Source: Pyropia yezoensis
Taxonomy: Eukaryota; Rhodophyta; Bangiophyceae; Bangiales; Bangiaceae
DNA: 64,000 nucleotides
Direction of reading: 5' to 3'
NCBI GenBank assembly: GCA_009829735.1
Contig: CM020618.1
Location: 36,680,894-36,744,893 of the forward strand
Position 1 is the first letter of the stretch; every line of letters starts with the position of its first letter. Below, one piece after another: positions 1-64,000 of this stretch. The notes beneath the pieces were generated by a model, which was not told the origin of the DNA, made no database searches, and worked only from the letters and a program-made list of their open reading frames with translations. The position numbers were made by a program, and so were the translations under genes.

Positions 1-767
1 CCCCCGTGCCCGTCCGCGAGTGGCCCCGCGCGCTATATGGGGGGGACATTCGTCGGGCGGGTGACGCCGCCACCACCTGCTACCGGTCGGTGGTGGCGGC
101 GCCGCGGCGGCTGCCGCTGCCCGACGCCCTCGTCGGCGCCCTCACCTTTTTCGCCTTCAACCGGCTGTCTCGAAAGCCGCCGCCGCCGCCGCTGACGTGC
201 GTCGTGCCCGTGACGCTGCTGCAGCCGCAAAAGGCGGTGTCCGGCGACAGGGGGGGGGGGGGGGGGGGCAGTGGGACACCTGGGAGGCGGGCAGGGGGCC
301 ATGCGCCACCGGTGGCACGGGCGGCAGCGTCGGCGGCGGCGGCGGGCGCTGTCGGCTTTCCGCCCGCATTCGCAAACGCTAAGGCGCTCATCACCGTCCT
401 CCGATGAGCACCGCGTCGGCAACGACGGTCTCCCAGCCGCGATCGACAGCGGCTGAGGCGGCAGTGGCGTGACGGTGGCGGCGGCCGGCCCTGCTCGGCG
501 CAAGCGTTGAGAGGGCACCCCAGCCGCCACCCCCGCCAGGAGTGGTCGACGAGTGGGCGACGCCAGCCTCCCCTTGACGGATGCGGAGTCAGGCCGCCCA
601 CACGCTCATATGCCACCACCATCACCGCCGCCCCCGCCACCGCCGCTGACGTGGGGCGGCGCCGGCGTGGCACCGCAGCCCGCGGCAATGGCCGCCTCAG
701 TCCGCCGTGTAATGCGCATGCAAACAGTGCGGCTAGGCGCCAACCCATACACCAGCGCGCGGTGGGC
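1..767. other. GC-rich flank, possible C-terminal coding fragment
   Basis: This is host-like sequence left of the first LTR. A plus-strand frame open from the window edge runs to a TGA at 405-407. Its first part (about residues 1-75) has a mixed, protein-like composition, including a hydrophobic stretch ALVGALTFFAFNRLS. It then passes through a 19-G homopolymer (250-268) read as poly-Gly. No domain is recognised and the opposite strand is equally open, as expected at this GC content. It may be the end of a host gene cut by the window, or chance. Bases 408-767 show nothing I can support. Confidence 0.2.
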
Positions 768-1115
768 TGTAGCAATATGGATGACCGTATTGCGACAATA
801 AATTAGGGGGCTACTTTCAATCCTTAACTGTCAAGTAAGGAGTTCACTGTGGTTACGGTATCTACAAGTTACGTATAACCAGAGGGACTTGCATCTTGGG
901 GTGGAGGGTAGTTAGTGGTGCCTCCGAGGGGGCCGGCGGCGAATCCACCGCAGGCCATGGTAGAACAACAAACCCCTCCCATTTGGGCTCCCATCTTGGT
1001 CCGGTGGCTTGCGCTCCAAGGACAGCAACAGTGGCCTCCCGGTGCCTTTGCTGCCGATCCCCCCTGGTAAGTGTTCCCTGAGAGTGGAGGTGTATCGGAT
1101 CCCTATTGTAGTATA
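768..1115 (+). repeat. Family A LTR (5' LTR of truncated element A)
   Basis: The LTR starts TGTAGCA at 768 and ends TGTAGTATA at 1115; the related copy at 6079-6439 ends TGCTACA, so the terminal inverted repeat has decayed here. Blocks such as GAGGGACTTGCATCTTGGGG are shared with that copy. A primer-binding site follows at once. The 3' end of the element is missing because a different repeat begins near 2163. Confidence 0.85.
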
Positions 1116-1116
1116 T

Positions 1117-1134
1117 TGGTGGAGCAGCAGGGGA
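1117..1134 (+). other. Primer-binding site of element A
   Basis: TGGTGGAGCAGCAGGGGA lies 1 bp after the LTR. Its complement would be a tRNA 3' end terminating in ACCA with an acceptor 5' strand GGAGCAG. The same site follows the D3 and F LTRs, and near-identical sites follow D1, D2 and C2. Confidence 0.8.
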
Positions 1135-1326
1135 CGGGCTTCCGTCACCCTAGTGGTCACGCCGTCTTCGGCCCTGGCACACGGATGGGGAGTCGTTCCT
1201 TTTCTTGTATTCGGGGTGTTGCGATCTGGTGACTGTGTTGATTGTTACGTGTGACTGTGTTGAGTTGTTACGTCCCCCGACCCACTCCCTCGCTCTCTTC
1301 TTCGTGGTGACCGGTACGTCGGTTGA

Positions 1327-2162
1327 ATGATTGTGACTATGTCTACCCAAGAGACGGAAAACGCTCAAGATGACGGATCGGGGTCGACACCGATCCCGGA
1401 CGCGATCACGAGAACCGGGACCGGCACCCCGATCGGCAACATTGAGACGCCAATGCCATCCGGCGCCGGATCAACGTTTGGTACGGCCCGAACCGCAGTG
1501 GGCGGGGGCCTGCCTCAACCGTCTTCGGCGGATCTCACTCCGACGCCACCTTCACCAGGGGATGATTCCCTGATGGCTTCGCTGGCTCGCATTGAAGCCC
1601 GGTTCTCCGGACTCGCTGCCCGTCAGGAGGGAACGGAGGACGCAATGGCAGTGTTGATGTCAACACGGCACACGACAGGACCCCATCGTATTCTTCCCGC
1701 ACCGGTACGGCGTGAACCGGCCGGACTCCTCTCAGGATCCAAAGGGGTTGTCCCCGGCGAAGTGACCCCCGGGCAACCCCAAGACACGGTGAGTTATGGA
1801 TCCGACTCGTCAGCCGAGTTGGAAGGGCCCGTCATACGGAGCGATACGCCCGGAGTACCCGGAGCGGACTCCGCGGATACACCCCGGCGGATACTTACGC
1901 CGGAGCAGAATCTGCCATGGGAGGAGGTGGTACCCTTTCTCAGTATCGTCAAGACGGAGGAGGTCAAGCGCCAGCGCGTCGGGAACCCGAAGCGACAACG
2001 CAAAAGGTGCCAGTGTGAGGATTTCCCCCCTAATCCCATGCCTAATACTGAAGGGATAATATCTGCGACCTCTCCTTACAGATCCTGCCGAATCAACTCC
2101 TGGCAATATGGATCAACTCCTTGTATTGTGGGGCATGACGCGGTGTACCTTCCAGACGTAAG
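1327..2162 (+). pseudogene. Element A gag, 3'-truncated
   Basis: This is a Gag-like reading frame, acidic and Ser/Thr/Pro-rich, with no zinc knuckle because the 3' part is missing. The start is ATG 1327 or ATG 1339; the latter aligns with MSAQETGNVQ of the B copy on the opposite strand at 5859. Shared blocks with B include SLMASLARIEARF and RILTPEQ. The frame degenerates after the RILTPEQ block (about 1890), and the element stops near 2163 where an unrelated TATA-bearing repeat begins. No protease or polymerase follows, so this copy cannot be autonomous. Confidence 0.75.
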
Positions 2163-2822
2163 ATGAGTCAGCCGCTGTCTCACGGTGTCTGCCGGCCGCA
2201 CGACAGCAGCCATCGACAGCCCATCATGGCCTGTCGAAAGGCGCCACCGTCAGCACACATGATGAGCCACTTCTGCCACAGCTGGCGAGTCCGTTAAAAT
2301 GTCCTCGCGGCAGCATTGCAGCGATGTGACTGGCTTGCCGGCTGGCCGATTCGGCCGACTCGATCGAATCGTGCTTACACGCCTCTCGGACCTTCGGGCC
2401 GACTGGCGTCTGGAGCCGGCTGGGGCGGCACCCTAGGCGCCGCTCGCCGGACCCCTTCGTTTGGGGCAAACTGGGGCTGCACTTCTTTAGTGCGCACGCC
2501 CGCCCATGCTTTGTTCTGAGAGACATGCTTTGTTTTTGGGCCGTTTTGTGCCTACCGGTGGAGCGACGGGGAAACGCATGCTTTGGGGCACCTCGGGTGC
2601 CCCGACGCGAGTATATAGTGCGTGAGTGTCGGCGCCACCGGGGGAGACCGGAAGGGCAACCACAGACACAGACCAAAGACGACCTTCACCCTTTGAACCC
2701 TCTCGATCACGACCGACGTCGCGCCGTCCTCTTCCCCAGACCCACCACCGTCACCACCTCCATCCTCTTCCCCGCACCCTGTCGCCCTACTGGCTGGCAC
2801 GGGTCGCTGGAACCCACAAGGA
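2163..2822 (+). repeat. Dispersed repeat T, promoter-like, TATA box at 2612
   Basis: The segment is homologous to the reverse complement of about 20200-20935. Matching blocks are the TTACACGCCTCTCGGAC region, GCATGCTTTGGGGCACC, and TATATA(G/A)TGCGTGAGTG. The TATA box at 2612-2617 is followed by a pyrimidine-rich leader. The block is bounded by the broken A gag on the left and the broken D1 gag on the right (junction near 2822). The second copy lies just upstream of, and in the same orientation as, a zinc-finger ORF, so T is probably a duplicated promoter and leader. An LTR of an unidentified family is the alternative; no terminal repeats were found. Confidence 0.6.
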
Positions 2823-4168
2823 TTGTTGAGCTTACGGACTCGCTCCGCAAAGGACAACTCGTCCTCCGCCTCTTCCTGGTGAGCTTGGGTAAACTCCTCA
2901 ACTTGAGAAGCCAACGCTGCTTCATCCACCATGGCTCTCAACAACCAGTTGACGAGCTCCAAATAGGACGTCACCTCACCAGCGCCTCCACTTGAGGAAC
3001 TGGGCATGACGGAAATATGTCCTGTCCGCAGGTCGCCCTCCGTAAACTCCTGTAGCATATAGAAAGCCATGCTTTCACTTATGGCATTGTCGTCACAGGC
3101 TTTTGTGAAACGACGTAGAAACTCAAAGACACGGAGGGGGGGAGTACCATCCCTTTCTGCTTTGTGCCCAAAAGAATGAAGCGCATTCTTCTTGGCACGG
3201 CCCATGGCTCGGGCCTGGTCAGGACCATACACCACCGACTTGTTGTGGAGGGCGTAGGTCTCACAGTCAAAAATCCTCTGGTAGACCGGGTTGGCTACCT
3301 GGATCTTGGGCGGCACCTCACGTTGAGGGAACAGCCGCCGTGGCACTGGGGTAAGTTCACCCTCAGTGCCTGTAGTCCGGCGCGGCGCGCTTGGTGTAGC
3401 CGCCGGCGTTTCCGGGGGGAACTCCCCCATGAAGGGCGTACGCCCCACCGAGAATGGTGTGGCTCCCTCGTTGGGAGTCACAGGGGTCGCCCCCTGTTCG
3501 GGGCGACCCGAGATAGGCGTGAGGAGGGATCCTCCCTGCGCCTGCGGGCTCGAAAGCCCCAATCTGGTCTGGACATTAAGGCCATCTGGCAAACTCGCCA
3601 CAATCTGATTCAGAATAGTATTCGTCATCGTGACCACCAGGTCCGGCAAAGTCTGCCGCAACACATTGGTCGCCTCCCGACGGACAGTTTCCGCGAGGAG
3701 TGGATCGTCGACTCCAGTTGAGTCTCGGTCCGCCTCCGGGAGTCCACCTGAGGGGTAACCACGTTCCTCAGGGGTCTCAACCGGGGGCATGGGCGCGAGC
3801 CCATCGCCGACCAACGGAGGTCCGCCGTCCTCCGAAAGCCTAGTTGGCGACGGCTCCAAGCCAAAGTTGGCTCCAACCCGAGTGGAACCCGCGGGGACAG
3901 TCCTCTCACCTTGGGACGTTCCCGTTGAGTGTACCACACGGTGGCCAGACTTCGGCCCACCTACATCAGAAGTGTCACCCGAGTGAACTCCCGACTGAGT
4001 CGGGGTGGCTTGTTGCCCGCCCACATTTCCAGTCCTGCCGGCTTGAGGGACCTCTAGTCCCTCTGCGACCCCAGGTAAACCGACCTGTGTCTCACCAGTA
4101 TTCGAAGGCACTGAAGTACGTGCGTCACCCGTGTACTCCCCAGACGACGGGGGGTCCGAACTAGCCAT
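2823..4168 (-). pseudogene. Element D1 gag, 3'-truncated
   Basis: This is a Ty3/gypsy Gag frame open for about 448 codons from ATG 4168. It lies 100 bp downstream of the D1 LTR and PBS. It aligns with the D2 gag on the plus strand (about 22584-23850): shared blocks include QVGLPGVAEGLEVPQAGRTG and YALHNKSVVYGPDQARAMG. The upstream GTG at 4192 is in frame, but ATG 4168 is preferred. Homology stops after RVRKLNN at base 2823, where the frame runs into repeat T and loses the CCHC region. D1 retains the Gag N-terminus that D2 lost to a small deletion. Confidence 0.8.
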
Positions 4169-4266
4169 GTTGGCTAACGATCCGTATGACACGTCCCAAG
4201 TCCGCTGTTCCTCTGAGACAGAGGGCCCCCTACACCCGGGTGCACCCGGAGGTAAAGTTTACCTCC

Positions 4267-4285
4267 GTTCCCTGCTGCTCCACCC
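4267..4285 (-). other. Primer-binding site of element D1
   Basis: On the minus strand, GGGTGGAGCAGCAGGGAA follows the LTR end directly. It differs only slightly from the shared family consensus TGGTGGAGCAGCAGGGGA. Confidence 0.65.
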
Positions 4286-4287
4286 AA

Positions 4288-4756
4288 TGTGGCAAAAACC
4301 TCTCGCACACGCGACATTAAAGTTGGGGCGGTGCACAAGGGCAGCCTCCCGTGTCGGGGGAACCGGAAGAAGTGCAAGTCGCACACACTCTATTCCTGTT
4401 GTGGGGCAATCCCCCCACGACAAAACAAGAAGATGGTGTGTGGTCAAACAGTTTCTTGATCGGGACGGGGACGCAGGGCCAAGCCCCGCTGTCCCTCCCC
4501 TTATCCCCCCAGGGTCCACTCAGAATCTCGCCACTCAGAATCTCCCACCCCAGCACCTGCCCACCGGGCCACACGAAAATTCAAGACGATAAATGCAGAA
4601 AACCCTCAAATCCAAGTTGGATTTACTACTAAGCTAACTATCCCAAACTTAGGGAATATGGACCCAAATGCAGGGTGAGGAACCGGTCAGGGTAGTGGCC
4701 TGCCGCCCCGTGCATGGCACGTGTTGCCCCCCTACCTGAGGGTCAATACTGCCACA
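4288..4756 (-). repeat. Family D LTR (5' LTR of D1)
   Basis: This is a 469-bp LTR with ends TGTGGCA and TGCCACA. It is nearly identical to the copies at 12378, 18940, 22049, 26741 and 39462. Its outer side abuts the degenerate B gag at 4757. No TSD can be assigned because the other end of D1 is lost. Confidence 0.9.
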
Positions 4757-5859
4757 ATTCCCGGCATCGGGGATGCCTGACGGAGGATGCCTCGAACCCG
4801 TTCATCAACAAAGAACGGGAGGATATCCAGGGCATGCCCATCGTTAACGAGTGCCTTGTCTGCGGCTGCCTTGAAGTTGGTCAGAAAGCCAATGACTGCG
4901 AACGGGCGTCCGTTCGGGCCCCTGAGCATAGGGCCTCCCTACATAAGGGTCTGCATAGAGCGGATCGCTCGATGCGAGGTGGTACGCATCGATTTCGATA
5001 CAGTAGCGGATTGGTTCTCCAAACGATAACGTTCAGGAGTCAGTACCGACCAGTAGACTTCGTTGACAATCTCCGTGTCAGCGTCCTGGATATCCAGTCG
5101 CTGGGCCAGTTGATGAGTAAACTCATCGGACGCCATCCGCTTCAGTAAGCTCGCAGTAACCTGCGCTGTCATAGCCTGCACCAGTGACGCTGGAACTGCC
5201 GGCGTCGGCGCCTCGGACACCCGATTTGCTTGGCTTCCGACGTCGAGGGGGTACTGCGATAGGGTACAGGCCCCCCCCATAGCCGACTCTGTTCCGGCGT
5301 AAGTATCCGCCGGACCGTGTCCGCGGAGTCCGCTCTGGGTGCTCCGGGCGAAGCGCTCCGTGTGACTACGATCCAATTCGGGTGACAAGTCGGATCCTTA
5401 ACCCGCCGTATTCGGGGGGTCTTCAGGAGTAGCAACACCGGGGTCGACCCCGGCATACTCCGAGATTAGTCCGGCCGGTTCGAACCGTACCCGTGTGGGA
5501 GGAACAAGACGGGGTACCATCGTGTGGCGTGTTGACATCAGCACAGCCATTGCGTCCTCCGTACGCTCTTGACGGGCGTCGAGTCCTGTGAACCGGGCCT
5601 CGATGCGGGCCAACGATGCCATCAGGGAATCCCCTGGTTAAGGTCGCGGCGGAGTGAGATTGGCAGAAAACGGTTGAGGCGGTCCGCCGCCCCCGGCTGT
5701 CCGAGCCGTACCAAAGGTCGATCCGGCGCCGGAGAGCATCGGCGTATCAACGTTGTCCAACGCGTTACCGATCCAGGTTACCGGGTTTAACTCCGGGGTC
5801 GGCGTCGACGCCGATCCGTCATCTTGAACGTTCCCCGTCTCTTGGGCAGACATAGTCAC
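4757..5859 (-). pseudogene. Element B gag, degenerate and truncated
   Basis: This is a minus-strand homologue of the A gag starting at MSAQETGNVQDDG (5859 or the nearby ATG). It is broken into at least three frames: 5859-5638, 5622-5398 and 5388-4939. The first break falls where A reads LTPTPPSPGDDSL and B reads LTPPRP then stop, consistent with a small deletion. The D1 LTR cuts it off at 4757. No CCHC, protease or pol of this copy is present. Confidence 0.7.
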
Positions 5860-6078
5860 AGTCAGTCAACCGACGTAACGGTTACCACAAAATAAGAGAG
5901 CGAGGGGGTAGGTTGGGGGAGAGTAACAGCAGATCGCAGTCCCAACGTCACCACTCAACACAATCAATCAGATTGCAACACCACTAGAACATGAAAAGGA
6001 CGGGATCCCTATCCGTTTGCCAGGGCTGAAGACAGCGTCACCACAAGGGGGACGGAAACCCGTGTCCTGCTCCACCAA
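5860..6078 (-). other. Element B leader with primer-binding site
   Basis: This is untranslated leader between LTR and gag. The PBS at about 6077-6062 reads TGGTGGAGCAGGACAC and has diverged from the consensus after the first 11 bases. Confidence 0.6.
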
Positions 6079-6439
6079 TGTAGCACAATAGGAACCTCTG
6101 CCCGCCCACTCTCAGGGAACACTCACCAAGGGGGATCGGCACCAATGTCACCGGGAGGCCACTGTTGCTGTCCTTGGAGCGCAAGCCACGGGACCAAGAT
6201 GGGAGCACAAAGGGGAGGGGTTAGTTGTTCTCCCAAGGCCGGCGGTGGATTCCCCGCTGGCTCCCTCGTTATAAATCCGCGGAGACACTACTAACTACCC
6301 TCCACCCCAAGATGCAAGTCCCTCTGGTCATGCGTAACTCACGGATACCGTGACCAATACGGACTCTCAAATTGGAAGTTAAGGGTTAGAAGTAGTCTCC
6401 CTATATAAGGGTCACAATACGGTCGTCTATATTGCTACA
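6079..6439 (-). repeat. Family B LTR with TATA box
   Basis: This is a 361-bp LTR with a good inverted repeat TGTAGCA..TGCTACA. TATATAG on the minus strand at 6402-6408 is a plausible TATA box. It is the 5' LTR of the B gag fragment, since PBS and gag follow. On its other side it abuts the 3' end of the C1 integrase frame, whose ORF runs about 38 bp into the LTR. B may have inserted into C1, or the junction may come from recombination. Confidence 0.85.
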
Positions 6440-9301
6440 GGCACGCTTTCGCCGGGCCAGGTCCCGTTTGCTTGGCGGTGAAGCTCGAGTACCGAGATCG
6501 CCGCTCATCCGGTACGGGTAGCCATTCACGTCTAGAAGGAATGTCCATCCGTCCGTACTCAGGATTTCATGAGGCCCGTCCGTCTTGGAGTCCAGCTTCT
6601 TCCGGGTCTTGCTGTGATTGTCCACAAAAACCCAGTCGCCACCACACAGTTCCTTGTTCTTCTCCCGGACACCCTTTTCATTGTTTCTCTTGTATCGCTC
6701 CTGGTTCTTCGCGATTGACTCCTTGACGTGTGGGAGAAGGAGCGTCAGTTGGTCCAGTAACGCGTCCTTTGCCTTGAGGCACGACTTCAGGGCAGGCTGG
6801 AGACCGTCCGGTAGTCCTTCTAGTGAGAAGTTGGTCAGCCGCCTTGGGGTGACAAGGTCTGGTGGAGCGACCCCTGTTGTCCGGTGAGCACAAGAGTTGT
6901 AGGCTAGAGTGAAGACGGCCAGGAGCTCATCCCATTCTTCTCGATGCTCCTCAACGTAGTGCCGAAGCATGTCCAGCAGGGTCCGGTTGAATCGTTCCAC
7001 CTGGCCATTCGTTTGTGGGTGATACGTCGTAGTGAACAAGTTCTTGGTACCCGTCAGGTCACAGACTCCTTGGGAAAACAGGGATGCAACCTGGGGACCG
7101 TTGTCGGTTAAGACGGAGTCCGGAGGGCCATAGGCAGCTATCAAGTACTCACATAAGGCCGACGTAACATCCAGGGCCTTGATGGTCCTGAGCGGGATTG
7201 CTCGGGTAAACTTGGAGAATCGGTCACAGCCAATGAGCAGGTATATGTTGCCACTGGATGTCTCAGGTAGGGGCCCCAGGATGTCCATGCTCAAGCTTGC
7301 AAAACGCTCCGCCGCAGGTAACAGGCAAAGCTTAGAAGTCTTCTTCCTCTGGGACAACCGGTTCCTTGCACAGGAGACACAAGCCTCTAGATGCTTGTGA
7401 ACGTCACTTGCCATGGTTTCCCAGTAGTAGTGTCGCCGCATCGAGGCATACATCCTGTTGATGCCCGGGTGTCCGGCCTGGGGAGACGAGTGATCCAGGA
7501 GGAGGATATCAGCTCGTAAGAAGCGACTATTCCGGTTAAGGTCCATCTGGTGGCGGAGCTCCAAGCCATGAGGATCCGTGAGCTGTGCCTCCAGCATCCG
7601 GTGAATGGTTACCGGCTGTTGAGTTTCAGGGGGCTCGTACAAGGGAGCATGCCAGCCACGACCGACATTCGGGAGGACGGAACAGGGTACTTCCCCCGAG
7701 ATAGTGCCCGGATCGGCTGCAGGAGTCTCCAACCGGAACATGGCGTCGGCGCAGTGGTGCTTCCTCCCTGCTCTGGTGCACACCTTGTAATTGAACTTCA
7801 AGAGGCGCAGACGCCACCGGGCGAGCCTTCCTTGGCTGCTGTCCATGCATAGCAGCCACCATAGGCTGGCGTGGTCCGTCCGGATGAGAACGTCTTGTCC
7901 TTCTGGATAAGGGCGTGACAGGAAACAGGCCGAGACGACCTCGAATCATTCGGGTTCCGTCGTGGAATAGTTCTTCTCTGCTGGAGTCAAGACGCGACTG
8001 TAGTAGCCCACCGGGAGAAAGTGCCCATCAGGTTGTTGCTGGAGTAAGGAGTACCCCACCTGGACGCCACAGGCGTCAGTCTCTAGGACAAACTGGCCCT
8101 CCCGCTTGGGTAGCGCCAATAATGGGGACGGCGTCAGGCGCTTCTTGTGCTCCTCGAAGGCAGCTGTCTGCTTCTCGTCGAACACCGGGAGTTGTGCGGG
8201 CAGCTTCTTGCTGGTGAACTTGGTCAACGGCCGGGCAATCAGGGCATAGTCCCGTACAAACCGGCGGTAGACGTTGCACATACCCAGAAAGCTCTTGAGT
8301 TCTGTCTGGGTCTTAGGCTGCCGGGCTTGTCGCAGAGCCTTGATATTCTTTTCGTTGACCCGGAGCTCCCCCGGACTCAGAACGTGCCCCAGGTATTCCA
8401 CTTCAGTCTGGAACAGGTGGCACTTCTCCGCCTTCAGGGTAACTGCAGCCTTCGACAGGAGAGCCAGAACCTGTCGGAGGTGCTCTTGGTGTTCCGCCGG
8501 GGTCTTGGAGGAGACGATAATGTCCTCTTGGTGAGCCAGACATGTCCTCCATCTTAGTCCCGACAGGATGATGTCAATGGCTCTCTGGAAAGTAGCCAGA
8601 GCATTGGTGAGGCCAAAAGAAATACGCTTGCGCCGGAATAGCCCCATATGGCCCGTGAAAGTAGTCTTGTCCTTGTCCTCATCAGCTGGAGGGATCTGCC
8701 AGTAACCGGCATTACAATCCGGTGTTGAGAAGAGAGTGGCATCACCAAGGAAGTCGATGCAATCATCCATCCGGGGCATCGAGTATACATCCTTGACCTT
8801 CATCTTGTTCACGCGCCTGTGTTCGACGTAGAAACGGAAATGACCGCCAGGTTTCGGGACGACTACCACCGGGAATGCCCACTCGCCATCGGAGAGCTCG
8901 ATTACATTCATCTTGAGCATCTTGTTAACCTGCTTCTCAATCTCATCCCGACGATGTGGTCCAGCCCGATGCGGTTGGAGGTGCACTGGCTTGGCATCCG
9001 GCTTAAGTTGAATCCGGTGTAGGGTGGCGTCCATCTTGCCGAGCTCTCCAGACCACAGGTGCAGATATTCCTGGAGAAGCTTCTCCAGAGCCTCATTCAG
9101 GTCGGGAGGAACATTTTGTTGGTTGGCATTCGGCATCCTGGGTGGTGCTTGATCGGGTTTCGGGGTAACGCCGTCAGCCTGAGCTTTTTCCGGAGGTACG
9201 CCCAGGGCGGATAGGTTGGATGCCAGTTCTTGTTGCAGGTTCAAGAGGTCCTTCTTGCTCAGGGCACGGGCAGAGCCTTGATATGGCTCTGTCAACCCAA
9301 C
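6440..9301 (-). pseudogene. Element C1 pol: RT-RNase H-integrase, inactive
   Basis: This is a Ty3/gypsy polymerase. From about 9295 it encodes an RT N-terminal region, then thumb (SFLGMCNVYRRF), RNase H (VLETDACG), and after a TGA at 7948-7946 the tether and integrase. Integrase keeps SMDILGPLP, LTDNGP and NGQVERFN, so D, D and E are present, and an upstream HPG..CxxC zinc region (GHPGINRM, CVSCARNR). The RT active site normally read as YLDD is AHQED here, so the RT is dead. No chromodomain follows the integrase; the frame runs into the B LTR. A TGA at 9304-9302 interrupts protease-RT continuity where C2 has Arg. Confidence 0.85.
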
Positions 9302-10106
9302 TCAGGTGCCCTTGGCGAGAGTTATTGGTTTCCGGCTCACGCTGACGATCAGCACGGAGAATGGGGCGTGCCTTTCCACCTTCTTTTTATGCTCATGGGC
9401 CAAATGTAGGTGCTTCGTCAGAACTTCCTTGCGTCCGTGGATCAGGCATTGACCCATTGTCCGGGTAGTGACTTGAACCTTGGTCTCCGAACGAGGAGGT
9501 AGAAGCACTGGTTTTAGGAGCGTCAAGGTAGTAGTTGGAATACGGTCCTTCTTGCGCTTGACTACGCGAACCTTGGTGTCCAGATGCTCCAGCACCGGTG
9601 ACGCAAACCTATGGATGAACTGTACCTTTCCTTCTCCTGGCAGGATACTCTTGACATGCTGCTTCTGGAAGTCCCAGCCTAGGATGAGGAGGACTGAGAG
9701 GGTCTTGACTACGAAAAAAGGGAAAAAGCATTGGTTCATTTTTGACAAAGATGGTGACAGGCAGGCGGCCAAGCGGTCGGAAAGTCTGACCCGAGGCGTC
9801 TACAATCCGGGTCATGGTACGTGCTCTTCAGGCCTGTCGGCGCCAGGCCGGAGGTAGCAGGCTCACAGTGTTCATGCTTGGTCCGGCTCCCGTGTCGACC
9901 ACCGGAGTAACAGCTTGGGGGAGGCTATCCCCCACACGCGTACGAGCATTAATCTTGAGCTCGTCCTTGCGCAGGACGAGCAAGGTACCCTTCAACAAAC
10001 AAGGTGTCCAGACGGCTACCAGCTGAGCAGGGAACTGCCGTCCTTTCACCCGGCACGCAAGGGGAGAACGGGCACAAGTACCCTGCCGTCGAATATTCGG
10101 GAACAC
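9302..10106 (-). pseudogene. Element C1 aspartic protease region
   Basis: This is a retropepsin-like region split between frames at 10106-9828 and 9815-9302. The catalytic motif VVDTGAGPSMNT is visible in the first part and the second hydrophobic motif LILGWDF in the second. It would cut the Gag-Pol polyprotein. The frameshift between the parts and the terminal TGA make this copy non-functional. C2 has the equivalent region at about 38618-39461, with DTEAG instead of DTGAG. Confidence 0.75.
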
Positions 10107-11887
10107 GCTTAGGGAGAACGCCTGCTCTACTCGTTTCCCGAGCCCGAGGATTCCTTGGAGGTCTCAGTCTCGAGGTCAAAATCCGTAGGAGCTTCTTTGG
10201 TCAGAGCCTCTGTGACGCTCTGCTAAGTTGCCACCCGAACCGCGTGTACCTGTGCCTTGTTTGTCTCGGTCGGCGCTCGCCGGTCAGCCCAGTTGACTGC
10301 CTTAGCAAACACTAGTCCTTGACGCTTGAGCTTCTCCTGGGGATCCTTAGGGATGGCCGGGCACGGGTAAGACAGGTGGTCCTTCTTCTGGCACAGCCAA
10401 CAAGACCGGAAACGCTGGTTCTTGACTTGTTCAGGGGCCACCAAGGAAGGCTGCTCCTTAGAGACAAAGCCAACCCACTTGTCACCTGACGCTACGAGAG
10501 AGGTCTCGCCAACAGCCAGTTCTGGTACTGGGTTATCGCCTCCCTTTTACTTGTCGGGTTCGGGACAAACTCGCGACAACGACTTGGGAGTCGACATCAT
10601 CGGGGCCTGGAGTGCCTTGGCTTGCTGGAATGTGCCCTGGGTGTAGGCCACCAGCTGCTTGAAGGTATGCTCTTGGTGTTTCTGGTTTTAGATCTCAGCA
10701 TCAACTTGGAGATAATCAGAAATCCCTTCCGAGAAGATCATCATGAGCCTGTCCTCAGCGTTAACGATGACACAAGCCTCGCTCATCTCCCGGACGTGGC
10801 GTGCGAAGGCCTCTCGAGTCTCTTGTATCTCCATGGTGGCCCGGTTCAGCTTTCCCTCCGCCTTGCGCAGGGAGTCGGCGTCGACGTAGTCGGACAGGGG
10901 CCAGTTGACCGCTTCCGGATAGCTACCAACGGTACGCCCGACGATGTGTCCGGCTGAGTCTGAAAGAACTTGTGCGAACCGCTGTTCTCCTTTTCTGGTC
11001 ATGAAGTTGACAAGAAGGTAGAGTGCCTTGCCCTCCTACACAGTTTTGTCGTTACATGCCCTGACGAACCGGCGCAGGAACGCAAAGAAAAGTGCCAGTT
11101 TCTTCCCAGAAAGCTTGAGATGTCCGCCGAAGCTCGACTGCATACGCCGGTTCAGGGATGCCATCTTCTTGGCCATCTTCCGGGTGTAACCTTGGTCTTG
11201 GTTCTCCAGCCCGTAGTTGCCCCAATACGTGACCTTGTTCAAGGAGGCGTCCCCCACTTGATGGGCAGGAAAGTCGAACTCGACCAGCCTGCGCCGTATG
11301 GGACCAGGGGTCGCATCCCAGTCGTATCCCTCCTCAGAGCTGGAGGAACCGGTCTAGCTGGTGGTAGAGTGACGACAACGACGCCGCCGCCTCCGGCTGC
11401 TCCGGTTACGGGACTTGAAGCTTCCCGCCCCATAGGACGCCAGGGAAGGAAGAACTTGACTAATCCCAGGAGTCGAGGCCTCAGGGGGACCCGCAGAAGC
11501 AGTCACATCGGTGCCTCTGGCACTGGTAGCGCCCACAGGAAGAGAAGTACACACCCAGCTGCCATGAGCAGATCAAGGAGGAAGCACACCCGGGGGGATC
11601 CCTGGAAGTTCAGGAATAGAACCGGCAGGAGGAAGTCGTCTGCTTCGAGCGGTCTCGAACGCCGTTGACCCCTGCGTGGATCCCACAGGAGGGACAGCTG
11701 GAGGAACCGGAGTAGGAGGTACTTCGCCGCCTGTAGACTCCAGCCCGCTACCGGGTGTCGCGCCCAGGTCTGCTTCGCCCATAAGGACAATGCCGGGTTG
11801 GACATTATCCCCGGCGGTGACAACGGATGCGTCAGGAGACGCGGGGTCTACCCCTTCGGGCACCTTCGTGCCAGGGAGGCTAGCCAT
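10107..11887 (-). pseudogene. Element C1 gag, multiply frameshifted
   Basis: This is Gag of the C family, likely starting at ATG 11887 (MASLPGTKVPEG). It is broken into several frames (11887-11573, 11257-11036, 11002-10688, 10444-10223). A CCHC-type zinc knuckle (CWLCQKKDHLSYPCP) lies near 10400. Downstream, VFAKAVNWADRRAP is shared with C2 at about 40260. The capsid part (SLNRRMQSS, LAFLRRFVRACND) also matches C2. The number of frame changes shows an old copy. Confidence 0.75.
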
Positions 11888-12073
11888 GTTAGTCTCTTGA
11901 CTTCCACAGTCCAGTTGCCTGCGTGTCAAAAGATCGCCAGACCACAAGAGAGGGGTTGGAGAGCCAGGAATGGGATTTCCGTGAACGGGTGCAAATAAAT
12001 CCCAAACCATAGATGAGAACAGAACAGGAGCAACCCAACCGCTGCTCCCAAATGTCTCTTCTCAAACACTCCA

Positions 12074-12345
12074 ATCCCTTGCTGCACCACCAAATATGTG
12101 GTATAAAACTCGATCCTATTAGGCACGTGTCAGTACCCCTCGGGGGCAGGGGACAGGTAGCACAGAAAGAGGAACTACGAGAGTGGTCTGCCTGTTGCCT
12201 CACGTGCCTGCTGGCAGAGCCAACGAATACGCCCGGTAGTGCACACGGGCAAGAGGAGAGCAAACGCGCAGTTGTCTCTTTCCCTGAGGGCGCGGGCCAA
12301 GCGCATCCACGTGGCAAGTCGTGCCTCTCGCACAGATCCGGGGGG
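12074..12345 (-). repeat. Element C1 5' LTR (partial) and PBS
   Basis: The LTR end is TTTTATACCACA on the minus strand at about 12097, followed by the PBS-like TGGTGGTGCAGCAAGGGA at about 12092-12075. Homology to the C2 LTR is clear from 12097 to about 12330 and then fades. The 5' end of this LTR appears lost beside the zinc-finger stop codon at 12359. Confidence 0.6.
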
Positions 12346-12358
12346 GTGTTGCGAGGTG

Positions 12359-12372
12359 TCAACTGGTGTGGC
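12359..12372 (-). pseudogene. Displaced 3' end of the zinc-finger ORF
   Basis: Bases 12372-12359 carry the last codons (…HTS) and TGA of the zinc-finger ORF at 19409-20015. They were separated from it by the D3 insertion. Removing D3 and one copy of the GCGCC duplication keeps the frame through to this stop. Confidence 0.7.
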
Positions 12373-12377
12373 GCGCC

Positions 12378-12846
12378 TGTGGCAGTATTGACCCCCAGGT
12401 AGGGGGGCAATACGTGCCATGCAAGGGGCGGCAGGCCACTAGCCTGACCGGTTCCTCACCCTGCATTCGGGTCCATATTCCCTAAGTTTGGGATAGTTAA
12501 CTTAGTAGTAAATCCAACTTGGATTTGAGGTTTTTCTGCATTTATCGTCTTGAATTTTCGTGTGGCCCGGTGGGCAGGTGCTGGGGTGGGAGATTCTGAG
12601 TGGCGAGATTCTGAGTGGACCCTGGGGGGATAAGGGGAGGGACAGCGGGGCTTGGCCCTGCGTCCCCGTCCCGACCAAGAAACTGTTGGACCACACACCA
12701 TCCTCTTGTTTGTCCGTGGGGGGTTTGCCCCACAACAGGGACAGAGTGTGTGCGACTTGCACTTCTTCCGGTTCCCCCGACACGGGAGGCAGCCCTAGCA
12801 CACCGCCCCAACTTGAGTGCCGTGTGTGCTAGTGGTTTTTGCCACA
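12378..12846 (+). repeat. D3 5' LTR
   Basis: This is a 469-bp family D LTR, TGTGGCAG to TGCCACA, followed after 2 bp by the PBS. Confidence 0.92.
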
Positions 12847-12848
12847 TT

Positions 12849-12866
12849 TGGTGGAGCAGCAGGGGA
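12849..12866 (+). other. Primer-binding site of D3
   Basis: TGGTGGAGCAGCAGGGGA is identical to the sites in A and F. Confidence 0.8.
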
Positions 12867-12941
12867 CAGAGGTGAACTTTACCTCCGGGTGCACCCGGGT
12901 GTAGGGGGCCCTCTGTCTCAGAGGAACGGTGGTCTTGGACT

Positions 12942-13380
12942 GTGTCGTGTGGATCGTTAGCCAACACGGCTGGATCGGACCTCCCGACGTTCGGGAAACT
13001 CTCCGGTGACGACTTTACTCCGGCGCCTTTGAATACTCGCCAGACACAGGGTGTACCTGGGGTCGCGGAGGTGCTAGAGGCACTCCAGCCAGCAGGGCCG
13101 TGGGTATCGGTGCGGGCGGTATGCCACCCCGACCCAGTCGGGTGTTCACCCTGAGAGTCTTCCTCGGACCGGTGGTTCGCACTTCGGCCACCGGGTGGTA
13201 CACTCAAAGGGAACGTCCCAAGGTGAGAGGACTGTCCCCGCGAGATCCACTCGGGTTGGATTCAACTTCGGCATAGAGCCGTCGCCAACTAGGCGGGTGG
13301 AGGACGGCGGACCTTCACTCGTCGGTGATGGGCTCGAGCCTGTGACAGAGGTCGTAGCAAGTTGCTACCCCCGCCACCCT
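12942..13380 (+). pseudogene. D3 gag remnant
   Basis: Homologous to the D1 Gag N-terminus, but the ATG of D1 (NMASSD) is ACG here (NTAGSD), and the frame shifts near 13080. A second fragment at 13195-13380 matches the Gag region SQGERTVPAGSTRVG of D1 and D2. It ends at the internal deletion, after which pol sequence begins. Confidence 0.75.
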
Positions 13381-13398
13381 CAAAGAAAGTATCTTTGA

Positions 13399-16300
13399 TC
13401 GGGAGCCAAGTTCGGCTATATCGACCAACATGAGGGACCGGCAGTAGCGGTCACCCTCAACGCGGGCGCGAGTAGCGACCCGAAGTCCGGAAAGGAGAAG
13501 CACCAAGCCAAGTTGGCCGCCTCTCCTCGTCCCCATGTGAACATGGAGGGTGTCCCCCCCAGGTTGAGGGTTCAAGTTGAACGCCTCTTGGACCAATATC
13601 ACAAGCTGTGGGATGGTCAATTGGGACTCATGAGAGCCACCCAACACCGGATCGAGTTGAAGCCCGGTGCACCCCCTACACGCCAACAACCGTATAGGGG
13701 AGGACCTCGTTCAAGGGCCCTCGTTAAGGAGCAAGTTGCTCGCATGGAGGCCCTCGATGTGATCGAGGCCAGCAACGCCGAGTGGGCGAGTCCGGTGGTT
13801 ATCGTCCCCAAAGTTGATGGGACCCCCCGGTTCTGTATCGACTACCGTAAGCTCAACGAGAGCACGGTGAAGGAAAGTTATCCCCTACCTAGGATGGACG
13901 ACTGTCTGGACTCTCTGGGGGAGGCAAACGTGTTCTCTACCCTGGACTGTAACGCGGGGTACTGGCAAATTCCCATTGCCCCGGAGGACAGGCATAAAAC
14001 TACCTTTACCTGTCACTGTGGTACCTACCAGTGCAAGCGCCTACCGTTTGGTCTGTGTAACGCGCCGGCAACTTTCCAGCGCGCTATGGACATGATTCTG
14101 GCCGGAGTACGGTGGCAGATCTGTCTTGTGTACCTAGACGATATCATTGTGTTCTCCCGAAGTCCGGAGGAACACTTTGGCCATCTTGGCCAGGTGTTCA
14201 AGCTACTTGCTGACGCCGGTGTGTCACTGAAGGCGAGTAAGTGCCACCTCTTTACTCAAGAGGTGGAGTACTTGGGACATGTTGTCCATCCGGGGCGTCT
14301 CAGTGTTAACGAGAAGAACTTGAGGGCCATTCGTAAGGCTCAGTACCCCCGGACCCAGACCCAGATGAGGAGCTTCCTCGGGATGTGTAACGTGTACCGA
14401 CGTTTCACCAAGGGCTTCGCTAAGGTGGCGAAGCCGTTGAATGAGCTAGTGAGCTCAACGCTACCGAAGAACCTGCCTCCCCCAAGTCGGGTGGAGCAGG
14501 AATCCTTTGAGACTCTTCGGGACCTTCTGCTGAAGCCCCCCATCTCGGCTTTTCCTAGGTTGGGAGGCCACTACATCCTGGATGTGGACGCTAGCTACGA
14601 CCAACTGGGTTGTGTGTTGCTTCAGCAGCAGCCGGACAAGGAGTACTTGCCGGTGGGGTACTTTAGTAAGGGGCTGAACTCGGCCGAGAAGAACTACGGA
14701 GTCACCGAGTTGGAAGGGCTCGCAGTGGTGTGGTCGGTGACGTCACTTCGTCACTACCTGGAGGGTGAGAAGTTCCTCATCCGCTGTGACCACCGCGCGT
14801 TGCAGTTCATCTTTAAGACGGACTGTACGAACACTCGTCTCAATCGGTGGAGGGTGCGACTGGCACCCTTCAACTTTGACATTGAGTACCGACCTGGCAG
14901 GCAACATGCCCTTGCCGACGGCCTCTCTCGGGTACCTACCGAGGGGCTGGACACTAACCCAGTCGATGAGGACATCCCCATCGTGGGGGTAGTCACGCGC
15001 TCGGGTCAGGCGTTGAACCCCGAGGCGCCAGGGAACAAGAAGTACTTGCCCCTGTCCCTGGACGAGGTGGTGAAGGCCCAGGCCGAGGATCCCTTCTGCA
15101 AGTCGCAGAGAGATACACTGGATACAGTGGTAGAGACGCGTTTCTTTCTGGGAGACGATGGCCTCCTCATGAGGAGGGGGGTATTCCAGGGGACCGAACA
15201 ACTTGTCGTCCCCGCATCCCTCAAGGACAGTATCCTTGAGAGGGAGCACAACGCTCCCACGGGTGGACACCTGGGGTCTAGTAAACTGTACCAGACCCTG
15301 AGGACCAGGTACTACTGGCCGTCCATGGTGGTGGACATCTACAGTTGGGTGGCTGCCTGCACAAGTTGTGCACAGAATCGTCTGATGGAACGGCGGCCTA
15401 GTACGGCTATGCTATTGTTCCCGGCCAAGGAGCCCTTCGCCGCGTTGGCGATGGACATCCTTGGGCCACTGCCAGTGACCGAGGAGGGCAACCAGTACCT
15501 CCTGGTCATCTGTGACCGCTTCACGAAACTTACGCGTGCGATCCCACTGGCAGAGATCACGGCCATGTCGGTCGTGTCAGCCTTCCTAGATCACTGGGTT
15601 GCCGCGTATGACATCCCGGATAGTACACTATCGGACAATGGACCGCAATTTGCGTCTGTACTGTTTCAGGGAGTGCTGGATATGTTGGGGATTAAGGCAA
15701 ACTATGCCACCCCCTACCACCCACAAACTAATGGGCAGGTGGAGCGCTTCAACAAAACTATTGTTAGGCAGCTGCGCCACTATGTGAGTGAGCACGTGAA
15801 GACGTGGGACCAATTCATTTCTATTCTTACTACCGCCTACAATTCGCAGGTTCACTCATCTACAGGGGAAGTACCCCTCGCTTTTGTGACCCCCCGTCGC
15901 GTGCGGTCTATTGCCGTGCGGCGGTCGCTCCCAACTAGGGAGGATGGTGGCAGTACGCCTACTCCTACTGAGAGTAAGGCGGAGTTCGCCGCTAGGCTTG
16001 AAAACCTCATCCCTAAAGTCAGGGCTGAGATGGACAAAGCACAAAAGCGCTACAAGCGTACCTTTGACAAAAAGGTGCGCAATGCTAAACATGTCCCCGA
16101 GCAGGGTGACTGGGTGCTGGTACACTCGCACACCCCAACTAGGGGTAAGCTGGTATTCGAGACGAAGGGGCCGTACCAGGTCCTTCGTACTGATGGGCGG
16201 CGCTTCACCATCGAAAGTGACGATGGGGTCCGCACAGTGAACGGATAGGACGTGGTCAAAGTTGCACCACCGCCTGCAGGAGACCCAGCTTGGGCGCGTG

Positions 16301-16545
16301 CGTTGGAATCGTGGCGCCTCCCCTCACTGCCTGCGGCCAAACAGGGCCCACAGGAGTACGTGTTCGATAAGTTCATCGACCACGGATGGGATGAAGACAC
16401 TGACCGCCTCATGTTGAGGGTGCGTTGGTTTGGCTACAAAGCCAAGGATGATACGTGGGAGTATGTGGAGGACCTTCCCGCTGAGAAGGTCCGGGCGTAC
16501 TGTGCCCGGAATGAGATAGACCCTAACAGCCCTCCCTCAACGTGA
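13399..16545 (+). pseudogene. D3 pol: RT, RNase H, integrase, chromodomain
   Basis: This is the best-preserved pol in the window. The frame is open from 13399 (911 codons from 13513) to TAG 16246-16248. RT shows [30 protein letters not shown] and the active site LVYLDDIIVFS. RNase H shows ILDVDAS and TELEGLAVV. Integrase has an HHCC region (EHNAPTGGHLG..CTSCAQNR) and catalytic blocks MDILGPLP, LSDNGPQF and NGQVERFN. After the TAG the same frame continues for 98 codons and holds a chromodomain (YVFDKFIDH, RVRWFGYKAKDDTWEYVEDL), which in chromoviruses guides integration to marked chromatin. Gag and protease are deleted upstream and one stop separates the chromodomain, so it is annotated as a pseudogene. 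Confidence 0.92.
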
Positions 16546-16656
16546 GGGATGGCCGAGCAACAGTGCCAAGAGAGTGCTTCAAGTCGAAGTGGTACGCAGA
16601 GTGGCTTTTAACTACAGCCCTAACCCTCACACTCTCAAAACAAAGGCAGCTGCCAA

Positions 16657-18771
16657 CTAGGCACGCATGCTAGACTCTCCCACTCCACGGCCCTCGCCCT
16701 CACGTGGAGGCGAGCGGCGAGACCCACGCCGATAACGGTCTCCACTTGTTTGAGGGGGCGGCCGCTCCAAGTCGGAACCGTCGCGTCCCTCACGGTCGCG
16801 CAAGTGGCGCCGACCGTGGCCACTCTTCTGCCTGGTCTTGCGCGCAAGTTTGCGACGCAGACGCTGGACAGACTCCGTCTCCGACGGGGTAGAGGACTCC
16901 GAAACGGAGTAAAACAACTCGTCTTCCGATACGGAAGGAGAGCGCCGCGAGTGTCGGCGACGACGGCGAGGAGGCGAGTATGCCCGGCTCGCGCGACGTT
17001 TGCCACGCCCAAGTGGGGCTGGCTGGGGCATAATAGCCCCAATGCGAGCCAACTCGGCTGTCATAAACTCCGCCACCGACTCGCAACTCGCGGTCGCCAC
17101 TGCAGTACGAACGCGCTCCTCAAGTTGAGGAGTCTCGGAACTCTGTAGGGTTGCGGTCGACGCGGCCAACCAGGAAATGGTGCGCACCAACGTGGTGATC
17201 ATCATCTCTGAGGTTAGAGGCGTGGGCGGCAACACCAACTTGGGGTATACCGTCAGGAGGGTGGCCCCCAAGTTGGGGGACACCGGGGTGGAAGACTCCA
17301 CGGCCACGCTGATCGGGATGTTCCCGTGAGGTTGGAAAGGAACAGGAGGAAGCGGAGGGGCCCGCCGAGGTGGCGGTACCCGGGTATAACTGCGACCCCG
17401 ACTTGGGGCCCCCGCAGTAGGTTGAGTAATATGGTCATCATATGAGGGCACAGCCATAACTATGGGCTTGTCCGGGGGTGGCGCAGTGTGGCGATCCACC
17501 CCCGGGGCATACGGGTAGTCCCCGATGCCCAACCCCTCTCGTAGGACCACACGGCCGTCGTGAAGTTCACGAGCGACCCACACGAACTGGCGAAGTACGC
17601 CGTCGTCCTTGGGCCCACGAGTGGGGCGGCGCAACTTGTGCTCAATGCTCTCCCACTCGATAAACTTATGGAGCCGGAGCATCTCCTCAAGTAGAGTGAG
17701 TTGTCCTGATGAGCACCCTTCAGCAACTAGCTGAGGGGTGAGCTGTTCCAAACCTTGGATGAGCCGGAGGGGGAGATGCCAGAGCATCCCCCGCCGCTGA
17801 ACACAGGACACCCAGGTCGACATGACCTCGAGGAGCCACTGGGTGGCCAACATGGCCCACACCAGGTGATCAGGGGCAGCCGTCAACATGACGGAGCCGA
17901 AGTGGTCAAGCAACCATGGCAACAACGCCGGGAACCCGTAGGGGACCTCAACTTGAGGCCACCACTCGGGCTTCTCCGGATAGTACTGCTCCTTACTGGC
18001 AGCAGACTGTTGAGGAAACTCAAGTTGAGCCGAGGTCACCAAGTAGGGACCTCGCCGGAAGTCTTTCTCCATCCTCACATCAAAGTGATGAGTGTGCGAA
18101 TCGGCCTCGTGAAGGTACGGGGGGCGAGTTGCCACCGCGTCCCAAGTAAAGTTCGGCAAGTCGCCGGGACCCGGGATAGTTCCCCCGCGGTCCACCATGG
18201 CCTTGGCACGCTGAACGTCCTCAACCTCCTCATCGTCCAGGAAGGCAAACTGGTCCGTCCTGAAGCCAGCAGGGAACCCGACCCTACGGGGATACTTCTC
18301 CCGTAGGCGGTCCCATACCCGCCCCATCGCTGCGCCAAGTCGGCCACAGCGAAGAACAGTCAGCCCCTCCTCATAGAGAGGCCAAGCGGGGTAAAACCAC
18401 CGCCCCAAGGCCTCACGCGGGACAACTTGTCCCGCCTCCGGGGGAGACCCCGCCGTCAACCCAAAGCCGGGTGACGCGGGAGTCCCATCCCCCGGAGCGA
18501 TTGCGGAGCCCCCGCCGGAAGTCCCGGCGGGTGCTGCCCCGTAGGAGGTGTCCTCCAAGCGCTCGTCAAGAGAGTCCGTCTCCACTCCCAGAGTCGCCAT
18601 GGCTCTCCCCAAGTTGTGGAGAGACGCTCTGGCTATCGCAGCACGAGACCCGCCTCGAGTTGAGGGGGACTCGGATCGTGGGTATACGGGTGGCATCCCC
18701 AGCGTGGGGCGGCCCAGTGGAAGGTGAAGGGGAGGTGGTGGTGATGGTGAAGTGTGAACTGAGGAGAGCAA
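16657..18771 (-). CDS. Antisense ORF of element D3, 704 aa, unknown function
   Basis: An intact 704-codon ORF on the strand opposite to gag-pol fills the space between the chromodomain and the 3' LTR. Its stop is 111 bp from the pol stop (convergent) and its ATG is 168 bp inside the 3' LTR. Visible features: a Ser/Pro-rich N-terminus to about 120; a conserved-looking core at 121-430 with GRWFYPAW (123-130), RLREKYPRR (155-163), PEWWPQVEVPYG (268-279), a Trp-rich helical stretch (284-320) and RQFVWVAREL (394-403); a Pro-rich linker; a helical segment around 515-580; and an Arg/Ser-rich tail with SVSEDE. The same core motifs in the same order and similar spacing occur in the antisense ORF of element F. 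No known domain is recognised. An Arg/Ser tail suggests RNA binding or nuclear localisation, which is inference. Confidence 0.75.
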   Translation of the reverse strand: MLSSVHTSPSPPPPLHLPLGRPTLGMPPVYPRSESPSTRGGSRAAIARASLHNLGRAMATLGVETDSLDERLEDTSYGAAPAGTSGGGSAIAPGDGTPASPGFGLTAGSPPEAGQVVPREALGRWFYPAWPLYEEGLTVLRCGRLGAAMGRVWDRLREKYPRRVGFPAGFRTDQFAFLDDEEVEDVQRAKAMVDRGGTIPGPGDLPNFTWDAVATRPPYLHEADSHTHHFDVRMEKDFRRGPYLVTSAQLEFPQQSAASKEQYYPEKPEWWPQVEVPYGFPALLPWLLDHFGSVMLTAAPDHLVWAMLATQWLLEVMSTWVSCVQRRGMLWHLPLRLIQGLEQLTPQLVAEGCSSGQLTLLEEMLRLHKFIEWESIEHKLRRPTRGPKDDGVLRQFVWVARELHDGRVVLREGLGIGDYPYAPGVDRHTAPPPDKPIVMAVPSYDDHITQPTAGAPSRGRSYTRVPPPRRAPPLPPVPFQPHGNIPISVAVESSTPVSPNLGATLLTVYPKLVLPPTPLTSEMMITTLVRTISWLAASTATLQSSETPQLEERVRTAVATASCESVAEFMTAELARIGAIMPQPAPLGRGKRRASRAYSPPRRRRRHSRRSPSVSEDELFYSVSESSTPSETESVQRLRRKLARKTRQKSGHGRRHLRDREGRDGSDLERPPPQTSGDRYRRGSRRSPPREGEGRGVGESSMRA

Positions 18772-18925
18772 GCTGCCGAGTGGGCAAGCTTGAGGAGAGG
18801 GGCGGTCAACGTGACCGCCTCCACATCCGCGTTACGTACTCAAGGGGGGGACAGCAAGTCGCGCCCCCAACGCCGAGACGTGCGTTTACGCACCCCCTCA
18901 CAGGGCCGACCGGGTCGGTCGGAAC

Positions 18926-18939
18926 TGAGAAGAGGGGAG
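18926..18939 (+). other. Polypurine tract of D3
   Basis: The purine run GAGAAGAGGGGAG lies immediately before the 3' LTR (TGTGGCAG at 18940). This is the expected position for the plus-strand primer of reverse transcription. Confidence 0.75.
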
Positions 18940-19408
18940 TGTGGCAGTATTGACCCCCAGGTAGGGGGGCAATACGTGCCATGCAAGGGGCGACAGGCCA
19001 CTGGCCTGATCCGTTCCTCCCCCTGCATTTGGGTCCATATTCCCTAAGTTTGGGATAGTTAACTTAGTAGTAAATCCAACTTGGACTTGAGGTTTTTCTG
19101 CATTTATCGTCTTGAATTTTCGTGTGGCCCGGTGGGCAGGTGCTGGGGTGGGAGATTCTGAGTGGCGAGATTCTGAGTGGACCCTGGGGGGATAAGGGGA
19201 GGGACAGCGGGGCTTGGCCCTGCGTCCCCGTCCCGACCAAGAAACTGTTGGACCACACACCATCCTCTTGTTTGTCCGTGGGGGGTTTGCCCCACAACAG
19301 GGACAGAGTGTGTGCGACTTGCACTTCTTCCGGTTCCCCCGACACGGGAGGCAGCCCTAGCACACCGCCCCAACTTGGGTGCCGTGTGTGCTAGTGGTTT
19401 TTGCCTCA
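18940..19408 (+). repeat. D3 3' LTR
   Basis: This is a 469-bp LTR. The terminal TGCCACA has one change to TGCCTCA, and the TSD GCGCC follows directly. Any antisense promoter for the 704-aa ORF would lie here or in the 168 bp between LTR and ATG. Confidence 0.9.
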
Positions 19409-20015
19409 GCGCCAGCGTGCGGTGGTGATCCTTGCCACGCTGGTGGCGTTCGAAGTGTTCCACCGTCTCGAATTCGCGATCGCAGATGTCGCACCGCGGG
19501 CGCGTGCCTGGACGGTTGACCGTATTGCGGTGGCGCCGCGACCAGCGAAGATCGCGCAGCACTGTCAGGCTGTTGCAGCGCACGCCACAGGGCTTGCACA
19601 CGTACTTCTCCTTGGGGATGCTCTTGGCGATCCGGCGCTGCTCCCGCTGCTCCGCCGCGCGCGCCGCCGTGGGTCGGATATGCCCGATACGTGGGGCGGG
19701 CGGCGCAGTGTATCGCCGCGCGGGGTCCAGCGGGGGCAGCAACAGGCCCCGACTGGCCGAGCCCGCCGAGCCGGGCGTGGCAGGGCCCTTGCCCTAGCGC
19801 GAGAGGGGGGGCTTGGATGCGGCTGCCGCCGCCGAGTCGGCCGTCGCCGGCACAGAGGATGACGTGGATGCCGCCGCCGGTGATGCGCGCGCCGCCGGGG
19901 TGACGCGTGCCTCCGCGGTCGCGCGCGCCCCCGAGGCGCGCGCAGTCGCCGCCGAGGAATTCGGGGCGCCCGCTAACGCCGAGGAAGAATATTCGGAACC
20001 TGATTTGGCACCCAC
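19409..20015 (-). pseudogene. C2H2 zinc-finger ORF interrupted by D3
   Basis: This minus-strand frame has an Ala/Ser-rich N-terminal part and a basic linker (AAEQREQRRIAKSIPKEK). Two U1/JAZ-like zinc-finger units follow: CKPCGVRCNS..RRH, with the first His position lost, then CDICDREFETVEHFERHQRG..H. One in-frame TAG (about 19797) splits it. It starts just after a possible 3' splice site (pyrimidine run then CCCAG at about 20016), so an upstream exon is possible. D3 inserted a few codons before its TGA, now at 12359. Repeat T' with a TATA box lies upstream in the same orientation. Such fingers bind RNA or DNA; a transposon origin is possible. Confidence 0.6.
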
Positions 20016-20199
20016 TGGGTTTCAACAATCCGTTGACCAAAAGAAAAAAACCGTGACAGGGGCCACCAGGGCAGTGTCAGGGCCGTGTTCTTTCGGTGTA
20101 ATTCGTGGAACCCGCTGCGTTCGTATGACAATGCCCGAGGCACGCCGAACACAAGGGGCAGCACGAGGGCACAAACGCAGGGGGGGCCAAATCGGGAAC

Positions 20200-20935
20200 G
20201 GAACCGCAACGTCACCGACAGGTGGAAATCAAACTACCTGAGGTTACCGCATGTGAGGCACCCCCCTCACCCGGGCAGCCCTCAACGTACTGGTGAACGG
20301 TGTCAGCTGCCCGCGAAAGCCAATGAGGCTGCGGGGCGCGGGGAAGGTGACGGGCGGGGTGACAGTGATGGGCGTGGGGAAGAAGATGGGCGTGACGTCG
20401 GTGAGGGTCGAGGGGGTCGAGGGGTTCGAGGGTAAAGGAGGTCGTTGTGTCTGTGTTTTGTTGTTCCCCCCGAGGTCTCCCCGGGTGGCGCCCGCACTCA
20501 CGCATTATATACCCCCGGGCGGGCACCCAGGGTGCCCCAAAGCATGCGATTGCCCGTGCCGCCGGGGGGGCGGCACCAATGGGCTCAAACAAGGCATAGG
20601 CTCTCAGAACAAGTCAAGGTGGGTGTGCGCGCCCCAACGCGCCCCACCAGACAGCCCCAAGCGGGGGCGGGGGCGGCGTGCGGCGCTCGTGGCGCCGCGC
20701 GGCTGGCCTCACACGCCGGTCGGCCGGAAAGGCCGCAGAGGCTTGTAAGCCAGACGCCAGTCTTCGGGTCGATAATCTCCCGTGGGTCAGCAAATCTTGC
20801 CATTCCCATTGGCTCGTGGGGAGATTGTTCCGGCTGGCCGATGAGTCAGAGATGTGGCTTGTCCTGTGGTCCGTTGGTCCTCTGATCCGCGGAGATAAAA
20901 TATCCGTCCGGGGATGAGTCAGGGTACTAAAGGGT
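20200..20935 (-). repeat. Dispersed repeat T' (promoter-like, TATA box)
   Basis: This is a second copy of the repeat at 2163-2822, in inverse orientation. The minus strand carries a TATA box (ATATAATGCGTGAGTG, TATA at about 20511-20505) and a CT-rich leader pointing at the zinc-finger ORF. It abuts transposase-like sequence near 20935. Confidence 0.6.
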
Positions 20936-21920
20936 AGCCGATCCGCGGCTCTCGTGCTGACCGTCCGCGACCCGTAGAATCTCGGCCGGACACCGCGGCA
21001 TCTCTAGATTTAAGCGCGGGTGCCTCGTGCCGTCGACGTCTTGGAGAGTGTTGCACTTGGCATCCGGGCGTGCGCTTTTGGCACTCGGCGCTCTTGTGCT
21101 GAGGCACCAGAGGCAGGGCACCTTCGCGCTTGGCCCCATATGGCCATGCAAAGTGCACAGGGCGTCGTAATCGCCCGATACAAAAAAACTTACGGCTCGC
21201 CGATTGCCACCAACGGTGACCCCCTCCCGCAAGGCAGCTCCAGCTACTGAAGGTGGATTCTCAGCATAGCAGAGACCTGTTCGTGGTTGTCTTTGCTTGC
21301 CGGGCAGACAGCGACTAGAACGGTGTTGGCAAGCTTGCTAGGCTGCCGGTGGTTGATGACCGACGAGACAATCTTGACCGAGCTTGGATCTCCGCCTTTG
21401 TCCAGTCCAAGCGTTACTTGGATATCCTTCACTTGAGGATGATGAACCTTGGCCCATGGGCTCGTCTTGTCCTGCTCTTAAATATCAAAGTCTTCCGTTT
21501 GTGAAGTCGGCTTGAACTCTTTGTCGAGACAAAGCCGCTCAACAAAGGCCCCAGAGTCCCACAGTGCGGCCGCTTGTTCCTGCACCACTTCACGAAGCTT
21601 GGCGAGATGGGCACCAGTCTGGTTGACCTCAACTTCCTTTTAAGCCATGTCTTCCAGCCGGCGACGCTTGCGCGTAGCGCTGGCAAGCTCGCCATACCGC
21701 TCTGGGAGCCGCCAAAGCCCGAGCGGATCTTGTTGTTCTGCGACGAGCTCAATCCAACATCGGCAATCATCCCGACCTGATGGTCCACGCACAGTCGAGC
21801 AGGTGGCTCCAGCCGCCGTGTCTTTGGCGACCGCTCGAAGACAGAGTTGACGTCCACGCCAGCAATTGCGAGCACCCGCTTGACCTGCAACAAGCGCTGG
21901 TACTCCTGTCGCTTGGTCAC
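20927..21920 (-). pseudogene. DDE transposase-like gene, fragmented
   Basis: Three minus-strand frames in collinear order resemble a transposase-like family seen in many eukaryotes, which carries a DKGG..K motif followed by a GDY..L..G..G....PCLWC zinc motif. At 21920-21429: MIADVGLSSSQNNKIRSGF. At 21432-21244: LGLDKGGDPSSVKIVSSVIN and ASKDNHEQ. At 21232-20927: SGDYDALCTLHGHMGPSAKV then PCLWC. In other organisms these motifs occur in this order in a single protein. Frameshifts join the pieces, the N-terminus is cut near the D2 LTR and the C-terminus at repeat T'. The family name is not certain; motif order is the main evidence. Confidence 0.55.
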
Positions 21921-22048
21921 CTTCTTCTTTTAGGGGATCGTCACTTGTACGTAGTGCACTCCGCGACCGTTGATGGGCCCCACGCGAACTTCGCTTGGAG
22001 TTGTCTTGAGCAGTACCGCGCCCACGATTAAGTTCAGGTTTACGTGAT

Positions 22049-22517
22049 TGTGGCAGTATTGACCCCCAGGTAGGGGGGCAATACGTGCCATGCAAGGGGC
22101 GGCAGGCCACTAGCCTGATCCGTTCCTCCCCCTGCATTTGGGTCCATATTCCCTAAGTTTGGGATAGTTAACTTAGTAGTAAATCCAACTTGGATTTGAG
22201 GTTTTTCTGCATTTATCGTCTTGAATTTTCGTGTGGCCCGGTGGGCAGGTGCTGGGGTGGGAGATTCTGAGTGGCGAGATTCTGAGTGGACCCTGGGGGG
22301 ATAAGGGGAGGGACAGCGGCGCTTGGCCCTGCGTCCCCGTCCCGACCAAGAAACTGTTGGACCACACACCATCCTCTTGTTTGTCCGTGGGGGGTTTGCC
22401 CCACAACAGGGACAGAGTGTGTGCGACTTGCACTTCTTCCGGTTCCCCCGACACGGGAGGCAGCCCTTGCACACCGCCCCAACTTGGGTGCCGTGTGTGC
22501 ATGTGGTTTTTGCCACA
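22049..22517 (+). repeat. D2 5' LTR
   Basis: This is a 469-bp family D LTR, TGTGGCAG to TGCCACA. The left flank GTGAT would be its TSD, but the right end is lost. The PBS-like TAGTGGAGCAGCAGGGGA follows at about 22519. Confidence 0.9.
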
Positions 22518-22583
22518 TTTAGTGGAGCAGCAGGGGACAGAGGTAAGCTTTACCTCCGGGTGCACCCGGGTGAAGGGGGCACA

Positions 22584-24449
22584 CAGGTCGGTTTACCTGG
22601 GGTCGCAGAGGGACTAGAGGTCCCTCAAGCCGGCAGGACTGGAAATGTGGGCGGGCAACAAGCCACCCCGACTCAGTCGGGAGTTCACTCGGGTGACACT
22701 TCTGATGTAGGTGGGCCGAAGTCTGGCCACCGTGTGGTACACTCAACGGGAACGTCCCAAGGTGAGAGGACTGTCCCCGCGGGTTCCACTCGGGTTGGAG
22801 CCAACTTTGGCTTGGAGCCGTCGCCAACTAGGCCTTCGGAGGACGGCGGACCTCCGTTGGTCGGCGATGGGCTCGCGCCCATGCCCCCGGTTGAGACCCC
22901 TGAGGAACGTGGTTACCCCTCAGGTGGACTCCCGGAGGCGGACCGAGACTCAACTGGAGTCGACAATCCACTCCTCGCGGAAACTGTCCGTCGGGAGGCG
23001 ACCAATGTGTTGCGGCAGACTTTGCCGGACCTGGTGGTCACGATGACGAATACTATTCTGAATCAGATTGTGGCGAGTTTGCCAGATGGCCTTAATGTCC
23101 AGACCGGATTGGGGCTTTCGAGCCCGCAGGCGCAGGGGGAATCCCCCCTTACGCCTATCTCTGGTCGCCCCGAACAGGGGGCGACCCCTGTGACTCCCAA
23201 CGAGGGAGCCACACCATTCTCGGTGGGGCGTACGCCCTTCATGGGGGAGTTCCCCCCGGAAACGCCGGCGGCTACATCAAGCGCGCCGCGCCGGACTACA
23301 GGCACTGAGGGTGAACTTACCCCAGTGCCACGGCGGCTGTTCCCTCAACGTGAGGTGCCGCCCAAGATCCAGGTAGCCAACCCGGTCTACCAGAGGATTT
23401 TTGACTGTGAGACCTACGCCCTCCACAACAAGTCGGTGGTGTATGGTCCTGACCAGGCCCGAGCCATGGGCCGTGCCAAGAAGAATGCGCTTCATTCTTT
23501 TGGGCACAAAGCGGAGTGGGATGGAACCCCCCCCCTCCGTGTCTTTGAGTTCCTACGTCGTTTCACAAAAGCCTGTGACGACAATGCCATAAGTGAAGGC
23601 ATGGCTTTTTACATGCTACAGGAGTTTACGAAGGGCGACCTGCGGACAGAACTTATGTCCGTTATGCCCAGGTCCTCAAGTGGAGGCGCTGGGGAGGTGA
23701 CGTCCTATTTGGAGCTCGTCAACTGGTTGTTGAGAGCCATGGTTGATGAGGCAGCGTTGGCTTCTCAAGTCGAGGAGTTTACGCAAGCCCATCAGGAAGA
23801 GGCGGAGGACGAGTTGTCCTTTGCGGAGCGAGTCCGTAAGCTCAACAATCTTTGTGGGTTTCTTCATCCACAAGCTGTGGTGAAGAGTCGGTTTGTGGAG
23901 GGACTCCATTGGTCAGTCCGGATGGAGACCCGGGAGCATAACACTGCCGGGGCGACCCTGGCCGAGTTAGCTAGGTTCGCCTATCGCGGAGGCGAGGCCT
24001 ACCGCAAGTTGCGGGAGGAACAACGCCAGGAGCGTCAGGCCGAGTTGGCCAAGGAACGGGAGGAGGCGCGCCAGGCCAGAGAGTTGAGAGAGGCACGCCG
24101 AATCCGCAAGGAGAGGGTGGTAGCTGCCGTGGGAGCTTCCCAGGGTATCCCTTCGTCTTCCCCAGTTGGGAAGACCCCTCCCGGAACAGACCATCGGTGT
24201 TGGAACTGCAACTCCGATGGACACTGGGCATATGATTGCCCCAATTTGAGTAAACGCATCCAACAACTTGTTAGGAATGCGAGTAAGAAGTCGGCTACGA
24301 ACGAAGTACGTTCACGCCGCGAGGGTGGGCCTCGACGGGTCGTCACGGTCGCCACACCCTCGGCAGAGGAGGCGGACACGTCGTCCTCGGACTCGTCGTC
24401 TTCCTCCCCGCCCTCAGATGCAGACGCCAAGTCGGCGGGAAACGAATGA
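22584..24449 (+). pseudogene. D2 gag with CCHC knuckle, start codon lost
   Basis: The Gag frame is open from LTR-derived sequence to TGA 24447-24449. True Gag homology begins at about 22584 (QVGLPGVAEGLEV), because the D1-type initiation region is deleted. It contains a capsid-like core (FEFLRRFTKACDDNAISEG, LVNWLLRAMVDEAALASQ), a charged coiled-coil-like segment rich in Glu/Arg (about 24010-24120) and a CCHC zinc knuckle (CWNCNSDGHWAYDCP) for RNA packaging. The C-terminus is acidic and Ser-rich. The stop lies 4 nt after a GGGAAAC heptamer, and pol continues in the -1 frame. Confidence 0.85.
24437..24443 (+). promoter_or_regulatory. -1 ribosomal frameshift heptamer at D2 gag/pol
   Basis: G GGA AAC is in the correct register in the gag frame (GCG GGA AAC GAA TGA). 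The gag stop follows 3 nt after the heptamer, and pol is open in the -1 frame. Downstream, CCGTTG (24450-24455) can pair with CAACGG (24477-24482), giving a modest stem 6 nt from the slip site. GGGAAAC is a known -1 slip sequence in retroviruses. Confidence 0.6.
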
Positions 24450-26740
24450 CCGTTGGGGCTGGTCGTCCGAAGCTCACAACGGCAGCCTCGGCCGAGTGGC
24501 CCAGGAGGACGAACCAACCGTGCCGGATACTGCGGCGACCTAAGGGAGTCCGCCCACCTCGGGTAGGACTCCCCAATAACGTAAACCCACGTCGGGTCAT
24601 CGCGGTGCTGACGGGTGAGAACTTCCAGGTGGCTGGACGGGTGCAACTTGCCCCCGGCCGCGCCTGTTGTGCCCGTATCGTACTTGATACCGGGTCAGGA
24701 GCCTCCTTGATACGCAAGTCGCTATTACCAAAGGAGGTGAAGCTCCAACGCTGGAGGTCCAAAGCTGACCATATGATTGACATCAATGGTGGGGTACTTC
24801 CCATCGTTGGTGCCGTGACCCTACCAACTAGGTTGGGGACCTATGAGGTCGACGTGACCTATGGTGTAGTTGAGAATATATCGGTACCCCTGCTTCTGGG
24901 TACCCCTTATGTTGTTACACAAGTGCCTTTGATTTGTGGCCCTGAGTACTGGGTCAAGTTGATGAATGGGGAGACTATCCCCATCCTTGGTAAGGGAAAG
25001 TCTGTGGCTCCTGTGACAGTTTCACAGTCGAAGCCTGTTTGCTCTGTGAGGGAAGGGTTTACTGCTACCCTGCGTCTAGCCCGTAAAGTCACGTTGCCCC
25101 CCAACTCGGTGGCGCACGTTGACGTTGTAACTGATTATACGGGGAACGGGTTGGTGCACCCTCACCCCCGTCTTGCTCGCAAGCACCAAGTGCATGTTGC
25201 CCTTGGCACGATGGACTCCAAAGCCGGAGTCCCGTGGAGGATACAGGTGATGAACCTGAGCTCGTCGCCCGAGTACTTCAAGTCGGGAGCCAAGTTCGGC
25301 TATAGCGACCAACACGAGGGACCCATAGTAGCCGTCACCCTCAACGCGGGCGCAAGTAGCGACCCGAAGTCCGGAAAGGCGAAGCATCAAGCGAAGTCGG
25401 CCGCCTCTCCTCGACCCCATGTGAACATGGAGGGTGTCCCCCCCAGGTTGAGGGTTCAAGTTGAACGCCTCTTGGACCAATATCACAAGTTGTGGGATGG
25501 TCAATTGGGACTCATGAGAGCCACCCAACACCGGATCGAGTTGAAGCCCGGTGCACCCCCTATACGCCAACAACCGTACAGGGGAGGACCCCGTTCAAGG
25601 GCCCTCGTTAAGGAGCAAGTCGCTCGTATGGAGGCCCTCGATGTGATCGAGGCCAGCAACGCCGAGTGGGCGAGTCCGGTGGTTATCGTCCCCAAAGTTG
25701 ATGGGACCCCCCGGTTCTGTATCGACTACCGTAAGCTCAACGAGAGCACGGTGAAGGAAAGTTATCCCCTACCTAGGATGGACGACTGTCTGGACTCTCT
25801 GGGGAGGCGAACGTGTTCTCTACCCTGGACTGTAACGCGGGGTACTGGCAAATTCCCATTGCCCCGGAGGACAGGCATAAAACTACCTTTACCTGTCACT
25901 GTGGTACCTACCAGTGCAAGCGACTACCGTTTGGACTGTGCAACGCGCCGGCAACTTTCCAGCGCGCTATGGACATGATTCTGGCCGGAGTACGGTGGCA
26001 GATCTGTCCCGTGTACCTAGACGATATTATTGTGTTCTCCCGAAGTCCAGTGGAACACATTGGCCATCTTGGCCAGGTGTTCAAGCTACTTGCTGACGCC
26101 GGTGTGTCACTGAAGGCGAGCAAGTGCCACCTCTTCACTCAGGAGGTGGATTACTTCAGACATGTTGTCCGTCCGGGGCGCCTCAGTGTCAACGAGAAGA
26201 ACTTGAGAGCCATCCGTAATGCACAGTACCCCCGGACCCAGACCCAGATGAGGAGCTTCCTCGGGATGTGTAACGTGTACCGACGTTTCACCAAGGGCTT
26301 CGCCAAGGTGGCGAAGCCGCTGAATGAGCTAGTTAGCTCAACGCTACCGAAGAACCTGCCTCCCCCAAGTCGGGTGGAGCAGGAATCCTTTGAGACTCTT
26401 CGGGACCTTCTGCTAAAGCCCCCCATCTTGGCTATTCCCAGGTTGGGAGGCCACTACATCCTGGATGAGGACGCTAGCTACGACCAACTTGGTTGTGTGT
26501 TGCTTCAGCAGCAGCCGGACAAGGAGTACTTGCCGGTGGGATACTTCAGCAAGGGGCTGAACTCGGCCGAGAAGAACTACGGAGTCACCGAGTTGGAAGG
26601 ACTCGCAGTGGTGTGGGCGGTGTCGTCACTTCGTCACTACCTAGAGGGTGCGAAGTTCCTCATCCGCTGTGACCACCGCGCGTTGCAGTTAAACTTCAAG
26701 ACGGACAGTACGAAGACTCGTCTCAACCGGTGGAGGGTGC
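24443..26740 (+). pseudogene. D2 protease-pol, frameshifted and truncated
   Basis: The -1 frame encodes a protease with [12 protein letters not shown] and LLLGTPY, then the RT region identical in style to D3 ([17 protein letters not shown]). One G is missing from a G run near 25802 (five G in D3, four here), which shifts the frame. RT continues in the frame starting near 25813 with VYLDDIIVFS and thumb SFLGMCNVYRRF, and RNase H begins (ILDEDAS; D3 has ILDVDAS). It ends at 26740 beside an inverted LTR. Confidence 0.88.
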
Positions 26741-27209
26741 TGTGGCAAAAACCACTTGCACACACGACACCCAAGTTGGGGCGGTGTACAAGGGCTGCCT
26801 TCCGTGTCGGGGGAACCGGAAGAAGTGCAAGTCGCACACACTCTGTCCCTGTTGTGGGGCAATCCCCCCACTGACAAACAAGAGGATGGTGTGTGGTCCA
26901 ACAGTTTCTTGGTCGGGACGGGGACGCAGGGCCAAGCGCCGCTGTCCCTCCCCTTATCCCCCCAGGGTCCTCTCAGAATCTTGCCACTCAGAATCTCCCA
27001 CCCCAGCACCTGCCCACCGGGCCACACGAAAATTCAAGACGATAAATGCAGAGAACCCTCAAATCCAAGTTGGATTTATTACTAAGCTAACTATCCCGAA
27101 CTTAGGGAATATGGACCCAAATGCAGGGGGAGGAACGGATCAGGCTAGTGGCCTGCCGCCCCTTGCATGGCACGTGTTGCCCTCCTACCTGGGGGTCAAT
27201 ACTGCCACA
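26741..27209 (-). repeat. Inverted family D LTR without TSD
   Basis: This is a 469-bp D LTR in minus orientation, joined to the broken D2 pol on the left (flank GGTGC) and to unrelated sequence on the right (flank CCATG). There is no PBS beside its internal end. It is probably a solo LTR inserted into D2 followed by loss of the right flank, or a product of recombination. Confidence 0.88.
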
Positions 27210-27353
27210 CCATGAGGCCGATGATATGGCGACCCCCTCTCTGTGGGCCTATGAACCCGCCACTCGTCGCTATTTGGCCAGCCGGGTTAGGGGTTAGTGG
27301 GTAGGGGTTATGGTTAGGGGGTTTGGGGTTAGGGGTTAGGGGTTAGGGTTTTT
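27210..27353. repeat. Junction with interstitial telomere-like array
   Basis: Bases 27284-27353 are a degenerate array of about nine 7-bp units close to TTAGGGG (GGGGTTA). They lie directly between the inverted D LTR flank and the broken C2 integrase frame. Bases 27210-27283 are unassigned. Confidence 0.7.
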
Positions 27354-28734
27354 GTCAGGATGTCCGGCCTGGGGAGACGAGTGCTCCAGGCGGAGGATGT
27401 CAGCTTGTAGACTCCGGGGTACATAGACTTGAGTTGCCCCATTGAAGGGTGACACCCGTATCAGGAGTCCATCCGTAGACTCGGAGAAGCGACTATTCCA
27501 ATTCAGGTCTATCTGGTCGCGAAGCTCCAAGCAATGAGGATCCGTAAGCTGTGCCTCCAGCATCCGGTGAAAAGCTACCATTTGGTGAGCTTCAGGTGTC
27601 TCATACAAGTGAGCATGCCAGCCACGTCCGACATTCGGGAGGATAATACAAAGTATTTCCTCCGGGATAGGGTCTGTGTCGGCTGCAGGAGTCTCCAACC
27701 GGGACATGGTGTCGGCGCGGTGGTGCTTCCTCCCTGCCCTGGTGCACATCTTGTATTTGAATTCCGAAAGGCGTAGACGCCACCGGGCGATCCTTCCTTG
27801 GCTGCTGTCCATGCATAGCAGCCTCCTTAAGCTGGCGTGGTCCGTCCGGATAAGAAAATCTTGTCCTTCCAGATAGGGGCGTGACAGGTAGAAAGCCCAG
27901 ACGACCGCCAAGCATTCGTGCTCCGTTGTGGAAAAGTTCTTCTCGGCGGGAGTCAGGACGCGACTGTAGTAGCCTATCGGGAGGAAGTGCCCATCAGGTT
28001 GTTGCTGGAGTAGAGAGCACCCTACCTGGACTCCGCAGGCATCAGTCTCTAGGACAAACTGGCCCTCCCGCTTGGGTAACACCAATCCTGGAGTCGTGGT
28101 CAGGCGCTTCCTTAGCTCCTCGAAGGCAGCTGTCTGCTTCTCGTCGAACACCGGGAGTTGTGCGGAGAGCTTCTTGCTGGTGAGCTTGGTCAACGGCGGG
28201 GCAATCAGGGCATAGTCCCGCAAAAACCGGCGGTAGACGTTGCACATACCCAGAAAGCTTTTGAGTTCCGTCTGGGTCTTAGTTTGCCGGGCTTGCCGAA
28301 GAGCCTTGATATTCTTTTCGTTGACCCGGAGCTCCCCCGGACTCAGCACGTGCCCCAGGTACTCCACTTCCGTCTCAAGCAGGTGGCACTTCTCGGCCTT
28401 TAGGATAACTTCAGCCTTGGACAGGAGAGCCAGAACCTCTCGAAGGTGCTCTAGGTGTTCCGCTGGGGTCTTGGAGAAAACGATGATGTCGTCCAGGTAG
28501 ACCAAACATGTTCTCCACCCTTTCTCAATCTCATCCCGGCGATGTAGTCCAGCCCGGTACGGTTGCAGGTGCACTGGATTGGCATCTGGCTTGAGTTGAA
28601 TCCGGTGTACGGTGGCGTCCATCTTGCCCAGCTCTCCAGACCACAGGTGCCGATATTCCTGGAGAAGCTTCTCCAGTGCCTCCTTCAGGTCGGGAGGGAC
28701 ATTTTCTTGGTTGACATTCGGCTTCCGGGGTGGT
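27354..28734 (-). pseudogene. Element C2 pol, 3' part, with internal RT deletion
   Basis: This continues the C2 pol across the F insertion. The reading frame is open for about 460 codons but lacks roughly 110 residues compared with C1: HRRDEIEK is followed directly by GWRTCLVYLDDIIVFSKTP, so RT motifs before the active site are gone in frame. RNase H (VLETDACGVQ, YYSRVL) and the start of the integrase zinc region (HSSPQAGHP) follow. It breaks at 27354 beside the telomere-like array. The matching 5' part lies at 38613 onward. Confidence 0.85.
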
Positions 28735-29140
28735 TGTAGCATATCCGCCCTCTGCACCGAGTTCCGGTATTGTCTGGCAAGTAGCCCCCCTGACTGGTGG
28801 CCCCAACCTTGTCGGTATGGGCCCACTTGTGGCCCGCCTTTTGGGGGACTACTTTTGTTTTGTATTGTTTATCTGTCCTTGCCTTGGAGGGATCATGTAT
28901 GTTAATTGCCATGCTCGTAGCGATCGGCCATCCGGCCTCGGCTCGGTCGCTTGACCAGCATGTTATTTCGCCCTTACCTGCGACGTGGGGGCTCGCCACC
29001 GCCGTTCGGCCGGCGTGCTCCCCATCGAACGTCTGAGAGCTGAAGGATTTTCTTCTTTGCCTTTACGGTAAAAGCTGTCTCTTTGCCTTCCGGGCGTCGG
29101 TCGGTCCCATATCCTTTTATTGGTCAGCACTTATTCCACA
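28735..29140 (+). repeat. F 5' LTR
   Basis: This is a 406-bp LTR, TGTAGCAT to TTATTCCACA. It is nearly identical to the 3' copy at 38207-38612. Confidence 0.95.
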
Positions 29141-29141
29141 T

Positions 29142-29159
29142 TGGTGGAGCAGCAGGGGA
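29142..29159 (+). other. Primer-binding site of F
   Basis: TGGTGGAGCAGCAGGGGA lies 1 bp after the LTR, the same site as in A and D3. Confidence 0.8.
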
Positions 29160-29360
29160 TTACTGCTCGTGTGCGGTGCTGCCGTACGCTCGTACGTGTT
29201 CCTTGGTGCCTTGTGGCAGCGTGTGTGAAGATCTCTCGATCGGGTGTTGCTGGGCGACTACACCGATTGGTGAAGGCTGGACGGCGCCGGGCGTCGTGCC
29301 ACGAGGACCTTTTGGTCGGTGACGCGGGGCGCGCCGACACACGTTACGCCGGGTTGCGAT

Positions 29361-31109
29361 ATGGCTTCGGGAGCTCCTGATGACGCTCGGCGCTCGAAGG
29401 GTAAGGGGATCGCCCTGCCTTCGGGTTACACGCCACCAGGCGGAGGGAGCGGAACAAGCTGCTTTTCGGCCCCTGAAAATACCCCCCCCAACCCTGACTC
29501 GCAGGATGTCACTACCTCCAGGTTGGAGAGCTTGAAGGCGGTGGTGGAGGCACTTCGCGACAGTCTTGAGGCCCAAGAAGTTACCAAAAAGGCGTTGGAG
29601 GAGTCTAACACCAGACTGGCAACTACTCTTGAGGAGCTGAGAAAGCCACCCTCAAATGAGACGTCTCGTCAACGGACGACGTCGAACCGACAGCTTATGG
29701 GCAAGATGGACCTGAAGCCGAAGACCCAAGCGGCCTCTCAGGCAAGTCTGCCCATTGGCAATCTTCAGTCGAAGAATCGTCGGATCCGCGCGCTTGAGCG
29801 CCAGGTCGAGGACCTTAAAGCAAAGGCCACGACTAAGCGTCATAACGCACGGGAGGTAGACGCATCATCCGCTGATGATGGGCTGTCATCCGACAAGTCA
29901 TCATCCTCATCTTCCTCGTCTTCGGACGAAACTGATGACGGTGGCCGGGACCCCACCCCACCGTCAAGCCCGAGCTCGTCAAGCACGGAATCCACTACGG
30001 ATAGCTCGGACGCACACCGTCGACGTGTGCGCAGGCACCGGCACCGACCCGCGCCCCACTCCGGACCCACGGAGTTGGGCGATCGTAAGATGGTCATTAG
30101 ACCTGGCAGCAGCCGCTTTAAGTCACTCTTGAACTACCGGACCTACTTCCTTCTCCGACGGAGCACTAAGTACACACCATCTATGGTGAGAGATGCAAGC
30201 AAGATGAACAAGCGTCTCGACGGCGCGTTCCAAGGACAAGAGACCTTCAACGGTGGAGACCCCCTGGGCTTCTTCACCTTCCTCACAACGTTCCGCAGAG
30301 CCTGCGATGCCGCAGGGTTGACCCACGGTCGGGCGTTCCCACTCATTGCCTTCCGACTGGCGGGAGCCGCAAAGCGCTCATTCGCTAGCGCGGTCAGCAC
30401 GATCGTTCGTGGCAAGCACTACGAACTTACCACATATGGTGAAGGAGTCAACTGGCTTCTCAAGAAGTACGCAACTCATGCCGCTTTGGCAACGGCGTAC
30501 CATGACAGCATTACGATGACCCAAATTGACACGGAGGTCCCACGCGCGTTCGGCACCCGCGTGGAAGCATCATGCGACCGCCTTTGCGGCCTCTTTTCCG
30601 CTCAAGATGTGAAAGATGTTTTCATCAACGGTCTCTCCGACCTAATCAAGCCGAACGTCCGTGTTCTGGACAGCCAGTTCCGAGATCGCCCCATGGCAGA
30701 CACGGTTGCGGTTGCCCAAGGGTTCTGGGAGGGCGCGAACCGACTGCATCCGTCAATCAAGGCCAGTCGCCCGCCCCTCATCAAGGTTAGTCAAATCGAC
30801 TCGAGCGCTGCAGCACCCCCCCCCACTCGGACGGTCGATCGACCATATGCGCCTATTAAGGCCGCTCGAACGGACACCCCGAGGCCGCGGGCTACTGACA
30901 TTTGTTACAACTGTAACGAGCCTGGGCACTTCGCCTCGCAGTGCCCAAAGCCCCGTCGTGAACGACGCCAAGCAAGAGTGATGGCACTCATTGACGACTC
31001 GGTCCGCGACCAAATCAACGCTATCGTCGAGAACGAAGTCCTCCCAGACTCGGACGAGGACGAGAGCGATGACGTTGGTGACGGGAAGGCTGACTCAAAA
31101 CACGAGTAA
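29361..31109 (+). CDS. F gag polyprotein with CCHC knuckle
   Basis: This is an intact 582-codon Gag from ATG 29361 (MASGAPDDARRSKGKG) to TAA 31107-31109. Features: a coiled-coil-like region (ESLKAVVEALRDSLEAQEV, about residues 52-110), a Ser/Asp-rich linker, an Arg/His-rich patch (VRRHRHRPAP), a capsid-like core (LGFFTFLTTFRRACDAAGL; NWLLKKYATHAALATAYH) and a CCHC zinc knuckle CYNCNEPGHFASQC near residue 515. The C-terminal tail is strongly acidic. Its product would assemble virus-like particles around the element RNA. The start is supported by position about 220 bp after the PBS. The next frame is -1 and overlaps from 31094. Confidence 0.88.
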   Translation: MASGAPDDARRSKGKGIALPSGYTPPGGGSGTSCFSAPENTPPNPDSQDVTTSRLESLKAVVEALRDSLEAQEVTKKALEESNTRLATTLEELRKPPSNETSRQRTTSNRQLMGKMDLKPKTQAASQASLPIGNLQSKNRRIRALERQVEDLKAKATTKRHNAREVDASSADDGLSSDKSSSSSSSSSDETDDGGRDPTPPSSPSSSSTESTTDSSDAHRRRVRRHRHRPAPHSGPTELGDRKMVIRPGSSRFKSLLNYRTYFLLRRSTKYTPSMVRDASKMNKRLDGAFQGQETFNGGDPLGFFTFLTTFRRACDAAGLTHGRAFPLIAFRLAGAAKRSFASAVSTIVRGKHYELTTYGEGVNWLLKKYATHAALATAYHDSITMTQIDTEVPRAFGTRVEASCDRLCGLFSAQDVKDVFINGLSDLIKPNVRVLDSQFRDRPMADTVAVAQGFWEGANRLHPSIKASRPPLIKVSQIDSSAAAPPPTRTVDRPYAPIKAARTDTPRPRATDICYNCNEPGHFASQCPKPRRERRQARVMALIDDSVRDQINAIVENEVLPDSDEDESDDVGDGKADSKHE

Positions 31110-34100
31110 GTCGAGGACCGGCGGGCAGTGTCCCCGACGCACCCTTGCCCAAACGACCCGCAAGACGTAAGATCACCAACATCCTAAGCAAAACCCATCG
31201 GCACTATGAGATCGCAGCCTGTATCGGCACTGGGCTAGCGAGTATGCGAAGCTTAAGGCCCATACTTGACACCGGGGCAGGTGTCAACCTCATCCGACCG
31301 GATTTCTTGCCGCCACATTGGCGTGATCACGCGACAACTCTGCACAATGCCCCGCACATGGTTGATGCCAATGAGCAAACGATCAACGCACCACAAGGCA
31401 TCCACCTGTTCATCGACACCGGGGGGGTTCAAGCCTTAGAACGGTTCTACGTTACCCCAAACCTGTCGGTCAAATGCATCCTCGGCACCGAGTTTGTGGA
31501 CAAGCACGTGGAGTCAATCTGGCCCCGACTCAAACGTATCGTTTGGCAATCCTCGAACGATCGTTCGACGGCTCACTCTCCCATCTTGGGCATCCAGTAC
31601 AACAATGTTATGGAACCACAATGGTCCGAAGGATCATCCAAGGTACGCGCGTGTAAGCAAGCACGAATTAACGGTAAAACCGAACAATGGATCATGGCCA
31701 GATGTGAAGTACCCGGCCTGGTTACGCTGCAGCCAAACGCACGTCTTTGCAGACACAAGTCAATGGCAATTGCCCGAGGAGTTGCAACAGTTCACCCGAA
31801 CGAACCATTCCTGGTGAAGGTGTGCAACTTTGGGCCAGACATGACCATCATCCGAAAGGGCAGCATCGTGGCGTTCGCCGAACAACACCTCGGTCAAGTA
31901 CACACGGCTCCAACGGAGAAAGATGACCCGGCGGCGCCGAAGGACGAGCAAACAAAACCGTCACTCGACGACATCGACCTTCAAGATGCGCCAGAATATG
32001 TGCATGCGCAAATCAAGACGATGCTGGCCAAACACGGCAAGATGTGGGACGGGACTCTCGGAGTCATACACGCTACTGAGCACGCCATCGTCACCCCACT
32101 AGGGGTCGCCCCCATACGAGCTCAACCATACCGAACCGGTGCGTTCAAACGGGCGATCATCGTCGACCAGATCAACAAGATGTTGAAGCTCAAGGTTATC
32201 AAACCAAGCCACAGTGACTGGGCCAGTCCCGTCGTCATTGTCCCGAAGAAGAACGGGATGGCCCTGTTCTGCGTCGATTATCGACGATTGAACAGCGTCG
32301 CCAAGAAGGATGCGTACCCACTTCCTCGTATGGAGAACTGCCTTGACTCCCTCGGAGACGCCAAGGTCTTCACGCCTCTCGACTGCACTGCCAGGTATTG
32401 GCAAATACCCCTGCGAAAGGAGGACCAAGAAAAGACTGCCTTCACGACGCACTGCGGCATCTTCGACTGGACGACAATGCCATTTGGCTTGACCAACGCG
32501 CCGGCAACTTTCCAACGAGCCCTGGATATTATCCTGTCCGGACTCGAGTGGCAATTTTGCCTAGTTTACTTAGACGACGTTATTATATTTTCGGCAACTG
32601 CCAAACAACACATCCATGATGTAGACACCGTCCTCACCCGACTTAAGAAAGCGGGCGTTACCCTCGATCTTGAGAAGTGCAAGTGGTTCTCCAACGAGGT
32701 GGAGTACCTCGGCCACAGCATAACGCCTGGCAAACTCCACGTTCTAAACAAGAACACGGAGGCGCTGCGTCACGCGACCTTCCCCAAGACCAAGACCTAA
32801 CTCAAGAGTTTCCTCGGCATGTGCCACGTCCACCGACGACTTGTAGTCGACTTCACTAAGCGAGCACGACCGCTGAACGCGTTGACAAAGAAGGAAGTCC
32901 CACCGGACTTGGCGCCACCCTCAGATGAGGAGCAGACCGCCTCCGAAGACCGCCGTGACGCCCTGGTGCACCCTCCCATCTTAGCCTTACCAAAGGCCGG
33001 ACGTCAACTGACACTGGATGTCGATGCAAGTGCGTATCAACTTGGGTGCACGCTGCTCAAATCGGACGATGACGACAACCTACAACCAGTTGGTTATTGG
33101 AGCCGAGCACTCAACACAGCAGAGCTCAACTACTCCACAGCGGAGAGAGAATGCCTAGGCATCGTGTGGGCTGTCCTAAAATTGAGGCACATTCTCGAAG
33201 GTCATCGCTTTGTGATCCGCTGGGACCACCAGAGCCTTAGCTGGATATGCAGCACTGCCGATTCAAGCGGGCGACTAATGCGATGGCGTATGCGCCTAGC
33301 GGAGTTTGACTTCGAATTCAAGTACAAGCCTGGTGCCAGTCACCACTTGCCTGATTTCCTGTCCAGAGCGGACAACAACGCAGCCACTGAACCCATCAAC
33401 GATGACATTCCATGCCTGGCGGTTGCCCAGACGGCACACGGCGTTCAAACCCATGGGTACACGGGTACGTCCGACCCGACTCCCGTCGACTACTACGATG
33501 TCATAGACAAGCAGCAATCGGATGATTTCTGCAAGTCAATCATGGACAGCATCGCCAAAGGAGGTCACAAGTCGTTCATCATTGACGACGACAACGCGCT
33601 GCGTCGCAAGACACCTTATGGAAACCAACTGGTCATACCCAAGTCGCAACAAGAAAACATCTTGAAGCTCCAACATATGGCGACCACCGCCGCTTACCCG
33701 GGCATGAACAAGATGTACTTCACCATGAGAAGAAAGTTCTACTGGCCGTCCATGATATCTGATATCCAAAGCACTATCACCAACTGCACCACTTGTGCAC
33801 AAAACCGGTTGGCGCTGCGAAAGCATACGACACCACTCACCCTGTTCCCAGCTTCGGAACCATTGACCGAATTGTCAATTGACATCCTTGGCCCGTTGCC
33901 TGCGAGTCAGAGCGGAAACCGCTTCATGTTGGTCATTACCGACCGGTTCGCCAAGCTCACCAAGTGCATAGCACTGAAGACCATCACTGCCATCTCGGTT
34001 GCATCCGCTGTTATTGAGCACTGGATCGCGTGCTACGGACCCCCGGACAAGATCTTATCCGATCAAGGCCCACAGTTCATGTCGAACTTATTCATCGCTG

Positions 34101-35629
34101 TGATGAAGGTACTCGGTGTGGAGACGGTGCGCACTACCGCGTACCACCCGCAGACCAATGGTCAAGTGGAAAGGTACAATCGTACGATTGCTACCCAACT
34201 TCGACACTACGTCACGGAAGACCCCAAGCGCTGGGACGAGCTTCTGCCCGTCCTCACCATGACTTACAACAGCCAACCACATCGGTCCACAGGACTGGCA
34301 CCATTCGAAAAGGTCATCCCACGTCGCGTGCCGAACTTGTCAGTCCGCAACTTGCCACCTGGCACACCCCTCAGCCCGCGCGGCACGCTGAGTGACGGCT
34401 CCCCACTCGCAAAGAAGCGAGAGTTCATGGCCCGACTGAGACTGCAGATACCTGCCGTCGTTAAAGCGCTAGCAAAGACACAACAACGTTACAAGCGTAA
34501 CTTCGATGCCCACATTGGGGATCGCAACCGTAAGATCAAGATCGGTGACTATGTCTACACGACAAACCACCAACGAGCTAATGAGCTACAGAGCAAGGCC
34601 ATTGGGCCCTTCATCGTCGTCGACGCCGACGAGTCAACGTTCGTCATCGACGTCGATGGAATTGAGAAGTGCATCAACAGCGACCACGACACTGCGGCAC
34701 CACGCCCGGACGACGCGGAAGCGTCCGCACCACACCCACTGCTCGATGGGTTTGACAAACCACGACCCGAGCCGACTGTCCACGACGAGTACGTCATCGA
34801 CAAGCTCGTGTCTCATCGTAAGACCGGTGATTCCTACGAATTCAAGGTGCGGTGGTATGGCTATACCCCCAAGGATGACACGTGGGAACCGGTTGAAAAT
34901 CTGCCACGTAACTTAGTCATTCGACATTCGAGGTCCAAGAAGGTAGAAATACCTGGATACACGTGGCGAGAACCACGCAAGCCAAACACCAAGGTTGCCT
35001 TGGCTACTGGACTTGCCGCGCTCACTTGCGCTAGCGGCACTATTTGGCAACCCAACATCCTCGCGGTCTACGTCGACCCATGGGGGGTGGTACAGGCTAA
35101 TGTCCAATGGGACAACGCGGACCGCTCTGTTCATGAGAACATTCCTGTGTACTACATGAAGTCAACACTGCCTTCGGCATGTCGGAACTTTACCTTCCCC
35201 ACATGGGGACCACTCGGAGAACTCCCGGAACTCACAAGGCACTGTGGCCGGTTAAGTTACCAACCCGAGAAGCACGTCTCTCCGAGCGAGCAACCCCACT
35301 CACAAGCCACCTGCCTGAGGATACCCCCCATCCACACTCTCGACCAAGTGGTCACAGAATTACAACCTAGTCCAAAGGACACACTCCTGGTCACCCCACG
35401 CTGGGAAGACGCCGCGTGGTTCTCAAGAGCCAAATGGCCTTGTCAAGAATCTAAGATACTTCGACCAGTCCCAGCGTCGGACACAACGACAACGGAATGG
35501 GCCAAACTGCCTTCATGTTCAAACAAAAACATACAAGCCAGCTCTACAAGCCAAATGGCCACCGCAAGTACAAACAAGACTAACATAAGCCGTGCGGCAA
35601 CACTGTCACCACCCCACCCCCTCCCTTAA
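31094..35629 (+). pseudogene. F pol: PR-RT-RH-IN-chromodomain plus extra C-terminal domain
   Basis: In the -1 frame relative to gag, overlapping it by about 16 nt. Protease: PILDTGAGVNLI. RT: VIVPKKNGMALFCVDYR, LDCTARYWQIP, LVYLDDVIIFS. One TAA at 32798-32800 replaces a Gln that other families have before SFLGMC; otherwise the frame runs 32819-35629. RNase H: TLDVDASAYQLG. Integrase: first zinc His region is HMATTAAYPG, losing the second His, but CTTCAQNR is kept; catalytic blocks SIDILGPLP, LSDQGPQF and NGQVERYN are intact. A chromodomain follows (YVIDKLVSH, KVRWYGYTPKDDTWEPVENL). About 230 further residues carry PPIHTLDQVV and TLLVTPRWEDAAWFS, absent from D3. The stop overlaps the antisense ORF stop. 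Confidence 0.9.
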
Positions 35630-37563
35630 TCACCTCCAACATGACGACGCCGCGAACCCTCGTCAAAAGACGAACTGCGCGAGCGCATGCGCCGGACCGG
35701 CGCACGAGGCACACCCTCCTCCTCTTCATCCGACACTGGACGACGAAAAACGCCAAGAATGGCACCAACATCCACACGACGAGGGCTCGCCTCCCTTGCC
35801 TCCACCGAGGGCGCACGCCGCAGCTCGCTGAGCACGCTATCGCGAATGCGAGACGGATCCGCCAACCGGGAAGTCGTCAGAACCAAAGCCTCAACTGCCT
35901 CCGACTCAGTCATCCCACTGACCCGACGAAGAACGTCATTAAGTTCACCGGTCTGACGAGACCAAGCAATGGCCAACGCCACAACCGTTGCACCGCGAGG
36001 GACCACGTTGTCGGCCAAGTCACTCACCCGGTCAGTACCTAGGAGGGCAACAGCACCAACACAGGCCCTTTCCGACGGCCATATCGGCTCAGTGCCGCCC
36101 GTCCCACGGGACACAGGCGCGACAACACCGGGGTTGGCACGGTCACTTGACCCTACAGCAGCCAGCGGCGACGGCGAACGAGACGCGCCCCGCACACGAC
36201 GACTGGTCTCTCGACCACGACCACGAACACGCCCCGGTGCAGACAACTCGTCACCTCCCACCCATGAGGCATCGTACTTCCAGTCGAACGCGCCGCAAGG
36301 CTGACGGAGAACAAAGCCATACTTGGCTGCCGCGTCCAACTTGACGTAGACCTGGCGTGCCGCCTTGGTGCGATGATCCCGTCGACGGACGTCGGCAACG
36401 ACAGTCGTCCACGGGAACACGGATTGAGCCTCGCCCATGCGATGGTACGTCGACAGACGCTCGTCACCTCCGGGCCCGTCGGCGAAGCGGCCCATTTCCA
36501 ACCCGTCAAACCACTCGGTTACGTGGTCCGGCAACCAACAGAATAGTCCGTCATGGACAAGTCAATGGATCCAAGCTGCCAGCAAGAAGCAGTAGTACTC
36601 GTCATATACGACGCCCCAAGCCGCGTTGTCCGCATTCTTAAGCCCATTGGCTACGTACGAGAGAGCCGGCGGTGTCTCCGTGTACGGGCCGTACTCGGCC
36701 CACCACGACGGGCGCAACGGAAGCCAACGCTTCAAGTCGAAGAAAGGGCGCGCACGAACCAAGCTTGATGCCCAACCCAGAGCCAGTAGGCCACGGCGCT
36801 CAATGGACGCCAGGTCACACGACCTACGAAGACGAGTTGAGGTCGTCGGATCCCGGAACGGGTTGGGAAGTGAACAGGTCGAAGGACCAAAATCAACATC
36901 CGCTGGACGAACTCCATGAACCACCTTGTCAGCCAGCATCGACAGATACTCCTCCAGCCCGTGGTCCTCCGCGATGGGCACATCAAGCCGGTCGGCCAAC
37001 TCGCGGGCCAAGAACACGGCCGAAGGCCACAGCCGGCGGAGACGGCCGAAGTTGTTGGCCGCGACCACAAAGGTCTCGATCTGCCCAACACGAAAGGCAA
37101 GCGCCCAAGCATACAAACACCGATGATAAGGGTGAAGACCACCACCCGCCCCGTATCGCAACAACTCGTTGCAAAACGACAAGACCTCGTATGACTGCCG
37201 CTCCGGCCCTTGACGGCCAAAGTCGGCATGACCGTGCACGTCTGATACAGACTCCCCTTCGTAGAACCGTCCGTCAATTGACGCATCCCGGAAGTTGGAC
37301 AACGGCGCCCACCGCGCGTCGCGGATGCGCTGCAAGGCCAACACCCAATTGGTGCGCGCGGCTTCCATCAACGGCGGGTCCGCCACAAACCCGACACCAT
37401 CGACCATGTGGGTCGCCCGTGGGCTTTGGTACCACCCCATCACCGGCCGAGCGGCACCCGCGCACCCATCCTCTGGAGCCCAAGCCTCACCACTGGCCAC
37501 CGCCGGAGCAATCTCATCCGCCATACCGGCGATAGCTTCGAGCAACAGCCCCGCCGGCCGCAC
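35626..37563 (-). pseudogene. Antisense ORF of element F, one nonsense codon
   Basis: A minus-strand frame from ATG 37563 to TAA 35628-35626, 645 sense-length codons with a single in-frame TGA at 36564-36562. Both halves are otherwise open. Shared landmarks with the D3 antisense protein: GWYQSP (43-48), LQRIRDARW (77-85) then NFRD, PSWWAEYGPY (285-294) followed by a Trp/Leu helix, RQVYVKLD (403-410) with VLRQPCG, an Arg-Gly/Arg-Ser region, a helical segment and an acidic PVSDEEEEG before an Arg/Ser tail. The distance from WW to RQ is about 116 residues here and 124 in D3. F has about 90 more residues between the first and second landmark. Function unknown. Confidence 0.72.
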
Positions 37564-37625
37564 TCCTTAGTCGCCGCGCCGCTTGGCCACTCACAAACGC
37601 CAATCGGCGGAGCGTAGCAATGTAG

Positions 37626-37781
37626 CTGACCTTGCCGCCTTGGCCGCCCTTGCCGCCTTGGCCGCCCTTGTCGCCTTGGCCGCCCTTGTCGCCTTGGCCG
37701 CCCTTGCCGCCTTGGCCGCCCTTGCCGCCTTGGCCGCACTTGCCGCCTTGGCCACCCTTGCCACCTTGACGCCTTGACCGC
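37626..37781. repeat. Minisatellite inside element F
   Basis: About 8 tandem units of an 18-bp repeat, CTTGCCGCCTTGGCCGCC on the plus strand, with a CTTGTCGCC variant. It lies between the antisense ORF start and the 3' LTR, so it would be in the leader of an antisense transcript. On the minus strand it could read as Gly-Gly-Lys/Gln repeats, but not in frame with the antisense ORF. Confidence 0.8.
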
Positions 37782-38206
37782 TCGTGCCGCCCTGGCCGTC
37801 TACTGGGCAACAGTCACCGTAGCCTGCGGCTTCTTAGTGCCAAACGGCGAAGCGTAGCACCGTGGCCAACTGTCCGTCAACCCGCCGCGACCAACAATCG
37901 GGGCGTCAACCCGGCGAACGACGACCTGTCGGCAGACGGGCGGTCCACCGACCAACGTCGAGACGCACCACGGTACCAGTGTGCCGGGCACCTATATGGC
38001 ACCGCCAACTGGCCCTCCGGCCAAGCACACACCACGCGAGCGCCCCACGGCCAGATGGCCCGGTGCCTCTTGAAGCACCGAATGCGCTGACGCGACCCCT
38101 CGCCACCGCACGATGGCGGGCGACCACGCAACTAGCCGCCACAACTGGCTGCAAGCTGCACCTGATCGTATCTCGCCGGGACGGCTCGAAGCTTGCAACG
38201 GGGGTA
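37782..38206. other. F 3' untranslated region
   Basis: No ORF of note. It ends in a short purine-rich stretch (AACGGGGGTA) just before the LTR, the probable polypurine tract. Confidence 0.5.
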
Positions 38207-38612
38207 TGTAGCATCTCCGCCCTCTGCACCGAATTCCGGTATTGTCTGGCAAGTAGCCCCCCTGACTGGTGGCCCCAACCTTGTCGGTATGGGCCCACTT
38301 GTGGCTCGCCCTTTGGGGGACTACTTTTGTTTTGTATTGTTTATCTGTCCTTGCCTTGGAGGGATCTTTTATGTTAATTGCCATGCTCGTAGCGATCGGC
38401 CATCCGGCCTCCGCTCGGTCGCTCGACCAGCATGTTATTTCGCCCTTACCTGCGACGTGGGGGCTCGCCACCGCCGTTCGGCCGGCGTGCTCCCCATCGA
38501 ACGTCTGAGAGCTGAAGGATTGTCTTCTTTGCCTTTACGGTAATAGCTGTCTCTTTGCCTTCCGGGCGTCGGTCGGTCCCATATCCTTTTATTGGTCAAC
38601 ACTTATTCCACA
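38207..38612 (+). repeat. F 3' LTR
   Basis: A 406-bp LTR, TGTAGCAT to TTATTCCACA, followed by the TSD GTGGT. It differs from the 5' LTR at only a few positions, which points to a recent insertion. Confidence 0.95.
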
Positions 38613-39461
38613 GTGGTGCTTGATCGGGTTTCGGGGTAACGCTGCCGGCCTGCTCTTGTCCCGGAGGTACGTGTAGGGCGGTTAGGTTGGATGCCAGTTC
38701 TTGTTGCAGGTTCAAGAGGTCCTCCTTGCTCATGGCACGGGCAGACCCTCGGTAAGGTTCTGCTGATTCAATTCGAGTGCCCTTGGCGAGAGTTATCGGC
38801 TTCCGGCTCACGTTGGCGATTAGCACCGAGAATGGGGTGTGCCTCTCCACCTTCTTGTGATGTCCGTGGGCCAAGTATAACCGGTGATTCGCCAGAAGTT
38901 CCTTACGTCCGTAGATCAGGCATTGACCCGTAGTCCGGGTGGTCACTTGAACATTGGTCTCCGAACGAGGAGGGAGGAGCACCGGTTTGAAGAGAGCCAA
39001 GGTAGAGGGTGAGATGCGGTCCGTCTTATTCTTGACTACACGAACCTTGGCGTCCAGATGCTCCAGCACCGGCGACACAAAACCATGGTTGAACTGCACC
39101 TTTCCTTCTCCGGGCAGGATACTCTTGACATGCTGCTTCTGGAGGTCCCAGCCTAGGATGAGGGGGACTGAGAGGGTCTTGACTACTCGAATTGGAAAAA
39201 GCATTGGTTCATTGTTGACGTAGATGGCGGCAGGAAGACGGCCAAGCGGTCGTAGGGTTTGACCCGAAGCGTCTACAATTCGGGTCTTGGTAGGAGCTCT
39301 TCAGGCATGTCGACGCCAGCCCGGAGGTAGCACGTTTTCGGTGATGACGCTTGGTCCGGCTTCCGTGTCAACCACCGGAGAAACCGCTTAGGGAGGGCTA
39401 CCCCCACACGCATACGAGCATTGATCTTGAGGTTTTCTTTACGCAGGACGAGCCAGGTCAC
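38613..39461 (-). pseudogene. Element C2 protease and pol 5' part
   Basis: Collinear with C1 9120-9900. It encodes the protease C-terminal half (LILGWDLQKQHVKSILPGEG) and continues without the C1 stop codon into the RT leader (TRIESAEPYRGSARAMSKED). The protease active-site region near 39350 reads DTEAG, not DTGAG. It is cut on the left by the F insertion and on the right by a lone D LTR. Confidence 0.8.
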
Positions 39462-39930
39462 TGTGGCAAAAACCTCTCGCACACGCGACACCCAAGTTGG
39501 GGCGGTGCACAAGGGCTGCCTCCCGTGTCGAGGGAATCGGAAGAAGTGCAAGTCGCACACACTCTATCCCTGTTGTGGGGCAATCCCCCCACTGACAAAC
39601 AAGAAGATGGTGCGTGGGCCAACAGTTTCTTGGTCGGGACGGGGAAGCAAGGCCAAGCCCCGCTGTCCCCCCCTTTATCCCCCCAGGGTCCCCTCAGAAT
39701 CTCGCCACTCAGAATCTCCCACCCCAGCACCTGCCCACCGGGCCACACGAAAATTCAAGACGATAAATGCAGAAAACCCTCAAATCCAAGTTGGATTTAC
39801 TTCTAAGCTAACTGTCCCAAACTTAGGGAATATGGACCCAAATGCCGGGGGAGGAACGGGTCAGGCTAGTGGCCGGCCGCCCCTTGCATGGCACGTGTTG
39901 CCCCCCTACCTGGGGGTCAATACTGACACA
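39462..39930 (-). repeat. Solo family D LTR with TSD
   Basis: A 469-bp D LTR in minus orientation with perfect 5-bp TSD GTCAC (39457-39461 and 39931-39935), inserted in the C2 protease region. This is the normal product of LTR-LTR recombination of a full element. Confidence 0.92.
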
Positions 39931-39935
39931 GTCAC

Positions 39936-41880
39936 CTTGAACACACAGGGTGTCCAGGCGGGTACCGGTTAAGCGGGTAACTGCCGTCGTTTCTGCTGGT
40001 ACGCAGGGGGAGAACGGGTAGAAGTGCCCTGCCGTCGGAGATTCGGGAAGATACTTGGGGAGAGCGCCTGCCCTAATAATTTCCCGGGTCCGACGATTCC
40101 TTGGAGGTCTCGGTCTCCAGGTCAAAGTCCGTAGGAGCTGCCTTGGCCAGAGCCTCCGTGATGCTCTGCAAAGTTGCCACCCGGATTGCGTGGACCTGTG
40201 CCTTGTCCGTATTTGAGGGTGCTCGCCGGTCCGCCCAGTTGACTGCCTTCGCAAACACCAGTCCTTGACGCTTGAGCTTCTCCTGGAGGTCCTTGGGGAT
40301 GGTCGGGCACTGGTAGGACATGTGGTCCTCCTTCTGGCACAGCCAACATGACCGAAAACGCTGGTTCTTGACCTGCTTGGGGGTGACTAAGAAAGGTTGC
40401 TCCTTAGAGACAAAGCCGCCCCACTTGTCTCCTGACACCACGGGTGAGGTCTCGCCAACTGCCAGTACTGGTGCAGGGCTATCACCTCCCTTATACTTGT
40501 CGGGTCCGGGACGAACTCGCGACAACGGCTTGGGAGTTGATACCATGGGAGGGCCTTGGCTTGCCGGAACTTGCCCTGGGTGTATGCCATCAGCTGCTGG
40601 AAGGTATGGTCTTGGTGTTCCTGGTCATAGTTCTCAGCATCCACTTGAAGATATTCAGGAAATCCTTCCGAGAAGATCATCTTGAGCCTGTCCTCAGGGT
40701 AAACGTTGCCACAAGCCTCGCTCATCTCCCGGACACGGCGGGCGAAGGCCTCAGGAATCTCTTGTCGTTCCCTGGTTGCCCGGTTCAACTTGCCCACTGC
40801 CTTGCCTGGGAGTCCGCGTCAGCATAGTTGGACAGGAGCCAGTTGACCGCTTCCGGGTAGCTCCCAACGGTACTCCCTACAATGTGTCCGGCTGAGTCTG
40901 GTAGAACCTGTGCGAACCGCTGTTCCGCTTCTCCGGTCATGAAGTTAACCAGGAGGTAGAGTGCCTTGCCCCCGGACACATCGTTATCGTTGCATGCCTT
41001 GACAATCCGGCGCACGAAGGCAACGATAAGCGCCGGCTTCTTCCCGGAAAACTTAGGATGTCCCCCTGAACTCGGCTGCATGTGCCGGTTCAGGGATGCC
41101 ATTTTCTGGGCCATCTTCCGGGTGTAACCTTGGTCTTGGTTCTCCAGCCGATAGTTACCCCAATACGTGACCTTGTTCAGGGTAGCATCCTTCACTTGGT
41201 GGGCAGGGAAGTCAAACTCGACTAGCCTGCGCCGGGTGGGACCAGGGGATGCGCCCCAGTCGTATCCCTCCTCAGAACTGGAGGAGCTGGTCTCGCTGGT
41301 GCTAGAGCGACGACGACGACGCCGCCGCCTCCGGCTGCTCCGGATACCGGTCTTGGAGCTCTCCGCCCCATTGGGTGCCAGGGGAGAAAAAGCTTGGCCG
41401 GTCCCAGGAGTCGAGGCCTCAGGGGGACCCGTAGAACCAGTCACAGCGGTGCCTTTGGCACTGCTAACGCCCTCAGGAAGAGGTGTATACACCCAGCTGC
41501 CATGTGTAGGTCCAGGAGTGAACACACCAGGGGCTATCCCTGGAAGTTGAGGAGTAGAACCGACAGGAGGGAGACGTCTGCTTCGAGCGGACCCAAACGC
41601 CGTTGACCCCGGGATGGCTCCCACAGGAGGGACAGCCGGGGGAACGGGGGCAGGAGGTACTTGGCCGCCCGTAGACTCCAGTCCGCGACCGGGTGTCACG
41701 CCCAGGTCTGCCTCGCCCATAGGGATAACGCCGGGCTGGGCAACGTCCCCCGCGGTGACCAGGGATGCGTCAGGGGACGCGGGGTCTACCCCTTCGGACA
41801 CCGTCGCGCCGGGGGGGGTAGCGATGTTGGTCTCTTGACGGCCACAGTCCAGTTGCCTGCGTGTCCAAAGATCGCAAGAC
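39936..41880 (-). pseudogene. Element C2 gag
   Basis: C-family Gag in three main frames: one to 40785, 40797-40387 and 40546-40073. The C1 start ATG (NMASLPG) is ATC here (NIATPPG). It contains an acidic Pro/Ser-rich N-terminus, an Arg-rich patch ([13 protein letters not shown]), a capsid-like part (SLNRHMQPS, VAFVRRIVKACND, FMTGEAEQRF) and a CCHC zinc knuckle CWLCQKEDHMSYQCP near 40330. It is less damaged than the C1 gag. Confidence 0.8.
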
Positions 41881-42013
41881 CACAACAGAGGGGTTGGGGA
41901 GCCAGGAATGGGATTCCCGTGAGCGGGTGCAAATAATTCCCAAACCACAGAAGAAGACAGAACAGGAACAACCCAACCGTTGCTCCCAGATGTCTCTTCT
42001 CAAGCACTCCAAA

Positions 42014-42599
42014 TCCCCTGCTGCTCCACGAAATATGTGGTATAAAACTCGATCCTCTCAGACACGTGTCAGTATCCCTCGGGGGAAAGGGACAGGTAAC
42101 ACAAAAAGGGAAACTACGAGAGTGGTATGCCTGTTGCCTCTCGTGCCTGCTCCCAGAGCGAACAGATACGCACGGTAGTGCACACGGGGAAGAGGAAAGC
42201 AAACGCGCAGTTGCCTTTTTCCTGAGGGAGCGGGCCAAGGGCGCCTCGCTGTCCCTCTTTACCTGCATCTGGGGGAGCCTCGGCACGTTGGCCAGGTAGC
42301 TCCCCCCATACCCCCGAGTGGCCCCAACCCGAGTCTAACCTCGTCAGGTCGGGGGCCACTATCACTACTAATTCTATTCCCACTCACTAATCTCACTCTC
42401 TCAAATCAAGTCCCTCACAAATATGCAAAAACCCATTAGAAATCCCTCTCTCACGTGTGGGTAGCGTAGTCCGCCGCATCCCAGTGCCGGGCACGGGCCA
42501 CGGCCGCCAACCATCACCACACGGCGGGAGAGTTCTGGCACCTGGTGCCCTCTGGTCGCAATCCCTGGTCGGCGTCAAGTCGGGGCCAGGGATGCTACA
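42014..42599 (-). repeat. Element C2 5' LTR and PBS
   Basis: The LTR runs from TGTAGCATCCCTGG (minus, from 42599) to TTATACCACA (to about 42036). A PBS-like CGTGGAGCAGCAGGGGAT follows at about 42031-42014. The outer end at 42599 interrupts a helicase-like ORF. The 3' LTR of C2 is lost beyond the telomere-like array. Confidence 0.6.
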
Positions 42600-42737
42600 G
42601 ACCCGCTGCGCATAGTCGATGGCGTGCGAGAGCACGGCCGACTGGCCGCAGCCTGTGCGTCCGAACAAGGCCACGTTCTTGCCGGACAAGAACAGCTCCC
42701 ACGCGCTCTGCTGGTACTCGTCCAGGTCGAACGACAT
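42600..42737 (-). pseudogene. PIF1-like helicase N-terminal fragment
   Basis: From ATG 42737 the minus strand reads about 46 residues: DEYQQSAWELFLSGKNVALF then GRTGCGQSAVLSHAIDYAQRV. This matches the start of PIF1/RecD-type helicases, a Q-like motif followed by Walker A. The Walker A lysine is Gln (CAG), so ATP binding would be impaired. The C2 LTR begins at 42599 and ends the homology. It could be from a host helicase or a helitron-type element. Confidence 0.5.
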
Positions 42738-44640
42738 GCTCACCTACCAGCTACTGTCAGCGATGAGAACTGACCAGAAGCGAGACCCCCTGCTCCACGG
42801 GCGTGCAGAGATGCGGGGTGCCCAAGCGTGACACCGGGTGCTCCAATCCGCCTGGAAAAAGCCCCCACAGAGAGCCCACCACAGGCCGCACAGCCGAGCG
42901 ACCGGCAACAGACCAACCTCGGCGCGCAAGCCCAGTAATGGGCGGGGCGGTGGCGGCCAAAAGGGGGAAGTGGAGCAGCGGCCGGCGTGCACTGCACACT
43001 GCATGGGGAACGCCGAGCACCGCCTGGGGACAACGTCGAGCCCGAATGCTCGAATGCCGTTGCGAAGGTCCCGCGGACCGGCCCAAACGACCTGTGTCGA
43101 GCTGTCTGGAGCGTGGCCTTGTGGGTATGTTTTCAAATCTTTATCGGTCTTTCACGGGAGAACACACAAAACGCTTGTCAGAAGATGGGAGAAAGTACAA
43201 TCGCACGTTGAATCCTGTCCCCAACGAGACGTGCGTCGCAACGTAGGTGCTCGTTTACAGAAGAACGCGAGGACGGTCCTAAAATACCCTGAAAGAAACT
43301 TCGCGGAGGGACATACGTGACTGTGTGCGCATTGGAGGGCCCGTATGCGCTGAAGGCTGAGCTCCGCCGGTCGTAGCGCCGTCGGATGGTTCGAATGCTT
43401 GGCCAGCTGAGATGACATTTTTCGCCTCAAGTTCATGGGTTGGCCCCAAATTCGAAGCAACTGCAGCGTCTGCTGAGCTTTGAAGCGTCAGATCGTGTCG
43501 CTGCGATCTGGCCGCTCGGATGACCCCGGACGGAGTGTCGCGCTCTACAGGAACTGCAAGCGTGCTGCTGCGTGACCGCGAAAGGCGAACGGTGACCTTG
43601 CGTGGTATACCCTGAATGTGCAGGCTCTTGAGTGCGCTAGGCAATGTCGGTCAAGCTCCCACAGCCGAGCGCACCGTTGCCTCTGGGCCAACACTTTCTC
43701 ATGTCCATTAGGCGCCTGTCGCCTGCTTGGCGCCTGAATGAGCGAGCAGCCCCAAGCGTCCGCACTCCCTGGATGCCACCATCAGCCCGCCGCCAGCCAC
43801 TCCGCCACGTGCGCCATTGTGGCGACGTCGCCAAGCACGGGCATGCTGTGATAAAAGACTTGTGTTTGTATTGCCCTAGTCCCACCGCTACCCCCCGTCT
43901 CTCCCCACTGCCCATCGTCGGCGACCGGAACCACTGCAATTCGCTGCGTGTTTTTCACGCATTTCAACCCCTTTTGAAATGCAACATATGCAGTACAATG
44001 TATGCATTTCAGCTGCACCAAAGAGCCGTCGAAGTCACGCAGGACAGCGATTACGCAGCCGCGCATGCAACGCGATGCAGTGCAAACTGCAAAGAAAACA
44101 GACAGTGAGTTGAATAGGCATCGCAAGGAGTATCCAACAGCAACCGGATGGCGGCCCGTTCGCTTCCGGTCCATTGGAATTGTTGTTCGATTTTTACGCA
44201 CTTTCTTCGAGTTTTATTGAAATGGTAGTTGCCAGCACGTCTCCAGCCGGCGAGTGCAAATAGTGCACCGCGGCGGGCCATCTCGATCACCGAGATCCTG
44301 GGCACTGACACCGACACAGACACGGCCACATGCAGTGTCCGTGTCAGGGCACAGTGCCTGTGTCTGGCGAGCACCAGACAGAGGGCCCAGACGCAGTGCC
44401 TGTGCCTGGTATGCCCCAGACAACTGCAGTTCCCCGCCCCCGCACCCCCACACCCGTTGTCGCCGCTGCCTACCGCCTCCGCCACCGTGGTCACCACTAC
44501 CACTGCCGCCGCTGCTCACAGCCTCCACCACCGTCGACGTCAGCCACAGCCACCGTGACCGCCACCGCCACCGCCTCCCCCACCGTGACCACCACCGTCC
44601 CAGGGGATAGGTCGGAGAACCTTTCCCGGATGAGCCGTAT
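42738..44640. other. No recognisable gene
   Basis: Mixed-composition sequence with overlapping short ORFs on both strands. The longest is about 140 codons on the minus strand at 44201-43782, with no motif I recognise. A duplicated stretch of about 36 bp rich in CAGTGCCTGTG lies at 44350-44425. Pyrimidine and CCACCG repeats begin near 44500. No coding evidence beyond openness. Confidence 0.5.
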
Positions 44641-47622
44641 AGCCGATTCAGCACTGGACTTGGTGGGAGCGTCCTCCTGGGCTTGAAGTAGTTGGAAGAT
44701 TAGGCGTACGTGATCCCCTAATAAGCTGCCCCTAATCCCCTAATGCGGGACCTTTCCCCTCAGGAAGAACTGTTGGCCGCTTACCTGCAAGTCAAGGGGC
44801 TGGGCTGGGCCAGCTTGCTGGCGCGGGGCCAACCGGCCCCTCCATGATACGCGCACTTTGGCTGAGGACCCGGCCAGTGGGCGTCAAGACACTGGCCGCG
44901 CGCCGCCGAAGGGCACTCCTCACCGAGGGAACTCGCACTGGGCTGTTCACCCCGCACGTAGGTAAGAGCCACTCGTATAGATACAGTAGCTGGCCTGTGC
45001 ATCCATCGAGCCGCCGCCGCACCGCTTGGCGATGGCCCAATGGCGGCGGCGGCGGCGGTGGCGGCGGCGGCGGCAGCGGCAGGCGCGGCTCGCGTCCACG
45101 GGGCGCGCTGGCGACGGCGCCCCATGGCATGAACGCGAGCTGTCTGCGAGCGACCGGGCATGGCGGGCCATCCCCGTGCACCGCCACCCGTGTCTCAATC
45201 CCGGCCGTCGGTGGCAGCGCGTCGGTTGCCGGCGGCGCGCATCGCCGGCACGTGGACACCCGGCCCCCTCCTCTCCTTCCCGCGCCTCTCCCCCCCTCCC
45301 CTCCACTCGTCCTCTCGATCCCAGTGCGGTTGTGCGGCGGCGCGGCGTGGGCAGTCCGGGCCAGAGCGGGAGGTGGCCGGGGCCGCGGCCCTGCTGCACC
45401 TCGACGGCAGCGTCGAGGCCGGTAAGCCAGCTGGTCGACGGTCGTCACGCATCCTCGGCGGTGGCGGCGGTGGCGGCGGTGGAGGCGGTGGCAGCGGTGG
45501 TGGCATCGGTAGCGGTGGCGGGATCGACGGCGGTTGGGGGTGGCAGCGGCGGTGATGGTAATAACGGCGGCGGTCGCCGCACCTTTTTTAGACTGTCATG
45601 CGGGGATGCGCGACCGGCGCGGTCCAACTGAGCCTGGACGGCCCCGTCTTGGCCGGCTGGCCGGCCAGCGGTTGCGAGGCGGCGGCGGTGGCCGCGTCGA
45701 CGCGTGGCGAGCGGCACTCAGCACGCCCATGCGGCGTGTGGCGTTGGGCGGCGTGTGGTGTTGGGCGGGGTGGGCAGCTTCTGCGCTGCTCTACCTCCCG
45801 TCCGCTTTGCGCTTCCGGGCACGCAGAGGCAGCCGATGGAAAGCCGTTGGTGACCGCGGCTTCCCTCGGTGGCAGCGGCGGCGGCGGCGGCGGCGACGGA
45901 AGTGGGCCTGTTGTGCCGGCTGCTGGCGACTCCCGACGATTTGTGGTAGCGGGGGGGGGCGCTCCCCGATCGCTTCTCCGTTATCTTTTTCCCACGCAGT
46001 TCCCGACGCGGCCTCCTTCTACCCCCCTGTTGTCTTCTTTGGCTTTTGACGTGCGTTGTACCGCATGTTGTGCTTCCTCCCTTTGCCGCCCTAGGTGCGG
46101 CAGCGCTGAGGACGTAACTGTGAGCCAGCGACTGGACGGCGGCCCGCAGATTGCCTTCGCAGATGCCCTGGACTGCGTCTCAAACGAGCTCCGGGATGCT
46201 GGGCAAGAAGATGGTCAGCATGAAGATGGTCAGCATCCTGCTTTGCTGCACTGCGGCGTGCCTGTTCGTCTTTGCGCGGCTGTCAGTTGGTGTGTGTGCA
46301 TTCAAGGTGATGTGAACGATCTGCACCTATCTCCATCTCTGCCGTCGCCTGCGAGCTGCTGTGCAACAACTTTGGCTTGCCAAGCGCTGGTTATCTTTGT
46401 CGCGCGGCTACGCTCAGCCCAGTCGTGAGGATGACGTCCGCTGACGACCGCAACGTGCTCATCGTTAGTGTGCAATGACTTTGACTGGTCATGTTTGCGA
46501 AGCCGGGTGACCGCCTCTCGATGGTGAGCACGGGCACGGCGTAGTCAACGCTGTGGACGGCCAGCCCGGCGGCTGCCGACGCGGCCGCCGCTCTTCTATG
46601 CCCCCCTTCCACCCTCTTGACGGCCATCCTCTCCCCCACCCCTTCCCCCCCCGGCCCATCCTGCCGGGGATGGCCACCGCGGCTGCGGCCGCGCCGCCGC
46701 CGTGCGGCGTTCTCGCTCCGTACGGGACTCGTGCCGCATTGGCAGGGTGTGCGCCGTGCGGCGTTCTCGCTCCGTACGGGACTCGTGCCGCAATGGCAGG
46801 GTGTAGTCGCCACTGCCAGCCGCCACCGCCGCGGCCGCCGCGGCTGCCGCCATAGAAGCCGTCGTTTTGGAACCCGGCCACCAGGCGCCGGCCACAGCGT
46901 GGGGAGGCCGCCGAAGGTGTGCAAGGGCGCGGCACAGTCGACGTTGTGGACGGTTGGCTCTACACGAGCGGTTCTAACAGTTTGCCCAGCAGTTCTTCGT
47001 CTTTACACCGCACCCGCGGCGTCTCCAGCGCGGCGGCTGCCGCCGTGGCTGCAGCTCTTCTGTGCCCCGCTTCCACTCTTTTGACGGCCGCTCTCGCCCC
47101 CACCTCTTCCCCCCCTGGCCCATCCTGCCGGGGATGGCCACCGCGGCTGCGGCCGCGCTGCCGCCGTGCGGCATGCTCGCTCCGTACGTGACTCGTGCCG
47201 CATTGGCAGGGTGGTGTCGCGGCCGCCGGCCGCCACCGCCGGGGCCGCCGTGGCTGCCGCCGTAGACGCCGTCGTTTTCCACCCAGCTACCAGGCGTCGG
47301 CCATAGCGGGGGGAGGGGCGGGGGCTGCAGCCAGCTTGTGTCAGGGACCCGCCGCCGCCGCCGCGCGAGGTGCCTCCAAAAGGCTCTGGGGACGGCAGGT
47401 GGCGCGCGGGTGGACGGCTCTTTTCCAGTTGATTGTTTATTCCCCGCGAGGCGTCCGTATCCCCACGAAGCTGTGGAATTCGACGGGCGCCGCCCTAAAA
47501 ACTGGGCCGCTGCTGGGGCGTGGACCGAGAACAGCGCCGCCCGCCACCCTCTTGCCTCCCATCCTCCCCACCCGCTGCATGCCTCCATTGCAAACGGTCA
47601 CGCCTCCACCACCCGTCCCCCC
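44641..47622. repeat. GC-rich region with local duplications
   Basis: Two direct copies of a segment of about 330 bp lie at about 46540-46905 and 46985-47315 (shared: CATCCTGCCGGGGATGGCCA, CGCTCCGTACG). The first copy contains an internal tandem duplication of about 54 bp. The minus-strand reading around both copies conserves NDG-YGGS-GG-GGGG, so it may be coding, but there is no recognised domain. GGCGGC triplet runs occur at 45040-45080 and 45460-45500. Confidence 0.55.
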
Positions 47623-50600
47623 CTACACGGCCATGTACCAGTAGTCACCATTGCCCGGCGTCACGCCGCTGGACACGTCGTCCCCCCCCCGGGTGACCAC
47701 CGCCCGCACCAGCCCGCCCGGGGTGCCCGCCGGGGCGGTGCAGCGGAAGCTGGTCCCATCTGCCGCCACGTCCTTGACGCCCGTGCACGGCTTGCCGCCC
47801 AGCGTGGCGGTTGGGCTGGTGCCAAAGCCGGTGCCCCCGATGGTGACCGTGTTGCCGCCGACGACGGGCCCCCGGTGGGGCTCTACCGCCGCCACAAACG
47901 GCGCCGAGCCGGCGAGCGACGGTGGCGTGACGGGCTTGTAGACAATCACCTTGTTCTTCTGCGTCTGGGGCGCCAAAATCGCGCCCGACGCGGTGGGGAC
48001 GATGAGGAGACCGGAAAACTTGGTCAGCTGGCCTACTTGAGTGACCGTCGTGCCGCCGCTGCCCAGCTGCACCCGCAGCGTCTCCCCGTTGCTATTCTGC
48101 CCACTGAACTTGGAAATCAGCAGGTCGTGCTTGAGGGCCCCACAAAAGTGATTGCCCAGGTACTCGAGCACGCCGTTCATCGACGAGCGTTGAAGGTCGA
48201 CCAGTGGCGGAGTGTAGCCTGCCGACGGCGGGGCGTCGGGCGCGTGGTAGGTGCACTGCCTGGGGTCGCCGCGCGCACGGTTGCGGTTTGGATGACCGTA
48301 GTAGCTCCCGGGGGTGACGCGCAGCAGCTCGTCCTTGCGCGTAAAGCTGGGTCCGCTGCCGTCGCATCCAATGGCAAGGTCGCCAAAGCCTTGGTTCGGC
48401 CCATTGTCGGTGGCGTAAAATTGGCCATTGGTGTGCCACGCCGAGTCGAAGCTATTGCGGAATCCAGCGGCGTAGACAGAAACACCCGAGCCCCCCGTCT
48501 GCACCGCGTAGCGCTCGTTCTTGGTGCCGTTGTAGGTCACGGCGCCGTCAAAGTTCGCCGCACGGATGGGGGCGATGAGAAAGGCGCCCGACAATGGCGT
48601 CTCGTCCAAACCGCCCAGCCTGCCGGAGTTCACGTTGGCGCCCATGTTCGTCATACCACCCACCGATATGATCAGCTCCCCCGCCTGGGTCCACGCCAGG
48701 CCTTGAATGCCATGGTCGTGGTTGCCAACAGGCAGCCCCGAGATGATGGGTGTCGCCGCGACGTCCAAGCAAGCCCCATTGGTGTTGGGCGTCAGCTTGA
48801 CCACCTGCCCGTTGTCCCAGTCCTCTTTCGGCAGACCCACCCGCTGGCTGTGGTAGAGGATGGCAGTGGCGGCGTAGAGCACCGGGCCACCCCCTGGAGC
48901 GAGCGGGTCAAACGTGAGCGATAGAATGCTCCGCGACGCTCCCACCGACTCGGATGTGCAGACGGCAGACGCCACGTAGTCCCCGTCAATTGCAAACGAT
49001 ATGACCACAGAGTTGTAGGTGCCCACGTAGACGCGGCCGTCCGGCCCCAGCGCGATACTGGTGGGGCTTTGGATGAAAAAGTCGCTGCCGTCTGGGGATG
49101 CCACCGTCTGCTTGTTGAAGTTGATGGGCGGGCACGCGCCGGCAAACGAAAAGGGAAGGCTGTTGGATGTGCCGCCTTCGCCAGCGATGGAACCGCCCGT
49201 CTTGACCGTAACAGCGACAGTCGCCTCCACCGCGGATGCCGGCGACTGGGCAGTGATGGTCGTCGTGCCAGACTTGGACACCCCCGTGGCCGGCACGCCA
49301 CCAAAAAACACCTTGGTAGAGGAAGTGTAAAAACCAATTCCAGTCAGGGTGACCTGCGTCCCGCCACCGACGCCGCCCGTGACCGGCGACACAGAGGTAA
49401 GAACAGGGAGCACAGTAGAGCTGTCCCACTGGATCGACCCTGCCGGAATGCCCGTGCCGTTGACCGAGACAGTCAACCCCGGCGACGACCCGGCCTTGTA
49501 CATCAGCATGCCCTCGTGCATGCCCTCGGCAAGCTCCACTACCCCAGACGCCGTCGATGCCACAGCACTGCTCGCATCAAACACGGTCTCAGCGTCCATG
49601 TAGAGTGCAACGCTACCCAAGTATGCTGTCGAGAATGTGTAGTTGCCGGTGGAGGGGGCGTTATAGAAAAACACGCACCGCTGGGAAAAAGCGCCGCCGC
49701 CATGGGGGCCTGCCGGAAAATCGGCAGCCGAGGGGAAGGCAAGGTCAGACGCGACGGCGGCGTACACCGGCCGAGGGTCGCTGTCCACCGACAGAGGCAA
49801 CGGGAACGCCGCCGCTGACCCATAGTAGTAGCAGTAGGTCCCCGCCGACAGGGATCCCGCTACGGTGACGACAGTATACGCGATGCTGATGTCCCCACCC
49901 GAATCCTCCACTTCCAAGCGCACGTTTGTGCTGCCCAGCGGCAGCTCGACTGAAGCCGTCACCCCCTGAGCAAGCACCACCTCAGTATCGTTGTTGACCC
50001 ATGTGAAGCGCACCAGCGTTCCCGCCACCCCATCGATGAACCGATGGGTGTGCGAGTCTGTGCCAGAGAGCACCACTGACTCCACCCCGTTGCCGTTGGA
50101 GTCAATCGCCGTCGGCAAGTCAGCAATGACCGCGTGGGCAAAGTGGTCAGCAGGAAGCGGTGGTGGTGGCTGCGTGCCAGCGACATAGACCTCGATACCC
50201 TGGATAAGGACCGCATCGTCGGCCGTGGCGACCATGGTGATGACCAGAGGCCCCGTCCCGACGGTCACATCAAACTCAACGCGCAGGGCGGACACGGCAC
50301 CGGCGGTGGAAAAGATATCAAGCGCCGGCTCCGCAAGCGACACCCCAGCGCCGTCGCCCAACGAAATAGAGAAGACGCGCGCCCCGGGCGCGGCGGCAGA
50401 GTTGAATACCTCGGCAAACAACAGCCCCACAGCGTAGGCTCCTGCCGGGATGGGCAGCTCGTACGTGACTGTCGCTCCCGAGCGGTAGGTGTGAAACAAC
50501 GGGTCATCGGCCGTGTTGGCGATGGGAACGACGACGGACCCAGACGACGTCCCCGACGACGCCACGTACGCCTCGTCCGACTGGTAGTCGCCAAAGCCAG

Positions 50601-52506
50601 AGCCGCCCGCATCGAGCTTGATGGGCAATGCCAGCGGGTTGGGTGTGGGGGTAGGTGGGGGGGGGAAGGGAGTCGGGCCTGCAACCACCACCTCGATGCC
50701 CTGCAAGGCCACATTCTGCACGCTGGCCGTCAAAGTGATAATCAGCGGCGCACTTGTCACAGTCACATCAAAAACCTTGGCAACAGCGGTCGCCTCCCCG
50801 GCGTCTGCAAAGAGGTCGTAGTCATGGAGCAGCACAGGAGCGGCCGCCGCGTCTCCAATAGCAATATCAAACACTCGCTTGCCGATCGCCGACGTGTAGG
50901 TATACACCTCGGCAAACAGCAGGCTCACTGTGTAGGTGCCCGTGGGGAGCGGGAGAGCGTAGGCCACCGTTTTTCCAAAGCGGAAAGTGTGGTACAATGC
51001 GTCATTGGATGTCCCCGCCACTGGCTTCACAATTGTGCCGGTGTAGGTCGTACTCGTCACGTACGGCCCATCCGGGACGTAGCCCGAGAGCGCTGGGCCG
51101 CCCACATTCAGCTTCACCGGCGCCAAAATCCCCCCGGGGTTAGGCGTGGCGGTGGGTGTCGCCGATGGACCAGGGGAGGCGGTGGGCGTCGGCTCGGGAG
51201 AGGCGCTCGGCGTCGACGTCGGCGACAGTGTGGGGCTTGGCGTGGGCGTCGGCGTCGGGGTGTCCCCCCCTCCGCCCACTGGTACCACCTCAATAGCCAT
51301 CACTACCGCGTTCTGCACAACGCTCGTGAACTCAATGTCCAACACCCCGTCGGCCACCGCAGTGGTGTACGTCTTGACCGTCGCCACATCCGCTCCGGCG
51401 TCGAAAAACAGGTCATAGTTGGACAGAACGGGCGCCCCCTCCAGCGCCACCGAAAAAATGCGCTTGCCTGGCGCCTTGGTGCCCTGCCACACCTCGGCAA
51501 AGTGCAGGCTGACGGCATAGACGCCATTGTCAACGGGCAGGGCATACGAAAACGCCGATGACGCAATCGCAGACCGAAAAGAGGTGTACAGCGCCGGGGG
51601 CAGACCCGCCGTCCCCGTCACGGGGGCGTCGGCAAAGATGCGCGTCGTCGATACGCCCCCGACCGCGGCGGTGGTGTCGGCGGCAAAGCCGCCCAGCGCG
51701 GGGCCCCCCACGTTAATCTTGAGAGCCGTCTGAGGTGGCACCGGCGTAGATGAGGGAGAAGGGGTCACCACCGGCGTGGGCGTCGGCAGCGTCGACGCGG
51801 TCGGCTCGGGGGAGGGGGTCGCGGTCACCTCGGGGGTAGGGGTTGCCGACGCCGCGGGGGTGCCGGTAGGGGTTGCCACAGGCGAGGCACTTGGTGTCGT
51901 CGTCGGCGACGGCGTCGGCGTCGGGGTCGGCGTCGGGGTGTCCCCCCCTCCGCCCACTGGTACCACCTCAATAGCCATCACTACCGCGTTCTGCACAACG
52001 CTCGTGAACTCAATGTCCAACACCCCGTCGGCCACCGCAGTGGTGTACGTCTTGACCGTCGCCACATCCGCTCCGGCGTCGAAAAACAGGTCATAGTTGG
52101 ACAGGACGGGCGTCCCCTCGAGAGCCACCGAAAAGATGCGCTTGCCTGGTGCCTCGGCCCACTTCCACACCTCGGCGAAGTGCAGGCTGACGGCATAGAC
52201 GCCATTGTCAACGGGCAGGGCATACGAAAACGCCGATGACGCAATCGCAGACCGAAAAGAGGTGTACAGCGCCGGGGGCAGACCCGCCGTCCCCGTCACG
52301 GGGGCGTCGGCAAAGATGCGCGTCGTCGATACGCCCCCGACCGCGGCGGTGGTGTCGGCGGCAAAGCCGCCCAGCGCGGGGCCCCCCACGTTAATCTTGA
52401 GCGCCGTCTGGGCGGCCACGCCCGCCGCGGTGGCAGCGGCGGCCACCAAGCACAGGGCGCCCGCTGCCGCGGCAGCAGCGGCGCGGCCGCGGCGCATGAC
52501 CGCCAT
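47623..52506 (-). CDS. Secreted malectin/PA14/IPT/sorbosone-dehydrogenase-like protein
   Basis: A 1,627-aa uninterrupted ORF. The N-terminus after MAVMRRGR is a long Ala-rich hydrophobic stretch ending near residue 32, a likely signal peptide. Approximate order: malectin-like domains at 34-188 and 259-413 (nearly identical; [28 protein letters not shown]) separated by Thr/Pro linkers; two more divergent malectin-like domains (about 460-620 and 630-780); a short Ig/PKD-like stretch; a PA14-like domain (about 885-1022, [15 protein letters not shown]); an IPT/TIG domain (about 1035-1110); a glucose/sorbosone dehydrogenase-like propeller (about 1130-1520: [34 protein letters not shown]); and a second IPT (about 1535-1610). 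No C-terminal membrane segment or GPI signal. Malectin and PA14 domains bind carbohydrates; a cell-wall or extracellular-matrix role is inference. Confidence 0.88.
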
Positions 52507-53088
52507 GGCGGCACGGACGGGTCACGGAGCGGCGGCTCGTCACCCCGTCACGGAGGTGGGTGGCAGGGCAGCCGGGCCGGGTAGGGTGAGGGAGTGCTCC
52601 GCGATGCTTGCGCCGGGGGGGTCCGCTTGCCGAGGGTACCGGACAAGAGCCCTCTTGTACGGCACCCCCCCACCCTCCCCCCACCCCCGGCCGTCCTGCA
52701 GTCATCCCGCAGTGACGGCCCACACGCGTAGCACGACGCCTCGTCCTCGACAGCGACCGTATGCATTGCTGGGGAGACCCACCGTTCGCCCCTGCGCCCG
52801 CAGGCTCAGGTGCCACCCTCAACGTAATCGCAACGCCCAGTCACGGTGCCACCTCCCCCCACCACCATCACCATCTCGCCTCGCCCAGCCGTCCCCCGCC
52901 ACTTACACTCATCTATGGCTCGTGCCCCTGTCCCACAGTGCTGTTTGCACCAGAATCAGACGTCACCGGCTGGTGTCCGAACCTCGCCGCCTTCCCTTGC
53001 ATGCTTTCAAAAGAAAAGTCATCATCAGTGCCGTTTCTGCGAGGGCAGCGCCTGTGCGCGTCAAGCCGCCTAGAAGACAGCTGGACCT

Positions 53089-53128
<40 letters not shown>

Positions 53129-56100
53129 ACAGGAAGAAATCGGCATTTGCACGCGTGGCTGGGTGCCAAGGGCGCACCATCTATCCGCGGTGCACCGGCT
53201 CGCGGCAATGCCAAGGCCACAGCCGCTGCTATGAGACGCTGCCGCCTCCCACACAGCCCAGGTGCGTACGTACCGCCGGCAGCCGCCCATCCCCGCCTCC
53301 CAAGCTAGTCGGGGGACCTCCACAGGGGGCTTCAGTGGAACTGGCCATCCCTGCGTGCGCGGTGAGCGAGGGATCACGGCGCCCTGCCGCACACAGTCGG
53401 ATGCTCCGCCCAAGGATCGTGATGGAGGGGGGAAAGGCGCTGAAGGGTGGAGCACACGCCGCAGCTGCGCGAACCTCGAGCGGCCAGTTGGGCCCCACCT
53501 GGGCTGTGATCGTCTCCTGCGTTGGCACCCTGTGGAGGGAGCCACTCGCGCAGCCCGACCAGCTGTCCCCCCCGTCAAACAGTGTCAAGATTTGTCAGGC
53601 TGCGAGAGCGACTACTGGCGCGAGGGCCGATCAGGCGGATTACGTGGCGGGTTGGCGGGCTAGTTTCATGGGCACGACGAGAGCCCACTGAGGCCCACTT
53701 ACAGTTTCTGCGGCACTCGACACGCTGTGGCAACATCTACGCGCCCCCCCTCCATCGCCAAGTCGTGGCACCCCCAGTGCCATAGGAGTTCAGAGGCGGG
53801 GGGACGCCCACAGCAAGCAGCCCTCTGTCTAAAAGGTGGAAATCCGCGCCATTGCCATCGCGGGGACAGGACGGATTCCGAGCCAGGCGACCCACCCGCT
53901 GTCCGCAACGTCGGCGACCACTGACCTATCCGCGGTGGCGTTGCTGACGGGCAGGGACGGTAGACAGCCACGGAGGCAGGCGCACCCAGTCCTCTGGCCG
54001 CTACAGAGCGTACCTCGTGTCTTCTTTGGGATACGCAAGGGGGGCCAGATTCCATGGTCGCGTCCTGTTAGAAGCTACGCCCTCGCACATGGTCGACGAG
54101 AGACCTTCGCTTCGAGGGTGTGATCAGCGAGAGATGTTTGCTTCAAGGTCGCTTCTACTCCAAGAAGCACATCAGTCGGCTCGCGTTCCAGACAGAGGAC
54201 ATGCACGAACAGAGGGCTGGCTATCTCAGCGGTTATCTGCTCTACTGTGCTCACAGTCCCAGAAGAGTGGCGCTGCGCCCGGCACTGATTGGGTCTAGGA
54301 TGGTCTCCGCGACGAAGTCAGAAAATCCTTGGCGGGGGGGGTGGGGTCTGTCACGTCGAGGGGCAAAGAGTTGGTGGGAGAGGCCCTCTGTTGCAGGCTA
54401 AAGCAGGCTACACGCGCAAAGGAACATGGGAGAAAGTGATTCAGGTACCTGTCGCAGCCACCTCCTCAGGCATGCTGGTCGTCAGTAGGGGCAAGTGCGA
54501 GAGGTGAGCGGATGCACCTCTTTCACACCTCGAACCCCTTTCACCATGGCGCCACCCCCATCCTGTTGCCCGCACTCCAACTCACCCCCTTCACCCCAAG
54601 TGCAAGAAAGTGGGGGCCTTAGCGACCCCACCTCGCCCGGCCAATATTTTATCGCCCACGCCCCGGCGGCCGCGGGGCGGTCGGCAGCCGGCGGCACGGA
54701 CCGCGCCGTTGCGGCTGCCTTCGGCAGCGGGTATCGACTCGCCACCGCCGCCGCCGCCGCCGCCGCCCCCTTTCCCTTCCGGCGGCCCGTGCCAGCAAGC
54801 ACGGGGAAACTGCCCCCTCACACGCCCCCGCCCCTCCTGGCATCTTCAAGTGTGGCGTCTGCCGCTGGAGGGACGAAGTCATATCCTGCGCATTAAGAAG
54901 GCTGATTCAACCTTGTTTCATCAATATTTTCACTTCATTTGTCTAATTGAGTGGGTTCGCTGACACTCCAAATGAGAGAGCGTCCCGGTCAAATTCCACG
55001 GTCGCGGAAAAGGGCAGCCGGCTGCCTTGGTCGGAGTCGCCTCCTCCCCCACCCTGCTGCGCTTAGCCTGCGCAGGCGCCTGCTGGCCCGCCAATGCCGC
55101 GCCCCCCCCCCTCCCCTCCTCCCAACAGCCCCGCCATTGGCTGGCGCCGGCACCCCCCCCCCTCGCTCGCCCCCCCCCACCGCCGCCGCTTCCGCCGCCT
55201 CTTCCTCTGCCGTCCGTCATCATCGCTGCTGGCGTGGTCATCATGGAATGCCGCTGGCTGTACGGCCGTGGAGAGAGTGGCATGGTAGGGGCGGGTGATT
55301 GGGGCGGGGGTCGGCTGGCCTCTGGTGGCGTCGCGGGTGGGTTGGGGTGAGGGGGGATGTGAGCGGCAACCGAAGAGGGGGTTGAGGGGCGATGCACGCG
55401 GCTATGACGTGGCTGAGGTGGGGGGCGCCCGCTGACGTGCTGGGGGGGGGATTCGACGCTCGCTCCCGTAGTGCCACGCCGCGCCGCGCCACGCTGCGCT
55501 GCCCCGTGCTGCGCAGCGTCGGCGGCGTGGCGCCCCCTGTGGGTGACCCTTCACGTGGCGGGGCGCTGCCGTCGTCGCCGCCGCCGCTGTGTGCTCGTTG
55601 AAGGGGGGCGTCGGCGGTCACGCAGGGGGGTTGCTCGCCGCTGCTACCTCTCGCGGCGGCGGGCAGTGGTTGCGACTCGGGCGGCGCCCCCCTCGGAGCA
55701 CGCTGCCGGCTGTGGGCTGACCCGCCCTGCCAATCCCCGCGAGTGGGTGCCGGGCGCGCCTTCAAGGGGGCCCTACCGTGGTAGCCAGTGGCGCTCACGC
55801 CGCGGCTCCTGCCGTACGCTGCCGCCGTGGTCACGCGGCACGTGCCGTCCCTGTCGTAGTTGCAGCCAGGGTCGCTGTCGCAGTCACGGTCGCGGTCGTG
55901 GTCGTAATCTGTGTCGCGTTTCCTGTTGCGTTCTCCGTGGCGTTCCCTGTCGCGTTCCCTGTCGCAATCCTTGTCGTGTTGCGTGTCGCGTTCGCTCTCT
56001 CATTCCCCGTCGAGTTCTTTGTCGCGTCTGTTGTCACGGTTGCCATCGTGGTCGGCGTTGCGGTTGCGTCGCGGTTGCCGTCGTTGTCACGGTCGCGGTC

Positions 56101-56180
56101 GTTTTTTTTTTTTCTGTCCACCTGTAGCGCCGCGGAACCCCCCCCACCCCTGGCGGCACCACCCCCCTCCCCCCTCAGCC
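52507..56180. other. Divergent intergenic region with 38-C tract
   Basis: 3.7 kb between two divergently transcribed genes. It holds an uninterrupted run of 38 C (53091-53128), shorter G and C runs near 55090-55180 and 55440, and a GTCGCG/GTTGCG-rich dinucleotide-like segment at 55850-56090 ending in a poly-T (56101-56112). Several ORFs of 100-370 codons are open by GC bias only. The promoters of both flanking genes should lie at its ends; no clear TATA box was seen. Confidence 0.55.
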
Positions 56181-59100
56181 ATGCGGACAAACCCTGCCGC
56201 GGCGGCCGGCCGGCCGTGCACGTCTGATGCTGTGGCCGACGCCGGTCGTGGCACCACCGGCGCGCGGGCGGCAATCCGCTGCCGGCGGCGGCGGCGCCCT
56301 CCCCCTGTACGGACTTGGACGCCGCCCGTGACGGTGGCGGCGGCGGCGGTGGTCACCGCGGTCGTGGCGGTCGCGGCTGCGGGAGGGGTGCCCCGCGGTG
56401 CCGCCGCCGCCGCGTCAGCCCTCCCCGAGTGCTTCTCATCAGTCCGCCATGGGGGCGGGGCGAGCCACAACCGCGCGACAGCCGTGACCGTGGACCCGTC
56501 GGGTGCCATTTACATGGCCGGCGTGTCGGTGCCCGCGGTGGCTGACGTGCCCGACGTGGCGGGCTGCTGGCCCGAGATAGGCGTGCCGGGCGTGGCGGCG
56601 GAGGCGGGGCGGGCCGGGTTGCTGGGGGCGGGTAGACAGTCCGTGGCGAGTGTGGTGCGGGCGGCGGTGACGGGCGGCGCGGCGGGGGCGCCCCCAGTGT
56701 CGGCCGGGTCGGCGGCTGGCGGCGCCGACGGTGCCGCCGCCGCCGCGGCGGCGGCGCGTGTGGCGTCTGCGATTGCCACGGGCCGCCGCTCCCCGCGGGG
56801 CGACGCGTTTGTCGCGCGCCTCACCCCCGCGGGGCGGGTGGTGTGGATGCGCCGCGTCGGCACCGCCGCTCGCGATACGGCGGCGGCGGTGCTGTGGGTG
56901 CGGGGCCACGTGTACGTGGCGGGCCGCACGTGGGGGTCGTTTGGGGGGGAGGGGGGAGGCGCTGCCGCCACCTTTCCCACCAACGGGTCGAACGTCGCAG
57001 TGGCGCCACCCCCCCGGGGGAGCCACGTGCTCATTGCCAAGTTTCGTGATGATGGGCGCGTCGCGGACCACTGGGCGACGCCCCTGTCGTTTGGCAGCAT
57101 TGGCGGAGGGGATGGGGGGGTGGGCCTGGCCGCCGACGCTGCCGGCTACGTCTACGTGGTGGGCGGCATGTCGGCCGCGGGCGCGGGCTTTGTCGACTAC
57201 CACCACCAGGCGGTGGTGGCCAAGGCACCTGGGGGGGTGCGCCCGTCCGTGCGGGCGGGCACCGCCGCCGGCTCGGGTGGGGTCCGCCTAGTGCCCGCCC
57301 GCACCACCCCCCGGCGGCGGGAGCCTGACGGGCTCCCACTGTTCAACGTCCTGTCGCGCGTATTAGGGGGGGCGCTGTGGGGAAGATACTTTTTGGGGGG
57401 GCGGGCGGGGGGAGGGGGGGCGTCGCTGATCCCGCCCTCCTTGCTCGTGCGCACCGACAGGGTGGAGCTCCAGCCGACCGTGACGCCATCCCCCGTGGTG
57501 ACGCCGTCACCGGTGGCCGGGTCTGGCGCCAGCGTGGCCTTCCCCGCCCCCGGCGCCACTCACACCCGCGCACCGACCCCCGGCGCCACACCTCCCCCCA
57601 CCACGGATGCGTTTGTAGCCAAGCTCAGCCCCCTCTACCCCACCGTCCTTGCCGGGGTTCAACTGCACACGGGGGCCAACAGCACATCCACGGCGGCGGT
57701 GTCCCTCGCCGCGGGCGTTTTGGCAGTGGCGGTGAACACGTACGGGCGGGTGCCGCTGGGGGGCGACGTCAATGGCACCACCGCCCTCTACCTCCTCCAC
57801 ACCGAAGACCTGTCAGTGACGGACCGGGTGGCCACCGCTGCCGCTGCCGTCGACGGGGGTGTCACCACATGGGCCCACTCTGCCGTTGCCGACGACGCGG
57901 GCGTTGTCTACTTGGGGTGCTCCACCGGCCGCCGGCCGGGCGGCGCGGAGGTGGGCGGGGCTGGCACCACCACCGGGCTAGTGGTGCGCAAGGTCGCGCC
58001 CCGCCGACGGGTGGCGCTCTGGCAGGTGGACGTGGGGGTGGCCCCGCCGGGACGGCTTGCCCCGTGGCTGGCGGTGGGCCTTGGGCCCCTGTCGGGGAAT
58101 GTGTACGTGGCTGGCCACACACAGGGGATGCTGTACTTGGACAGTGCTGGTGCGGGGGCGGCGGCGGCGGCGGGCACGGACGAGCCTGCTACCTCCGCCG
58201 CCGCTGTCGCTGACGACGGCAGCATCGGCGGCAGCGACGGCGCCGAGGCCCCCCCCCCTGCGGTGCTCCACTCCGCGGCAGACGCTGCGCGGCTACTGGT
58301 GACGCCTGTGAGCGTGTTGCGGCCATCGGGGGCGCGGCTGATCAGCTGGGAAAAGAGCGCGGCGTACCCTCGTCACTATGAGCGCGTGCTGGGGCTGGCC
58401 CTCTCCCCGACGGAAGACGTTTACCTTGCCGGCCACAGCGTCGCGACCGTGCGCTGGACGTTGGGCGGCGCGGCGAACAACAATGCCACGGGCGGCACCA
58501 CTGCCAACGCGACGGCGGCGGCGGCGGCGGTGCCGCGCGCTCCGGCACGCGCCCACCCCGAGGCTGCCGTCTTTGAACTGTTTGGCGCGTCCACGTTTGC
58601 GCGGCGGCTGTTGGCATCGGAGAAGAGCAACGGCGCGTATGCCGGCGTCGCCGCCGCTGGCGGCGGAGGCGCCGCGACCTCTTCGGGCGGAGCGGGCGCT
58701 GCGGTTGGTCAACACGGGGACCCCGTACCCGGCAGCGGCGGCACCTCCACCCTCGTTATCACGTGCATGGTGGTGGGCGTCGTTGGTGCGCTGGTGGTCA
58801 TGGGCGGCGCCCTCCTAGGCGTCCGCCACCACATGGCCGCCCGGCGGATTGCGTACGAGCCCGTCGGCGGCTTCTACATCCAGCGCGAGGACGAGGCGGG
58901 CAACTTCACGTACGAAAAGCCGCCGGCGGCCATCCCGCGCCCCGCGTCGGGGGGGAGGCTGACCCGCCCCGCGTCGGGTGGCAGCAGCGGCAGGTGGCTC
59001 GCGCGGCCGCCGTTGGGCGGCGAAGCCGCCCTCCCCACCCGAGGGGCATCGGGCGGCAAGGTGCTGCCGCGGCCGCTACCGCCGCTGCCACCGCTGCTGC

Positions 59101-59612
59101 CGCCGCAGCCCCTCGCGCCGCTGCCGCCGCTGCCGCCGCTGCCACCACGCCCGCCGCTGCCACCACAGCTGCCGACGGCCGGCGGGGCGTCTGGTAACGG
59201 CCGCCTCACCATCGACAGCACAATCCCGTGGCCCGACCGCGCGCGGGGCGGCGGTAGCGGCGACTGCGACGGGGGCGGCTTTGTCGCCTCTGCGGTGCTG
59301 CTGCCCGTCACGAGCACCGCGTCGTTCCCGTCGTTTGGTGGGCCCGCCCACCCGCCGCCGTCGCCGCAGCCACCGCCGCCGCCCCCGCCGCCGACACCGT
59401 CGTCACCGTCGCCGGTGGGGGCAGCCCCCGCCGGCGCGCCCGTCCCAGAGGCGCCGCCGAGTGCCACCGCCTCCCCAGTGGCGCCGTTGCCGGCGGCGGC
59501 GGCGGCGGCGGCGGCTGAGGCACCCCTTCCACCACCCGGCGCGGCGTGGCCGTTTGCCGAAGACGGCGAGGGTGGCGGCCGGCCCGTGGGCGGGAGTGCG
59601 GGGCCGCAGTGA
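56181..59612 (+). CDS. Type I membrane beta-propeller (SBBP-like) protein
   Basis: From ATG 56181 the ORF encodes 1,143 aa; the frame is open upstream, but that part is low-complexity Arg/Ser and is not chosen. A hydrophobic Ala/Val segment at about residues 48-72 follows a basic N-terminus and is a likely signal sequence. The extracellular part has repeated SBBP-like beta-propeller motifs: AVTVDPSGAIYMAGVS, DAFVARLTPAGRVVW, HVYVAGRTWGSFGG, DAAGYVYVVGG, GPLSGNVYVAGHTQG, ALSPTEDVYLAGHS. One transmembrane helix lies at about 857-880 (LVITCMVVGVVGALVVMGGA). The cytoplasmic tail (about 260 aa) has a YEPVGGFYIQ block and then long Pro-rich runs that could bind SH3/WW-type partners. Convergent with the next gene. 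Function unknown; surface adhesion or sensing is inference. Confidence 0.8.
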   Translation: MRTNPAAAAGRPCTSDAVADAGRGTTGARAAIRCRRRRRPPPVRTWTPPVTVAAAAVVTAVVAVAAAGGVPRGAAAAASALPECFSSVRHGGGASHNRATAVTVDPSGAIYMAGVSVPAVADVPDVAGCWPEIGVPGVAAEAGRAGLLGAGRQSVASVVRAAVTGGAAGAPPVSAGSAAGGADGAAAAAAAARVASAIATGRRSPRGDAFVARLTPAGRVVWMRRVGTAARDTAAAVLWVRGHVYVAGRTWGSFGGEGGGAAATFPTNGSNVAVAPPPRGSHVLIAKFRDDGRVADHWATPLSFGSIGGGDGGVGLAADAAGYVYVVGGMSAAGAGFVDYHHQAVVAKAPGGVRPSVRAGTAAGSGGVRLVPARTTPRRREPDGLPLFNVLSRVLGGALWGRYFLGGRAGGGGASLIPPSLLVRTDRVELQPTVTPSPVVTPSPVAGSGASVAFPAPGATHTRAPTPGATPPPTTDAFVAKLSPLYPTVLAGVQLHTGANSTSTAAVSLAAGVLAVAVNTYGRVPLGGDVNGTTALYLLHTEDLSVTDRVATAAAAVDGGVTTWAHSAVADDAGVVYLGCSTGRRPGGAEVGGAGTTTGLVVRKVAPRRRVALWQVDVGVAPPGRLAPWLAVGLGPLSGNVYVAGHTQGMLYLDSAGAGAAAAAGTDEPATSAAAVADDGSIGGSDGAEAPPPAVLHSAADAARLLVTPVSVLRPSGARLISWEKSAAYPRHYERVLGLALSPTEDVYLAGHSVATVRWTLGGAANNNATGGTTANATAAAAAVPRAPARAHPEAAVFELFGASTFARRLLASEKSNGAYAGVAAAGGGGAATSSGGAGAAVGQHGDPVPGSGGTSTLVITCMVVGVVGALVVMGGALLGVRHHMAARRIAYEPVGGFYIQREDEAGNFTYEKPPAAIPRPASGGRLTRPASGGSSGRWLARPPLGGEAALPTRGASGGKVLPRPLPPLPPLLPPQPLAPLPPLPPLPPRPPLPPQLPTAGGASGNGRLTIDSTIPWPDRARGGGSGDCDGGGFVASAVLLPVTSTASFPSFGGPAHPPPSPQPPPPPPPPTPSSPSPVGAAPAGAPVPEAPPSATASPVAPLPAAAAAAAAEAPLPPPGAAWPFAEDGEGGGRPVGGSAGPQ

Positions 59613-60007
59613 CGGCACCCCCATCGACACGGGTGTGTGTGTGTCGCGCGTGGCCACGGCGGTGGTGCCGCGGGGTCCCACACGCGCAGCGGGGTGGCCG
59701 CCCGGGAGGAGGCGTGACGGGGCATGAAAAGATGGGAGGGTGAGCGGGGGGGGGGGAGGGGGGGCAAATGAGGGACCGTGTGGCTGTGCTCGATTATGAA
59801 AAAAGAGGTATAAAAGTGACTAAGGGAGAGACCGCCCCAGACCGAGGCACGAAAAAAAAAAATAAGAGACGTAAGGACGGAGAAGAATGAGATTCACAGG
59901 ACGTGGGTGGCATGCCGGTCACAACCCTCGCAGCGATGGCCCAACCGCCACCCCTGGACGCGGGGATCACAGACCCCGCCCCCCCCGCGCCCCCCCCCCC
60001 CGGCCGC
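59613..60007. other. Convergent intergenic region
   Basis: The 3' ends of two genes face each other here. It contains G runs at 59742-59764, an A tract (59851-59861) and AATGAGATTCACAGG-type AT-richer sequence consistent with 3' UTR or polyadenylation signals. No ORF supported. Confidence 0.4.
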
Positions 60008-60462
60008 TCAGGCTGGCGAAAACGCCGGGCTGCTCTTGTACTCTTGCTCACACTTGCTACACCGGATGACGCGGACGGCAAAGCAGTTTGCCCAGCAGGG
60101 CAAGAAGACGAGGCACCCCACCAGTGGCAACACCAGCGCCACCATCCAGTTGAGTGGCGTGCACTGGCGGAGGAGGAGCGCCTCCTCCCCCTCCCGCGCG
60201 TCCTTGCCACACCCGGGGCACACGTCGTTGGACGCAACGCCCCCCGCCACCGAGGGCGGCGGCGGGGCACCCGCCCCGAGCGCCGCGCCGCCCAGCGGCG
60301 GGGGGCGCACCGGCAGCGGGGGGGGGGTCGGCGGCACCCCACCGCCGCTACCCCGCACGCCACCGCTGCCGCCACCGCGAACGCCACCGCTGCCGCCACC
60401 GCGAACGCCACCGCTGCCGCCACCGCGGACACCACCGCTGCCGCCACCGCCACCCCCAGCCG

Positions 60463-60493
<31 letters not shown>

Positions 60494-61088
60494 GGGGGTG
60501 CCTGCCTCGGTGAGCGCCCGCGACGGGGGGGAGGCGGGCGGGGAGGCGCTCGCCCCGCCTGCGGCGGTGGGCACGTCGGCCGCGCCCACGGGGCGCGGAG
60601 GCAGTGCCAGGCGCGGGGCGGTGGGCGGCGGGCGGCCGCTCAGGCCGCTGCCGCTGCCGTCGACGCTGCTGCCGGCGGGGGCAGGCGCGGGCGCGGGTGC
60701 GGGCGGCGGCCCGGGCGCGCCAGTCGCCCCCGCTGCCGCAGCCGCTGCCGCAGCCGCCGCCGCCACCGCCGCCGCCTCTGCATCTGTCGTGGGGGGAGGA
60801 TGGGGAGGCGCACCGGTGCCATCCGCCGCTGGCGGTGGGGGCGGCGCCGACGGCGCCGCGGGCGGCGGCGGCGGCGCCGACGGGGCCACCAGTGCCAACG
60901 GCACGGGCGGCAGCGCCAACGGCACGGGCTGCGGCCCCGCCGCCGTTGGTGCCGACGGCGGCGGCGCCGACGGGGGTAGCCGCGCCATCCGGGCGGCAGC
61001 GGCGGCGGCAGCGGCGGCGGCGGGGCTGGCGGGCGCCCCCGGCGGCGGCAGCGACGCCACCAGGCCAGAGCCGTAGGAGCGCTCCCCC

Positions 61089-61119
<31 letters not shown>

Positions 61120-61157
61120 GCGGGGATGCCCCCGGCGGGGCGGCCGACCCGACGGCT

Positions 61158-61192
<35 letters not shown>

Positions 61193-61297
61193 GGCAGCGG
61201 CGGCAACGCCGTCCGACCCGCCGGGCGCACGGAGCGGGGGCGGGGGGGGAGGCGGTGGGGAGGGGGGGCCCCCGCCAGAGGACTCGCTGCCATCCAT
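60008..61297 (-). CDS. LITAF-domain membrane protein with low-complexity N-terminus
   Basis: 429 aa from ATG 61297 (MDGSESSGGG). The ORF is open upstream to 61486, but the extra part is only Pro/Ala. Residues 1-350 are Pro/Ala/Gly low complexity with an imperfect 8-residue repeat GGVRGGGS (four units). The C-terminal 70 residues are a LITAF-like domain: CPGCG, a Trp-containing hydrophobic hairpin (TPLNWMVALVLPLVGCLVFL) and a closing CSKC. In LITAF proteins the two CxxC knuckles form one zinc site and the hydrophobic part inserts into the endosomal/lysosomal membrane face. An endomembrane location is therefore expected. It is longer than typical LITAF proteins (about 160 aa) because of the N-terminal tail. 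Confidence 0.75.
60352..60452 (-). repeat. Tandem 24-bp repeat in LITAF gene
   Basis: Four units of a 24-bp repeat encode Gly-Gly-Val-Arg-Gly-Gly-Gly-Ser. Repeat number is likely polymorphic. Confidence 0.8.
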
Positions 61298-61800
61298 GAC
61301 CGTTGGAAAGAGGACGGTGGCGGGGGGGGGGCGGGGGTGCGCACTGGGGGGGGCGGCAGGAGCGTCGGGGGGGGGGGGGGTGGAGGGAGGGGGGGCCAAA
61401 GGCGGCGGGGGAAGGGGGGGATGGGCAGGAGGATGCGAGAGGGCCGCCGGGCGCCCCCACCCAGCCGCCGGCGGATGGTCACCCAAGGGGGGAGCGCGTG
61501 AGCCCCCGCCGTGGGGCGTGGCAGCGGGAGGGCAGCGGGAGGGCAGACGTGTCAGACGGGGGACGACGACGGTCGGGGGGGGGTGGGGGTGGCTGCAGGG
61601 GGGGGGGGTAGGGGTGGCTGCAGCGGGGGGGGGGGGGGATGGGGAGGCGGACAGGGCGGGCGGCGGAGGAGGGGAAGAGGGTGGGGGGGGGGGGGGGGAA
61701 GGGAAGGGGAAGAGGAAGGGGAAGGGGACAGGTAGAGGGGAGGCGGACGACGCGGGGGAGGAGGAGGGGGAGGGGAAGAGGCGCTAAGGTGGCGGCTGTG
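61298..61800. repeat. G-rich / polypurine tract upstream of LITAF gene
   Basis: Many G runs of 4-14 on the plus strand (61320-61700) and a nearly pure GA stretch (61670-61780). On the transcribed strand it is a CT-rich leader or core promoter of the LITAF gene. The G runs could form quadruplexes. Confidence 0.6.
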
Positions 61801-63879
61801 GGGGTGGCGGCGGGAGGGTGGGTGCGCGAGGCGCGGCGGCGGGGCAACGACCCGCGCCCGCGCCGTCGACGGCGCGGCGCCGCGCGCGCAGGCGCCGGCG
61901 GGGATGGGCGGCGCCGGTGGGATGATGCGGCCCCCCCTCCAGAGGCACCCTCCCGGGCGGGGTCGCCCCTTACAGGTCACCTCCCCACAGCTGGCCAGGC
62001 CGCCGGGAAGGTGCCACCCACCCCCCCGGTGGAGCCCCCCACCCCACAACCCCGCACAGGTCCAGGGCTACGGCGCGGACGCGTTCCCCCCCGCCCGCAC
62101 CTGCCGCCAGCCCATCTGGTGGCGCGAGGTGCCAGGCTGGGGGAGAACAAGCAGTGGATCTGCTCATCTCATCGGGGCAGCCGTTCTCGGTCTGGTCGAC
62201 TGCCACCCTCCTCGAGACTCATCGCTCACCCACATAACACAGCGGTTTTGATCTGCCAGCGGATTTGGGGTGAGCAGTCGTCCCCTCCCACTGCCTTGTG
62301 CCATGAGCGGCGGGACCCTCCCTCCTTTACACCACGTGGTTGATGAATAGATGCTGGGGGCAGCGTGCGCCCACAGTGGGTGCTGTGCAGGAATCCGGTG
62401 AGATCAACGCCACAGACTCCATCCAATCACTGAATCGTCCCTACTGGCCATCGATGCGCGCATGGGGGGCAGAGGCGCCGTCGATCCGGCAGCCAGCGTC
62501 CCTGCCGGCCTGGCAGCCGCTGCGCGTGCGCGCGAGCAGGGGCAGAGCGCCTGCCCGTCGACCCGACGAGGTGCCAGCCGGCGTGGCAGTGGCGCGAGAA
62601 CGTCTCGGCGCCCCCCCCTTCCACAAGGAGTTTCCGAAGGGCGGAAGGGTGCGTGCTATCGCCTCCGTGGGCAAAGGAGGGCAGACGGGGGAAGGGGGCC
62701 CTTCGAGCGGCCGACGGGGGAAGGGGGCCTCCGGGCGGCCGATGGGGGAAGGGGGCCCTCGGGCGGCCGACGGGCAAGGATATGTGACGTCCGCCCAGCT
62801 GGGCTCTGCGGCGCGCCGCACGCGCGAGCTGCAGCGACCGCCGGTCGCCCTGTTTCCCCGGGGGGGGGGAGGGGGGGAGACTGGCGGGCCGCGCCGCGGC
62901 AGCGACGCACTTTAGCCATAATGGCAGCAGCAGGCCCGTCCCCAAGCACCATTGGAGGGGGGGAATGGGCTGCTTGCGGGGCCGACAGTGCCGCACACCT
63001 GAATACAGTACCTTGACAGGCCGCGCCAGGCGGCGCCCGGCTCAGGCACACAGTGGGAGGAGGCTGGCGGGTGGGCCGCGAGAAGTCACACCCTGGACGC
63101 CACGGCCCCTCCTCAGCTGGGCAGGCAGCGCATGTGGAGCGTGGCGGGCGGCGAGTGGGGGGGGCCCGCGACGCCTGGCTGACGACGGGTGCGCCCGGCG
63201 GGGTGCGCCGAGTCGTCTGAAAGAGTGTGCAACAACGAAGAGCGGGCTGTCCGACGTTTTGTCCGCAGCCACGGCAAGGGCTGGGGGGATGGGTTCCACA
63301 GAGCGGCAGGCCGACGATGCCCCAGACGGTGGCAGGGCGGCAGGGGTCCCCAGGCGGCAGGGGCCACTGAGCGGTCGCGGCCAAACAACGGGGGGGGACT
63401 GCAACGGGCCCGCCGTGCGACCGTCGATGGCGCGTGTGCGCAGACGGCCGGGGGCCGGCCCCGCCGTGGACCTGTGCCGGGCGTGAGCCCCCGCGGCCCT
63501 TACGCGGAGCGGCCGCGTCCACCTTCCCTGCTCGAAGCACCATCACCACAGCCGGGCCAACCGTCTGGTCTGCACGGATGGCACAGGGGGAGCCTCCCTG
63601 GGGCGGCAACCGCCGCCGATGATGCATCCAACATCATGCATCAGCGCCCGACGCGGCGGTGGCCGAGTCTGCACCGCCGGGCGGATCCCATGGGCGAGGG
63701 GGCGCGCGGTAGTGGCGCTCCTCGCCGACAGGGTGCAAAGGTGGCCACAAAGACGGCAACAACCAACACACCTCCGCAGTAAGAAAACAAACACGGAACA
63801 AAAAGCAATCCCAATCATACACAGGGGCTCCCCAATGCACGGCGTCCAGCCCCCAAGCCCACCCCCGCCAGCACGCACG
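61801..63879. other. Intergenic region, no gene recognised
   Basis: GC-rich sequence with ORFs open on several frames. A minus-strand ORF of 323 codons (63627-62656) and a plus-strand ORF of 197 codons (63189-63782) overlap each other with no recognisable domain. A tandem repeat of about 31 bp (GGCCGACGGGGGAAGGGGGC, three to four units) lies at 62683-62780. Confidence 0.45.
62683..62780. repeat. 31-bp tandem repeat
   Basis: About 3.5 units built on CGGCCGACGGGGGAAGGGGG with small variants. Confidence 0.75.
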
Positions 63880-64000
63880 TCAGCGGCGGCGCTTTGTGCC
63901 GCCCGACCCCCGTGGGGCGGGCTTGGAGCGGATGGTGCTCTCGCGGCGGGTGCTGCCAGCCTTGGCAGAGCCCCCCTTGCCCCCCCGCCGCCGGTCCTTG
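63880..64000 (-). CDS. C-terminus of a basic protein (partial)
   Basis: A minus-strand frame enters from the right edge and ends at TGA 63882-63880. The visible 39 residues are Lys/Arg/Gly/Ser-rich and end GSGGTKRRR. Such tails occur in nuclear or nucleolar proteins. The rest of the gene is outside the window. It was chosen over other frames because of the compositionally typical basic tail and a lower-GC, AT-richer stretch (63775-63820) just downstream that could be the 3' UTR. Confidence 0.4.
   Translation of the reverse strand, partial: KDRRRGGKGGSAKAGSTRRESTIRSKPAPRGSGGTKRRR

Follow-up and report, generated by a model that had tools for sequence, protein, structure and literature searches.

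A putative old antisense gene family shared by divergent chromodomain Ty3/gypsy retrotransposons of the red alga Pyropia yezoensis

In the genome of Pyropia yezoensis, an antisense gene is present in at least four divergent families of retrotransposons, designated D3, F, G and H, in the same orientation and at the same place relative to pol, and the families carrying the antisense protein share about 23-30% protein identity with each other. Comparison of copies showed that the antisense frame is protein-coding and was under purifying selection. Judged from their sequences, the D3, F, G and H frames are a genuine, old and selected gene family, and the protein probably acts for the element. The explanation that we favor, with moderate confidence, is a single old accessory gene in several chromodomain Ty3/gypsy lineages that serves as a nuclear regulator of its own element. 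The analysis started from a stretch of 64,000 nucleotides (the window; G000:C1:36680894-36744893, contig CM020618.1 of assembly GCA_009829735.1) and was extended to the whole assembly, in which 107,475,971 bases in 11 contigs were searched.

Within the window, D3 is a complete Ty3/gypsy insertion (12378-19408, + strand) with LTRs at 12378-12846 and 18940-19408 that are 98% identical and have TG...CA ends, and it is flanked by a 5-bp target duplication (GCGCC). This copy is without most of gag and the protease region. Its pol (13513-16248, +) encodes reverse transcriptase (RT), RNase H and integrase, and a stop at 16248 precedes the chromodomain stretch, which follows in frame (16249-16545, +); the chromodomain match itself (16249-16542; PF00385, E 2.8e-5, 24.4 bits) is slightly below the Pfam cut-off of 25.1. 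A polypurine tract (18927-18939, +) adjoins the 3' LTR. Element F is likewise a complete Ty3/gypsy insertion (28735-38612, +; LTRs 28735-29140 and 38207-38612) with a 5-bp target duplication (GTGGT), and it contains gag (29319-31109, +) and a pol spanning 31145-35629 (+) in two frames (31145-32800 and 32819-35629), with a chromodomain (Pfam E 5.9e-10). The sequence TTGGTGGAGCAGCAGGGGA, directly inside the 5' LTR, is common to D3 and F and looks like a putative primer-binding site. F is inserted into a further pol/gag lineage, E (6401-12283 and 27336-42222, -), with its pol at 6401-9295 and its 3' part disrupted in the window. A genome search with the integrase part of E gave at least 177 matching stretches (best 89 of 5,039 candidates), and other E copies among the matches listed were 85-87% identical across this part. 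The window also contains a host-like gene of 1,627 aa (47623-52506, -), overlapping a direct repeat, with matches to Malectin (6.1e-74) and IPT/TIG, and with PA14 and glucose/sorbosone dehydrogenase matches slightly under the cut-off.

The initial annotation had described one very long ORF antisense to gag-pol in each of the two elements. In D3, the 704-aa frame (16657-18771, -), which begins at a TTG, was found open as described, and it comprises 724 codons from stop to stop. The ATG at 18600, where the outside homologue P0001 begins as well, is the likely start and gives an ORF of 647 aa (16657-18600, -) whose frame is open upstream to 18771 and beyond. The D3 antisense ORF and pol converge tail to tail, with 111 bp between the antisense stop and the end of pol. 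In F, the long ORF held for other copies, in which 646 codons are open, but not for the window copy, in which the frame is split by a single stop into an N-terminal part (36562-37563, -; likely ATG at 37524) and a C-terminal part (35626-36534, -) in one phase, the stop of the latter overlapping the pol stop by 4 bp. Upstream of the likely ATG, the 3' LTR edge is reached after 339 bp in D3 and 682 bp in F. The reported location, 3' of pol with its chromodomain and ahead of the 3' LTR, was borne out in both elements, the frame also preceding the polypurine tract, and D3 and F, each with both LTRs, show the aORF-3R layout (opposite strand, between pol and 3' LTR).

A chance origin of these frames was examined with 2,000 first-order Markov sequences of the window's own pol-to-3' LTR interval for each element. 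The longest frame was at most 435 codons (D3) and 574 codons (F), and frames of 724 and 646 codons were each reached in 0 of 2,000, ruling out a chance ORF for both; the split 334-codon F piece on its own was reached in 165 of 2,000 and is not unusual. A nested insertion was not supported, because the target duplications bracket the entire D3 and F elements. Recent capture of a host gene, or a nested transposon, is very improbable as the source of the ORF: PMC7264820 records gene capture in other transposable element families, but here families at about 23-30% protein identity have the ORF at the same place, the duplications enclose the whole of D3 and F, and no Pfam domain was found above chance. 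Derivation from a gag or pol gene was also rejected for the window elements, as no BLASTP match was obtained at E 0.1 with 10 of their gag/pol pieces, a set drawn from these elements and not from G or H.

Similarity between the D3 and F proteins, proposed earlier from shared motifs, is present over a core. BLASTP aligned the two proteins at 1e-7 with 23% identity over 166 aa, and with the low-complexity filter the match remained at 2.9e-6, with 40.4 bits versus 22.7 or fewer for 40 shuffles. The profile-profile comparison of D3 and F was weak (E 7e-4, probability 26%), the D3 alignment being without diversity. The profiles of F and G matched at E 8.6e-18 (probability 99), and H links D3 and F (H-D3 2e-11; H-F 2e-10). 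The direct comparison of D3 with G (BLASTP E 0.002, 31.2 bits versus 26.6 for shuffles; profile probability 5%) is unconvincing alone. Among the proposed landmarks, PxWW and VLR were in register in the D3-F BLASTP alignment while RQ was off by one residue, and a count by eye confirmed 124 and 116 residues from WW to RQ. The N-terminal R(L/I)R(E/D)...FR landmark did not hold, since MAFFT aligned RLREKYP of D3 with a different segment of F, RLRRLWP. Overall, the conserved core is marked by PxWW...VLR, and the C-terminal end is Arg/Ser-rich in D3 and F; in G a similar Arg/Ser run, identified by eye, is more internal.

Domain and structure searches with the antisense proteins were negative. Pfam gave no match above chance at E 1 for D3 and the two F parts, no match at E 5 for six antisense proteins (PF04195 being absent), and for five further antisense proteins only one phage family at E 0.23, again without PF04195. 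A PDB sequence search gave nothing above chance. AlphaFold2 models lacked confidence (mean pLDDT 36.0 for A6, 546 aa, and 38.8 for A7, 333 aa), so that a fold match from such models would be meaningless. Nucleic-acid binding thus finds no support in Pfam, PDB sequences or the models. In viral contigs, 6 and 11 pattern stretches were found, and by tblastn none was a relative.

To describe the genome-wide extent of the family, matches were counted at E 0.001 with fragments included. The D3 protein search, in which the best 63 of 12,997 candidates were scored, gave 56 stop-free frames and 7 with one stop, and the F search gave 86 matches for the N-terminal part and 82 for the C-terminal part, many with stops. 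H gave 117 matches, in subfamilies from 98% to 37% identity, and the G core gave 66, extending to F copies and to four more frames at 27-30%. Related elements lacking an open antisense frame, named in the initial annotation as evidence against a gene, thus do occur among the best-listed D3 copies and in F, and open copies coexist with them. When D3 copies were selected by the 3' junction rather than by score, the antisense frame was open in 2 of 2. Searches of the protein collection gave one relative for D3, 12 for the N-terminal part of F, including P0011 from Pyropia vietnamensis, and three for the H-led profile.

Placement in G and H was judged by the facing pol alone, and in D3 and F by pol plus both LTRs. 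The antisense ORF is tail to tail with pol in 12 of 14 G and H loci (L049-L051, L063, L064 and L066-L072); at L065 and L073 there was no pol match within the fetched stretch. In the G locus L049, gag is followed by a pol of 1,564 aa and then by an antisense ORF of 1,061 aa, and the antisense ORF of L050 is 992 aa. A chromodomain was matched in G pol (Pfam E 0.0017; PDB chromodomain 3.8e-6), and among the five H loci scanned, H pol matches in L063, L067, L069 and L070 had Pfam E values of 1.9e-4 to 0.023, below the cut-off. The pol facing the L066 ORF has a clear chromodomain (2.7e-15), but is of another type than H pol: it shares about 26% identity with H pol and includes a Tf2-like SH3, while the pol of L067 is 86% identical to H pol. 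The antisense ORFs of L066 and L067 are nearly identical (dN 0.017, dS 0.033), and this mismatch of antisense ORF and pol suggests recombination or a nested element. In G pol (L049:1237-5931, +), residues 1415-1484, after the chromodomain, matched the Pfam family Dam, DNA N-6-adenine methyltransferase (PF05869; E 1.2e-6, 28.7 bits, cut-off 28.1). Dam domains are known from DIRS elements, and one in a Ty3/gypsy pol looks unusual.

Selection on the antisense frame was assessed by dN/dS with our own Nei-Gojobori script; of the dS values, several exceed 1 and are rough. For F, 12 sequences were picked for long open frames, L052 was excluded for a frameshift, and 12 pairs among the remaining 11 were compared. 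Between subfamilies dN/dS was 0.13 (dS 0.52), 0.17 and 0.21 over 613-624 codons, and 0.28 in a pair with the partly frameshifted L058; within a subfamily it was 0.26-0.94. The changes by codon position were 52/40/181 (L010-L019), an excess at third positions. The five other frames of F contained 10-63 stops per pair with dN/dS of 0.27-2.99, the lowest always being that of the opposite-strand frame sharing third positions. Constraint in F spans the core and the tail and is strongest at about alignment columns 161-400, and the pattern in H is more even. For H, with loci hand-chosen from the H genome match list, dN/dS between four subfamilies was 0.22-0.43 in 23 of 23 pairs (dS 1.13-1.83), and the five within-subfamily pairs (of 28 in total) gave 0.36, 0.36, 0.51, 0.52 and 0.54. 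H pol from the same loci gave 0.06-0.17 in 13 of 15 pairs and 0.39 and 0.64 in the two closest pairs, indicating weaker constraint on the antisense protein than on pol. Antisense dN tracked pol dN in H, the one family compared in this way, with a Spearman coefficient of 0.83 (10 non-independent pairs from 5 copies).

In D3, the pooled dN/dS was 0.14 (28 pairs of 8 copies), and the shared changes were 24 synonymous versus 3 not; these copies (L001-L008) were the best protein scorers, a choice that lowers dN. Over 10 copies, two of them added by the 3' junction, the pooled value was 0.19, and pairs above 1 included the two junction-picked copies against each other (1.20) and L004-L075 (1.59). 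The D3 pol-strand frames had 14-27 stops per copy and dN/dS of 1.18, 0.26 and 3.59, versus 0.14 for the antisense frame, which rules out that the latter is the shadow of a sense gene. The opposite-strand frame sharing third positions, with dN/dS of 0.26-0.37 and full of stops, is the expected shadow, and the antisense frame has the lowest dN/dS of the six frames and is the sole stop-free one. A dN/dS near 1, named in the initial annotation as evidence against a gene, was not found between F or H subfamilies or in pooled D3, where the values were well below 1, but a few very young pairs were near or above 1. High values within subfamilies are expected of young copies, so recent selection is not demonstrable copy by copy; low values between subfamilies together with high values in the youngest pairs indicate that the frame was selected through the history of these families and that the newest copies drift.

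These data also bear on the idea that the antisense RNA, rather than a protein, is what matters, pairing with genomic RNA and tuning silencing while the open frame is incidental. Antisense or small-RNA regulation has been raised for such loci (PMC7264820), but an RNA role alone predicts no codon phase. The clustering of changes at third codon positions and dN/dS far under 1 in three lineages therefore oppose RNA as the sole role, and we regard this reading as improbable.

Complete antisense proteins are 546-647 aa long in H, F and D3 and about 1,000 aa in G. By raw composition, the C-terminal 100 residues are 28-40% Arg plus Ser in D3 and F; the share is 20% in G1, with a net charge of +56, and 13-20% in H. 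As the Arg/Ser tail is weak in H, a tail function common to the families is uncertain. An envelope-like or structural protein, such as a second gag or a capsid cofactor, is a quite unlikely identity for the product. The interval from pol to the 3' LTR is the usual place of env, and F3 and H7 each have one stretch above a hydropathy of 1.6 (1.78 and 2.13, respectively), but the strand is opposite to that of env, 8 of 10 antisense proteins are without a 19-residue stretch above this value, and no similarity to the 10 window gag/pol pieces was found by BLASTP as described above. Neither the sense orientation nor, in 8 of 10 proteins, the transmembrane-like stretch of a retroviral-type Env is present.

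D-type 3' ends, defined as the polypurine tract plus the LTR start with at most 2 mismatches, were found at 1,135 genome places (577 + 558), and the reversed pattern at 0. The deletion junction of D3 in the gag/protease region was found in 81 genome copies. A second D junction, at which a loss of about 2 kb takes out RT, RNase H and the integrase core, was found in 63 copies. The reversed pattern gave 0 in each case, and the sequence of one copy, L076, shows the second deletion directly. Both junctions were present in 61 of the 81 copies. At least 61 D copies are thus without most of gag, the protease region, RT, RNase H and the integrase core, and the antisense region is kept in those inspected. 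For three of the 63 best-listed D3 ORFs, the distance to the first junction is 1,234 bp, matching the doubly deleted form; two of these ORFs are stop-free and the third has one stop. When the 81 junctions were compared with 100 listed of the 1,135 3' ends, at least five pairs lay within 9 kb; the junction-to-3'-end distance was 5,546 bp in the window copy, 3,531-3,532 bp in three cases, which is 1-2 bp from the length expected with the whole ORF region, and 2,212 bp in one shorter case. Conceivably, the antisense protein is a selectable cargo and the doubly deleted D derivatives persist as an 'antisense-gene satellite', with a protein that regulates or hijacks the full-length family; we consider this doubtful, and retention in the deleted copies could reflect mere youth.

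Another alternative is that the protein works with the chromodomain integrase as a factor acting on cDNA, the integrase complex or the chromatin target. The antisense ORF faces integrase in 12 of 14 loci, chromodomain matches, some below the Pfam cut-off, were found in F, D3, G and the five H loci scanned, and the antisense protein evolves in step with pol in H. The ORF is kept, however, in three copies without the RT and integrase core, although such copies may depend on others, and we hold this alternative to be unlikely.

Antisense ORFs between pol and the 3' LTR have already been described in plant Tat-lineage elements and one fungal element, with no agreed function (PMC7264820, PMC11963269). 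PMC11963269 reports an antisense ORF with TRP28 in 97% of clusters of recently active Retand elements. Like the ORFs described here, the Retand/Tat TRP28 (PF04195) gene is long, runs antisense to gag-pol and lies between pol and the 3' LTR, but Retand belongs to flowering plants and is not a chromovirus lineage, while the present elements have chromodomain matches (F, D3, G and H) and their proteins have no PF04195 match (at E 5 for six proteins and at E 1 for others). The gene23 product of Grande in maize is described in PMC7264820 as nuclear and as having its own antisense promoter. Grande gene23 and the RIRE2 antisense ORF occupy the same place and strand as the ORFs here, in a different host and element lineage, and are likened to them by layout alone, as is the antisense ORF between pol and the 3' LTR of Boty from Botrytis, outside plants (PMC7264820). 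HBZ and APH-2 of HTLV-1 and -2 are encoded by an antisense gene whose promoter lies in the 3' LTR (PMC7264820) and are nuclear proteins (PMC11963269). HTLV-1 and -2 are infectious retroviruses, unlike the elements here, and the likeness to HBZ and APH-2 is by layout alone. HBZ and APH-2 are also much smaller than the present proteins. The layout places the D3/F family among antisense additional ORFs, and both the protein and the element type are outside the TRP28 family. The antisense proteins look like a family unrelated to the plant and fungal ones, Grande, RIRE2 and Boty being set apart by description. By title and abstract, in a literature search that was thin on subscription journals, no report of antisense ORFs in red-algal elements was found.

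For the favored reading of an old accessory gene, we propose that the antisense gene was inherited along with pol rather than gained repeatedly, and that its transcription would start from a promoter within or close to the 3' LTR. The product would be soluble, probably nuclear and nucleic-acid-binding, and may regulate the transcription, RNA handling or nuclear entry of its own element, in a mode of action like that of the Grande or HTLV antisense proteins, with no kinship to them implied. A nuclear regulatory role is the most likely one by tail composition and by analogy to Grande and HTLV (PMC7264820, PMC11963269). The presence of a separate family, with purifying selection measured in three lineages, points to LTR elements having reached this layout more than once, and the purifying selection suggests that the protein, not antisense RNA alone, is kept. 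With more than 1,000 3' ends of D in a 107-Mb genome, and with derivatives that keep the antisense region in the copies inspected, the role of this protein would be testable in P. yezoensis.
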